A stretch of 64,000 bases of DNA from Hexactinellida sp. DTS-2022 (lineage: Eukaryota > Porifera > Hexactinellida): the NCBI GenBank assembly GCA_028753945.1, contig JAPNXP010000008.1, positions 4,832,001 to 4,896,000 of the forward strand, written 5' to 3'. The notes under the pieces are model-generated. The model was given only the letters and a program-made list of their open reading frames with translations, searched no databases and had not been told where the DNA came from. The stretch's first letter is position 1. Each line of letters begins with the position of its first letter. Positions 1-64,000 of this stretch are shown here, piece by piece. A program made the translations under genes and the position numbers.

Positions 1-552
1 AACAAACAACAAACAAACAAACAACAAACAAACAACAACCAAACAACAACAACAACAAACAACAAACAGATAGGACTCACCTGTTCATTCTCCATTAACT
101 GGGGATGCACCAGTCCTGTATACAGTATCTTAGAGCCCTATAGATAACAACATTCCATATATACATAACTGTAACTACGGAGACCCATACTGGAATTGGA
201 ACTGGAACTAACCCTGAAGAACGGAAGTAGCCACACGGCGATACACAGCTTTAACACCTCGTAGAAGGGGACCCTAGGGGGGGAGGGGTACAAGAATGTC
301 CCATGATCCCATGGGGCCAGTAGCTAACTCACCACCAGAACAGCCAATCAGTTACGTAGGTTACGCACAGGAAGAGAGAGAACATTATCCAGTATATAAA
401 CCATCTCGACTGAGGGAAATATATAATAAACAACAACAACAACAACAATAATATATAATAGACACAATTATAGTCCCATCTAGGCTCCTATTAATTACGT
501 AAATAACAGCCTTAGTCAGGTTGTTGTATATACTAATAGCAGGTGTTAAGTG

Positions 553-591
<39 letters not shown>

Positions 592-1842
592 TACGTATTC
601 ATCTCCGTCTCTGTTCCTTATAGCTTTGAAAGAAGCAAATATTGGATACAAGTTGCAGCACAATATTCTAAAAACTTAGTGATAACAAGTGCAAATGGAA
701 TGCCAGTCCTAAGGTCCCATTACTTACGTTATAATCTGAGTGATAAAACCGAACATCTCAACATATAATTGCTAAATGGATCCTAATTGAGCTACAGTCG
801 ATATTATATGATTAGATAAGATATGGAACTAACTAGTGGATAGTTCCAGTTAGGGTTTATAAATGTTATAACAGAGCTATAGCCTATTCATAGTGGCACT
901 GTTAGACATTGATGTCATAATTATATAACAAGATAAGATAAACAATATGCTGACATGTACACTGCTCGTGATATACGGTAAACAAACAAACCAAGAGTAT
1001 AGTAAACAGACAAATAGATTACCAACAATCTAAATGAATAACTAAATAACTATCTAATTAATCAAGCAAATAAACAAACAAATAATATAAGATGGCAATC
1101 ACTAGGATACGATCTAGCAGTAGATATATGAAACAACAGTACATAGGGCATATCTAGATCTGCTTACTATATACTAACGAGATTATACTACGTATAGTAT
1201 ATGCAAGCTATATAACTTTACACTAACGAGATTATAATATCATGCAAGCTATACGTTAGGGGAGCTCTGGTTGCTAATTGAATCTCATATCACAGGCAAA
1301 TACAGCGAGTTATCTATAATACAGTAGAACCTCGTTAGTAGGAACACCAGGGGACCATAAAGTGTGTTCGCCTTATCCGGAATTCGTATTAACCAATAGC
1401 ATTTGTATTGAAAAGGCTTTGAAGGAGGCTGAAATATTAACGAGGTTATACAGTAATTTCCTTGAAAATATTTGTCAGAATAGTTGCCCAACAAATTATC
1501 ATGTAAATATGCAAATGCCATTGCAGCGTAATGGTTGCTATAGAGTTAGAAGGGCGCCCTTGCTTAGCGCTGAATCTGTCGCAAAGGAATGCGACATAGT
1601 TTCAGTTTCAGTTTGCTAGCTACGAATGCCGTGGATTGATTGCAGGGCTCTTCTCAAATCTGCTTCTGCCGGGATTAGGAACAATATTCAACTGCTTAGT
1701 AGAACCGATATACAGTACAGTCAATATATGCTGTAGTAGGAATTGCTAGTGATAAGTGGCATAGCCGTTATTAGGTGAAATTTCAAAATTTGCAAACTAC
1801 AAAAAACAACTTTCAACTGTTACTTTCACAGAACTCAGTGGA
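1..1842. other. AT-rich intergenic DNA with (CAA)n tracts
   Basis: No gene is recognised here. The stretch holds (CAA)n microsatellites at 1-70, 428-450, 555-592 and 1870-1920, and one Tc1/mariner-like MITE at 1321-1454. Short open frames over the CAA tracts translate as poly-Cys or poly-Asn and are not credible. Confidence 0.6.
1321..1454. mobile_element. MITE family B (CAGTAGAACCTCGTTA termini)
   Basis: The 134-bp element starts ACAGTAGAACCTCGTTAG and ends with the approximate inverted copy TAACGAGGTTATACAGT. Related copies lie at 23823-24001, 25339-25457, 28483-28568 and 33219-33370. The termini with a flanking TA resemble Tc1/mariner/pogo non-autonomous elements. The superfamily is inferred, and no transposase is present. 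Confidence 0.6.
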
Positions 1843-1852
1843 TATATAAAGG
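1843..1852 (+). promoter_or_regulatory. TATA box of Maf-like gene 1
   Basis: TATATAAAGG lies 70 bp upstream of the ATG at 1922. A TATA element stands at a similar distance before each of the six Maf-like genes, which supports it as a core promoter. Confidence 0.55.
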
Positions 1853-1921
1853 AGACATAAAACATACAAACACAAACAACAACACAAACAACACAACAAC
1901 AACAACAACAACAACAACAGA

Positions 1922-2344
1922 ATGCAAAGTGAAATTGACATTGCAGATGTTCTCCTTGACTATTCAGACATGGTAGACTTAGACATATACCTACCAAAGG
2001 AAATGGAACCAAGAGGTGTTACTTCCGGTCTCCCCGACCGGCTGCCTAGCTTCCCGTATCTCCCCGACACCTCTATTCGGGAGCTCAAGCTCTCGGAGTT
2101 CTATGAGGTGTTAAGTGGCACCAGCGCCACTAGCGAGGAGGTGGAGCTGCTCAGGGTGCGGAGACGGAAACTGCAGAAGTCACACTTCAAACAGAAATAC
2201 GATAAGAAGGGGAGGGTCGCATTTCGCGATCTGGAAATAAGCCTCGGGGCTCTCTCGGTTGAAAAGGAAGAATTAGTTAAACTCAAATCCAAACTGCAAA
2301 GCGAGCTAGAGTTCTATAGGGACTCACTAGACATGGAAATGTAG
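1922..2344 (+). CDS. Maf-like bZIP protein 1 (intronless, 140 aa)
   Basis: This is a single-exon gene for a small protein with an acidic N-terminus (about residues 1-45), an extended-homology-like segment (about 50-78) and a bZIP region (about 79-135). The basic stretch starts RRKLQK at residue 81. The zipper has Leu at 104, 111, 118 and 125 and Tyr at 132, a clean heptad. Aligned without gaps to Maf proteins, the invariant Asn of N-x7-R is Lys86 and the invariant Arg is Asp94, preceded by Tyr. Maf factors are DNA-binding dimers; whether this one binds DNA is open. Five relatives lie within 20 kb. The family call rests on the heptads and the upstream basic block, and the identity is divergent. 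Confidence 0.75.
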   Translation: MQSEIDIADVLLDYSDMVDLDIYLPKEMEPRGVTSGLPDRLPSFPYLPDTSIRELKLSEFYEVLSGTSATSEEVELLRVRRRKLQKSHFKQKYDKKGRVAFRDLEISLGALSVEKEELVKLKSKLQSELEFYRDSLDMEM

Positions 2345-4529
2345 ATTATATTATTTGTTTGTTTGTTTGTTTGTTTGTATTATGCTATGCGCTGCGGCAA
2401 TAATGAATAAATGCGATTAATAACAATAACAACAACATTCTGACTTGTTTCTAACACGCAATAATAATTAACTGGACAATAATGGTTAAATCACAACGAT
2501 TGCTAGTTAATACCTGTCTATACAAATTCCGGAATAATATATTAATACGGTCTCCTGGTGTTTGTACATAGCCCAATAAATGTATTATGAATTTATTACA
2601 TATAAACTTTAATTATTGCTAAAATCACTAATTTGCTTGGTAAATACTGCTATAGTTTTATTACACTTTCAAGATATTTTCTTGAATATTAATGTACACA
2701 AAATGCATTCGGACTAAAATACATATAAAATACTTAACGAAAACAGCTTGAGTGAATAATTCTGAATATTTCTGAATATTTTAAGGACACTTAAGTACCT
2801 TGGAGATAGTTCCGGGTAATTGGAATTACGTTTCGAATGTAATAAATAAATAGAAACAAGTTCCCTAATTTATTCACAATATCACCCTACTCTCTTTTGT
2901 AAATACAAACAATAACACTTTCAGTCAGAATAACAGATGAAAAATAGAATTAAAGCAAATATTAATTATTTATTATTTGAAAAAGAGGATAATTGGAATT
3001 TATTTTATGAATAATTTATGTGAATTTGGAAAGCGAATGGATACAAACGTAATTAATTTCAATATGGAATTAATGGAATATTATATTATACTAGTGCACA
3101 AATACACTGTAAGCTAGTTTTGGAAATGATTGCAACAAATACTATCTCAGTCATAAAACAGGAAATTTTTTGCAAAAAATCAGTAACAATCCGCTACTAA
3201 CATTTCAGTAGATAATTAGCACAAAATTCAAATAACTTTTAATAATTAGCATAAATAACTAATCAATTTCTATTGGGTAACATAGCGATAATACAATTGG
3301 GTAACTAACATATATATGTGAATTAACTGTGCAAACGGTAAATTGGATAAATTAATTAATATTTTTCTTAATTTCAATAGTAAAATTACTGTTAACAAAT
3401 CAGTATTTTGCCTGACACCAAAAAGGAAATGAAAAGTTATAAAAATTAAATTCCAGTCCTCTTATCAATGTCTCTAATGGGGATACAATATCAACTTTGT
3501 TGTGAGAGCTAAACAGATGCAATATTATGTAAAACAAATAATAACAGGACAGTATCAATTATGCTAATTCGAAATGTAGATTTATACACATTCTACTAAT
3601 TAAGCAAAATAGTACTATGTAGCTAGTATCATATGTAGATTTCTGAAATAGTAGAAACTGAAAGTATACGCACAGTTTGACTAATTAGCGCATAGCAATC
3701 CCTGAGGAATAATGATATACACTGTTGTACAGTTTCAGTTAGTATTTAAATAGAAATGAAAATCCCTCTGAGGTACAAGTAAGCATAATTATTAAATTAA
3801 TTCCTAATTACTCCAAATATGTTAAACGTTCTTAAGTGTTTAATTTCATAGAAGTTAGTTCTGTTAATGTCTGGTCATTGATTGGTAGTGTGGTGCTGTT
3901 GTCGTTGTTGTTGTTGTTGTTCTAATAGTTGTTGTCTTAAAGAGGTTTGATTGTATAAGAAGTGACTTTTGAGTTCAGTTAACATATTAATTTGCTGACT
4001 CATCAGTCTCTCTCTCTCTAGAGCCCGCCTAAGAGCTGTTGGCGCCTATTTAGGTGTCACCTCACTAGGGGGGGGGGCTAATTTTACAGCTGAGAATCGC
4101 ATTCCCGGATTTGCTAAGAGCTTAACACGTTTGTTAGAATATAAATGTATCTAATCTGAAGGGATATAATTGCAATTCGCATTTCTTGATAACTTCATTC
4201 GTTCCATTTGCTATTCATACAAACGAATATAACAAATCGACTTTGCTATTCTGCAACAGGAAATAGAATTCTACTTTGAATAAACAACAACAACAACAAA
4301 CTTATACTCACGAGACACATCAATAGTTAGCATCAGTGTGTCCTAGGGCAAGGTTTATCATATTTTCACACCTATACGGTCGTATGCGCGAAATGTAAAA
4401 AATTTCAATTTATTAATTAAACAATTTAAAGAATTAGCAGCGATTAGTTAATCCCTCAACACAACCTAGTGACAGAAAGGGTAGATTGCTATGCAGATTT
4501 AACACTATAGACAGTACATACTACGCAGG
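2345..4529. other. AT-rich intergenic DNA between Maf-like gene 1 and MTA
   Basis: No gene is recognised. There is a (GTTT)n tract just after the stop at 2345, a GTT tract near 3898, a MARE-like site at 3993-4005 and otherwise AT-rich unique sequence. The piece at 2527-2570 resembles MITE family B. Confidence 0.55.
3993..4005. promoter_or_regulatory. MARE-like site
   Basis: TGCTGACTCATCA matches the Maf recognition element TGCTGACTCAGCA at 12 of 13 positions. It lies between Maf-like gene 1 and the 3' end of MTA. Its function is inferred only from the motif and its position inside a Maf-like gene cluster. Confidence 0.3.
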
Positions 4530-6302
4530 CTAATTATAGTGCGAGGGGAGGATCTGATTGGGCGGCTGCGTCTCTTCCGAACACAGCTGTTTGGGGGCGG
4601 GACTGTGGCTATCCATGGTCACGGGCCGCAGTCGCTTGGCGCTGCTCGCCAGGAGGGGGGAGGGGACCATAGGGACCAGGGGGTCCGGGAGCAGGAGGGG
4701 CAGGGGCTTAGGGGAGTGCAGGGGGCCCTTCAGGAGCGTCCGGACAATCGGACTGGTCGGGTGCGGCTGTGCCAGCGCCAGCTCATTGAGCTCCTCGATG
4801 ACGTCAGCCATGGGACGCTTGTCGGTGTACTTCAGGCCGAGGCGCCGGGCCCGGAGCGGGAAATCCGTGTCCTCCGGGACCTCCAGGGGGCGGTCCGGAA
4901 ACGCGCGGAAGGGGAACCGCGAGAGACGCAACACCTCGCGCCGCGACACCTTGGTGCGCACGAATAGGGACACGGAGGTGGCGTGCATTAGGAAGTTGGT
5001 GGGGGGCATCAGCTGTTGCATGGTGGCACCCGGCTGGTTCGGATGCTGGCCGGAAATGTGTCGGCGCAGGGTGGATTTGCTCTTGAAGGTCTTGTCGCAG
5101 TTGGGCATGTGGCAGCGGTGCGGCTGGTGCTGCCGCATGTGGTTGGTTAGGCGCTCCTGGCGGTTGAACTGCTTCTTGCATTGCGGACAGGTGTAGACCT
5201 GTTCCGGGTGTTTGTCGTGGTACTCCCAAGCAGTGGGGAGTTTGAGGCCCCCGAACTTCCGCCAGTATATCATGCAGTGGTTGCAGACCCGACAGCCCCG
5301 CGAGGGGTCCCCCCAGACATGCCACTTGTTGCTAACCGTCGCGTAGCAGCTCTCACAGGCCTTCCCCCCGTCGGCCGCTTTAACTTGTGTGTCCACCGGC
5401 ACCGCCTCGGGCAGGTCGCCGCTGGAGGGGGCCAGGCCGGCCAGGTTAGTTGGGCCCTGAGAGGGGGGCCCCGAGGCGCGGATTAGGTGCACTATGACCT
5501 CTTTAAGATCGTTCTGTTTGTCCTGCAGCTTTACCTTGCGCTGTATTTGGTACTGCTGCGTAGTCTTCCAGAGGTAGTAGTAGGATATGACAGACTTGAG
5601 AGACTTCTTGGGGAAGAAACGCCGCTGGATGTATAGGAAGTCCTTGTGCTCTATTAGCCCTAAAGACATGTAGCAATGGGATAGGGAATAGTACGGTATA
5701 CTCTGCTTAATAGAGACACCGGTTAATATATTTATCCACTTAATCGGGTCAAAATTTAACAGGAATTACATTTTGGCTAAAATATTTCGGTTAATATATT
5801 TCTCCGCTTAACCTGGTCCCTAGGTGGCTCTATCAAACAACAGAGTACACAGTACGTTAGCAACAGGACTGTCGAAAGGAATGCTATACCTTGCTGGAAC
5901 AGGTTTGCCTCCTCTGCTGTCCAGGCCTCCAGCTCGTCGCAACAGACGATCGGTCTCCCGTTAATAACGAACCCGGATATGCCCCCGGCCAGGTCATACC
6001 TCGCGGCATGCAGCGTATCCAGTGCGTGGAAGAGGGTTATGTCCCGTGAGGCAGTGGCCGCCCCCAAACGGAGGGGCATCCGGTTAATGTTGTTGCTGTC
6101 GTCAACAAGGGCGCGGGCAAAGGTGCCCACGGAGCGGGCCAGGATGAGGAACTTCTCGATGTCCTCGTCCGGGATCTGGGAGGGGACCCATACGGGCGTC
6201 TCCAGATCAGCTGTTTCTCGCTCGTAGGAAGGCGGGATAGCCAGGACAGCGGGCACCTCCGCTTGGTACCGAGAGCCGATGCGCATCTCCCCTATAGAGG
6301 TG

Positions 6303-6336
<34 letters not shown>

Positions 6337-9300
6337 GCAGTATATTCATTGTTGGTGTGATCGTTTAGGTATGTTGTTATTGCAATAATAACAAATGTTG
6401 TTGTGTATAGATTCATTTGTTGTTGTTTCATTTATTGACACATTGCAGTTTAATTGTTGGTGTGATCGTTTATAATAATTTGTTGTTGTTGCTTTGTTAT
6501 TTAGGTTAGTTGTTGTTGTGTAGGTTTTGTTGTTGCAATAATAACAATTTGTTTTGTTTAGATAAATTTGTTGGCGTTGGTGTTTTTATTGGCAATAATT
6601 AATAACTGTGTTGTTGTTGTTTGTTTAGATTAGTTGTTATCGTTTAGGTTAGGTTTGTTATTGTTGTTTAGATAAAGTGTTGTTGTTGTTGTTGTTGTTG
6701 TTGGTGTTGTTGTTTGTTTAGACTAGTTGTCATCGTTTAAGTTAGGTTTGTTGTTGTGTTTTGTTTAAATTAATTAGTTGTTGTTGTTGTTGTTGTTGTT
6801 GTTTAGAACGTACCCTTGTCCACCATGAGTGTCTTCTGGTTGGGGTCATACACCATGGAGTAGTAGAACTTGTCCTCATCGGTGAGATACGACAGCAAAC
6901 TCTCCAACTCGTTAAGGACAGTGACGTTGCATTTCCCCCTCACCGCGTCTATGCGGAATGTCTCCATCTGTCTCGACAGGAAAAGCTCTCTGTGCTTTAG
7001 CTGGTGTCTCGCGACCTCCGTTATGCCACTCCAGATCCCCTCTGGGGGCCCGATATCTACAGACACCTCGTAACAACAACAACAACAACAACACCTCCGT
7101 TATGCCACTCCAGATCCCCTCTGGGGGCCCGATATCTACAGACACCTCGTAACAACAACAACAACAACAACACCTCCGTTATGCCACTCCAGATCCCCTC
7201 TGGGGGCCCGATATCTACAGGCACACTCGTAACAACAACAACAACAACAACAACAACACCTCCGCTATCTAAGGCACACTCATAACAACAACAACAACAA
7301 CACAATAGCATACCAAACACACAAGAACAAGAACAATACAATAACATAACAATTACAACAACATAACTGAGTCTGTTATTGACTACAGTAGATGCCGGTT
7401 ATAATAAACATTCTACTGGAAAACGGTTACTATATACCCTGTATAGGTTATAAGAACATTAAGTGCAGTTCCCGACGATGCGATGTTCTTATAACCGGCA
7501 TCCACTGTATAAGGAAATACTGACAAGTGAACACATTATGTAGTATTTCAGGCGCCAATTACACATACCTAATAGCAACTATAACTGACAGGGTTCTGAT
7601 AACGCATTAATTCTCACAAGATACATGTACCAATGTAACACGTGAGAGATTATTAGTCCAAACAATATATTCCATTTAATTGGGATATTCAGACAGCATA
7701 ACCTCTATAAGGAATTATATAGTTCAGTTCCCATAGCTCATAAAAGCGAACTATATTACAACAACAACAAACAATAGTCGGTTAATTAATATAAATAGAA
7801 CTTCTAGAAGTTTAAATCAGTTTAAATAATTCCCAAACCGAATAAATAATGTATGATGCAATCTAACTATATTTAGACACTAGGATAATATAAATATTCT
7901 ACGGTAAGTGAGACTATTGAGTGGCATAATGTATAATTAGAGAGTATTAGCTAGCAATTAAAGTCCGAACACAGATAATAATAGAACAAACACTAATATT
8001 GCACATGGAGTTATTCAGATCAAGTGTTGATAAATACGGGAATGTGTGTTCACACAGACAGACAGCACACGGGATTATGGCCACTCAGCAGACGACACAG
8101 CTCTGCACCAACCACACGCATGCAACCACCAACTGCGGGAACTGCGGGAACGGTTTCTGCAAGAATTGCTTTATAAGAAGTTCCGGACAGGAACCAGCCT
8201 GTCCGGTTTGTAACGAAAAGCTGGAAGCTTTCGGAACGGAGGAGACGAGCGAGGATAAATGTGTTATCTGTCAAGACGCTCTTATTGGCCCGCGCGGGTT
8301 TCTGCCCTGCGGCCACTGTTTCTGCTACCACTGCATAACCCGGTGGCTCCAGGAGTCCCACTCCTGTCCAGTCTGCAAACTCGACACCGCAGACCTCACA
8401 AAGGCGCCCCCTCTCACACACAAGCGCCCCCCTATGCCCCCTGGCCCTGTGGCCGCGGGGGCGCTCCCGAGGTTCCTCTCGCTGGACGCGGGCCTGGATC
8501 CGGGGGGGCGGCGGGGGCGCGGACAGTTCCTATGTCCGTGCGGCCGGAAGTGGCGCAGCGCCAACGCCTACGCGGGGGTGCGACAGACCTGCGAGAGGTG
8601 TCGCAGGGAGGTGCGGCCCGTACGCGTCACGCCCGCGGGGGACCGACTCAGTCCCGGTCGGCACCGGATAGATATGTGTGGGATGTGCCGGCAGATGGGC
8701 AGGGATTGCAGCTCCCAAGGGAGATTCACGCTAGAAGATCTTGACAAGTTCTGCGAGGCGAATAGCACTTATAGTAACTGAGAGGCCATCCATGGTACAA
8801 TGCTTAGTACTTAGTACCTAATAATCAGTATGTTATACCCACTTTGTTATACTGTTGTTGTTGTTGTTGTTGTTGTTTGTTTGTTTGTATTCACTATAAT
8901 AGCTGCTATAGGCGTAATTCACTTAGTGTTTCGAGGTGCTAACTCATTAAATTCGGTAGTGGTTAAAGTGTTAGTAAGTGTATAATAGGATCATAGTATA
9001 CGTATACAGACATAGAATGTTGTTGTTGTTGTTGTTGTTGTTGTTGCTGTGACGAGGAACTGACAAGTCCAGATGCTGTTTATAGAATGTGTTAATTAAT
9101 GAATAGTTTGTTAGCAAGTACAAACATGCGAAGATTAAGTGTAGTATCCATGGTAAACAAACAAGCAAATGCATTCTGAAACAGATGAGGAATCAAACTT
9201 GTGACAAATGAGAGAATAACAAACAGATAATTCGCCGAAATATTTCCTTAGTTCCAGTTCAGCAGACAGAATGGTAACAGAAATAGAATAGTTTCAGATT

Positions 9301-10454
9301 CAGACTATTTGCTATTTTAAGACACACAACTAATTTCATAGAATTGATGAGTAGCAGAATTTGGTTGTAGGGTGCACAATAATGCACTTTTTAATTAAAA
9401 TTAGAATTTGAGTTTGAAGTCGCAAAGCTTAACTAAGCGATTAATTAATTAATTACTGTAGAACGTACTAACGAACTGTAATTACTATTACAACCGTATA
9501 ATATGATCTAGACATACATCAGATGAAAGGTTCATTTCCTATCAGGATATTATCCAGGAGCGCGCCATACGCCTAGAGGCTATTAATTGGAATATATTTG
9601 CTGCCGAAAGTCCCCATAGAGTAATACAAACTAACCATTTAGACGTCAACATTCATACTCTAGTGACTGTCAACTCTTAAGAGTGTTCAATTCTAGTCCA
9701 TTATAAGTTGTACAGTTGAAACCGGTTTCGACTATACACCTTTTGGCTTACATAATCCCTACTCTATTGCCCTACCATATATCCATTACAGTACCTGTAT
9801 ATACCTGTATATAACATCACAACTAACCCTGGGGTGGGTCCGTGGCGTATACCCTAGCTGGCCTAGCATATACCTACTACAGTACCTATATACCTGTATG
9901 ATATATAACACACAACTAACCCTGGGGTGGGTCCGTGGCATTACCTAGCATATAGCCATACAGTACCTATATACCTGTATGATATATAACACACAACTAA
10001 CCCTGGGGTGGGTCCGTGGCATTACCTAGCATATAGCCATACAGTACCTATATACCTGTATGATATATAACACACAACTAACCCTGGGGTGGGTCTGTAG
10101 CATATACCCTAGCTGGCCTAGCATATACCCATACAGTACCTATATACCTGTATGGTATATAACACACAACTAACCCTGGGGTGGATCCGTGGCAGTGCCC
10201 GCCTGCCGCTGTCGGTCGCGCTCGTCCTGCAGCTCGTATATGTGGTCCTCCTCGAGCTGACTCGCGTGTCTGTCTGCCAGCTGGACCAGGGACGCGGGCA
10301 GGTCCCGGCGGCGGAAGAAGCACTTCACGTACACCTCCACACTGCCCTTGCAGTTCTTGCGGAGCTCCTCGATGCGGCAGATCTGGTACGGCTGCGGCGG
10401 GGCCGTGCTCTCCATGTACACGTAGTCCCCCAGGCGGTACAGGCCTTCTGCCAT
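4530..10454 (-). CDS. Metastasis-associated (MTA) homologue, NuRD subunit, with added C2H2 fingers
   Basis: MTA proteins scaffold HDAC1/2 in the nuclear NuRD complex. I place four exons: 10454-10175, 7056-6814, 6291-5890 and 5659-4530 (2055 nt, 684 aa). The phases agree throughout. The second exon could instead start at 7041. Exons 1-2 carry the BAH domain (starts [13 protein letters not shown]; later HRELFLSRQ and [13 protein letters not shown]). Exon 3 is the ELM2 domain ([26 protein letters not shown]). Exon 4 has the SANT domain (SYYYLWKTT) and a GATA-type finger C-x2-C-x17-C-x2-C from residue 410. Two C2H2 fingers at about 466-514 follow (C-x2-C-x12-H-x3-H and C-x4-C-x12-H-x4-H), then the conserved MTA region ([20 protein letters not shown]). 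I do not recall the C2H2 pair in vertebrate MTA1-3. Intron 1 (3.1 kb) hosts a RING gene on the other strand. Confidence 0.92.
7015..7270. repeat. Tandem copies of the MTA intron 1 / exon 2 junction
   Basis: The start of MTA exon 2 with its splice acceptor is repeated upstream in the intron with a period of about 79 bp. Copies begin at 7015 (the real exon), 7094 and 7173, with a partial one at 7259, separated by (CAA)n tracts. Each full copy keeps the GTAG and CCCAG acceptor candidates. Confidence 0.85.
7384..7509. mobile_element. MITE family A (CAGTAGATGCCGG termini)
   Basis: The 126-bp element begins TACAGTAGATGCCGGTTATA and ends with the inverted form TTATAACCGGCATCCACTGTA, flanked by TA. 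It contains a conserved internal GTTCCCGACGATG. Other copies or fragments lie at 13995-14171, 14817-14895, 16095-16289, 31037-31106, 43684-43812 and 47449-47519. It is probably a Tc1/mariner-type non-autonomous element. Confidence 0.75.
8005..8781 (+). CDS. RING finger / 3CxxC zinc-finger protein nested in MTA intron 1
   Basis: The single-exon gene encodes 258 aa from the ATG at 8005; an in-frame ATG at 8077 is an alternative start. It is a likely E3 ubiquitin ligase. An N-terminal Cys/His cluster (CTNH...CGNC...CKNC...CPVC) precedes a canonical C3HC4 RING: CVIC, then CGHCFCYHC, then CPVC. After a Pro-rich linker the C-terminus has [13 protein letters not shown] and CGMC, the pattern of 3CxxC zinc-binding domains as in ZAR1 and RTP proteins. 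It runs opposite to MTA and lies wholly inside MTA intron 1 (7057-10174). The RING call is firm. The 3CxxC call is from the Cys spacing and the W after the first pair. Confidence 0.85.
   Translation: MELFRSSVDKYGNVCSHRQTAHGIMATQQTTQLCTNHTHATTNCGNCGNGFCKNCFIRSSGQEPACPVCNEKLEAFGTEETSEDKCVICQDALIGPRGFLPCGHCFCYHCITRWLQESHSCPVCKLDTADLTKAPPLTHKRPPMPPGPVAAGALPRFLSLDAGLDPGGRRGRGQFLCPCGRKWRSANAYAGVRQTCERCRREVRPVRVTPAGDRLSPGRHRIDMCGMCRQMGRDCSSQGRFTLEDLDKFCEANSTYSN
8782..9810. other. Rest of MTA intron 1, no gene seen
   Basis: AT-rich sequence with (GTT)n tracts at 8853-8887 and 9019-9048. I see no coding features here. Confidence 0.5.
9811..10200. repeat. Tandem copies of the MTA exon 1 / intron 1 donor junction
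   Basis: The last bases of MTA exon 1 and its GTTAGT donor (plus-strand view AACTAACCCTGGGGTGG) recur at about 9829, 9921, 10002, 10083 and the real junction at 10175, with spacings of 81-92 bp. Each unit also carries intronic sequence (TATACCTGTATGATATATAAC). Confidence 0.85.
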
Positions 10455-10478
10455 GCTAATAACTGGATATGTATAGGG

Positions 10479-10825
10479 CAGCTGTTATAGGGGCAGCTGT
10501 TATAGGGCAGCTGTTATAGGGGCAGCTGTTATAGGGGCAGCTGTTATAAGAACAGCTGTTATAGGGGCAGCTGTTATAGGGGCAGCTGTTATAAGAACAG
10601 CTGTTATAGGGGCAGCTGTTATAAGAACAGCTGTTATAGGGGCAGCTGTTATAAGAACAGCTGTTATAGGGGCAGCTGTTATAAGAACAGCTGTTATAGG
10701 GGCAGCTGTTATAGGGGCAGCTGTTATAAGAACAGCTGTTATAGGGGCAGCTGTTATAAGAACAGCTGTTATAGGGGCAGCTGTTATAGGAACAGCTGTT
10801 ATAGGAACAGCTGTTATAAGAACAA
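10479..10825. repeat. 15-bp minisatellite of CAGCTG E-boxes upstream of MTA
   Basis: About 23 copies of a 15-bp unit (CAGCTGTTATAGGGG or CAGCTGTTATAAGAA) lie 25-370 bp upstream of the MTA start codon. Each unit contains the palindromic E-box CAGCTG, a bHLH site. It lies in the promoter or 5' UTR. The open frames across it are artefacts of the 15-bp period. Confidence 0.85.
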
Positions 10826-10979
10826 CTGATTGGTATAGGCATGGGCGACAACTTTTGAGACCGGACACCAAAATTTGGGGGGTCCTAATTGGAAATTGGG
10901 GTGGTCCTAATGGGATCGGACCCCGAAAAGGGAAGTTGGCGCCTATGGGTATAGGAACAGCTGTTTGGTATATACGCAC

Positions 10980-11933
10980 AACACAGTGCTAATTTAAGGA
11001 ACAGATTAGACTTGCAAACTGGAGTGTTATGCTAATTACTAATTAAGTGGTTCCCAACCTGGGGTCCACAAGATGTCTAATTGATCACAGGCAATGGGAG
11101 GGGGTCCACAGGATGTCTAATATTTGGTATAGGGGGTCCACGGGTGAAAAAGGTTGGGAATCGCAGTATGTCATTATATTAGATTGTCAGAATGTCTGTA
11201 TAATATGGTTTGGAACCCTGTAAATATATAGTTCCACATTAGTGCTAATTAGGATACGAAGTCCTCAATTGACTTGGGCTATAAACCAGCTACTAGGGTG
11301 ATTAGAAATGAGTGAGGGACAGTAGATAGTATGTAGCTATTGTAATATGAAACAAATAGTCAGTTAATGCTGATTAGTTAAACTAAGCAAAAATATGACG
11401 TAATACAGCTAAGTAAATGTAGTGTGTGCGTTCTAGTTTTAAAAATTAATAATTCTAATAATTATATCTGTTTGTTTGTTTGTTAATATGTTTGTTTATG
11501 TGCTAATAATTAGTTAGCTAGTTAGTTAGTTAGTCAGTTAGTCAGTTAGTTAGTTATATTGTTTCTTTGATTTGTGTTGTTTGGCTTAAAAATAAATTTA
11601 ATTGTAAATATATTTGTTTACTTCAGATCAATACCTAGGTAATTGTTTACAAATCACATACAAACAAATATATTGATATACCCATAGGAATGATTTGCGA
11701 ATAACAGGTATTAAGCCGACAGGCGTTAAGAAAATAAACTCTAAGTATTTATTAAGTGATAATCTGATAAATATTAAATATACAAATCAAATCCCAAGGG
11801 TAAATAACAAGCTGAGACAAGCTATAATAACTCCAAACAGAATTTACAATCTAAGTATTTACAAATCTCGAGGTGTGCATTGACAGTGATTAACTACGGA
11901 ATATTCGGAAATAGGGGAATCCTGGCACGAGAG
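10980..11933. other. Intergenic DNA between MTA and Maf-like gene 2
   Basis: AT-rich, with a TIR element at 11048-11166, a (GTTT) and (AGTT)n tract at 11470-11560, and no recognised gene. Confidence 0.5.
11048..11166. mobile_element. Short TIR element (GGTTCCCAACC termini)
   Basis: GGTTCCCAACCTGGGGTCCAC at the left is mirrored by AAGGTTGGGAATC at the right, with GGGGTCCAC motifs repeated inside. The terminus resembles those of hAT-type MITEs. I found no clear target-site duplication. Confidence 0.45.
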
Positions 11934-11943
11934 TATATATATA
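11934..11943 (+). promoter_or_regulatory. TATA box of Maf-like gene 2
   Basis: TATATATATA lies about 55 bp upstream of the ATG at 11995. Confidence 0.45.
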
Positions 11944-11994
11944 GGAAATAATATAAAATATGTATAATTACAGTTCTGCGAAGAAATACAAGGA

Positions 11995-12291
11995 ATGTCC
12001 GGGAAAGAATTGACTGTTTTGAGCGAGGTGTTTATCCGGGAGGCCAGCTGTGAGGAGCTGGAGAAACAGCTGGAGGGAAGGTGCGAGATAGAAGTTATGC
12101 GCATAAAGTGTCTGCGGAGAAGGCTCAAACAGAGGGGATATAAGAACAACTACGATAAGCGGGTCCGAGAGGGCGACAGGGATCTGGTTAGGGAAATAGC
12201 GGGACTTAAACGGGAGAAGAGGGAACTCGAGAAGGAGAGACTGACTCTGATAGCTGAGATTAGCCTGTATAGCAGGTTCACACACAAATGA
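11995..12291 (+). CDS. Maf-like bZIP protein 2 (intronless, 98 aa)
   Basis: This is the shortest of the six and the one that best shows the Maf relationship. Residues 41-56 read RRRLKQRGYKNNYDKR, matching the Maf pattern RRTLKNRGYAxSCRxKR in register, including RGY. The invariant Asn is Gln46 and the invariant Arg is Asp54. The heptad is Leu64, 71, 78, 85 and Tyr92. The preceding segment (about 10-40) sits where Maf proteins have the extended homology region but is poorly conserved. There is no activation domain. Such a small bZIP would need a partner, as small Mafs do (inference). The ATG is the first in frame after the TATA element. Confidence 0.75.
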   Translation: MSGKELTVLSEVFIREASCEELEKQLEGRCEIEVMRIKCLRRRLKQRGYKNNYDKRVREGDRDLVREIAGLKREKRELEKERLTLIAEISLYSRFTHK

Positions 12292-13894
12292 ATATAATTA
12301 ATATCTGCTTAAAGTTACATTAAATTGAGTGAGTTATTAGCGCGCGGGAAATGCAATATAAATATTTCATTCAGAACTCTGCAAATTCTGGAATAAATTG
12401 CATTAATTTAGAAGTTTTGAAATGCAAATAAATAAACTCTACTCTGCTTGCTAATTGTATTTTATTTTATGCACAAAATAATATTAAAATAATACGTATA
12501 ATATTGTACGTATTAAACGTTGGAAAATTTAAATTTAGAATCTAAATTAAACCATAGCATGAAGGGAATAAAACATTGTTATAAGTTATATTATAAAATG
12601 TTGTCTGTCACAATAAATATACTATTGTATACTATTATTGTAATACGTGTACCTGGGTATAACGTACTATACGTGTGTTTGATACAAATTAGTAGATTTT
12701 AAATGGGTCCTTATAGGTTCTTAAGTGATCCTAGTTTCAAATTATAATGGGGAGATTTTGACCGAATTTTAAACATTTTCCGTTTGGGTTAATTCGTTAA
12801 GATGTAAGGCCAGATAATACGTATACAATCCTAGCAATTAAGATACGATATTCCAAATCCCTGGTCCAGCAATGTCAATGTATGAACTAGTACCGGTAAT
12901 TGATTAGTTGCAAATAACACAATTCAATCATATTAGTTTAGTACATAGCAATCAACAGAGATTTGCTAGCAGAAAGCATTCATTTTAATTGTGATTTTCT
13001 GGAAAAATGGCGAAATAACTAATGCATAATTATGTGTTAAACCTGAATTAAAAACGCCGAATTCATCGAAGTTTAATAATAAAATGCCAACAATCATATT
13101 GACAAAAATAGGAGAGAGCATTTATACTTTCATTCTTAAATAAAGTGAATATTTGTGATTAAACTAGTTTCAGTTATACGGAACTGAAAGTTTGCTAAAC
13201 AGTGATTAATTAATTTCGTTTCGCATTTTCAAGGAATTTCGTGGGTTTCCAAAGAGTTGGCTAAGCGGAATGGTTAGAGAAGTGAATAAGCTTATTTGTA
13301 GTTGAGAAAACAGGTTTATTACTATTATTTCGTATAAAATAACATACCGTTAGTTATCACTGCGATAAAAGGGAAAGTATATGTATTATGTATGGATAAT
13401 GACAGAAGGCTAGCTAGTATTTAGGGGATTAATTGAACTGAAAGGGATAAATTGGGACAGTAACATATACTCCCATTGCTTGAATTAATAACAAATATAC
13501 TCTCGTTTGTAGGGACACCAGGGGAAGTTGAAATTGTTCCCCTTATCCTAAATTCGCATTAACAGGTGTCAATAAGTCGCCTTATCCGGAATTCGTACTA
13601 GCCAATATTATTTGCAATGAAAAGGTTTTGAAGGGAACTGTACCAACCCGGCACATAAATGGATCACTGCCCTGGCACCTAGATAAACCCCTGATTCGAA
13701 TGTTACGGGCACTAACTAATACTGACTACATAATTATATTAGGCCATCATTAATGTGGTCAATATATATGTGGAGGTATTTAATTAAGAAGACTAATGAA
13801 ATAAATCTGTTTTAACAAATTTAATAAATAACACTTTTGTAGATAAGCCGCCATAGAGTGAAGTGACAATTTTAATTATTATTAGCCGAGCATC
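12292..13894. other. AT-rich intergenic DNA
   Basis: No gene is recognised. A degraded family B-like element lies at about 13494-13640. Confidence 0.5.
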
Positions 13895-14223
13895 CTTATA
13901 TGTAGACAGTCTATAAAAGCCCATACAAATAAGCTAAAAATTTGTAACCGTCTATAAATTATGTAGACCGAAAGCCCCTGCCGTCTATGGGTAGTACAGT
14001 AGATGTCGGATATAAGCACACCGGTTATAAGAACATATCGGATATAAGCACACTATGTTGGAAAACGTTTGCCATCTACCCTGTATAATTTATGTCGGTT
14101 ATAAGAACATGCCGGTTATAAGCACCTTAGTGCAGTTCCCGACGATGTGCATATAACCGGCATCTACTGTACTAATTTATATTTAAGAAAACCTGGTCTA
14201 GAAATAGACGGTCTACATATAAG
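13895..14223. mobile_element. TIR element with another MITE inserted in it
   Basis: The ends form a 20-bp inverted repeat with one mismatch: CTTATATGTAGACAGTCTAT at 13895 and, read from the other end at 14223, CTTATATGTAGACCGTCTAT. A family A MITE occupies 13995-14171 inside it. Confidence 0.65.
13995..14171. mobile_element. MITE family A copy, nested
   Basis: It starts TACAGTAGATGTCGGATATA and ends ATAACCGGCATCTACTGTA, with partially duplicated internal segments. It sits inside the larger TIR element at 13895-14223. Confidence 0.7.
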
Positions 14224-15124
14224 TTATTTCATATAATAATGCCTTCAAAAGAATAGCTTAATAATACAATCTAGTTATGGATACAATAGGATAAAGGAGT
14301 ATTTTCCAACACAGTATGTAAGTTAGTGCAGTAGTACATAGCGAGAATAAAGCTGGGTAAATACAAAGGGACTTCGGAATAACATAAATGGATACGAATT
14401 GACTTACAAATCAGGAAATATCAAAGAGTAGAAATAGCCGGATTATAATTTATGTACAATTGGCAGATCGTTTCATGCTATGCATTAATACATGGGATAT
14501 TATATATCTTGTATCTAAGATAATAGCTGAAAGAACAATTTCATTTTCACCATTTTAGCAAAATACAAATAATGAAAGTATCTAATATCACTTATATGTT
14601 ATAATCAAATTACTAATAATCCCTTAATCGTGTTATCTACTATACGTATATATTAATTTACCGTGTATAATAGAATGGGAATTCCCTATATATTACCGAT
14701 ACCGGTTATATGTATGACCGGCATAGCATATATATTATGCTGGTTATAAATGAGCTAATAGTAAGGTGTACAAACCTCGCAATATAACTAACTGTCAGAA
14801 ATAATTGTAATAATTATACAGTAGATGCCGGATATAAAAACACCCGTTATAAGAACAATATATGCAGTTCCCGACGATGTTCTGATAACCGGTAGCTCTA
14901 TAGAGAAGTAAATAGGAATTTGAATAGCAACGCTTATGGTCTAGTGGCACGCATAATTGTTGCGGAATCTATTCCCAATGGTAGCAGTTAAGTTTGTTAA
15001 ATAATGAGACAGTATATTGCAAGTAGGAAAGTTATTAAAATAGCATTTGTGTGCATCTACAAAATAGCATTGAACAGAATTGCAAGCAAATTAATCAAGA
15101 GAATGAGCATTATTAGTTATACAG
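14224..15124. other. AT-rich intergenic DNA with a MITE A remnant
   Basis: A family A fragment lies at 14817-14895. I see nothing else. Confidence 0.5.
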
Positions 15125-15688
15125 TATAATCCTATTGCTTATTGAGCAGAGTCTCCAGGTGCTCTATTTCGGCGATCAGCTGTTCCCGCTCCCGCCTGAG
15201 TCTCTCCCGCTGCTCGCCCAGCTGTCTCAGCCCGGCCCGCTGCGCCTGGTCCCGCGTGCGCTCCTTGCGGTCCCACCCGCGCTTGGCCAGCCGCTTCCGG
15301 AGACGCCGCTTCCGCAGCTTGACCGCGGCCGCCTCGCCGGGACGGAGCCCCGCCTCTCGGAAGAGGGCGTTCAGGGGCTTGGCGCCCGTGACTCTCAGCG
15401 CGTCCTCGTCCCGGAGGAGCGACAGCAGCTGGCCCTGCGGCGAGCAGGCCCCCCCGCTGACCGCCAGACGCCGCTCCAGGGCCTCCAGACAGGACCCGTC
15501 CTCCGGGCTGTCCCACTGGCTACCGGGCGGGTAGAATGGAATGTGCTCTGCTGGAACCACTGTCTCTGGGTAGATGTAGTCTCCGTTTGTGTAGTGTGTA
15601 GTGCCAGCGCCGTAGCACTGAGATGCAGTCGTATACATATCCATTCAGTTAATGATAATGTGTTATTTGTTGTTGTTGTTTGTTTACT
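15125..15688. repeat. Left arm of an inverted gene duplication
   Basis: This arm is the near-identical reverse complement of 17562-18122. It covers Maf-like gene 3, its 5' leader (TAACACATTATCATTAACTG) and a CAA tract. Similarity stops a few bases after the stop codon and just upstream of the leader CAA tract, so the TATA regions differ. Confidence 0.85.
15132..15644 (-). CDS. Maf-like bZIP protein 3 (intronless, 170 aa)
   Basis: The Tyr-rich N-terminus (about 1-45) is followed by an extended-homology-like segment (about 73-108, with PLNALFREAGL) and the bZIP. The basic stretch KRRLRKRLAKRGWDRK starts at residue 112, and the zipper runs Gln135, Leu142, Leu149, Leu156, Leu163. The invariant Asn is Lys117 and the invariant Arg is Asp125, preceded by Trp. 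The segment before the basic region aligns ungapped with Maf (L-x8-K-x3-R). The gene is unusually GC-rich against its AT-rich flanks. Its inverted copy at 17605-18117 differs at only five residues. Confidence 0.8.
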   Translation of the reverse strand: MDMYTTASQCYGAGTTHYTNGDYIYPETVVPAEHIPFYPPGSQWDSPEDGSCLEALERRLAVSGGACSPQGQLLSLLRDEDALRVTGAKPLNALFREAGLRPGEAAAVKLRKRRLRKRLAKRGWDRKERTRDQAQRAGLRQLGEQRERLRREREQLIAEIEHLETLLNKQ

Positions 15689-15715
15689 GCCTTGATTAAT
15701 ATCAGAAGCCTTGGA

Positions 15716-15724
15716 CCTTTTATA
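15716..15724 (-). promoter_or_regulatory. TATA box of Maf-like gene 3
   Basis: On the minus strand TATAAAAGG lies about 75 bp upstream of the ATG at 15644. Confidence 0.5.
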
Positions 15725-17541
15725 GGACACATTTAGCCACGTGTCCAACTTCTCTTTATTTAATTAAAGTGAAAAACAAAAAAAATATACATTATATTTC
15801 TTGAAATGAAAATGACTTTTTTATTGAGTTGTATTAAAACCGTTGTTCAAGTAAGTACGTAGTATATGCAGTAATTTTCCAGAAAATATAATAAGTATCT
15901 ATCTAAAGGGAGTTATTCAACTGGTGACGAGACACATTTTAATGTAGCAATATTTACTGGTTTGTCAAAGTATTCCAAATAATAAACTGTTGTCACAGGT
16001 ATGAATAAACAAATTGAAATCAAGACAGTCATTTATACTGGGTATTTAACCGGTACAGTAAATAAACAAATTAATAACGAATAGTTTGATATAATATAGT
16101 AGATATCGGATATAAGAACACCGGTTATAAGAACATACCGGTTATAAGAACATACCGGTTATAAGAACATACCGGTTATAAGAACATTCTACTGGAAAAC
16201 GGTTGCCATATACCCTATAAAATTATGCCGGTTATAAGAACACTATATGCAGTTCCTGACGATGTTCTTATAACCGACATCCACTGTATAATCTGTTTGT
16301 TATTATTTAAGGTGTTTACTTGTTTCTGTCCTATTTTAAAGTACAATATATTACTCAGAATTACTTTAGTTTAGTTAGTATATCCTCGTAACCATAAGGG
16401 TAGAGAGGAATGTAAGCTACTGAATATAATACAGGTGTCCCATAGGGATATCTGTCCATAGACAGAGTAGCTCAAAATACAAATATAATATCTGTAAAGG
16501 ACTTCCCAAATAACACGTAAACAATGAATAAATTAAATTGCATTTTCAGTTCAGTATCATCAAATTTGTTAGATAATTATTACTTAGAGAGTATATTAAT
16601 TACGTTAGCGACACAACGTAACAATAGGCATGCCTTACAGTAAAACTCAAATTGAAGGTAAGAAATTAAGAATCTAATTACAAACAACGTAAACACAAAA
16701 TAGGACACGAATTATATGTCGGAGTTTCCACAAATTACCTATGATGAGTAACAGCTAATAAAGGCTTTTTTATGTAAACAACAACAACACCTGTAGAAGC
16801 ATAAAGCAAATAATAAATTCGTAAATATACCAGTGTCCACGATTCACACTACTAAACAAACGACCCCTCATTTTAAACAGGTACCAATGGGTACATAAAC
16901 AGGCCCCTATGTATAATACAATTTTCATTTGATTATGAAATTAATATAAGTAGACTCCACTTAATAGAGTCGCCTTGTAATTGAGATCTCCGCTCAATTT
17001 GGTCACCATTTCACAGCAATATTTTCGGTTAATTGGGTTCAACTAATCTTTGGTCAAGTTACTCAATTGAGTAGATTCGACTGCGTTAATGTAATTAAAC
17101 ATAAGATAATTAAAAATGAATTTGTAAACTAAGTTAAATAAACCTTAATAAAACAAAAATGGGGTGTTACAAATTCTATTTCATCATTATCTAATTAGCT
17201 AGAAAAGTTAATGTGTTTGTTCCTTACCAAAACCCTTTAACTACGTAACGTAGCCTAATCTAATATACCCATAGATCTGTATAATTATAATATTAGCTTT
17301 CTTAAAGTGAAACCTCATATATTATAATCTCATTGCTTTCAATGTATTGCAGAGCCATAGATAGTAATTATTCAATAATGAAATTTGATATAACAATAAA
17401 TCTGAGTTTCATAAAAATACAGAAAAAACTGAGAAATGTAGTAGTATCGCTTTTTATTAAAAATGAAAGCAAACAAATGGAACCAAAATTAATATAATGG
17501 ACACCAAACCGAAAATATAAATTCCTCAGATAAACGCTTGA
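15725..17541. other. Spacer of the inverted gene pair
   Basis: AT-rich spacer with a family A MITE at 16095-16289 and a weak MITE-like palindrome at 16951-17089. No gene is recognised. Confidence 0.5.
16095..16289. mobile_element. MITE family A copy
   Basis: Begins TATAGTAGATATCGGATATA and ends ATAACCGACATCCACTGTA. The internal CGGTTATAAGAACATAC motif is repeated four times. Confidence 0.65.
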
Positions 17542-17550
17542 TATATAAAG
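17542..17550 (+). promoter_or_regulatory. TATA box of Maf-like gene 4
   Basis: TATATAAAG lies 55-63 bp upstream of the ATG at 17605. Confidence 0.5.
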
Positions 17551-17561
17551 AGGGTAGACTG

Positions 17562-18122
17562 TAAAACAAACAACAACAACAAATAACACATTATCATTAA
17601 CTGAATGGATATGTATACGACTGCATCTCAGTGCTACGGCGCTGGCACTACACACTACACAAACGGAGACTACATATACACAGAGACAGTGGTTCCAGCA
17701 GAGCACATTCCATTCTACCAGCCCGGTAACCAGTGGGACAGCCCGGAGGACGGGCCCTGTCTGGAGGCCCTGGAGCGGCGTCTGGCGGTCAGCGGGGGGG
17801 CCTGCTCGCCGCAGGGACAGCTGCTGTCGCTCCTCCGGGACGAGGACGCCCTGAGGGTCACGGGCGCCAAGCCCCTGAACGCCCTCTTCCGAGAGGCGGG
17901 GCTCCGTCCCGGCGAGGCGGCCGCGGTCAAGCTGCGGAAGCGGCGTCTCCGGAAGCGGCTGGCCAAGCGCGGGTGGGACCGCAAGGAGCGCACGCGGGAC
18001 CAGGCGCAGCGGGCCGGGCTGAGACAGCTGGGCGAGCAGCGGGAGAGACTCAGGCGGGAGCGGGAACAGCTGATCGCCGAAATAGAGCAGCTGGAGACTC
18101 TGCTCAATAAGCAATAGGATTC
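17562..18122. repeat. Right arm of an inverted gene duplication
   Basis: Reverse-complement partner of 15125-15688; spacer about 1.87 kb. Confidence 0.85.
17605..18117 (+). CDS. Maf-like bZIP protein 4 (intronless, 170 aa)
   Basis: It differs from protein 3 at five positions: Thr26 for Pro, Gln39 for Pro, Asn42 for Ser, Pro51 for Ser and Gln162 for His. The homology segment, basic region and zipper are otherwise identical, with Lys117 and Asp125 at the two normally invariant contact positions. The near-identity points to a recent duplication or ongoing gene conversion between the inverted arms. The coding frame is intact in both, so both are probably functional. Confidence 0.8.
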   Translation: MDMYTTASQCYGAGTTHYTNGDYIYTETVVPAEHIPFYQPGNQWDSPEDGPCLEALERRLAVSGGACSPQGQLLSLLRDEDALRVTGAKPLNALFREAGLRPGEAAAVKLRKRRLRKRLAKRGWDRKERTRDQAQRAGLRQLGEQRERLRREREQLIAEIEQLETLLNKQ

Positions 18123-19671
18123 CAAGCTCACCAATGTGTCGTCATGCAAGCAACAAGGCAAATAGAAATCTCACTTCGCAGCAGCAAAGATATAATTAAT
18201 TGTATTAATTTCGCGCGGTTTATTAATTCTGTTTTATAAACAAAATGCAAATACATTCTGATTAAAAATGCTGACCTATCAATTCAGTTAATTATTGATT
18301 TTCATAAATTGCTTAGACACCATTTTATGTTGAAGGAATATATACTACAGCTCAACATAACTATCTACCATCTTGTAACCAAGCAATAAATATTAATTGG
18401 CGGTCATTGGAGATCAGCAGTAAAGTTTTGATAAAAATACGATATTAAATGTGAGTTCCTGTGCGAACAAATCAGGCTTTTATCAAGGCAAATTTATTTG
18501 CGCGCCTAGATTAAGTTTGAGCTCGCTCACACGCGCCTAAATATTCGATTTGTATTACGTCTATGGGAGCATATCTCGATTTTTACGCGCCTAGACAAGT
18601 TTATTTTCAAAATTACGCGCCTGGATAAATCCTGGAGCAAATTATAAATTGAAAATCCCATTCAATAACTGAGACGTCTGATCAAGGAAAGTTAGAGAAT
18701 TTATAATTAAATTCATGGAAAAACATAAAAGTCAACATTTCCTGTAAATAAGAATGCTCCAAATTACTTTCAATGATATTTCTGGCATAATTGCATTAGT
18801 CAGTGTACGTCACTAATTAAACAAGCAATTTGACCCACAGCTTATGATGCAGTCTTAACTGATCATAAACCGATCTCATAAATATACCAACCATCAGTAA
18901 TATAATCTTACAGGTATATTTGGGATAACTTATATAATATATAATTAATGAGTCAGGGATTTATATTACCATATATGGGCATACGATGATGTGTTATAAG
19001 AGTATTTATAGCAAAGTACAAGCAACAGAAAAAAGTTTAAATCCAGTAAATATCGGGATTTGACTAAGTAAGTATATTATTTGTTTGCAAATAATAATTT
19101 TATAAGAATAGAGAGTCATAGGAATTCCAGTGGAGATAATATAACAAATTTCCAGAAAAAAACATTTATTCAAAAAGGAAATGAGGAATGCAGAATAAAT
19201 CATTAATGAATAATTATTAATTTAATTAATAAAGCTAGAATAATATAACCTAATTAACATAAATGCCATATTAAATGGAATTTCTAGAAGATAGTAAGTT
19301 AGTGTATAGGATTTGTTTGTAAATATATTGTCTACTAAGTAGGGATTACGCAAAATTAAATACGAACTAACCTGCTATAATATAGTGCAAGTAAACAGGA
19401 ATAATCAAATGAGTTGTTAACTTACCACTTTTGAATAAAATGCTAAGTTTACAAACACCTGCAATAAGACCAGAGAAAGCAAATCTGAAAGTAAACAAAA
19501 GTTAATAAACAACAATAAACATTCTGAAAGCTTTAAATAGAACATTACCTGGATACACGAGTGTGTATAGGAATGTCTCTAGAGATTGAATCGAAAGTCA
19601 GGACTGACAATATCCAAAAACCAAACTTATTGGTATACCAATTCAAATCTAAATATAGAACATAAACAAAG
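18118..19671. other. AT-rich intergenic DNA with CGCGCCTA motifs
   Basis: No gene is recognised. Four CGCGCCTA/G motifs lie between 18500 and 18622. The rest is AT-rich unique sequence. Confidence 0.5.
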
Positions 19672-19679
19672 TATAAATA
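19672..19679 (+). promoter_or_regulatory. TATA-like box of Maf-like gene 5
   Basis: TATAAATA lies 40 bp upstream of the ATG at 19719. Confidence 0.4.
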
Positions 19680-19718
19680 TTAAGAACGGTAAACAAATAA
19701 ACACAAACAAACTCACAT

Positions 19719-20213
19719 ATGGATATGTCTTGTACCAGTGGCGCATACTTCAATATGGAACCAACTCATCATCTGTACATACCGGAACTGAAACTAAGGT
19801 GTGGAGGCCCGGCTAGGGTACCCCCGCTATCAGAGGTCCTGCGGGAACTGAGAACAGGGGCCACGGGGGGGCAGGAACAAAGGGGACTGTTAGAGGTGTT
19901 AAGTAGCGAGGATAAACTTCTGAGGATAAGAACAACAGAGCTGAACAAACTTCTGAGAAAAGCAGGGGTTTCCGAGGAGCAGTGGAGAGGGATAAAAACC
20001 GCGAAAAGAAAGATTCGCAAGAAGGTAAACAAACGGATTTCGGACGGACGGAACAAGAACAAACTTGTTGAATGCGAAAGCGAACTAACGGCTGCTTTGA
20101 TAGAAAGACAGGTGCTCCTGAATGAGATAGAGAGTCTAGAGAGAGATTGCGAATTCTATCTAGTCAGCATGGACAGGCTACAGAGAGAGTGGCATTCCAA
20201 TCAACCATACTAG
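19719..20213 (+). CDS. Maf-like bZIP protein 5 (intronless, 164 aa)
   Basis: The extended-homology-like block is clear (residues 64-92, with TTELNKLLRKAGVSEEQ), followed by the basic stretch KRKIRKKVNKRISDGRNK from residue 96. The invariant Asn is Lys101 and the invariant Arg is Asp109. The zipper is weaker than in its relatives: Cys119, Ala126, Leu133, Leu140, Tyr147. The EFY ending of the zipper matches protein 1. A start at 19719 gives the MDM N-terminus shared with proteins 3 and 4. Confidence 0.75.
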   Translation: MDMSCTSGAYFNMEPTHHLYIPELKLRCGGPARVPPLSEVLRELRTGATGGQEQRGLLEVLSSEDKLLRIRTTELNKLLRKAGVSEEQWRGIKTAKRKIRKKVNKRISDGRNKNKLVECESELTAALIERQVLLNEIESLERDCEFYLVSMDRLQREWHSNQPY

Positions 20214-21393
20214 TGTTGCTATGGAGTGTGTATAGCAAACGGTACCATGGACTATTGGTTCTCGTTTGTATAACTTGTAGTTCCAATTCTAACTTATAAA
20301 TACTACATGTACTATGGATTAATAGATTAACAAAGAGAAATATTGTAGGGTTAATTAAACAGCGTTAATTTGAGATGGAACATGGATACACTAACGGGGC
20401 AAAGGAATTTGAGCTCACATATTCTTATCTGTAACTTTGTACACATTTTGAGGTTACCAGTAACCAGTCTGAATCAATATAAGTATGGAACATAGCGTTC
20501 TAAACATGTTCTCAAACTAATAAACTCAATTAATGATATTCCATTTTTGTCATTACTAATTAACATTTGACACAAATACTATTGTAAGTATTCAATAGCT
20601 CGGAGGAAACACAGTTGAAACAGGTTTTTTCTAACCATTTCTTTTCAGAAAAAATGCAGAGAAAAACCCGATGAAAAACACTAGTAAATTGGAATTTCTT
20701 AAAAAATATTGTATCACAAATAGCTAGAATAAACCGATAAGTTAGATTAAACCGGTTTCGACTGTAGCTCATAGAGACTAGATAGGAATTCGGTTATACC
20801 GGATACGATGGCTATTAATGTGTCTCTGCTTTAATTGCCAGGCGCCAGGGGACGCGAGACGGTAAGCACAGAGATGCGTGTACCCCCCAGCTGTGTCAGC
20901 CGAGAGGGAGATAAGAGTAGACGGGAATATAACAGAGGAGTAATAATAACTTGTATATGGGCGTATAACAAAGTGGCATTTGTAACTTTATTACAACATT
21001 CAAGGGACCGAATTGTGTTCATAATAGAGAAACTTTATAATAAGCGAACTCAACACAATTCAAATCCTATATAAATTGTTAAATTTTGGACCATAGGGCT
21101 TGTTCATAATAAAAAGATGTTCATATTAAGCAGACGAAAAGCAGACCTGACTGAATAATAATTAATGCAACGTGTGACACAGACTAGCAGATTGTGTCCT
21201 AGCAGGAACAAATAATATGCATTTGGAATTGTATTTGTAGCTAAACATAAATTGAGTTGCAAGATACACAATTAAATGAATGAATAAAACTCTGTTTGTT
21301 TGCACAGCCGTGCATAGCGTAGAGGACAACAACAACAACAACACGGACCTATAACAGCATAGACAGGACAGCGCCTAACCAGAAGAGGAGTGA
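20214..21393. other. AT-rich intergenic DNA
   Basis: No gene is recognised. A short CAA tract lies at 21328-21342. Confidence 0.5.
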
Positions 21394-21792
21394 TTAGGTG
21401 GCGCGTGCGCTCGCGTGTATGATGCCCTCGCAGTAGGTGTGCACCTCGTTTTGCAGAGCCAGCTTCTCGCCCAGGAGCCGATTCTTCTCGACCAGGAGCC
21501 GCGCAAGGTGTCGCTCTAAATCCGAGTTACGAACCTTCGTGCGGGCCTCGAATCCCTTCTTTGCTACGCGCTTTCTGAGCAGGCGTTTGTGCTTCTTGAT
21601 GCGGTCCGTCTGCTCCTTAGAGAGCTCTGGCGTGGAGCGGAGCACTATGTTCAGGTCGATTGCCTCTATGTTAATGAAAACCGCTTCATCCTGCAGGAGG
21701 GCAAGCAAAGTACGCATAGACATCCGCGATCGTGACTCGTCAATGGATTTGAGGTACCGAATTATTTCTGAAATATCCGATTTTTTCCCCAT
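21394..21792 (-). CDS. Maf-like bZIP protein 6 (intronless, 132 aa)
   Basis: The homology block is at about residues 28-66 (LLALLQDEAVF, DLNIVLRS, LSKEQ), with LSKEQ matching the Maf motif LSKEE. The basic stretch KRLLRKRVAKKGFEARTK starts at residue 69. The invariant Asn is Lys74 and the invariant Arg is Glu82, preceded by Phe. The zipper heptad is perfect: Leu92, 99, 106, 113 and Tyr120. The gene is intronless with a TATA-like element about 50 bp upstream. It is the last member of the cluster. Confidence 0.8.
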   Translation of the reverse strand: MGKKSDISEIIRYLKSIDESRSRMSMRTLLALLQDEAVFINIEAIDLNIVLRSTPELSKEQTDRIKKHKRLLRKRVAKKGFEARTKVRNSDLERHLARLLVEKNRLLGEKLALQNEVHTYCEGIIHASARAT

Positions 21793-21838
21793 CCCGGCGT
21801 GTGTTGCTCAATACAAACAAAGCGAACTCACAACATCA

Positions 21839-21846
21839 CTTATATA
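21839..21846 (-). promoter_or_regulatory. TATA box of Maf-like gene 6
   Basis: On the minus strand TATATAAG lies 47-54 bp upstream of the ATG at 21792. Confidence 0.45.
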
Positions 21847-23199
21847 CACATTCTAGTGTGCGATTTCCTAACTAATTGGCTGAGAGCAACCAGCATAGCC
21901 CACTGCATGCAAGACTGCTTACATATAACCTGCGCAAACAGTGTGTAATGAGAGGACTATTCAAGGCAAAGGAATGCTGGAAATGTAGCACGTCTCGGTT
22001 CTATGTAAGCCAGCCAGGGATGGGAAGTGTCCCCCTAAAGAGGTTTGTCCAGACACCAGATATTCTGTCTGAGAGGAAATGGGATCATGATTGTGATTCA
22101 TATAGTGGCAAGATATGGGAGCAGTAAAAGTAGTTGTAATACTAGGAATCGACAACAACACAACAATAACAACAACATGTGAATGTAGTAAAACGTTCCT
22201 ATTGCAGTAATTAAATTATGCAACAATTTGATGAGGAAAACAAGTTTAAGAGACGCAATTCGGACTTGTGATTAGAACAACTTTCCACGATTGCAATTCT
22301 CTAACAACACGGTAGTATTACCTTGTTAAGAGCAATATTAAATACAGATTATTGCAAGTAGTTTCCATTAGACAATGATGAGATAAGAAGTGTGGGACGA
22401 ATTAAGTTTGCATATTCGTATTAATAATTACAACCTATGAGATATCAGTTTTCAAATGACTCAATTAAATTATAATTGAATTAGAGTTTGAAATGATTAG
22501 CATGGAAGACTGGATGAAAGCAAATTATGTGGAATATACAATGCATAGCATAGCAGACACAATAACTAGGCTCAGACAATGAGGTGAAATAGCAAATTGC
22601 AAACTTGCTTATAACGTGGGTGTCTGAGAAAGGGATACAAACTACTTATTAAACACACAACAATAAACAACCGTATAACATGATGATTACATAATGTAGA
22701 GTTACTAGCTATTGAAAAGTATTTTGCCATCTAAATACTGTCAGCTTTGCTTATTGTAAACTATATTTTAGTATGCTTAAAATGAGAACTTTTTATTATG
22801 ACCAAAGCCCTATGGTCCCAAATTAAAACTTACATAGGGTTTGTATAAGTAAGTTCGCTTAGACTTGAATATTCATAATAAGAACCTGACTGTATTTAGT
22901 ATTCACAATGCTAGATCTTGATAAATACCTTGACCTATGCTAATGAATGATTATCTCTATATTAGGACAGCACCAGTGGGCTAATGGAATAACCACACAC
23001 AATATAGTCTGGTCCTAAGGGCTGTAGTTCCAGTATAAATATTGTGAAGTGTGATACGTGTGTACGTGCTATAAATTAGTTTTATGTTTTGGCTAACGGA
23101 ATTAATTAGAGGCTCATTAGCCACTTACTATCTGGTGCTTATTAACCGCCCCAACTACTGTCTATATATCTATTCTATTTATAGCCAGTAGGCGCATAG
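21847..23199. other. Intergenic DNA between the Maf-like cluster and FLAD1
   Basis: AT-rich. An open frame at 21876-22127 (83 codons) shows no recognisable domain and is left unassigned. Confidence 0.45.
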
Positions 23200-25118
23200 A
23201 TGGCCAATAAGAGCTTGCCCTCTGCGGGGCTAATCATAATAGGGGACGAGCTCCTGAAGGGGCGCGTCCAGGACCGGAACGCCGTGTACCTCGCGGGCCG
23301 CCTGTGGGGGGCAGGGGTCCGCACACACCGGGTTCTAATGGTACCGGACAGCGTGAGCGAGATAGCGGAGAGCGTACGCCAATTCTCACAGGAGTACGAC
23401 CACGTAGTGACCACAGGTCTGTCGTAAACAACAACAACAACAACAGACAGACATATAAACAGCAGGCAGACATAATGACTGACCAGACAGACATATAAAC
23501 AAATAAAATGACTGACAGACAGACAGAATGACTGACAAACCACAAAAACAAACCACAAAAACAAACAAACAGACTGACTGACTGAGAGACAACAGACTAT
23601 TAACTAACAACATACACTAACACTGTGCTGTAGGGGGGGTGGGGCCTACTCACGATGACGTAACATTCGAGGGCGTGGCCAGGGGTCTGCAGAGAGAGCT
23701 GCGAGCAGACAGACAGCTGATTGGCTACCTGCGGAGACAGGGGATGGACGAGCAGCAGGCCAATGAGAGCAAGATGGCCAACATTCCTTCTGGCGCCGAG
23801 GTTGCTAGGCTAACACTAGTGTACAGGGAACTCTCGTTATAACGAAGTGCTTGGGACCTGTAATCCCTTCTTATATGTTATATCCGGATATTCTTATAAG
23901 CGGTAGTAATTAGCGCATTTAGTGCTCTGGGGGAATATCTCCATTTCGTTATAAGCAGTTATTTCGTTATATACCACTTCGTTATAACTAGAGTTCACTG
24001 TATTTGTTTATCAGTCTGTTTATTCGTTTATTTATCAGTCTGTTTACTAGTTTGTTTACGTGTTGTGTGTGTAGGTGTGGTTCGGACCGGAGGAACAGCT
24101 GATGAGTTGGTTCCCCCTGGTGCGGGTGTGTAACGTGCTGGTGCTACCGGGGATACCGGCCTACGTGCGCGCTATCTGGGAGCAGGTGCGCATTGGCCCG
24201 GGGGCACAGCTGTTGTATGGGGAGGTGTGGCTAGCCAGAGAGGAGACGGATATAGCGAGACAGCTGGAGGACATACAGGGCCGGTGGGGGGGGCGAGCCG
24301 AGATAGGGTCATATCCGGACCTGTCGGGGGGGCCCGGGAACAGGGTTAAGGTGACGGTGGACTCGGAGCGGGGCGAGTGGCTGGAGGGCTGTCTCAAGGA
24401 AATACGAGACCTGTGTCCGGACACACCGGGGCCCAGCGGAGATGTGCCGGGGCCCGCCGGCCCGGGTTCGAGCCTCGAGACCGCCCTTGGTATTCTGGAC
24501 AAGCTGCTGGTCATGCACCGCGAGGAGGAGATATGCCTAGCCTTCAACGGCGGAAAGGATTGCACCGTGTTATTAGACCTCCTGAAGCGAGCCCTCTCGC
24601 ACCCTGACAGGGGACAGGGGGGCCTGAGGGGACAGGGGGGGCTAAGGGGGGTACGACTGCTGTACATACGGACAGGAGAGGAGTTCCCTGAGATCGAGAG
24701 GTTCGTGCGGGAGACCAGCGAGCGGACCGGTATGGAGGTGGTGCGACTGGAGGGGGACATGAGGGGGTGTCTGGTTAGTTTCAGTTCCAGATACCCCGGG
24801 GTGCGCGCTATCCTTATGGGGACACGTAGCAGAGACCCGGCCTCCGCTAGGCTGCACCCCTTCCAGAGCACGGATCCCGACTGGCCGGACTTCCTGCGTG
24901 TAATGCCGCTGCTAACCTGGAGCTACAGAGAGGTGTGGGCGCACCTCAGGGGAGAGGGGGTCCCTTATTGCCCCCTCTACGACCAGGGGTACACCTCCGT
25001 GGGGGACGCAAGGAGCACCAAGAGGAACCCCGCCCTCCTACGGGGCGACCGGTACCTGCCGGCATATCAGCTGATCGACCAGGGGCGCGAGCGGGACGGG
25101 AGAGCGGAGAGGAATTAG
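23200..25118 (+). CDS. FLAD1: FAD synthase (MoCF-like plus PAPS-reductase-like domains)
   Basis: The enzyme adenylylates FMN with ATP to give FAD. Exons are 23200-23416, 23634-23800 and 24075-25118 (475 aa), with introns in phases 1 and 0. The N-terminal molybdopterin-binding-like domain has AGLIIIGDELLKGRVQDRN and GPTHDDVTFEGVA, followed by VLVLPGIP. The C-terminal adenylyltransferase domain has the PP-loop motif FNGGKDCTVLL at about 285 and ends with the MGTRSRDP, FLRVMPLLTWSYREVW and LYDQGYTSVG blocks of FLAD1. The two-domain layout is that of animal FLAD1. The gene converges on STT3, with stop codons only 55 bp apart. Intron 2 contains a family B MITE. Confidence 0.95.
23823..24001. mobile_element. 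MITE family B copy in FLAD1 intron 2
   Basis: Imperfect inverted ends: ACAGGGAACTCTCGTTATAA on the left and TTATAACTAGAGTTCACTGTA on the right, with several internal TTCGTTATA repeats. Confidence 0.55.
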
Positions 25119-25173
25119 ATATTATAACTGACTACTCACAGAATGTTAATCTGAATACAAACTATAGTTTATG

Positions 25174-28100
25174 CTACTGTTTGGCCGCGGGGCGCCGGTA
25201 GGGCTGTCCCTTCGTCACCTTCAGCTTGCTGGTCACCAGGCCCCGTCTCTTGCCCGACGCCTAGGGGGGGTGTTAAAGTTATAGTATACCCGTTATAGTG
25301 TATAGCAGTTATAGTATATAGCCCCCAGATGGGAAAGTACAGTATAACCTCGTTAGTACGAAACGGTTAATACGAACACGGTTAAATTAGACTTTCCGTT
25401 AATACGTACATATTTTGACGGTCCCTTGCACTGTTCGTATTAACGAAGTTTTACTGTACTCGATTTTACTCCGCTTATAACCAAGTTAATTAAATGTATA
25501 TAGCTACTGTATATTTGGTTACACTCACTCTTGGAGTTGGCGCGTATTTATTTTTCTTCCTAAACTTCAGTTTGGCGCCTTCGTCCAGAATTCGATTCGA
25601 CAGATCTTTGACTCTAAAAATAGAACAGATAAGGCCAGCAGGCGGCGATCTGATTGGCTACCTGTAGATCCTGACTAGCCAGTGCTCTGTGGTGTAGGCC
25701 TCCTCCAAGTGTCGAAAGGAAATATCTTTGTTTCCGATCTCAACGTTCCGCGTCCGGTCGAACCCGCTCGGGTTCCTGGCGTCGAACTACAGACAGACAG
25801 ACAGACAGCTGATTGGCTGAGTACCAAGGAATTATCCAGGAGCGCGAGACGCTCCTTTTGGAGCATGATTTTTGGAAAATTGTAATTTAGGAGCGCGAAA
25901 ATATGGAATACTCGAGCTATACTCCTTATACCTAACATTAATTGTGATTTAGGCGTATTAAATTGGCTGTCAGACAGAAAGCTGATTGGCTGACAGACCA
26001 AACAGCTGATTGGCTGACAGACCAAACAGCTGATTGGCTGATAGACCAAACAGCTGATTGGCTGATAACTGACCTGTATCTCTCCGAATCGGTAGTAGCA
26101 CATTTTGTACATGAGACAGTTGAGGAGAGTCGGGGAGCCCTCGCTGTCCACGCGGAACTCTCCGTTAGGAGTGAAGTAATCCGACTCCTGAGTAAACAAC
26201 AACAAGTAAACACCAACAAGTAAACACCAATAAGTAAATGCTATCAAATAAACACAAATGCAATATAAACAGTAATACAATAACAAGTAACAACTCTACT
26301 CTATAAACAACAAATAATACAACACCATACTATATAGCTAGGGACTATTACCTTAATAACTGAGGGATGTTCTCCCTGCGCAATGCGCACCATCCAGAGG
26401 AACTTGTTAATGTCGTCGCCGGAGTATCCAATGAAACCTCCAAATATCGCGAGCACATAGTCCACGCCCAATTCTCTCATTATGACGTAGGCCTGGTCCT
26501 CTGGAGAAGACATGGCCATGCCTACCTACGGGAGGGGGTCATTGGAATGCTGGTAGGAACAGTGCAATAAGTACCAGGGCGATGTGGCTGTTGTTCCAGG
26601 TGTTGTTGTCGACGAGAGTTGTTCTGTTGCCCATGCCCGCGATCTGGTATCCATAGTCCCACCAGGACATAACCGTAGCGTCCGGCGCCGTGTTCTGACT
26701 CAGCCAGAAATACGCCTCCCGGAAGTCGTCAAGAATCATACGTCTAACAACAACAGTGTTATAAGGACCAGGTATAAAGCCTGCTTATAAAGTGACAGTC
26801 AGGCAGAGGTTGAGGTACCAAATAAATTCCTGTTTGGGTTCCGTACAATAATTTAACATCCTCAATAATGCTACATCATTGCATTATACCGATCATTTAT
26901 TATGGCTAACACCTTTTGGGTGCCATACAAACACTACTCCCTTATAAGTCGGCTATATAAACCCTAAATAAGTCCCTACATAATACCCTATACCCTATCT
27001 ATACCCTATATACCCTGCCCCTATACTAACCCGCCGGGGCCCTGTGTGGCCAGCACGATGGAGGGACTCGAGTAGGCGTTGCTGGTCACCCAGGTGCAGT
27101 GCACAGTGAATAGCATCAGCGTAAGCGCTATCGCCATGACTACGAAGTTCTTAGTTCCGGAATTCAGGTAGTCATCCTGCGTCTCCAGATTATCGGGCGG
27201 GCTCTCCTCCTCCCGCCGGTCCCGGCCCGTCCCCTTCTGTTTCCCCTAAGGTGTCGAGAGGAACAGCTGTTAGTCAATATACTGCTATAGCTAACTAGCT
27301 AACTAACTAGCTAGCTGACTAAGTAACTAGCTAGCTAACTAACTAGCTAACTGACTAACAATCTATCTAGCTGACTAACTAGCTAACTAACTAACTAGCT
27401 AACTAACTAACTAGCTATCTAACTAACTAGCTAACAAACTATATAACTAACTAGCTAGCTGACTAGCTAACTAACTAACTACATAACTATCTAACTAACT
27501 AGCTAACTATCTATCTAGCTGACTAACTAGCTATCTAACTAACTAGCTAACAAACTATATAACTAACTAGCTAGCTGACTAGCTAACTAACTAACTACAT
27601 AACTATCTAACTAACTAGCTAGCTAGCTAGCTAACTAACTAACTAGCTAACTAACTAGCTAGCTAGCTGACTAAATTGCTCTATTAGCAAGCTATTCAGT
27701 CCCCAGCATTAATGTTACTCTGTCCCAGAGATGCAGCGGTCCGGAAATTTCATGGACCGGACCGGACCGTCATGATTTTTTCTGGACAGTCCGGACCGGT
27801 CCAGACCGTATGATCAAAATATTGGATCGGTCTGGACCGGTCCAGACCGATGTACTGGTCCAGACCGATGTACTGGTCCAGACCGTTATATCCCTTATTT
27901 GGACCGTTACAGACCGCAAAGTAGGGTGGATAATTATATCCACTTGTGTTTATAAGATACTTATTACTTATGTCCAGACCGACCTGAGACCGGTCGGTCC
28001 GGTCCGGTCCCGGTCTGGACCGCAGTCCGGTCCAGACCGCTGCATCTCTGCTCTGTCCTCTAATATCAATTCCTCTATTAACAAGCTATTTCCTGCATAA

Positions 28101-29169
28101 TGCTTTTGCTATAACAACAGCAGGTCCCTACCTTAGCAACGGACTTGGGCTTGGAATGCTTAGCGGGTTGAGTCTCCTCTTGCGAGAAGTTCTGCGTGAG
28201 TGTCTGCGAGATGGCGATGGCGCCCAGGCAGCACACAATGGGCGTGAAGGTGAGCATCAGTCGGACCATAACCCCCGCGAAGTAAGCCGCGAACACACCA
28301 TATAGCACCACTGGGTAATAACGAGATAATAAGACTATAGGCAATGGGTATTAGTAGTAGCTCTGTTATAGGAACACGGTAAGGTTAAGTCCCCTAGCCT
28401 ATACAATGCACGCAAGTGACTCCGGTTAATACGACATATTAATACGGTCCCCTGGTGTCCTATAACAGAGCTACTACTAGATACAGTAGAACCTCGTTAG
28501 TACCAACACGGTTAATACGAACACATTAATACGGTCCCCTGGTGTTCGTATTAACGAGGTTCTACTATAGATAGTTAAGTGCCACTTATCCGTGGTCCAC
28601 GCACGGAATATCCGCTCGTCGCTTATCCTCCTGAGCACTATCCATATGCCGGAGGGAAACACGCAGATGAGAATGTGCAGGTCGAAGAAGAAGGAGGCCC
28701 AAGTGGTCGGCTGGTGCTCGGATACCGAGGCGATGATTGGAATGTGTATCTTCGCATATCCGGTGTCCCACAGCGAGTAGAACCGCCCGCTCCAAGGCGC
28801 CACGTAGCCTGGTAACGGCAGGGGGTAACAGGAATGCATAGCTAGGCTGGGAAGTTAGAACTGACCTGACCATGTGAGGACGATGACTGCTAAGAACACG
28901 GTCCCTGCACACAGTAGGACCATGGAGTAGAAGAGAAGCGCGAATTCCTTCTTCGTGACGAGCCCCCTCACGTAGTCAAGCAGGGCGTAGGCGTTAATAA
29001 GCGCGAAGACACCTAAACAGCTGTTAAGTGGGTGTGGCTATAAATAGAACAGCTCACCGGCAGCCGCCATGTGCTCGCTGGTTCTGATTGGTTGGAAACC
29101 AACGAATGGGATCTGCATAGACATTATCAGCCCCAGGATGAAGAACGTGGTGTAGGCTACACAACAACA

Positions 29170-29208
<39 letters not shown>

Positions 29209-29361
29209 AACAACAACAACAATAACAGCTGTGCCGACAGCATGCCCTTTTAAGGCACTATATAAACTCTGTTCTGTGGAGAGGATACGGACTAACAACA
29301 ACAACAACAATAACTAACCAAGGCAGTCATTTCAATACTGGGCCACTATACTATAGTCGGC

Positions 29362-29394
<33 letters not shown>

Positions 29395-32300
29395 GGTACT
29401 CACCTACGTATAGCCTAACAGAGAATCTGCCCATCAGCATAAGCACGAATGTGTGCAGCGGCACCAGATTGATTATGAACACGTACCCGCCCCACGCCGA
29501 CACCTAGCAACAGAACAGGCTAATAGGCATGCTAGGAATGCTATACACCACTCACCATGTAGAAGTATGAGAGGGCACATGACGTAGCCCAGAACACAGA
29601 GCCTGTTTTCACTGACCGTAGCTATAGGATAGCAATGGTAATAGGATAGAGTATGTAGTGTATAAGCTAGCAGTTAGTAAGCGCAAGCTACAATATAGCA
29701 CTCTATTTGTTGTGGTTATACAGCTATTACGTATGTAGTTCTATAAGCGGCGTGAATAAATGCAGACTCATATGAATAGGCGCTGTTATGAGAACATAAA
29801 TAGGCGTATACAAATGGTGAGCTGATAAATAGAATGAAATTGTTGCTTATAGGCGTTCTCTTGCTCTCTCTGCTGCGGACAGGAATAGCACGTGAGTTGT
29901 TAGCAAAGTGTTGTTGTTGTTGTTGTTATAACAACAGTATAATACCCAAGGTACACCTTAGGTGACAACTAGGTGCCAACATGAATATGTATATACTATA
30001 CTATGTATGCTATAAGAACAGGATTGTTATTAGGACGGCTCTATTTAGTTGAGTTGTTATCGCTTGTCAAGTGTAATTACAGCTACAAACTATAACTTAT
30101 ACGTAGAACCTGTCTAATCTTACACCGTTGGGATAGGGAATAGTGTAGGATAGCAGGTTATACTGTACTTGCTTATACGACTATAATGCTATTATATATC
30201 GCTATTATAAGGTGTCTATTCCTAGAGAGCATCGTTATGGATGTGGGTCGCTGCTTCGAGGGGCGGAACGTGTTCACAAACGAGACGTTATCAGGAGTGT
30301 GTTACGAATACCAGTGCAACTTCTTCATCTTCTACAACCGGTCTGCGAACAGCTCGGGGGCCGTGCGAGACCGGGACCGAGAGGGGGCCATCCTCCTGTC
30401 CGTGGTCATGTTGGTGTTCTTCCTGCTCCCCTGCTGTCTCGTGTGCTTACACGCGGGCTGCAGCTCTAAGAGCCGCAGTCGGACCATGCGCCTACTGACA
30501 AGACAGTGCCAGCGGCTTATAACCAGGGGCCCCCCGGACACGCTGTGATATAGCTAGCTATCTGTTCTATTAATAGCATTGTTCTATTAATAGGACTCAC
30601 CCATAGGAAGTATGTGAAGAGGAGAGCGAAAATAGCGATCCCCTCGTTGTCATAGGAACCGGCCACAGACCGAGATATGTACCCAGGAACTATAAATAGA
30701 ACAACGTAACATGTGTAGCTGTGAATTATAATATATCGCAATACTTGATCTGTCTAATTTAGTATTTTAGTTGTTATATATGGGCTAATATAATGTGATG
30801 TCATATATGACTCCGTTAGTTAGTATTACGAATTATTGGTTAGTTTGCGTTTGTCTGTAAAAGCTATCAATGAACTACTGTATAATCTATAGAATCACAG
30901 AGTATACTGTACCACAATTCTGTCTGTCAATTAATGAAACTACAATCTGAGTTAATTAATAAGTAACCCTGTATAACCCATAAAGCGGAGCTTAAATAGG
31001 ATTCTATAAATAGCTGTACTATAAATAGACTGCTAATACAGGGGATGCTGGTTATAAGAACATCGTCGGGAACTGCATATAGTGTTCTTATAACCGGCAT
31101 CTACTATAAATAGACTACTGCTGTACTATAAATAGCCGCTGTACTATAACTAAACTGCTGTGCTATAAATAGACTACTGCTGTACTATAAATAGCCGCTG
31201 TACTATAAATAGACTACTGTACTATAAATAGACTACTGCTGTGCTATAATACTTGCCTATGGCCATGCATGCGGCGGCTAGCAGACCTGCGCCGGTGCTC
31301 CAGACCTCTCTCGTCATAAGAAACATCGCAATAGTCGTAAAGCCACTAAGGGAACAGTAAACACGGGATGGGATTGGTAGCTATAACATACCTGAAAATA
31401 GGAGCCAGGAATACGCACACGTCTCGGATGTGAATAGTTATGTGCAGCGAGTTTAGAATGTAGTGAATCAGACCGCTGGTGAGCATTAGCCCCGGGTACA
31501 CCTGTGGGAGAAGTAATCCATGGTCCGTAGCATGTTATACATGGTCCGTAACATGTTAATACATGGTCCGTAGCAAGTTAATACATGGTACGTAACAAGT
31601 AATCCATGGTCCGTAGCATGTTATACATGGTCCGTAACATGTTAATACATGGTCCGTAGCAAGTTAATACATGGTCTGTAACAAGTTAATACATGGTCCG
31701 TAACAGGTTAATACATGGTACGTAACAAGTAATCCATGGTCCGTAGCATGTTATACATGGTCCGTAACATGTTAATACATGGTCCGTAGCAAGTTAATAC
31801 ATGGTACGTAACAAGTTAATACATGGTCCGTAACAGGTTAATACATGCTCCGTAATAAGTAGTACATGGTCCGTAATTAGTAATCCTTGGTCCGTAGCAA
31901 GTAATCCTAATACTCACAGTTCCGCCTACGATTCGCCCCAGCGGGTACCAGGCCCGCTCATCGAACCAATTCAGGAAGTTATAGAATCCGTTGTTGACCA
32001 TGTAGTGAGTAGCTCGGTAGTTAAACCTGTAAACAGACAAACAAACAATCAAACAAACAAGTAAGCAAACAAACAAACAAACAAACAAGTATACAAAACA
32101 AACAAACAAACAAACAAACAGACAAACAAGTAAGCAAGCAATCAAACAATCAAACAAACAAACAAACAAACAACAGACAAACAAACAAACAATCAAACAA
32201 ACAACAAACAAACAAACAACAAACAAACAAACAAACAACAGACAAACAACTAGGTACCATGGATCGAACTCGTGTATGATTGACTCGAACCGAATAACCG

Positions 32301-32508
32301 CGAATAGTCTCGATATGAAGGCTGCCACGCACGCCAGCGCCAGAATGAGCACCACCAGCAGACTGCTTGTGGTCTGTAGCACCGAGGCCACGGGGTAGGG
32401 GTCCCCTGTTTCCTCCCTCCGGCCCTTGGGGGGCGAGGGGACCTCTGAGAGGTGTCGGGGGTCTGTGTCCCTCTGTGCGACAGGGGGGACACTCTCCTCG
32501 GTTGCCAT
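25174..32508 (-). CDS. STT3B: Oligosaccharyltransferase catalytic subunit STT3 (STT3B type)
   Basis: This is the multipass ER enzyme that moves the lipid-linked glycan to Asn in N-glycosylation. There are 18 exons: 32508-32258, 32026-31918, 31501-31392, 31345-31257, 30689-30601, 29621-29556, 29503-29404, 29156-29058, 29012-28866, 28808-28605, 28310-28132, 27245-27031, 26743-26575, 26525-26352, 26187-26074, 25786-25662, 25613-25529 and 25260-25174 (2412 nt, 803 aa, phases consistent). Landmarks are [10 protein letters not shown] in exon 1, [10 protein letters not shown] in exon 10, the catalytic [12 protein letters not shown] with [13 protein letters not shown] in exon 13, and [12 protein letters not shown] (DxxK) in exon 14. 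RIAQGEHP and the basic C-terminal tail favour STT3B over STT3A. Intron 4 is GC-AG (donor GCAAGT). Intron 5 hosts a small gene on the plus strand. Confidence 0.96.
25339..25457. mobile_element. MITE family B copy
   Basis: ACAGTATAACCTCGTTAGTA on the left and TTAACGAAGTTTTACTGTA on the right, in the last intron of STT3. Confidence 0.6.
25845..26065. repeat. Dispersed repeat D plus GCTGATTGGCTGA tandem in STT3 intron 15
   Basis: 25851-25970 (TTTTGGAGCATGATTTTTGG, TTTAGGAGCGCGAAAA, TAACATTAATTGTGATT) has a diverged copy at 41774-41880 in NUMB intron 1. From 25980 a 24-bp unit containing CAGCTGATTGGCTGACAGAC repeats about four times. Confidence 0.7.
27284..27676. repeat. (AACTAGCT)n-type tandem repeat in STT3 intron 11
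   Basis: About 390 bp of degenerate CTAGCTAACTAA units. A similar composition on the other strand fills filamin intron 12 (38250-38525). Confidence 0.8.
27726..28050. mobile_element. hAT-type fold-back MITE with 8-bp target duplication
   Basis: Termini are CAGAGATGCAGCGGTC at the left and its inverted copy GACCGCTGCATCTCTG at the right. Both sides carry the same 8-bp direct repeat CTCTGTCC (27718-27725 and 28051-28058). The interior is an array of GGTCCAGACC/GGTCTGGACC units that could fold extensively. The 8-bp duplication and CAG terminus are typical of the hAT superfamily. It lies in STT3 intron 11. Confidence 0.85.
28483..28568. mobile_element. MITE family B copy in STT3 intron 10
   Basis: An 86-bp near-perfect palindromic element: ACAGTAGAACCTCGTTAG on the left and TAACGAGGTTCTACTAT on the right. 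Confidence 0.75.
29157..29403. repeat. (CAA)n tracts and a dispersed motif in STT3 intron 7
   Basis: Long CAA arrays at 29160-29225, 29299-29313 and 29361-29393 flank AGTCATTTCAATACTGGGCC and ACTATACTATAGTCGGCACA, a motif pair also found at about 56725-56770. Confidence 0.65.
29834..30548 (+). CDS. Small Cys-rich single-pass membrane protein nested in STT3 intron 5
   Basis: Exons are 29834-29891 and 30226-30548 (126 aa). The first exon is a signal peptide ([18 protein letters not shown]), ends in phase 1 and joins cleanly. A short ectodomain with four Cys ([16 protein letters not shown]) and N-glycosylation sequons (NET, NRS, NSS) is followed by a membrane span ([19 protein letters not shown]) and a basic cytoplasmic tail. 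The layout resembles Shisa-like or CYYR1-like proteins, but I cannot assign a family. It lies on the strand opposite its host STT3. The second small membrane gene (43369-44038) has a first exon of the same 58 bp and phase. Confidence 0.75.
31100..31250. repeat. CTGTACTATAAATAGAC tandem repeat in STT3 intron 4
   Basis: A 17-23-bp unit with ACTATAAATAGACTACTG is repeated about seven times beside the GC donor of intron 4. Confidence 0.75.
31515..31905. repeat. ATGGTCCGTAACATGTTAAT tandem repeat in STT3 intron 2
   Basis: About 17 copies of a 20-22-bp unit (ACATGGTCCGTAGCAAGTTA and variants) fill most of the intron. Confidence 0.85.
32030..32250. repeat. (AAAC)n simple repeat in STT3 intron 1
   Basis: Imperfect AAAC/CAAACAAT repeats fill the whole intron. 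Confidence 0.85.
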
Positions 32509-32949
32509 AGCTAATAGGTATGCTATGTTAACACCTCCATAAGTAAACAACAACAACACTTCAGTAAGTGGGGAGTTGTGAAACTTGAAAATAATGATAA
32601 CAGAAATTATTGATTTCCGATTTCCATTTGATACGAATCCTACTCAGCTATACTACTGGCCATGTTAGAGAAAGGTTCTTATCCGCATTATAAAAGAGAC
32701 TGTTCTACTACACTATTATTTCTGTTCCCAGTAAACTAATTATTGAAAAGTTTCCGATTTCCAAAGACTAGTTTAGTTATCCAATTTCCTCTAATAATAT
32801 TCCAAACTAACTAAGAATGATTATAACAGACACTGAACTCCGGTTAATAATTAAATAAGAACTCTGTGTTAGTAGAGTGGATTGTAGCTAGTATAAATTA
32901 ATTATTTGGGTAATAAATAATACAGTAAGCGAGTATGCAAATGCAAACA
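32509..32949. other. Spacer upstream of STT3
   Basis: AT-rich, no gene seen. This is the likely STT3 promoter region, lying between STT3 and the NHL pseudogene. Confidence 0.4.
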
Positions 32950-34010
32950 AAGGAATTATAAAGACTGCACTGAATAGCTAGGATTAGAACCACAAGTATA
33001 GAATTCCAAATGGCTGTATGAATTCTCCTCTCTTGACCCTCTCTTCCGATGGGATAATATCTGTATGGCATTAGTGCCGCTATGATGATATTATTCCCAG
33101 CTGGATACAAACAGAAGAATAATGGTGATAAGCCTGTCCCTCCCCTAGAGATACAGGAACTGAGAGGGTGCCAACACCACGACACATTCCTTAGTTAGTT
33201 CCACATCTCCTGGCAAGTACAGTAGAACTCGGTTATAACGTACCCCCTTCGGGAATGGAATAAGTACGTACTAACCGAGTTTATCCTACATAGAAATACA
33301 CTGCTTTATAAACTTGGTTATCAAATAAGTATGTACTAACTCAGGTAGGTTATAACCGAGTTCTACTGTATACTTGTTCAGTTCCGAAACACGTTTCGTA
33401 TTGTAGCTCTTTGGAGTATTTGCTATTCTGTGATTGCTGCTATCTGCTACGAACACATCTCCATTAGTGTCGATAGAGAGACCGAGAAGGAATTAACTGT
33501 CCTTATTCCTTTTAATAGTTCCAGTTCTGTTCTTTAGTTTCCGGTCTTGCTTGCCTAACTGTAAGAGAGTGTGGTGTGTTGTGTCCGTAACTAATATGTG
33601 TTCTTCTGTCACAGCTATGCCCCGTGGTCTCGTGAGTATTCCTTGTCCGAAGCTTGTTACGACTCCCTTCAAATAACACCACTTGAATTCAGTTGCCATA
33701 ATCAGCTAAGTAGATTAGAGACCAGAGGCATATTCCTTTCTTCCCAGCTGTTAGTGTCGGTTCCACTTTCTTAGAATAGTCGGGTTTCTCACAACTAACA
33801 CCTCCCGATTCTGAGATTATACTCTGTAGCGTTTGTAGAGTCGGACAGTCGAAGAGAGGGTGCGGGAGTTCGTTAGGTGTCGACAGACCCTCTAGACCTG
33901 TTAGACACCTCAGTGGCCTGTTGGTGAATAGGAATGTTTGTATTTTGAGCTGGGACAGTTCGATAGGAGAGCGTCCCTCCTGCGATCAGTGCGATAAGAG
34001 GCAAAGGTTC
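32950..34010 (-). pseudogene. Decayed NHL-repeat (TRIM-NHL-like) gene with a MITE inserted
   Basis: Minus-strand pieces in order: PDYSKKVEPTLTAGKKG ending at a stop near 33704; then a frame from 33699 with GVVTSFGQGILTRPRGIAVT and HILVTDTTHHTLLQLGK; an in-frame TAA; the same frame continuing with GLSIDTNGDVFVADSSNHRI; then after a family B MITE at 33219-33370 LPGDVELTKECVVVLAPS, and another frame with LFFCLYPAGNNIII. The G-I/L-A/S-I/V-x-ILVTD and VFVADSSNHRI motifs are NHL signatures. Stops, frame changes and the insertion show it is broken. I do not reconstruct the parent. Confidence 0.75.
33219..33370. mobile_element. MITE family B copy inside the NHL pseudogene
   Basis: ACAGTAGAACTCGGTTATAA on the left and TTATAACCGAGTTCTACTGT on the right form a perfect 20-bp inverted repeat. 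Confidence 0.8.
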
Positions 34011-34355
34011 GGGCTATCTCTATGGCAACAGCATCGAACTGTGCGAATGGGTCGAGTCGAACACTTTATTGTATTTGTATTTTTCAACAATTTTGTATTT
34101 GATTTATAATCTTTATTAAATTCCCATCAACAATATTCATCAATTGTAAACAATTACACATTTGATTATATCGTTCAGATAATCTACAGTATAGTTAGTA
34201 GGGGCGTAGAAATATTTAAAAGTTGGGGGGGGCTGAGGAGGGTCTAGATGAAACACAGTTATATAAATTCGACTTGGTTATAACAGTTCACTATACCTTA
34301 TATAGCTATTCTATACAGACTAACACAATAGCATTACTAATCCGACTCAGCTGAT

Positions 34356-37300
34356 ATGGACCCCTTGCCCCCTAGCGACCCCCCCGCCCCCTCCCAGCTG
34401 GAGGCCTTCCTGGGGTGGGCCAACCTCCGTCTGAGGGAGGCTGGCTTCCGGTCCCCCCTGCCCCCGGAGCGGCGGCAGCTACGGGACCTCTCCACCGACC
34501 TCTGCGACGGGGTTCTGCTCGCCGAGCTCTGCGGGGCCCTGCTGGCTCTGAGGGAGCCGCTGAAGATACACTACCAGCCCCGGGTACAGTCCCGGAGACT
34601 GGAGAACATACATACCTCTCTGACCGCTCTGCAGCTGCAGGGAGTGAGACTGCCGCAGATAGGTACACACCTGTTGTTGTTGTTGTTGTTGTTGTTGTTA
34701 TTGCTATGCTATGCCCCCAGGAGCAGAGGAGATCCTGAGAGGGGACCTCCGGGCCGTGACGGAGCTGCTCTGGAGTCTGATAGTCCGCTATCAGCTGTCC
34801 GGCGACGCGAAGAGACCCGCCACTAAGAAGTCAGTCCTCGCCTGGATACGCGCAGCCCTGCCGACTGAAAACGTAACTATACTCAGCTAGTTCTATTTAT
34901 AGATTTACATTCCATGTCTCCAGATACCGGACCTAGCAACGAGCTGGAACGATGGAATGCTCCTCTCCAAGCTGATAGCCTATCTGGCGCCCACTTCGCA
35001 TACCTCGCTAGACCCTAGTAACCACACCTCTACCTGCGGAATGCTGCTGACTACAGCTAAGAGGTACTGGCCAGGGAACCGTCTACGGAGAAATAAAAAA
35101 TCCAAAATTGCAGCCTGTGCCGACGCATTTCCCTTTGGAGGCACTACATTTTGGTGGATGGGTGACTAGTAGTGCCTCCAAAGGAAAATACTTTCGGCAC
35201 AGGCTGCAATTTGGGATTTTTTGACATGTCTTGACGCCTCTGGGTGTGGCTATAACATATCCATGGTACTTATCCTGTGGTAGGGAGCTCGGAGTTCCGG
35301 ACATAATCTCAGCGGAGTCCCTCAGCAGCGCCGCCCTCTCGGAGGAGGCTCTCTGCACATACCTATCGCTCTTCTCGGTTGCCATGAGCGGGTCCCTGCT
35401 CCAGTGGCTGCGGGGCCTGTTGGGAGCGGCGGCCCCGCGGGCACTCAGTCCGGAGGAGTGGCGGAACGGAGACCTCCTCGGGAGACTCGTGGCGGCCCGC
35501 AGCCCCCCCGGGGCCCCCGGACAGCAGAGGGACCTCTCGGACCTCTTCTCCATACTCAGAGACAGAATGGGTATGTGCCTATGTACCCCTATAGGTGCCC
35601 CTATGTTACCCTGTGTCCCTAGAGGTGTCGCCCCCCGTGACGGCCCGCGAGCTGCGGGAGGGGCTCTCGCTGCTGTCTCTACAGACGCTGCTGCTGCTCA
35701 TACGTCACGCCGGGACGGACAGCTGTCCCGGGGGCTGCGTGGCCGCGGGGAGGGGACTCCTGGTCGCGGCGGTGGGAGAGAGCGCCGCGTTCCTGGTGGA
35801 CACCCGGGCGGGCGGGCGGGGCCAGCTGCAAGTGGAGATCAGGTACCGCTAGGCGCCTATAGGGCCCCGCTTATTCTATTTATAGATACAGGAGCGGAGA
35901 GAGGCTGGAGCACGTTATGAGGGAGGATAAGAGGGTACACCAGGTGTCGTACCGGCCCGAGAGAGCAGGGGCCATAGCCGTAGACGTAATGTGGGGAGGG
36001 AAACACATTCCTAACTCCCCTTTCAGTGTCCTAGCTACGAATCCAGCTGCGGTTATGCTGGTAGAGAAGAACAGCGGGCAGAAAGAAATCCAGGTACTGA
36101 TTGGTGGATTTGTTTGCGACCCGATCACTTAGCTACGGTAGCTGTAATGTTATGCATTCTTGTGTGGCGCCAGGTTGCTAGGGAACACGAGGTGTTGGTG
36201 AGCGCGGAGGGGGCGGGGGAGGGCGCCCTGACGGGACAGGTCCTGTACCCCTCCCAGCAGCTGGAGACCCTGGAAGGTGTCAGGAGAGGAGCGGCGCTGT
36301 TCGCACTTGTTATCCTACCAAAGGTTAGTTGCTGTCGTGTTATAGGACCATGGATATACTGGTTTCTAGAGAGAGGGGGAGGTCACGCTGCACATTCTCT
36401 GGAACGAGAGTCCCATCGCGGACTCGCCGGTGCTGTTCTCTGCGCTGCCGCCGCCCGCCTACAGTCTGGACCCCGGGGCGCCCCCTCGGGACCCGGGGTC
36501 CGGGGACCTGCTCCCGGTGCCGGTCCGAGAGGCCCTGTGTCTCTGCGTCCGGTCCAAGCGGGGCCGTCTCTCCCAGCTGAGCGCCGAGGTCCGGCACTCC
36601 TCCGGTCAGCTGCTGCCGGTGGCCATAGAGCCGCACAAGGGCTACAGCAACCTCTGGCTCACGCCCGATAGAACCGGTCTGTACCGGGTCTCGCTGCTGG
36701 CGGCCGGGGAGCACATCCCTGGTTCCCCGCTGTCCCTGCCGGTCTGCGACGCGAGTCAGCTGACTCTACTCTCCCCGCCTAATCTCCCGCGGTGCCTGCA
36801 GCTGGACTGCCCAATGGAGCTGTCGCTCTCCGCTGAGGGCGCGGGGCCCGCCCTACTCGCCTTCCTCTGTCAGCGGGGCGTACACTGCACTATAGGCGTA
36901 GCGGGGGATTCCATAGTGGCCACCCTGTTGCCGGGGAGCGTGGGGGAGCACGCGTGCAGTCTGAAGTGGGGCGGGCGGCACATAAAGGGGTCCCCCTTCA
37001 GGTACCCAGCAACGCAGCTGGCAACTGGAATGTGACGCCTGTCTGTAGAGTGACGGTGTGCGACATAGGACAGGTGTCCGTGAGCAGCGAGGTGTTGGAG
37101 GGGGAGCTGGCCGCGGTCGGAGAGGAACTCGAGTTCATAGTCCTGTTCGAACTGGCGGGCGCATCAGCTGATAATGACGTCACGCTGCGCGTATCGGCGC
37201 GGGGCCCCACTGCCGACTGCCCAGTAGAGACGCATGAGGAGTTAGTTATAGTTCCGTAGTTAGTTCCATTTGTAAGCAGACCACTGCTGCTCTATTCAGG

Positions 37301-40300
37301 GAACAGTTGCGTTTGTGTGCTAATATCCTTCCATACTCTTACCATTTGCTGTCTTGTTGTTGTTGTTGTTGTTTACTTGTTGTTGTGTAGGGGGCTCGGC
37401 CACACGGTAGCTAGCTTGACACCTCGAGAGGCGGGAGAACACCAGCTGGAGGTACTTTTGGGAGACATCGAGTTGGAACAGAGTCCCTTCTACTTCGACG
37501 TAGTCGCCAGCGACACCATGGATATCTCAGCCTACGGGAACGGACTCCTGCGCGCCGAGTCTGGTAAGTATATACCTCCGCATTCCTATGTGCCTAACCG
37601 GTTGCCACAGGGGCTGTATCGGAGTTCTTCATCCGGGCGCGGGAGGGGGCGGGGGGGCTCGAGGGGCGCGTTAATGTGCGCGTGCACTCCACGCACGGAG
37701 AGGTGCGGCACTGGCTCGAGGAGCGCGGAGAGGGCGACTACAGGGTCGAGTACACGCCCAAGCGGCCCGGCGCATACCTCGTGGAGGTGTCGCTAGACGG
37801 AGCGCACGTAGCAGGTAGGTAGCGCTTGGTTCCAATTGGAACTAACACGTGTGTAGGGTCCCCCTTCAAGGTTAGTGTGCACCCGGACCAGAGCGGGGAG
37901 TACACGGAGTGTCTGCTGTCCGGCCCGGCCCTAAATCCGGACAACAAGTTCACACTCGGACAGCCGGTCGACTTCACCGTGGACGCGACGCGCGCCCCGG
38001 CCGCACAGCTGGAGGTGTCAGCTGTTGGGGAGCGGGGGCTGGCGGCCCGCGTGGTCATGCACCAGTACCGACAGGGGTTCTACCAGGTCAACCTGGACCC
38101 CCCCGAGACCGGGCTCTACTCCGTGTCCGTCCGGTACGGAGAGAAGGAGTCAGCTGACTCCCCCTTCTCCGTAGAGATATCTCCCAGCGACACCGACCCC
38201 TCTCAGTGCCGGGCGTACGGACCCGGGCTAGAGCAGGCAAAGGTTAGTAGCCAGTCAGCTAGCTAGCCAGATAGTTAGCTAGATAGATAGTTAGCTAGTT
38301 AGTCAGCTAGCTATTTAGCTAGTCAGTTAGTTAGTCAGCTAGATAGTTAGTTAGCAAGCTAGATAGTTAGTCAACTAGCTATTTAGACAGCTAGTTAGTT
38401 AGTTAGATAGCTATATAGTTAGTCAGCTAGCTATTTAGACAGCTAGTTAGTTAGTTAGATAGCTAGCTAGTTAGTTATCTAGCTAGCTAGTTAGTCAGCT
38501 AGTTAGTCAGCTAGCTATCATCGGTAGGTGGGAGAGAGAACAGAGTTCTTAGTGTCTACGCACGCGGCGGGCCGCGGGGCGCTGGCCGTTACGGTGGAGG
38601 GCTTCGGGCGCTCCTTCGTTGTGTACGTGGATCCGACTGCGGAGGACGGCAAGCTGCTCTGCTGCAGATACAAACCGCAGAGCGCGGGCGCCTACAGCAT
38701 TGCGCTTAAGTGGTCGGGTCAGAACATTCCAGGTGAGTGCTGGTTGCTACGTAGCGACACGTGAGATAGGAATGTGTGTGTAGGGAGTCCTTTCGAGCTG
38801 GAGATCCGGGCCCGCGCCCCGGGGGAGGGGTCGGGGCTCTCGCTTGCGGACAGCCTAGCGGACTCGGTCCGACAGCCGCACCCCCCCGACCCGGAGGGGT
38901 ACCTCTCCTCGGACGACAACGCCTCTCTAGGGGACTACACGCGCCCCCCTCCCACCCCGCAGCCCCCTAGCGTGCCCCTGCCTCCCTCCCTACTCCCCCT
39001 GACACCTGTCTCCCCTATAACACCTATGCCACTTATGCCACAAATGCCACTTATGACACCTATGCCACCTGTGACAGCAGAGGTGACAACAGAGGGGAGA
39101 GAGGAGAGGGCGCCTCGGGGGCGCGTGCTAGCGCAGATATCTCAGTTCGAGAAGCAGGCCCGCTCTCAGCCGGCGGCGGGGCTGCGGGCCTCCGAGAAGT
39201 GGCTCTCTCTTCGGAGGGGGACCCAGGCCGCTGTCAGTCAGCTGACGGAGATTAGAGAGGAGACAGCTGTCGATAAAGTGGCAGAGAGAGGTGTTAATAA
39301 AGTGGCAGAGAGAGGTGTTGCTAAAGTGGCAGAGAGAGGTGTTACTAAAGTGGCAGAGAGAGGTGTTGCTAAAGCAGAGGAGACCGGGGCCGGTGATAGC
39401 ATAAAGAGAGGGGTCGTGAGCGGTTTGGTGAAACGGTCGGAAGATATTCAGCAGAGAGCGTCCGTATTCGGTGAGTAGCGCAGCTTCCGATTGGTGTGTA
39501 ACCAGCTGTTTAGAGTCTCCCTCGCTGCGACACCTCCGGGACGGCGCGCACGTAAGGCGCACCAAGGAACAGCTGAGCGATAAAGCCAAGCAGCCAGGGG
39601 CCCTGGATACGGGAGAGCCGCCCGGGAATGCAGTCGCCGGGAGGGCGCGCGAGAAAGTGAAACCGGCTGAGAAGGCGAAGAGAAAGTCAGCTGAGAAGAA
39701 AAGCAAGCGGGACACCGGCGCCAGCCTCGAGGCGGAGGAGAGCGATAAGCCGCGCAAGCGAGGAGAGACCAGGGATAAGAAGAAAGACAAAGGTAGAACT
39801 CGGTATCCATAGTCCGGTAGTTATCTGTTGTAGGTGCCAGCAAGCGGGGCGCGGAAACAGCTGAGAAGAATGTGTCTTTCTCCGCGGAAGTGGCGACTCA
39901 CCACATTCCTAAGGACAAGCAGAGGACCGGCCTATTCGGGATGTTTGAAAAGTTAGATTTGTTATACACTTTCTCTTGTATCATTTGTTTATCTATTTGT
40001 TTACTTCCCAGGAGGGACCAGAAGCAGCGGCGCCTGGGTCCGGGCCGCCAGCTATCCCCTGGCACGGTGCCCGCCAGCCTCCACCAGCAGCAGAAACTAG
40101 CGCAGCGGCACCAGCAGCTCTACCGCCCCCCCGGGCCCTACGCCCCCCAGATGCTCCCCTACTACCCCGTGCCGCAGTACGTGGTGTACCCCCCGGTCCC
40201 GTATCAGCCCCCTCAGGGCCCGTACCAGGGTCCCTATCAGGGGCAACAGACCCAGCGAAAGGGACCGCCCGGACACTTGGATAACTTCGCCGAACAAACC

Positions 40301-40315
40301 AATTTATACTACTGA
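34356..40315 (+). CDS. Filamin/jitterbug-like actin-binding protein
   Basis: There are 17 exons: 34356-34662, 34721-34872, 34924-35063, 35284-35570, 35623-35842, 35886-36093, 36174-36323, 36370-37001, 37049-37255, 37391-37563, 37611-37814, 37857-38242, 38528-38732, 38784-39470, 39514-39792, 39834-39951 and 40012-40315 (4659 nt, 1552 aa; phases consistent). Two calponin-homology domains open the protein (CDGVLLAELCG, KSVLAWIRAAL, SWNDGMLLSKLIAYL). A further CH-like stretch follows (LLQWLRGLLG, WRNGDLLGRLV), recalling the three CH domains of jitterbug. About eight filamin Ig repeats come next, several ending in GSPF-type motifs (IPNSPFSV, AGSPFKVSV, IPGSPFELEI). The C-terminal third is low-complexity: a Pro-rich block, about five KVAERGVx octads, Lys-rich sequence and a Tyr/Pro/Gln tail (YPVPQYVVYPPVPYQPP). 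Vertebrate filamins have 24 repeats, so this is short. Filamins crosslink cortical actin. Confidence 0.9.
35073..35230. mobile_element. Palindromic MITE family C copy in filamin intron 3
   Basis: Long inverted ends contain AAAAATCCAAAATTGCAGCC and GTGCCGACGCAT on the left, with the complement on the right (GGCACAGGCTGCAATTTGG). A second copy lies at 55853-55983. The preceding GGGAACCGTCTACGGAGAAA also recurs at about 56676. Confidence 0.8.
38250..38525. repeat. (AGTT/AGCT)n tandem repeat in filamin intron 12
   Basis: Degenerate TAGTTAGTCAGCTAGCTATT units fill the intron. Confidence 0.8.
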
Positions 40316-40378
40316 ACCTTTGTATTTATTTAGATTTTTATATTTATACGAACGCAAATTATATTCATTCTGTTAGCC

Positions 40379-40384
40379 AATAAA
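40379..40384 (+). terminator. Probable polyadenylation signal of the filamin-like gene
   Basis: AATAAA lies 64 bp after the filamin stop and before the NUMB stop (40467, opposite strand). Confidence 0.5.
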
Positions 40385-40466
40385 TATTATACAATTGTGT
40401 CCCTGGTCCGCCTGCAGAATGAAGACAGGATTCTAAAATAGCTACAAATGCGCATTTACAAAAGAG

Positions 40467-40724
40467 TCACAGGAACGGGTTCGTGTCCCCCGCGGGCAGG
40501 GCGGGCCCGGGGGGCGGCAGACTCGAGAAGGGGTTTAATTGGGCGGGGAACTGCGGCGGCGGCTGTGACGTAGGGAAGAGCGCGAAGGGGTCGAATGGGT
40601 CCGAGAGGGGCTTCTTCTTGGGGGAGGGCGCCGGGGCCCAGGGGTCCACAGCCTCGGGGGGCGCGTCGAAGGGGTTGCCGGGCAGAGAGCGGCGGTTAGC
40701 CCTGGCGGGAGCTGTAAGGAATAG

Positions 40725-40755
<31 letters not shown>

Positions 40756-42189
40756 TTGGAACTCACATGTGAAGTTAGTATCGAACCCCGGAAGAAGCAG
40801 ATTTGCCTTTGGAGAAGTTAGCATTTTCTGTCCGTTCATGTCTGTTGACTCCAGCAGCAGCTTGATGCTCCTAGCAACGACAGGGGTAGATAGGAATGCA
40901 GGGTACACTAGGGACTCACGTCTGCTTTGCGGCCGCCTCGCGGACCTCCATGCTCTCCTCCAGCAGGTCCCCGCGGGACCCGCCCAGCGGCCTCTGTCGC
41001 GGCGCCGTCCCGAAGTGGTTCTGCTCCCTACTGGTCCCCTCCAGGATCTGTCCGTGCGACCGCACCCGCCGGATGCTCAGCGGACCCTCGCTGCTATTAG
41101 CCTTTGTCAGGCCCCCTGGGGGCGGGAGGGTACCAGAGGGGGGCGGGAGGGTAACAGAAGGGGTCTGATTAGTACCAGAGGGTGTGGTACCCCCCAGAGG
41201 AGGGAGACCGGCCTTGAGACGCTCGCGCTGCTTCTTCTGGAGACAGGCTGTGAAGGCGCAGGCGCAGGCGTGACTCACTCTGTCTGCCTGCGGAATGTAA
41301 CACCTCTATTTATAGACTCAGGGTCCTAACGAGACTTACCGATACGCCTTTCTTGGTTACGAAAGCGTGGCAGACCCACTGCCGCGTGAAGCCGTCTCTG
41401 GAAATGTACGTGAATACCCGGTCGTTGCTAGGCAACGCGCAGCAGAATGAGACCTTCTCGATGGTCTGGTTTATGACGAGTGCCTAAGGAATGTGGTTAG
41501 TACAGGAATAGTATATAACAGCTGTTATACAGTACTAACAGCTGTTTGCTTACGTTTGCTTTCTCCTCCACGAAAGTGAGTCCGTGCGCGTAGATCCGCA
41601 GCTGGCCGCGGGTCTTGTTCTTCTTCTAGAGACACAGGTTATACGCATTCCTATACGCCACTGGGTTGCTAGGCAGCACTTACGTAAGGAATGTCTTTCA
41701 CTGCGTACTCGCAGATCTCCACGCCTCGGGCCTCGTCAACCGTGATCTCCCCCAACACCTAAATAACCGGTTTTGGAGCATGATTTTTGAAAATTTGAAT
41801 TTAGGAGCGCGAAAATTTTGAATCCTCTCCTATACTGTAACATTAATTTGTGATTAGGCGTATGAAAATTGGATCAGCCCAGGGATTAGGAGCGTATTTA
41901 CGAATGGCTGTATAATACACAGCATGGTATCCCTATGTAATACCGGTTATACCTAGTATCCCTATACAATACCGGTTATACACTAGTATCCCTATGCAAT
42001 ACCGGTTATACCCTACTATCCCTATGCAATACCGGTTATACCGCAGTATAAGGGGCTCCGTACCTTAACGGAGAAGGCGGCACAGCCGGTGAACACGAGC
42101 TCCTTGTCTTTCTCCCAGAGAGAGGACTCCTGCTTCTCGAGCTCCCGCGCCCGCCCCGCGTCCGACCGCTTCTTCTGGAACAGAGACAT
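40467..42189 (-). CDS. NUMB: NUMB endocytic adaptor
   Basis: NUMB is a cell-fate determinant that antagonises Notch through endocytosis. Seven exons: 42189-42064, 41758-41684, 41625-41554, 41483-41340, 41287-40920, 40870-40767 and 40711-40467 (1134 nt, 377 aa). The PTB domain spans about 20-165: VLGEITVDEARGVEIC, GLTFVEEKANALVINQ, TIEKVSFCCALPSNDRVFTY, DGFTRQWVCHAFV, SHACACAFTACLQKKQRER. The tail carries NPFDAPPEAVDPW, DPFDPFALF, NPFSSL and a C-terminal NPFL, motifs that bind AP2 (DPF) and EH-domain proteins (NPF). It is shorter than vertebrate NUMB (about 600 aa), mainly between PTB and tail. The start MSLFQKKRSD is the only ATG in the first exon frame. The gene converges on the filamin-like gene, with stops 151 bp apart. 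Confidence 0.94.
41424..41436. promoter_or_regulatory. X-box-like palindrome GTTGCTAGGCAAC
   Basis: A perfect 13-bp RFX-type X-box sequence inside NUMB exon 4. It encodes part of the PTB domain, so it may be coincidence. Confidence 0.2.
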
Positions 42190-43368
42190 GGTAGCTACCG
42201 GTATGGCTAGATGGAATGCTGAGGCTAGTGTGTAGAATAGGTTTAGCGAGGCGAGCGCGCTTTTATAGCAACTATTCATAGCAAGCGAACCATGCTATTC
42301 CATAGCAACGCTTACGGTAATGGAATGTGGACATTTCCATAGGCAGTTTATGCATAATTAGTTGTTGCACCACAGCAGTCGTGATTGATTGCGCAACATT
42401 ATTTCAAAATGAATTATTAATAATTACAAATTAGCTCCAAAACAGGATTCTGCCAGCTACATATCACATTTCTAACTTTTGTATTTCAATCCATTCATAC
42501 GAATACCACACTAATAGCATAGATGCAATAATATACGATCATACGTTATACGTTCGGGGAGCGTATAATGGATCATATATACGTATAATGGATCATATAT
42601 ACGTTCGAGCGTATAATCAACGTATAACAAATGGCCAACGTATGATACCATCATACGATGAAACTGAATTTAGTCAATTTAGTAAAAACTAAAACGTGAC
42701 TATTAGTGATGCTAAGGAAGACAGGTTTCTTCGATACATAACGTATGGTAACGTATAATGAACGTATAATGAACGTATGGTAACGTATGATAACGTATGG
42801 TAACGTATAATGAACGTATGATGAACGTATAATGAAAATCGTATAAAATCATTATACGTTATACGTCGTATGATGATTATACGTTTTGACCATATGATCC
42901 TCTAACGTATGATGGCATTATACGTTCACCTAACGTATAATGGCACCATATATACGTTATACGTTACGTATAATGCATCTATGACTAATAGAAGCTATCA
43001 TAGGATAGTTACGTATCTGGATAAATGGAATTTAGAGGGCCCCATTCAACCATTTGGGTTTATAAGGATTTACACAAATACCAACTAATTAGTCAGATAA
43101 TTAATTTGTTGTTATTTGCTAATTGGCTTGCCAATAACATGAGAACTCTGGTAAGAATACACTTAACACTCGCAGCAGATTCCTACCAATGTTGTTGTTA
43201 CTTAACCCTAGGGGTGAACTGCATTATCCGTAAGCAATTAGCTACTAACACAGGTGACTAATTATAGCTAGCTTAGATGGCTCGTATATCACGAGGGGAT
43301 TGAGTTACAAGTATGCGTATAGTCCGTATTTATTGGCAGAGCGCTCGCTAAATGCATTTCTTGATATT
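42190..43368. other. Intergenic DNA between NUMB and a small membrane-protein gene
   Basis: Contains the ACGTATAATG array at 42536-42985. The rest is AT-rich, with an unassigned 78-codon frame at 43025-43261 that shows no known domain. Confidence 0.5.
42536..42985. repeat. Array of ACGTAT motifs in both orientations
   Basis: Many copies of AACGTATAATG, AACGTATGATAACGTATGG and the reverse complement CATTATACGTT occur within 450 bp, giving strong hairpin potential. It lies in the divergent promoter space between NUMB and the small membrane gene. Confidence 0.75.
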
Positions 43369-44038
43369 ATGAATAATTCTGTTCTTTTGATATGTATTCT
43401 GGGGCTGGCTGTCTCAGCACAAGCAAGTGAGTCATTACGAGTGTGATTTGTTTGTTTGTTTGTTTGTTTACTTTGTATTATAGTGCTCCTGTCAGTCCCG
43501 ACAAACACCACCAATGGTTTGGTTTGCAAGAACGAATCCCTTAAAGTGGAGTGCAACAACGCAACGCAAACCGCACTCTATCCAGACGTCTGCTGCAACT
43601 TCGGAGCCGGCGACGTCTGTTGCGGAGAAATCCCGTGAGTTATATCCATGGTTATTCTTATTATATTAGTGTGTATGTATTAATACAGTGGGTGCCGGTT
43701 ATAAGCACATCGTCGGGAACTGCACTTGATGTTTTTATAACCGACATAAATTCTATAGGGTATATGGCAACCGTTTTCCAACATGGTGTTCTTATATCCG
43801 ACATATACTGTAACAATCCATGGTTATCCTTAGTACACTAGTATCCATGGTTATTACTATACTATTCCTTAGGGAGCTGGTTGGGATCATAGTGCTTGCG
43901 GTGGTGGCCTGCTGCGTGGCGTGCCTGTTGGTGCCGGTGCTGCTGCTGCTCTGCTGCTGCTTCTGTGTGGGGTCCGCCAGCTGCGGAGGGACCAGCAACA
44001 AGATGCGGATCGTAAAGTCCGGATACCAACGGGTGTAG
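43369..44038 (+). CDS. Small Cys-rich single-pass membrane protein
   Basis: Exons are 43369-43426, 43484-43634 and 43873-44038 (124 aa). Exon 1 is a signal peptide (NNSVLLICILGLAVSAQA). The ectodomain has seven Cys in a pattern with two CC pairs (VCKNES, VECNNAT, DVCCNFGAGDVCCGE) and several sequons. The membrane span is Cys-rich (VGIIVLAVVACCVACLLVPV, then LLLLCCCFC). The short tail ends SGYQRV. This is a Shisa-like layout, but family membership is not shown. Exon 1 length (58 bp) and phase match the small gene nested in STT3. Intron 2 holds a family A MITE at 43684-43812. AATAAA at 44137 is a likely poly(A) signal. Confidence 0.75.
43684..43812. mobile_element. MITE family A copy
   Basis: TACAGTGGGTGCCGGTTATA on the left and TTATATCCGACATATACTGTA on the right, with the internal CATCGTCGGGAACTGCA. 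Confidence 0.75.
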
Positions 44039-44260
44039 GAGTGATAACTATGCTGTGTGCTCTGTTTAACTGTTTTATTTGGGATTATATAATAACCTAC
44101 CAGTGAGGTATAGTATAGTTGTTGTTATTTACAAGAAATAAACAGGAATCAATCAGTGATCAAATACAAATAATAATAGTTGCTATCTACAAACTAAATA
44201 ATTACACTCCGATATACATATAAACCCAATAAAAACACCACGGATATTAACAGGGTCCAG

Positions 44261-44894
44261 CTAGCTAGTCAGGTCTGTGTCGGACACGGATAGTCTCAGC
44301 TGTTTCTCCAGCGGCGGCAGCTCCAGCTGTGAGGCCGGGTCCGGGGAGGCCGGCGCGCTCTGGGCCGGGAGCTGTCCGTCCGGGAGGCACAGCTCTGCGG
44401 TTAGGATGTCCGGTAGCGTGAGCTCACAGGGGGGCAGCCCGGCCTCCGGGGGCGGGGGGGCGGGGGGGCGCGACTTCTGGAACCTAGACTTGAAGACTGC
44501 GACAGCTGATAACAGAGAGCTGTGTGACAGTTATACTACTAGGATATCCATGGTACATGGTATATAATACAAAGTCATACAACAGTGCTATACTAACCTA
44601 CAGAGGTGGCTAATTACTTACAAACCTTTCGATAGTCCGGTTTTGCTGCGCGGCTTCTGGTTAAGGGTAGAAACGGTCTGAGTCAGGTCGGGGTCTGTGG
44701 GAGAGTCAGTCTCCAGGCTACCTGTGTTCTTCGCTAGATATAGCAACATGTCAACAACAACAACAACAACAATAGTTAACTAACAGAAAAATGAAAAAAA
44801 TCTCCTCCTTCTTTTGCTGTCCCCTCTCCTCTGGGCCTCAAGTGCATGCTGCCGCTTTGTTCTGTCAAGCTACACACAATAATAAGGAGACAAC

Positions 44895-44931
<37 letters not shown>

Positions 44932-46350
44932 CTCACTTCTAGTTGCAGTTGTCTCAACTTCAACTGCAGTTCCAGAGTATTCAGGTTTTCCCTGGTTATG
45001 ACGCTCCCTAGCGACTCGACTGGCGTACAGGTATGCGCCCTCTCAGTCTGCTCGGGTATCAGTTCCGGAGAAGCGGGCGGCGGGTCCGCGGATTTAGAAT
45101 CTTTGCGAATCTCCGCAGCGAATTTCTTGAATTTTGTGACAGCCAGCGCCACCTGGGCCACTTGGGAGAATTGAAAGTTGTTCCTCAATTCCTGCAATAT
45201 CCATAGTCCGGTAATACAATTATACAGCTCCCTACCTGATTAAACTTAAACTCACCAGAATCTCCGTTTGTGTTTTTGTGATCTCCGCCTCTATGTTACT
45301 GTCGGGGTCCCCCACAGTCAGCGACCAATTCAGATCCTATAACAGGTGTCAATGGCTATCCAGCACATCCAATTAGGCTAACCAGTAACTGGGGCTGTCT
45401 CTGCGCCGTGACGGTAGCGGTGTCCCTCGAGGCGGACCCGTTGGGATCTGGTCCCCCCATGACGAGGGACCAGATCTCGGTCTGGTTAACCTCTATGTTC
45501 TCAGCGGCCAGCTGCCACTCCTCCCTCAGCGCCAGGAAGGCGTCGGGGGGGAGGGTCTCCTTGTGTCGCTGCATCGCCTTCAGCTCCCTAACCAGTTTGG
45601 AGATGTCCCCTCTCCGCTCGCTGTCCAGCATCAGGCATTCTACACCAGCCAACAGGCAACAGTTAATAGGCAATAGTCAATAGCCAACAGGCCATTAGCA
45701 ACAGGCAATAGTCAATAGGCCATTAGCGACACGGCTTAACTCTGCAGCCAATAGTCAATAGGCCATTAGAGACACGGCTTAACTCACTCTGCAACAGCTT
45801 CCTGAAATCCGCGGGAAATGTGTCCGGTAAGGGAAGCGAAACCTTTCCTTTCGCGACCGCTATCGATACCATAATCTCGTTAATCTTTGTGTAGGGCACC
45901 ACCTGCACCAGCACCTCCCACAGCACGACACCTAGACTGAAGTACAGCTAGATAAGACAGACATAACCTAGACTGAAGTACAGCTAGATAAGACAGACAT
46001 AACCTAGACTGAAGTAAAGCTAGATAAGACAGACATAACCTAGACTGAAGTAAAGCTAGATAAGACAGACATAACCTAGACTGAAGTAAAGCTAGATAAG
46101 ACAGACATAACCTAGACTGAAGTACAGCTAGATAAGACAGACATAACCTAGACTGAAGTACAGCTAGATAAGACAGACATAACCTAGACTGAAGTACAGC
46201 TAGATAAGACAGACATAACCTAGACTGAATTACAGCTAGATAAGACAGACATAACCTAGACTGAAGTAAAGCTAGATAAGACAGACATAACCTAGACAGA
46301 AGTACAGCTAGATAAGACAGACATAACCTAGACAGAAGTACAGCTAGATA

Positions 46351-46381
<31 letters not shown>

Positions 46382-47768
46382 TAGACAGACAGACAGGCAA
46401 ACAGACAGACAGAAGAGAGAGACAGAGAGACAGACATAAGAGAGAGAGCACTCGCCTCCATATGTCGGACTGTTCCGAGTGTCTGCTCTGCATGGCAGCC
46501 TCCGGGGCCATGTAAGTGTAGGTTCCTTTGTCGGTGGTGAGGTGCGACTTAGCCAGCTCTCGGGACAGCCCGAAGTCAATCAGCTTGAGGGTGTTGCTCT
46601 CGAGGGTCCGGGGGTCCGAGGGGTCCACGTCTCGAAACAGCAGCACTAAGGGACCATGGATACACACTAATCTACCGGATATATAAAGTGTTACCGTTCT
46701 TGGTCTTGAGGTCCCTGTGTATGATGGGAAAGTCCAGCGCAGTGTGCATGTACTCCAAACCCTCTGCGATCTGCGTGCAGTAGTTCAGCACCAAGTTGTA
46801 GTTGTTGAGTCGCACCTGCGTAGCAACCATAAGGTACCAATGGAATGCCGGTGTCCCTACCTTTCTCGTGTGCAGCAGTTCGTACAGCTCGCCGCCCGCG
46901 CAGTACTCAAGCACCAGCGAATAGCCCAGGAACGGGATGTCCACCATAACCCCAACCAGTCGACACAGATTGACGTGCGAGTCCTGCTTGTTCGTGCGTC
47001 CGAGTCCCGACAGCTTAGCGAGGATGGTCGCCTCGTGGTTGACCTCCTTCAGAAGGTCCCTGGACCCGCGGCGCACTAGGGACACAGGAAGCATTCCAAT
47101 ACCCCACTCGGTATCCAGGCTTACCGGTCTCCTTGACCGCCACCATTCGGTCCCTGTACATGTGGCTGTACACGCGTCCGAAGCCCCCGTCCCCCAGGAA
47201 GGTGACCATCTGCAGCTCCTCCGGCCGGATGCGCGGGATCGCGGAGGCGAGCACGTAGTTCCGCGGGAAACAGCCGGTCTCTGCCGCCTCTTTACTCTCC
47301 GGTCTCTCCTGCGGCTCCGGCGCTAGCACCTGTCCATACAACAGGTCTCTCCGGGGCAGATGGTGCGTGACGCCCACGTTAACCTATAGGGACATAAGGG
47401 GAGGGATAGGATATCCACACATACATATAGGCTGATTGTATCAGTTGTAGGGTCTATGGCAACCGTTTTCCAACATAGTGTTCTTATAACCGGTGTGCTT
47501 ATATCCGACATCTACTGTATTGGGATCCCCACATAAATACGGGAATAAGAATGGCTACCTTGACTGTCTGTCCGGCCGCCAGCTGCAGGAAGGGCACGTC
47601 CTCCAGGTGCTGCGCGCGTCCGAACACGGCGTCCTGTTTGTGTCGGAAGTCGAACAGCACCTCGGCGGTGGGGTCTCTGTCGTAGAGGGAGTAGGGGAGC
47701 GCCGCGGCCCGCGCGAAGAGCCGCCGCGAGCTGCTCCTGCGTCTCTCTCTCTCCGACCCGCTTGCCAT
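44261..47768 (-). CDS. Mixed-lineage-type MAP3K (SH3 plus kinase)
   Basis: A cytoplasmic kinase of the MLK type, upstream of JNK/p38 in known animals. Twelve exons: 47768-47559, 47383-47125, 47075-46861, 46815-46695, 46645-46456, 45936-45788, 45639-45383, 45336-45256, 45191-44937, 44869-44785, 44733-44626 and 44496-44261 (2166 nt, 721 aa; phases consistent). The SH3-like domain spans about 33-113 (AEVLFDFRHKQDA to GCFPRNYV). The kinase domain runs from about 126 to 395: GDGGFGRVY at 134, VAVKE, HRDLKTKN at 261-268, DFGLSRE at 292, YMAPEA and SDIWSLGVVLWEVL. A helical Glu/Lys-rich region and a Pro-rich tail follow; I see no CRIB motif. Intron 5 is GC-AG (donor GCGAGT), and its acceptor is embedded in a 12-copy tandem repeat. 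Confidence 0.9.
45931..46362. repeat. 36-bp tandem repeat carrying the MLK exon 6 acceptor
   Basis: Twelve copies start every 36 bp from 45931 to 46327 (CCTAGACTGAAGTACAGCTA then GATAAGACAGACATAA). In the sense direction each unit contains the acceptor TACTTCAG followed by TCTAGGT, the first bases of exon 6. A GACA tract at 46350-46420 follows. Confidence 0.9.
47449..47519. mobile_element. MITE family A half-copy in MLK intron 1
   Basis: Only one terminus is clear (CGACATCTACTGTA), with internal GGCAACCGTTTTCCAACATA shared with other copies. Confidence 0.5.
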
Positions 47769-47894
47769 GCCAATGCGCTATTCGGTTGCTAGGCTAACGG
47801 GTAGGCATTAGTCATGAGATAAACTGGTCGCAACAGAACAGAATGAATGAATGAATTGAACAACAGAACAGAATATACACAAGTGAGTCAGGAG

Positions 47895-50390
47895 TCACAG
47901 CAACGCGCAGTGCCTGCAGCCGCGAAACAGCCGGGCCCGGCGGCCCTGGGGCGGCGGGGGCGGGGCCACCAGCGGCGCGAAGTACGCCTGCACCCTCAGT
48001 GACGGGAGAGCGGCCTAGAGATACAGGATTAACCTATGGGTCTATGGGTCTATAAGAACAGGAGAGTACCTTGAGTCTGTCTATGCCGGATCTGGATATC
48101 TGCTGGCAGTCGTACAGATACACGGTCTGCAGCGGCGCGCAGTACCTACACAGCTATAAATAGGAGCACAGGGCACAGGGCACAGGGCACAGGGCACAAG
48201 ACAGAGAACTGACATGAGGCAGTCTATGGAGGTGTCGGTGAGGAGCGGACAGTTGTCCAGCTCCAGGACCTGCAGCGTCTCCCCCGCGGCCTCGCCCTCC
48301 GTCAGAGACTTTATGCCCGCGTCCGTTATCTGGTCGCACGCGGAGAGGGTCTACAGAGAGAGTAAGCAGCCGCTATGTCCGACAGAAAGAGACTCACCAG
48401 ACTCCGGACCTGCCCACAGTACCTCGCCAGCGCCACCAGTGTCAGGTCAGAGATCTGAAAAGGGAACAGGTCAACTCTCCCGTACCTCCTTATAACATAC
48501 TGGCTATAACGGCTATACTAGCATTACTAGCAACTAACCAGCACGCACTCCTCCAGGTCCACGTTCTGCAGCTGTCTGCATCCCTACAGAGACAGTAACA
48601 CACTGGCTAGTGACGTCACGCCTCACCTGGCTCAGCGCCTGGAACCCCGTGTCTGTCAGGCGCACGCAGTTGGACACCCCCAGAGACCTGCGACACGCGT
48701 AGGGTTATATAATTAGTATTATAACCAGCGTAAGGGCTAATTAGATGCTCGTATAGGAGCCACTGTCGCTCCCATAAGAGCATCTATTCTGCTCACAACT
48801 TGACTGTATTTATACTATCGTGCTTCTATTGCTCTGTATCACAGACAGAATAGCAGATGTTTGTATGCAGGTGTTATTCTCTGTATAGTATAGTATAGTT
48901 CCACTTATGTGAACACCTGTGACATACTCAGAGTATATATACAAGTTACAACAGGGAATTTGTTCTTTATTATTACTCTAAAACCCGGACAAACAAACAA
49001 CAATCGAGTGTTAATAAATAGGTTACAGCCTAACTCACTTCAGCTGCGTACAGTGCTGCCCGATGGCCTGCAGCGCCGCGTTGGTTATGTCGCAGTGCGA
49101 GAGAGAGAGGTGTTCTAGTTCACACCTCTGCGCCACCGCCCGCACTCCGGGGTCCCCCACGCGCTACAAGGGAGAGGTGTCATAATGTGAATATATAGGG
49201 TACCAGCAGAGGCGTAGCCAGGGTGCGGCACTTGGGGGCACAGGCCGCACCAAAAGTTTGCACTATAGTATTATACTAGTGGGCATTCTTGTGGGCACGG
49301 AAATGCGGCAACCAAAATCCACCAGTGCCGCACCTCCATGCAGGCCTAGCTACGCCTCTGGGTGCCGGTACCTTGCAGAAGGTGAGGGAAAGCGTGTTCA
49401 GGTGCGGGCAGTTTGCGGCTATGTGCGTCAATCCTACGTCATCGACCTATCAACAGTATAACAAGCTAGTTAATAATAGCGTTATTAATCAGACTCGAGT
49501 ATACAAGTTGTATAGCAATGTTGCTATAAATAGACTAACGCTAGCGCAGTAGTCCAGGAAGAGGAGTCGAATGGCCGGACAGCTCTGCGCCAGCTTGATG
49601 ACGCCTCTGTTTGAGATGCGCGAGCAGTAGGAGAGCGCCACGGACTCCAGATCGGGACAGCCCGCCCTACGCACTAGTTACCGACAGGGACATAGGAATG
49701 TGTGAGTATACATACCCGAGGTGAGTGAGAGTGCTGTCTGTTATCCGGGTGCAGCTCCTCAGGTCCAGGCGCTTGAGTCGCTTGCAGCGCTCCGAGAGGT
49801 ACGCCCCCACGCTACAGGACAACACAACACAACAACAATACAACAACAACAACACACACCTGTCTGTGATAGCAATGCACCCGTTTAGATCCAGTTCCTC
49901 CAGATTGGGACAGTACTTGGTGAGGGACCTGAGAGACTCGTCCTCCACGTGTTTGCACCAGCGGAGCGACAGCGCCCGGAGGAACCCCCCGCAGCGGCGC
50001 CCGATCGGCTTCATGACGGAGGCCTTTATGTTAATTTGGTACTCGAACAGGTCGATGCGCGTCCAGTTGGACCCGTCCATCGCCAGCTCGCTCCACAGCT
50101 ACAGAGAGGAGCATTGGAATGCTATGGAGAATGGAGACAGCTTACCCGACAGACGGAGGCACATCTGCAGAGAGAGACCACGTCCAGCTGGGAGAATATC
50201 CTAACAGAGAGCATTAGCTAAGCACACAGAAGAGAGGATTAGCTAAGCACCTGAGTAGCACCTCCTTCGGGAGGGAGTTAAGGTGCCTGCAGAGTCGGGG
50301 GGGCCGAGGGGGTCGGGGGGGTCGGGGGCCCGGGGTCTGTCCGGGGAGCAGCGGCTGGGTCGCCTCTGATTGGGCGTCTGTCTCGAGCAT
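47895..50390 (-). CDS. FBXL20: F-box / leucine-rich-repeat protein of the FBXL2/FBXL20 type
   Basis: The substrate receptor of an SCF ubiquitin ligase. Thirteen exons: 50390-50251, 50200-50146, 50098-49860, 49811-49716, 49666-49540, 49446-49372, 49163-49039, 48687-48627, 48583-48539, 48454-48398, 48350-48214, 48145-48070 and 48014-47895 (1353 nt, 450 aa). The F-box (about 40-80) reads LPKEVLLRIFSQLDVVSLCR, then MDGSNWTRIDLFEYQ and RRCGGFLRALSLRWCKHV as in FBXL2/20. About eleven Cys-containing LRRs follow (LDLNGCIAITD, LDLRSCTRITD, LELDNCPLLTD, VYLYDCQQIS). The end matches FBXL20 (RVQAYFAPL) and finishes CALL, a CaaX box ending in Leu, so geranylgeranylation is expected, as known for FBXL2. 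The gene starts 139 bp after the RhoGEF stop. A hAT-like MITE lies in intron 6. Confidence 0.94.
49207..49360. mobile_element. hAT-like MITE in FBXL intron 6
   Basis: CAGAGGCGTAGCCAGG on the left and CCTAGCTACGCCTCTG on the right form a 16-bp inverted repeat with one mismatch. The flanking octamers GGTACCAG and GGTGCCGG are a degraded 8-bp duplication. Confidence 0.75.
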
Positions 50391-50529
50391 AGCTAACGTT
50401 TGTATAAATAGCTGAGTTCGCTTATGTTATAGCAGCGAGGAGAATATTAACATTTATATAACACAAATCTACATACAAGATTCCAATATTACACATCAGT
50501 AAAAATATTAACTACCAACTATACAGATT

Positions 50530-53500
50530 CTATTTATAGCCCTTGCACTCCTCTCTGTGTGCGTCTATGGTTCTCTCCCAGTGGTTCTTCATGCCGGACA
50601 CCCGTGTGCCCGCCGGGGCCTTCCCGAGCCCGGGGGGGGAGAGGGGGGACAGAGGAGAGGAGCCGGCGCTGTGCTTCTGGCCGGGCTCCGGTCGGTCCGC
50701 TCTTGATAGGGAGGAGCACTGGCCCCTGGGGAGGGTGCTGGACTTCCCGCTTCCGGAGGCCTGGAGCCGCTCGTGGGCGTTGGGGGGGCGGGGGGGCAGG
50801 GAGGGCTTGGGAGACAGGGGCGCGTGCGGGCTCCTAGGGGACCGGTCCGGTTCGGAGGGGGACTGTGCCTTAGATGCGGTTGATATTTCTGAGAAGATTA
50901 GCTTGTCAGCTGGGCGCGGGGCGCTCTCGTTGTGCTGCGAGACCGCGGCCATGTAGTTGGTGACGAGAGAGCTGACGAGTCCCTCGTGCTTCCGCTTGAG
51001 ACTCAGGTAGTCCAGCTGCGCCGGCGCCGGCAGACCCGAGTCCCGCTCCCGGCTGCTGTCCGCGAAGCTGGCGAACTAGGCGGGAATAGGAATAGGCGGG
51101 AATGGGAATAGGCGGGGAATGGGAATTGGCGGGGAATGGGAATAGGCGGGGAATGGGAATTGGCGGGGAATGGGAATTGGCGGGGAATGGGAATAGGCGG
51201 GGATGGGAATAGGAATAGGCGGGAATGAGAATAGGAATAGGCGGGGATTTGGAATAGGCGGGAATGAGAATAGGAATAGGCGGGGAATAGGGGAACAGCT
51301 GTTACTCACGTCTTGCTGCATGGTGCAGAGCAGGTCCCGCATCTGCTGCTTAACTTCCGCGTTTGAGAAGTCGTGGGACTCCGAGATTCCCGAGTCCCGC
51401 TCCTTGGCGGCGGTCGCCTGGGCGGGCGTGGGCAATCTGGCGCGGGGCCTAAGGGGGGGGGGGCCATAAAGTAAGCAGCCAAACTAAGCTAAGGGGACTC
51501 ACTTCTTCTCCGCAGTTGAGTACTTCCGGAGCTGCTCCTTGAGCCGGTGTGTCTCTCCGCCCGAGTGCTCCACCCGCTCGCAGTAGATCTCCTCCGCGAC
51601 CCCGTTCCTGTCGTCGCTGTACGCGCCCTGCGACAGCCAATAATAACAACAACAACAACAACAGGGCGTTGTCGGGTACTTACACAATAGTCGTACATGC
51701 TGTAAGGCCGCTTCTCGTCTGCGCTGTCGAAGGAGTCCTTGGAGCCGACCTATAGAGTGTACTTATGCACTATAGCATTATACGGGCACTGACTAACCAT
51801 GGATTGTGAACTGGGCGACACGGAGATGAGGTTCTTGTATTTGCTCAGAGACCGCTTGTGCAAGAGGGGGCTCTGTTCGCCTAATTAGCAGAGAATAAGC
51901 AAAGTCGGGAATAGCGGGATAACTAACTGTCGATATTGAGAGACTGCGTGGACTGCTTGAGAGTATCCATTATCTGTTGCAACAGCTACAAACAAACAAA
52001 CAAATAATAACAACAACAACAACAACAACAAGCTGACTCACGTCTGGTTCGAAGTTGAATGATGCGACCACCTGGTCCTGCAGGGTGCTCACCCAGTGGT
52101 TCTTCTTTACGTGCGATTTAGCCTTCAGACAGTACGTGGTGATTACCCTAGCGACCTGTTTGTGGACAAGGAATGCTTTGTCGTCGGAGCGGATATGGTC
52201 GTCCTGCGTGAATGTCAGCTCAGTTATCTAAACAGACACAGCTGATAGAATTCCAATGCTACACTAGGGTAGCTAGGCGTGTGCTAGTACCTTTATGAAG
52301 TCCTTGAACTTGTAGGGCGCGTTCCGCTTGCCCCGGAGCCCCTTCCCAGTGGCGCCCTTCCTGGGCTTCTCCCTCACTTTGCAGACGAGCAGCGCTCTGT
52401 CGAGCAGCAGCACCAGGCGCTCCTGGCGCGACCGCGCCGCCCGCAGGTCCAGCATAGTGTCCTAACCAGATCGTAACTCCGCTTATAGCACAAGGGCATA
52501 GGCATAGGCATAGGCATAGGCATAGGCATAGGCTACATAGGCATAGGCATAAGTATAGGCATAGGCATAGGCATAGCATAGGCATAGGCATAGGCATAGC
52601 ATAGGCATAGGCATAGACATAGGTATAGGCATAGCATAGGCATAGGCATAGGCATAGGCATAGGCTACATAGGCATAGGCATAAGTATAGACATAGGCAC
52701 TCACCTGCAGGAGGATGTTCCCGTAGTCCGTCAGGCAGCCCTCGAACTGGGGACACACCATGGATAATCTCAAACTGAATAAAAGCAAATAATAACTCAC
52801 CGGCGCGTGGTCCAGGCCCTCTTGTATTTCCTACAAACAGTTTCTATAAATAGAACACAAATCACGGGAATAGCGCCGTACCTCCAACAGCTGTTTGCAC
52901 TCAGAGACAGCTGTCAATTCATTGATTTCCTTCGCGATTGAATCCATTCTTTCCCCCGCGCTCCGGAGCAGGACCCGCTCCTCGCTCTCCTCCTTTGTGT
53001 GCTTCAACAGATTCTAAACAACAACAACAACAACAGACACTAACAACAACAACAACAACAACAACAGTAGCACTAGGGACGCTATACCTCCAGCAGGAGT
53101 TTGTACTTGAGGACGCGCTGCACCGGTTTCAGCAGATACGTGGACAGATTAAGCGGGTGCTGCAGTCTGGTCTGCACCGACTAACGAATATAAATAAATA
53201 CCATGTGTACATACCCGTCGCTAGGCAGCTCACCCGGAGACAGCTGTCGACCGCTTTGTGTTTGGAGAGAGCCACCAACAGCTCCACGGACTTTGAGTGG
53301 TTCGAGCAGTACTGGGAGTATATCTTGAATCTGTCGGCCTATACACCAGTAACCACGGGACGCGTTAATTAAAGGGACCGACTAACCTGATCCTGGAAGA
53401 GATGCCCAACGGCAGCCAGAGAGCTCTGTCCGAGAGTTGGTCTCAGCAACTGATTGAATTCACTAAATACTATGTGTTATTATACGCCCACAAACTAATT

Positions 53501-54220
53501 GAATTCACTAAATACTATGTGTTATTATACGCCCACAAACTGATTGAATTCACTAATTAATATGTGTTATTATACGCCCACAAACTGATTGAAATCACTA
53601 AATACTATGTGTTATTATACGCCCACAAACTGATTGAATTCACTAAATACTATGTGTTATTATACGCCCACAAACTGATTGAATTCACTAAATACTATGT
53701 GCTATTATACGCCCACAACTGATTGAATTCACTATATACTATGTGTTATTATACGCCCACAACTGATGTATAAACTCACTCGTGGAAGTCCCGGATTTCC
53801 TCCAGGTTTATGAATATGCTGCCGGTCGTGCTGGCCGTTATTATGTTCGGCATTTCCGTCTCCAGGCTGTGGAACTGAGGAATGTAGCCCTAATGCACTG
53901 GAATAATTAGTTAGCTAGGACGGGGGGGGGGGGGGCTGGCTTACAGTTACGATTGAGTTTATGTCGGAGAGGTACTGGTCCTCGGTGCGCACCAGCTCCT
54001 CCAGCACGGGGAACCAGGGATGCCGGGAAGTGAGGTCCTTCTGGAAGGCGCCGCGCAGCTTCCCGATGTGCTCGTATATGGCGTACATGTCGTCCTGGTC
54101 CGAGTCCCCCGAGGAGGGCAGCGAGCAGCTCGAGTCCGTCCCCTCGGTGAATACGGAGCCCTGACTCCTGAGCTCGCCCTTGGATGGACATTCTGTGGGG
54201 TTAGTCTGTGTGTCTGTCAT
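50530..54220 (-). CDS. Dbl-family RhoGEF (DH-PH), possibly PLEKHG-like
   Basis: Catalyses GDP/GTP exchange on Rho-type GTPases. Sixteen exons: 54220-53945, 53889-53780, 53462-53387, 53338-53234, 53180-53088, 53013-52882, 52830-52801, 52746-52705, 52461-52291, 52227-52042, 51985-51928, 51880-51798, 51749-51684, 51627-51503, 51448-51310 and 51075-50530 (2238 nt, 745 aa; phases consistent). The DH domain runs from VLEELVRTEDQYLSDINSIV (about 73) through FKIYSQYCSNH to LSTYLLKPVQRVLKYKLLLE, the CR3 signature. The PH domain follows (LTDYGNILLQ, ERLVLLLDRALLVCK, FKDFIKITELTF, KKNHWVSTL). The C-terminal 330 residues are Ser/Pro-rich with no recognised domain. The DH and PH calls are firm; the subfamily is a guess. 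Tandem repeats fill introns 2, 8 and 15. Confidence 0.9.
51080..51292. repeat. GGCGGGGAATGGGAATA minisatellite in RhoGEF intron 15
   Basis: About ten copies of a 16-18-bp unit next to the exon 16 acceptor. Confidence 0.85.
52494..52700. repeat. (GGCATA)n hexamer array in RhoGEF intron 8
   Basis: About 33 imperfect hexamers, with two near-identical sub-blocks (GGCTACATAGGCATAGGCAT at about 52539 and again at 52661). Confidence 0.9.
53451..53768. repeat. 45-bp tandem repeat carrying the RhoGEF exon 3 acceptor
   Basis: About seven copies begin every 44-45 bp from 53451 (TGATTGAATTCACTAAATAC then TATGTGTTATTATACGCCCA). In the sense direction each has TATTTAG followed by TGAATTCAATCAG, the acceptor and first bases of exon 3. 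Confidence 0.9.
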
Positions 54221-55773
54221 GCTAGTTCGCACGGAAATAGGTAAATTATCGCACAGCTAACAACTACATTTATAGCTGTCCAGATGTGATGATATATGAT
54301 AAATATTATAATGAGCTGAATTGATTACTTCACAAATGAGTCAGATAATAATTGAAATTGAGGAATAACACATTACATAACCTGATAGAAAGCCATGAGC
54401 CATTAAATTATAGAATTAGTAATACAACGCATCAAGAAAAACCAACTAATTAGCACTAAATAATTATTAGATCTGCAAATTATTCGCCTAATAAGTGTCT
54501 TCAGAGGTGTAATGACAAATAATATGGGCAATACTGGCCATAACAAAATCAAGTGGTAAAGCAATGACACATTTGGAGTTTATAAGTTTTCCTATAAAAC
54601 ATTTACAATGTGTATAGTTGGGCCTCACTTTATATAAAAAGTAATTCCCAAATTCTTCACAAGTTATGCCACATTTATCAGTTAAAAAAAATGCATAAAC
54701 CTAATTCCGGATGGAATGGCATCATTGCGGTAATAGGCGTCTTAACGGTATCCGGACTGGGATTACATAATTTATAATGGTAAATCATTATTGATTCATC
54801 ATAACTACTTTTGATTCATAACAAGTATCTAGGAAGGCATTTCTAAGAATAACTGCACTTTAAAAAATTCAAATTTCAAAATGTAACTAAATATATATCG
54901 AATTTCTAAAAATGGCTTCTAATTGACCGTAACATAGTCTAATAGTCTATAATCTTTTGTAGAAGCACTTCCCAACTTCTAACTAGTTGTTGTATAAGAT
55001 ATTGAGTTACTTAGAAACCTATCCAACTTGCGTTAACAATGAATTTACTTTTTTTTCCTCGATTTTTTTACAGTTTTCGATTCAAAGTCCACATTTCTTC
55101 AATTTATTGGGAAATTTCACACAATCTGTTCCCATATTCTTTCCCAAATAATAAATTACTCATTCCACTTCCTATTTTTTTATGATATAGTTATGTTATT
55201 GACAATGCAGTTGAGTTTGTCGCGATAACTCATTACATTTCATCAAAACTAAGCTTCTAGATCAATTTTTATTATTCTTTGAACGAAGCTTTTGAAAATT
55301 AAGTGTATATTTAGTTCTAATGTCTCAATAGTCACTTACTAACATTCCAATTCGATTCCAAAGTGTCTTAGTATTCCCCCGCAATATATTAATTCTAGAA
55401 AAAACTAGATAATCTCCACTCTTACTCTTACTCTACTCTTAAAATTTCAAGGATATCGGCGAAATTTGTAATTTTTGCCATATATGGAGGTGTTGAAACG
55501 TCATATTGTGACACTTATGAATGACAAAATCAAAATTAAGATTGGAGGAGAAATATTAATCTCATTCAGTGTATATTTAGAAGAAAAAAAATATTCCGGT
55601 GGAATAAAAGAAATTCGGTAATTTGGCCAGTCCGGACACCGTTAAATACGAGGCATAGCATTTCAGGACGCCTGGTAAATTAAAAATTAGGGCAGTAGTT
55701 CGACCCACATGCATACAAGTGTTGCAGACTTGCAGTAAGCTAGCAAAGGGAATCGTGAAAAGAGACAATAAGA
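54221..55773. other. AT-rich gene-free DNA
   Basis: Nothing recognised apart from the RhoGEF upstream region. The sequence is strongly AT-rich and unique as far as I can see. Confidence 0.5.
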
Positions 55774-55846
55774 AGGCCCTGACGAGGTTCGAACTCGTGA
55801 CCCCTGGTTTACAAGACCAGTGCTCTAACCACTGAGCTACAGAGCC
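55774..55846 (-). tRNA. tRNA-Thr (UGU)
   Basis: On the minus strand a 73-nt cloverleaf: acceptor stem GGCTCTG / CAGGGCC (one G-U pair), D arm AGCTCAGTGGTTAGAGC, anticodon arm CTGGTCTTGTAAACCAG with TGT at positions 34-36, variable loop, and T arm with GAGTTCGAACCTC. The A-box and B-box consensus sequences are intact. There is no intron, and CCA is not encoded. Confidence 0.95.
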
Positions 55847-55852
55847 AACTAG

Positions 55853-55983
55853 AAAAAAATCCAAAATTGCAGACTGTGCCGACGCATGTACCTTTGGTGG
55901 CACTATATTTTGTTGGTGGTTTATTGATAGTGCCTCCAAAGGAACATGCTGTCGGCGCAGTCTGCAATTTTGGATTTTTTTTC
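55853..55983. mobile_element. Palindromic MITE family C copy beside the tRNA
   Basis: Ends AAAAAAATCCAAAATTGCAG and CTGCAATTTTGGATTTTTTT are inverted, and the inner arms GTGCCGACGCAT and GTGCCTCCAAAGGA are also shared with 35093-35222. It starts 7 bp upstream of the tRNA 5' end. Confidence 0.85.
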
Positions 55984-57626
55984 GCCAAGTCATCAACGCC
56001 CAAGGTGTGGAGAACCATTTGTAAATTGGTCGTTGTCACAAGGAACGGTAGATAAATTTGAAGTTTGTTTCTATCATAAACCATCTTGAGTTACATGGCA
56101 TTCACTCATTCTGTATTGATAATAAATTATATTATTAGTTATTTATTTTAGCAATGTTATCCACGGTTAAGTTTAATCAAGTCAACAAATTCCTTATATT
56201 ATAATATTTTATTTAATCCATTGTATAATAATACTACAATTAAATAGAAGCCAGCTGGAATTTATAAGTTAAATCAATATAATTATCGCAAGTTGAATCA
56301 CTAGAGTAGGATTTAACAAGTTAAATCAATATAATTATTACAAGTTGAAACAATGGAATTAGATTTAACACTTTTACTGAAATTGAAGTGTGAGTAAACA
56401 AAGAAATTTCAACCCCCATTTATGGCAGAAATTAAACCATTTATTGAAAATTTTCTTCACCCATCAGACGCAGAATTTTATGGTGAATCCAAATATGAAA
56501 TAAAATTTGGGGGTTTAGTAAAACAATTTTTGAGTTATGGACCAGACAAAATTTGAAAGGTGTTAAAGATGTGTCAAAAATTTCTTAATCAGAAATCGTT
56601 ACCCCAGGTGCAAATTAGACTGTCCCATCGCACCTACATGCAAAGTTTAAGCCCATCAACTATAAAGCTGTGGCCAGGGCACCGTCTACGGAGAAAAAAA
56701 AAATAATAATAAAAATAATAAAGGCAGTGATTCTAATACTGGGCCACTATACTATAGTATAGTCGGCACAGTAATAAAGAATAAAAGTAGAACATTATTA
56801 GTATGAATAATTATAAGCATAATCAATTATAGTACAATAATATCAAATTATGTAGATGAAGTTTTCAAAAATAAAGATGGGTTGATGAATTAAAAGATTC
56901 ATAGAACTTTTAGGTGATTTAAATGCCATTCCAAAGTGCGCAGAAAATTGTCAAGCCAGAAGAGGTCATAGGATTCATAGCAGAAAGAAGGAATTTGTTC
57001 AGATCGCCTAATGATATCTAGCTTCAGGAAAATCCAGTATATAGAGAGAATCCAACGAGTGATAGCCAATTTACGATAATCCTAACACATATAAATAAAG
57101 TTCATGGGTGTTTGAAACAGAAAAAAAGCAAAATAGTAAGTCACTTAACTATGCGAGACTTTTCTATAGGTGCCATATATACACAATTTATATCACTGGT
57201 ATTACCCCTGATCCATACTAGAAAATTAGCAAAAGTGATGATTTTAACTACATCCAATGAACCCTTCATAAGACAATTTTGTTACTCTAAAAAAGACATG
57301 ACGAACCGGAAAGAGTTCATTTTCACGAGGCTGCATAGAACTGAGATTGAATAGAGACAGATTTCACAAGGCAACCCTTCCAACACAATTCAAATAGCAC
57401 TTCTTTACCCCGAAAACTCGCATTATATTCCATTAAAAACATAGATTTTAAATTTAAGCAAATGGACCAGTTAGAAGACGCTTTGGTATTCAAAAAAAAT
57501 AGTCTCGATTTAGAATTGGCTATTCTTGACACTGGAATACACCAAAGTCACTTAACTATGCGAGACTTTTTCTAGGTGCCATATATACACAATTTATATC
57601 ACTGGTTTTATCCAAAAAAAAATAGA
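55984..57626. other. AT-rich transition zone before the satellite
   Basis: Holds a fragment related to family C (GGCACCGTCTACGGAGAAA at about 56676) and the TACTGGGCCACTATACTATA motif at 56737. A 60-bp direct repeat (AGTCACTTAACTATGCGAGA, GGTGCCATATATACACAATT) occurs at 57137 and 57546. An 80-codon frame at 57112-57354 has no recognised domain. Confidence 0.6.
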
Positions 57627-60600
57627 TTTTAAGAATGCTATAATAGTCCATTTGGAAGGTGATTGTTTGACAATAAACAATCCAGGTCACTTTAAAAAGA
57701 GATTTACTTTTCACCAGACATCCCAAAGATCACATAAAGATAGCCAGTCCTTTCACTATACCCCATCAAAGACAATAAAAAAGAATAATTCTATCACTCC
57801 CTTCGTTCCCAGCCAATTTTTAACCAACCAAAGATAGATTTTAAGAATGCTATAATAGTACATTAAGAAGGTGACTGTTTGACAATAAACAATCCAGGTC
57901 ACTTTAAAAAGAGATTTACTTTTCACCAGACATCCCAAACATCACATAAAGATAGCCAGTCCTTCACTATACCCCATCAAAGACAATAAAAAAGAAGAAT
58001 TCTATCACTCCCTTCGTTCCCAGCCAATTTTTAACCAACCAAAGATAGATTTTAAGAATGCTATAATAGTACATTAAGAAGGTGACTGTTTGACAATAAA
58101 CAATCCAGGTCACTTTAAAAAGAGATTTACTTTTCACCAGACATCCCAAACATCACATAAAGATAGCCAGTCCTTTCACTATACCCCATCAAAGACAATA
58201 AAAAAGAATAATTCTATCACTCCCTTCGTTCCCAGCCAATTTTTAACCAACCAAAGATAGATTTTAAGAATGCTATAATAGTACATTAAGAAGGTGACTG
58301 TTTGACAATAAACAATCCAGGTCACTTTAAAAAGAGATTTACTTTTCACCAGACATCCCAAACATCACATAAAGATAGCCAGTCCTTTCACTATACCCCA
58401 TCAAAGACAATAAAAAAGAATAATTCTATCACTCCCTTCGTTCCCAGCCAATTTTTAACCAACCAAAGATAGATTTTAAGAATGCTATAATAGTACATTA
58501 AGAAGGTGACTGTTTGACAATAAACAATCCAGGTCACTTTAAAAAGAGATTTACTTTTCACCAGACATCCCAAACATCACATAAAGATAGCCAGTCCTTC
58601 ACTATACCCCATCAAAGACAATAAAAAAGAAGAATTCTATCACTCCCTTCGTTCCCAGCCAATTTTTAACCAACCAAAGATAGATTTTAAGAATGCTATA
58701 ATAGTACATTAAGAAGGTGACTGTTTGACAATAAACAATCCAGGTCACTTTAAAAAGAGATTTACTTTTCACCAGACATCCCAAACATCACATAAAGATA
58801 GCCAGTCCTTTCACTATACCCCATCAAAGACAATAAAAAAGAATAATTCTATCACTCCCTTCGTTCCCAGCCAATTTTTAACCAACCAAAGATAGATTTT
58901 AAGAATGCTATAATAGTACATTAAGAAGGTGACTGTTTGACAATAAACAATCCAGGTCACTTTAAAAAGAGATTTACTTTTCACCAGACATCCCAACCAT
59001 CACATAAAGATAGCCAGTCCTTTCACTATACCCCATCAAAGACAATAAAAAAGAATAATTCTATCACTCCCTTCGTTCCCAGCCAATTTTTAACCAACCA
59101 AAGATAGATTTTAAGAATGCTATAATAGTACATTAAGAAGGTGACTGTTTGACAATAAACAATCCAGGTCACTTTAAAAAGAGATTTACTTTTCACCAGA
59201 CATCCCAAACATCACATAAAGATAGCCAGTCCTTCACTATACCCCATCAAAGACAATAAAAAAGAAGAATTCTATCACTCCCTTCGTTCCCAGCCAATTT
59301 TTAACCAACCAAAGATAGATTTTAAGAATGCTATAATAGTACATTAAGAAGGTGACTGTTTGACAATAAACAATCCAGGTCACTTTAAAAAGAGATTTAC
59401 TTTTCACCAGACATCCCAAACATCACATAAAGATAGCCAGTCCTTTCACTATACCCCATCAAAGACAATAAAAAAGAATAATTCTATCACTCCCTTCGTT
59501 CCCAGCCAATTTTTAACCAACCAAAGATAGATTTTAAGAATGCTATAATAGTACATTAAGAAGGTGACTGTTTGACAATAAACAATCCAGGTCACTTTAA
59601 AAAGAGATTTACTTTTCACCAGACATCCCAAACATCACATAAAGATAGCCAGTCCTTTCACTATACCCCATCAAAGACAATAAAAAAGAATAATTCTATC
59701 ACTCCCTTCGTTCCCAGCCAATTTTTAACCAACCAAAGATAGATTTTAAGAATGCTATAATAGTACATTAAGAAGGTGACTGTTTGACAATAAACAATCC
59801 AGGTCACTTTAAAAAGAGATTTACTTTTCACCAGACATCCCAAACATCACATAAAGATAGCCAGTCCTTTCACTATACCCCATCAAAGACAATAAAAAAG
59901 AATAATTCTATCACTCCCTTCGTTCCCAGCCAATTTTTAACCAACCAAAGATAGATTTTAAGAATGCTATAATAGTACATTAAGAAGGTGACTGTTTGAC
60001 AATAAACAATCCAGGTCACTTTAAAAAGAGATTTACTTTTCACCAGACATCCCAAACATCACATAAAGATAGCCAGTCCTTCACTATACCCCATCAAAGA
60101 CAATAAAAAAGAAGAATTCTATCACTCCCTTCGTTCCCAGCCAATTTTTAACCAACCAAAGATAGATTTTAAGAATGCTATAATAGTACATTAAGAAGGT
60201 GACTGTTTGACAATAAACAATCCAGGTCACTTTAAAAAGAGATTTACTTTTCACCAGACATCCCAAACATCACATAAAGATAGCCAGTCCTTTCACTATA
60301 CCCCATCAAAGACAATAAAAAAGAATAATTCTATCACTCCCTTCGTTCCCAGCCAATTTTTAACCAACCAAAGATAGATTTTAAGAATGCTATAATAGTA
60401 CATTAAGAAGGTGACTGTTTGACAATAAACAATCCAGGTCACTTTAAAAAGAGATTTACTTTTCACCAGACATCCCAAACATCACATAAAGATAGCCAGT
60501 CCTTTCACTATACCCCATCAAAGACAATAAAAAAGAATAATTCTATCACTCCCTTCGTTCCCAGCCAATTTTTAACCAACCAAAGATAGATTTTAAGAAT

Positions 60601-63600
60601 GCTATAATAGTACATCAAGAAGGTGACTGTTTGACAATAAACAATCCAGGTCACTTTAAAAAGAGATTTACTTTTCACCAGACATCCCAAACATCACATA
60701 AAGATAGCCAGTCCTTTCACTATACCCCATCAAAGACAATAAAAAAGAATAATTCTATCACTCCCTTCGTTCCCAGCCAATTTTTAACCAACCAAAGATA
60801 GATTTTAAGAATGCTATAATAGTACATTAAGAAGGTGACTGTTTGACAATAAACAATCCAGGTCACTTTAAAAAGAGATTTACTTTTCACCAGACATCCC
60901 AAACATCACATAAAGATAGCCAGTCCTTCACTATACCCCATCAAAGACAATAAAAAAGAAGAATTCTATCACTCCCTTCGTTCCCAGCCAATTTTTAACC
61001 AACCAAAGATAGATTTTAAGAATGCTATAATAGTACATTAAGAAGGTGACTGTTTGACAATAAACAATCCAGGTCACTTTAAAAAGAGATTTACTTTTCA
61101 CCAGACATCCCAAACATCACATAAAGATAGCCAGTCCTTCACTATACCCCATCAAAGTACAATAAAAAAGAAGAATTCTATCACTCCCTTCGTTCCCAGC
61201 CAATTTTTAACCAACCAAAGATAGATTTTAAGAATGCTATAATAGTACATTAAGAAGGTGACTGTTTGACAATAAACAATCCAGGTCACTTTAAAAAGAG
61301 ATTTACTTTTCACCAGACATCCCAAACATCACATAAAGATAGCCAGTCCTTTCACTATACCCCATCAAAGACAATAAAAAAGAATAATTCTATCACTCCC
61401 TTCGTTCCCAGCCAATTTTTAACCAACCAAAGATAGATTTTAAGAATGCTATAATAGTACATTAAGAAGGTGACTGTTTGACAATAAACAATCCAGGTCA
61501 CTTTAAAAAGAGATTTACTTTTCACCAGACATCCCAAACATCACATAAAGATAGCCAGTCCTTTCACTATACCCCATCAAAGACAATAAAAAAGAATAAT
61601 TCTATCACTCCCTTCGTTCCCAGCCAATTTTTAACCAACCAAAGATAGATTTTAAGAATGCTATAATAGTACATTAAGAAGGTGACTGTTTGACAATAAA
61701 CAATCCAGGTCACTTTAAAAAGAGATTTACTTTTCACCAGACATCCCAAACATCACATAAAGATAGCCAGTCCTTCACTATACCCCATCAAAGACAATAA
61801 AAAAGAAGAATTCTATCACTCCCTTCGTTCCCAGCCAATTTTTAACCAACCAAAGATAGATTTTAAGAATGCTATAATAGTACATTAAGAAGGTGACTGT
61901 TTGACAATAAACAATCCAGGTCACTTTAAAAAGAGATTTACTTTTCACCAGACATCCCAAACATCACATAAAGATAGCCAGTCCTTTCACTATACCCCAT
62001 CAAAGACAATAAAAAAGAATAATTCTATCACTCCCTTCGTTCCCAGCCAATTTTTAACCAACCAAAGATAGATTTTAAGAATGCTATAATAGTACATTAA
62101 GAAGGTGACTGTTTGACAATAAACAATCCAGGTCACTTTAAAAAGAGATTTACTTTTCACCAGACATCCCAAACATCACATAAAGATAGCCAGTCCTTTC
62201 ACTATACCCCATCAAAGACAATAAAAAAGAATAATTCTATCACTCCCTTCGTTCCCAGCCAATTTTTAACCAACCAAAGATAGATTTTAAGAATGCTATA
62301 ATAGTACATTAAGAAGGTGACTGTTTGACAATAAACAATCCAGGTCACTTTAAAAAGAGATTTACTTTTCACCAGACATCCCAACCATCACATAAAGATA
62401 GCCAGTCCTTTCACTATACCCCATCAAAGACAATAAAAAAGAATAATTCTATCACTCCCTTCGTTCCCAGCCAATTTTTAACCAACCAAAGATAGATTTT
62501 AAGAATGCTATAATAGTACATTAAGAAGGTGACTGTTTGACAATAAACAATCCAGGTCACTTTAAAAAGAGATTTACTTTTCACCAGACATCCCAAACAT
62601 CACATAAAGATAGCCAGTCCTTCACTATACCCCATCAAAGACAATAAAAAAGAAGAATTCTATCACTCCCTTCGTTCCCAGCCAATTTTTAACCAACCAA
62701 AGATAGATTTTAAGAATGCTATAATAGTACATTAAGAAGGTGACTGTTTGACAATAAACAATCCAGGTCACTTTAAAAAGAGATTTACTTTTCACCAGAC
62801 ATCCCAAACATCACATAAAGATAGCCAGTCCTTTCACTATACCCCATCAAAGACAATAAAAAAGAATAATTCTATCACTCCCTTCGTTCCCAGCCAATTT
62901 TTAACCAACCAAAGATAGATTTTAAGAATGCTATAATAGTACATTAAGAAGGTGACTGTTTGACAATAAACAATCCAGGTCACTTTAAAAAGAGATTTAC
63001 TTTTCACCAGACATCCCAAACATCACATAAAGATAGCCAGTCCTTTCACTATACCCCATCAAAGACAATAAAAAAGAATAATTCTATCACTCCCTTCGTT
63101 CCCAGCCAATTTTTAACCAACCAAAGATAGATTTTAAGAATGCTATAATAGTACATTAAGAAGGTGACTGTTTGACAATAAACAATCCAGGTCACTTTAA
63201 AAAGAGATTTACTTTTCACCAGACATCCCAAACATCACATAAAGATAGCCAGTCCTTTCACTATACCCCATCAAAGACAATAAAAAAGAATAATTCTATC
63301 ACTCCCTTCGTTCCCAGCCAATTTTTAACCAACCAAAGATAGATTTTAAGAATGCTATAATAGTACATTAAGAAGGTGACTGTTTGACAATAAACAATCC
63401 AGGTCACTTTAAAAAGAGATTTACTTTTCACCAGACATCCCAAACATCACATAAAGATAGCCAGTCCTTCACTATACCCCATCAAAGACAATAAAAAAGA
63501 AGAATTCTATCACTCCCTTCGTTCCCAGCCAATTTTTAACCAACCAAAGATAGATTTTAAGAATGCTATAATAGTACATTAAGAAGGTGACTGTTTGACA

Positions 63601-64000
63601 ATAAACAATCCAGGTCACTTTAAAAAGAGATTTACTTTTCACCAGACATCCCAAACATCACATAAAGATAGCCAGTCCTTCACTATACCCCATCAAAGAC
63701 AATAAAAAAGAAGAATTCTATCACTCCCTTCGTTCCCAGCCAATTTTTAACCAACCAAAGATAGATTTTAAGAATGCTATAATAGTACATTAAGAAGGTG
63801 ACTGTTTGACAATAAACAATCCAGGTCACTTTAAAAAGAGATTTACTTTTCACCAGACATCCCAAACATCACATAAAGATAGCCAGTCCTTTCACTATAC
63901 CCCATCAAAGACAATAAAAAAGAATAATTCTATCACTCCCTTCGTTCCCAGCCAATTTTTAACCAACCAAAGATAGATTTTAAGAATGCTATAATAGTAC
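57627..64000. repeat. 211/212-bp satellite array, about 30 monomers, running off the window end
   Basis: Head-to-tail AT-rich monomers (AGATTTTAAGAATGCTATAA ... CCTTCGTTCCCAGCCAATTT) recur every 211 or 212 bp. The first monomer is the most diverged (CCATTTGGAAGGTGATTG). Two classes differ by AGAAGAATT with CCTTCACTA (211 bp) against AGAATAATT with CCTTTCACTA (212 bp). Private variants include CCCAACCATC at 58993 and 62381, TACATCAAGA at 60612 and an inserted T in AAAGTACAAT at 61157. A 60-codon minus-strand frame in each monomer is a by-product. A centromeric or pericentromeric role is possible but not shown. Confidence 0.97.

Follow-up and report, generated by a model that had tools for sequence, protein, structure and literature searches.

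A glass sponge cluster of six short bZIP genes in which both invariant contact residues of the basic region are replaced

The stretch of DNA analysed here (the window) forms the final 64 kb of contig C17 in a genome of 112.4 Mb and 18 contigs. Six small bZIP genes had been proposed from its letters alone, and open ORFs are indeed present at every one of these places (W1–W6, Table 1); internal stops are absent from all six, the frames are apparently intronless, and the products span 98–170 aa. W3 and W4 lie in the two arms of an inverted duplication, separated by 1878 bases, and are 97% identical at the amino acid level, so that the six genes give five independent sequences and their earlier description as six otherwise divergent paralogues has to be narrowed to five. 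A TATA-like box stands 43–89 bases upstream of the ATG in all six (27.6% in random 200-base stretches), and four have a polyA-type hexamer in the 200 bases after the stop (random: 18.6%); in W1, the box is at −79 and an AATAAA/ATTAAA hexamer lies 62 bases past the stop. A Pfam scan of the six proteins placed no domain other than bZIP above cut-off. The window also holds three ORFs with resemblances noted by eye and a tandem satellite that reaches the contig end.

Table 1. Positions of genes and other features in the window.
Feature	Position	Strand	Details
Gene 1 (W1), short bZIP, 140 aa	1922..2344	+	contact segment KSHFKQKYD at 2177-2203
ORF with RING-finger-like cysteine pattern (by eye)	7999-8781	+	
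Gene 2 (W2), 98 aa	11995..12291	+	contact segment QRGYKNNYD at 12130-12156; Pfam bZIP_Maf above cut-off
Inverted duplication, left arm, 558 bases, contains W3	15128..15685		98% complementary to 17564-18121
Gene 3 (W3), 170 aa	15132..15644	-	contact segment KRLAKRGWD at 15270-15296
Inverted duplication, right arm, contains W4	17564..18121		complement of left arm
Gene 4 (W4), inverted duplicate of W3	17605..18117	+	contact segment at 17953-17979
Gene 5 (W5), 164 aa	19719..20213	+	contact segment KKVNKRISD at 20019-20045
Gene 6 (W6), 132 aa	21394..21792	-	contact segment KRVAKKGFE at 21547-21573
ORF resembling STT3 oligosaccharyltransferase piece (by eye)	31816-32559	-	
ORF resembling filamin (by eye)	34356-38000	+	CH domain + repeats
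Tandem satellite	57606-64000		period 212, ~30 copies, 99% match, reaches contig end

The Asn and Arg of the bZIP basic region are textbook invariants, and the position four residues after the Asn (+4, counting the Asn as 0 and the Arg as +8) is normally Ala. All six window genes share one register through an EHR/CNC-like block, a basic helix and a leucine zipper, with an alignment that runs without gaps from the EHR block into the basic region, and both invariants are replaced there just as the sequence-only reading had it: K/D, Q/D, K/D, K/D, K/D and K/E in genes 1–6. None of the six retains the N-x7-R/K bZIP signature, in whose place K/Q and D/E are found, or the CNC contact set N-x-x-A-A-x-x-C/S-R. 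Positions 0, +4, +7 and +8 instead read K/Q, K, a mostly aromatic residue and D/E where N, A, C/S and R are usual; the Lys at +4 is common to all six, and the aromatic residue said to stand usually ahead of the acid is there in five (Ser in gene 5 is the exception). Asn is found at 0 in no window gene, and Tyr at +3 in W2 alone (Phe in W1), which keeps RGY in register as had been claimed. In the Nrf2–MafG–DNA structure, it is Asn507, Ala510 and Ala511, at 0, +3 and +4, that read the TGA half site (PMC9756947), so the change in the six covers most of the reading surface.

The register itself was scanned by summing Leu at +10, +17, +24 and +31 at the proposed register and at eight shifts (−4 to +4); 20 of 24 such d-positions are Leu at the proposed register, with 6 or fewer at each of the eight others. 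Among the zipper features first described, Leu at +17 in most genes was borne out (5/6) and Leu at +10 was not (3/6), while the terminal Tyr of four genes is present as Tyr at +38. A profile of 25 family members aligned to Nrf2 without gaps, CNC motif included, pairs the Asn of Nrf2 with Lys and its Arg with Asp (best chain 7x5g_B, E 3.5e-9, as against 3.4e-8 for MafG, a near tie slightly better for Nrf2), and the displacement of Asn and Arg to another register, named beforehand as the finding that would count against the family, was not seen in it. The suggested search with Pfam bZIP_Maf (PF03131; curated cut-off 22 bits) gave a divided answer, W2 passing at 26.3, W1 falling narrowly short at 21.4, W6 matching weakly at 16.2 and W3–W5 giving no bZIP hit; within set A5, 12 of the 25 members match at E<=0.01. 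An AlphaFold2 model of W3 consists of short helices and one long helix, and Maf chains take the first eight places among its structural matches, with middling Z. The W1 model likewise has short helices ahead of one long helix; the comparison of the models with the CNC motif covered helix order, and pLDDT in 10-residue blocks is 85–93 between residue 51 and the basic region of W3, and 62–85 in W1 from residue 41 on.

Each of the five independent genes found relatives to group with in searches of 5.8 billion proteins, and 25 sequences in five orthologue groups were compared; the conservation counts exclude P0014, P0025 and W4. Positions 0, +4, +7 and +8 are invariant inside every group: KSHFKQKYD in that of W1 (6 sequences), QRGYK..YD in that of W2 (5), KRLAKRGWD in that of W3 (5), KKVNKR.SD in that of W5 (2, with P0009 as the sole orthologue) and KR..KK.FE in that of W6 (7). 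The basic block (−9 to +10) is the best-conserved of the compared regions in all five. The same comparison gives 0.94 for the basic block vs 0.60 for the zipper in an Asn/Arg-keeping group of the same genome, and 0.91 vs 0.71 and 0.90 vs 0.66 in two Asn-less groups of Maf type. W3 and W4 differ by 9 base changes (4 silent, 5 replacement), which leave the amino acids of the basic block unchanged; the proposed dN/dS check, made on this pair, gave a value of about 0.43, which comes from too few changes to weigh.

Among the matches, the organism-named ones are all from Oopsacas minuta (LOD99_12912 in the W2 group and two CNC-type proteins); W2 groups with O. minuta P0030, another CNC-type match is labelled Nrf1/3 in an organism-less record, and P0020, a relative of W6, comes from an assembled transcriptome as a complete-type ORF. 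The database records of relatives of W1, W3, W5 and W6 have a longest-contig value of 109,181 in common, and other such values pair W1 with W2, W3 or W6 (336,975; 266,653; 91,527; 1,278,242). Matching contig values among relatives of different genes suggest that the cluster itself is conserved. At the level of sequence, the six genes show intact frames, replaced contact residues and strong constraint on the new residues. Since the replacements are kept in related sequences, the genes look functional, with products whose reading head is new, and not like broken copies. The orthologue comparison thus supports a lineage-specific family with probably altered DNA recognition, and selection in place of decay: the altered block varies little or not at all, and zipper and N-terminus diverge.

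The bZIP_Maf model finds 54 places in the genome and protein searches add more (33 of the 35 places of one protein-search list were fetched). From 93 aligned loci we removed four canonical Mafs, five other bZIPs (L039, L040, L045, L053, L054) and two with an ambiguous basic region (L105, L112), leaving 82; the genome thus has at least 82 short bZIPs, the six window genes included. They are read as single-exon from open frames alone, 20 of the loci (L113–L132) having been seen little beyond the matched stretch; an Oopsacas protein much like L019 (P0057) has 313 aa. A Maf-type class (n=39) has Tyr (one His) at +3 and Asn in none (15 Met, 9 Ser, 4 Val, others), with Arg kept in 32; loci such as L006, L015, L017 and L022 belong here, and in both orthologue groups examined their substituted residues are conserved. 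A D/E class (n=9) carries K/Q at 0 and K/R at +4 throughout and comprises the six window genes, two on C8 and one further on C17. The CNC-like class (n=34) is the remainder and is mixed, with Asn kept in 24 and Arg in 30 (L065, L067, L069, L071, L118 and L128 are examples without Asn). Of 38 CNC-type homologues, 30 match a text pattern for the N-type basic region, and one of the eight misses, P0061, has Asn by eye. The four canonical Mafs, which are longer than the 82, lie on C14 within about 8 kb (C14:76500-86499, L009) as single-ORF coding regions with Asn and Arg intact. Short bZIP loci of all classes are frequent near contig ends, 46 of 80 within 500 kb vs 12.8 expected, an expectation that ignores gene density.

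On DNA both helices of a bZIP dimer must run gaplessly from the basic region, and zipper positions are therefore counted here without gaps from that region (the alignment program had set a one-heptad gap between classes). Because the class labels were set by +3 and +8 of the basic region, any split in the zippers is a separate observation. Position a14 is basic in 37 of 39 Maf-type genes, in all four canonical Mafs and in no window gene. The CNC code, a14 hydrophobic with a21 basic, is present in 32 of 34 CNC-like genes, 8 of 9 of the D/E class and all six window genes, five of which also have a basic a28; one relative, L058, has an irregular zipper. The label "Maf-like" originally given to the six is hence half right, in that Maf chains lead the structural alignment, but the zipper core has the CNC code. 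These two sites correspond to the bridges Nrf2 Lys536–MafG Glu89 and Nrf2 Asp528–MafG Lys83 (numbering of PMC9756947).

Scored by a–a charge, members of one class repel each other (Maf-type 0.96, CNC-like 1.67) and values between classes are low (0.27). With g–e terms added, the six repel one another (1.87) and the CNC-like class (1.62), and suit canonical Mafs (−1.10) and the Maf-type class (−0.23). On the same scale Maf-type genes score −0.32 among themselves vs −0.29 with CNC-like genes, and canonical Maf self-pairing is strongly favored (−3.00). As the Maf-type self score matches that with CNC-like genes, what the code predicts is a partner for the six, and not obligate out-of-class pairing of the Maf-type genes.

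The reading we prefer, at a probability of roughly one half, is that the six are CNC-side subunits which pair with Maf-type partners and, with a rebuilt helix, read a different DNA half site. They would be minimal subunits of this kind, made of an EHR/CNC-like helical block, basic helix and zipper. The partner would be of Maf type (one of the four canonical Mafs or of the 39 Asn-less Maf-type genes), since the window zipper core is basic where that of the Maf type is hydrophobic, and vice versa. The rebuilt helix may stay on DNA via its retained basic flanks, and the Lys at +4 and the acid at +8 are possibly linked by an i/i+4 salt bridge. Lacking an activation domain, such pairs would repress, or would rely on the partner for activation.

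That the six are instead dominant-negative, the zipper engaging Maf-type subunits while Asp or Glu in place of Arg blocks DNA contact and so titrates the partners, is rather unlikely in our view, although it draws on an acid at a DNA-facing site, on short proteins whose other Pfam domains all fall under cut-off, on the pairing that the zipper code predicts and on a precedent in which a change of the Arg kills binding (PMC4676100). Under such a role the zipper should be conserved and the basic region relaxed, and the reverse holds in all five orthologue groups; the new residues are fixed within groups, the helix is still strongly basic, and blocked contact accounts for the acid in place of the Arg yet leaves unexplained why the reading surface is the best-kept part. 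The purely dominant-negative role raised in the sequence-only reading has thus lost ground. Less probable still is a basic helix repurposed for a non-DNA ligand (RNA, a nucleosome face, an importin or a protein partner): a strongly conserved basic helix whose DNA-contact residues were replaced by Lys, by mostly aromatic residues and by acids would suit this, but positive evidence for it is absent, and the Nrf2 block that orders the basic region on DNA (PMC9756947) has a recognizable counterpart here. Decaying duplicates on their way to pseudogenes are very improbable, for against five of six proteins under the Pfam cut-off, the irregular zipper of L058 and polyA-type hexamers near the stop in just four genes stand six open frames each with a TATA-like box, the unaltered basic block between W3 and W4 (with the caveat on their dN/dS given above) and, in plain contradiction, the invariance across orthologues. 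An alignment artefact with the real Asn and Arg elsewhere is scarcely credible, as a shift of +4, which would bring R or K to the Arg site of every gene, still has Lys where the Asn should stand and drops d-position Leu from 20 to 6 of 24, and the profile–Nrf2 alignment is gapless.

A wider picture can be sketched, which we hold tentatively and find somewhat doubtful. In glass sponges, an ancestral Maf:CNC heterodimer may have given rise to a large combinatorial code with two sides, built from the short, apparently single-exon bZIPs with mostly complementary Maf-type and CNC-type zippers; the Maf-type half would have lost the Asn in every examined member, the CNC half would mostly have kept it, and a third, CNC-zippered class with rebuilt base contacts would add half sites unknown in other bZIPs. 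The g–e terms make the Maf-type side less two-sided, which lowers the probability of such a code. Were it true, it would amount to a regulatory radiation in glass sponges. A probably metazoan family with both invariants replaced, the Arg by an acid, and with the replacement conserved over several assemblies is a natural experiment on the limits of the bZIP reading head, and the prediction of partners from the Maf-type/CNC-type zipper code allows DNA specificity and pairing to be tested jointly.

In the literature searched, as far as its text was covered, we found no family that has replacements at both sites with an acid for the Arg. The covered part of PMC10282587 mentions one upregulated bZIP and no such expansion, and the main text of PMC10280926 contains none of the words bZIP, leucine zipper or Maf; the latter reports one glass sponge species without Wnt and several transcription factors. 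Phytophthora sojae offers a parallel in its large lineage-specific bZIP expansion with the invariant Asn replaced, but its two major classes are N-R/K/Y and C-R, and an acid at the Arg site is unmentioned for the classes compared in the part of that paper covered (PMC4046829). Plant bZIPs also show N to K, or loss of the Arg (R/K to I/W), but rarely and at one site only (8 of 585 in six legumes), and in the sections covered both sites are not swapped and fixed (PMC4676100).

The CNC and Maf families are the nearest known relatives. With the CNC proteins Nrf2, BACH1 and NF-E2 p45, the window genes share a CNC/EHR-like block that runs gaplessly to the zipper, the hydrophobic a14 and the basic a21 and (in five) a28, and Nrf2 is the best solved relative of the family profile; they differ in that the N-x-x-A-A-x-x-C-R set is replaced, in their small size, in having no other domains found and in being apparently intronless. 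With MafG, MafB and MafA they share the EHR-like block, RGY in W2 and first place in the structural alignment, but the zipper core code is reversed, Asn and Arg are gone and the Maf Tyr is confined to W2. Judged by sequence, the family stands between CNC and Maf bZIPs, departing from the N-x7-R of both.
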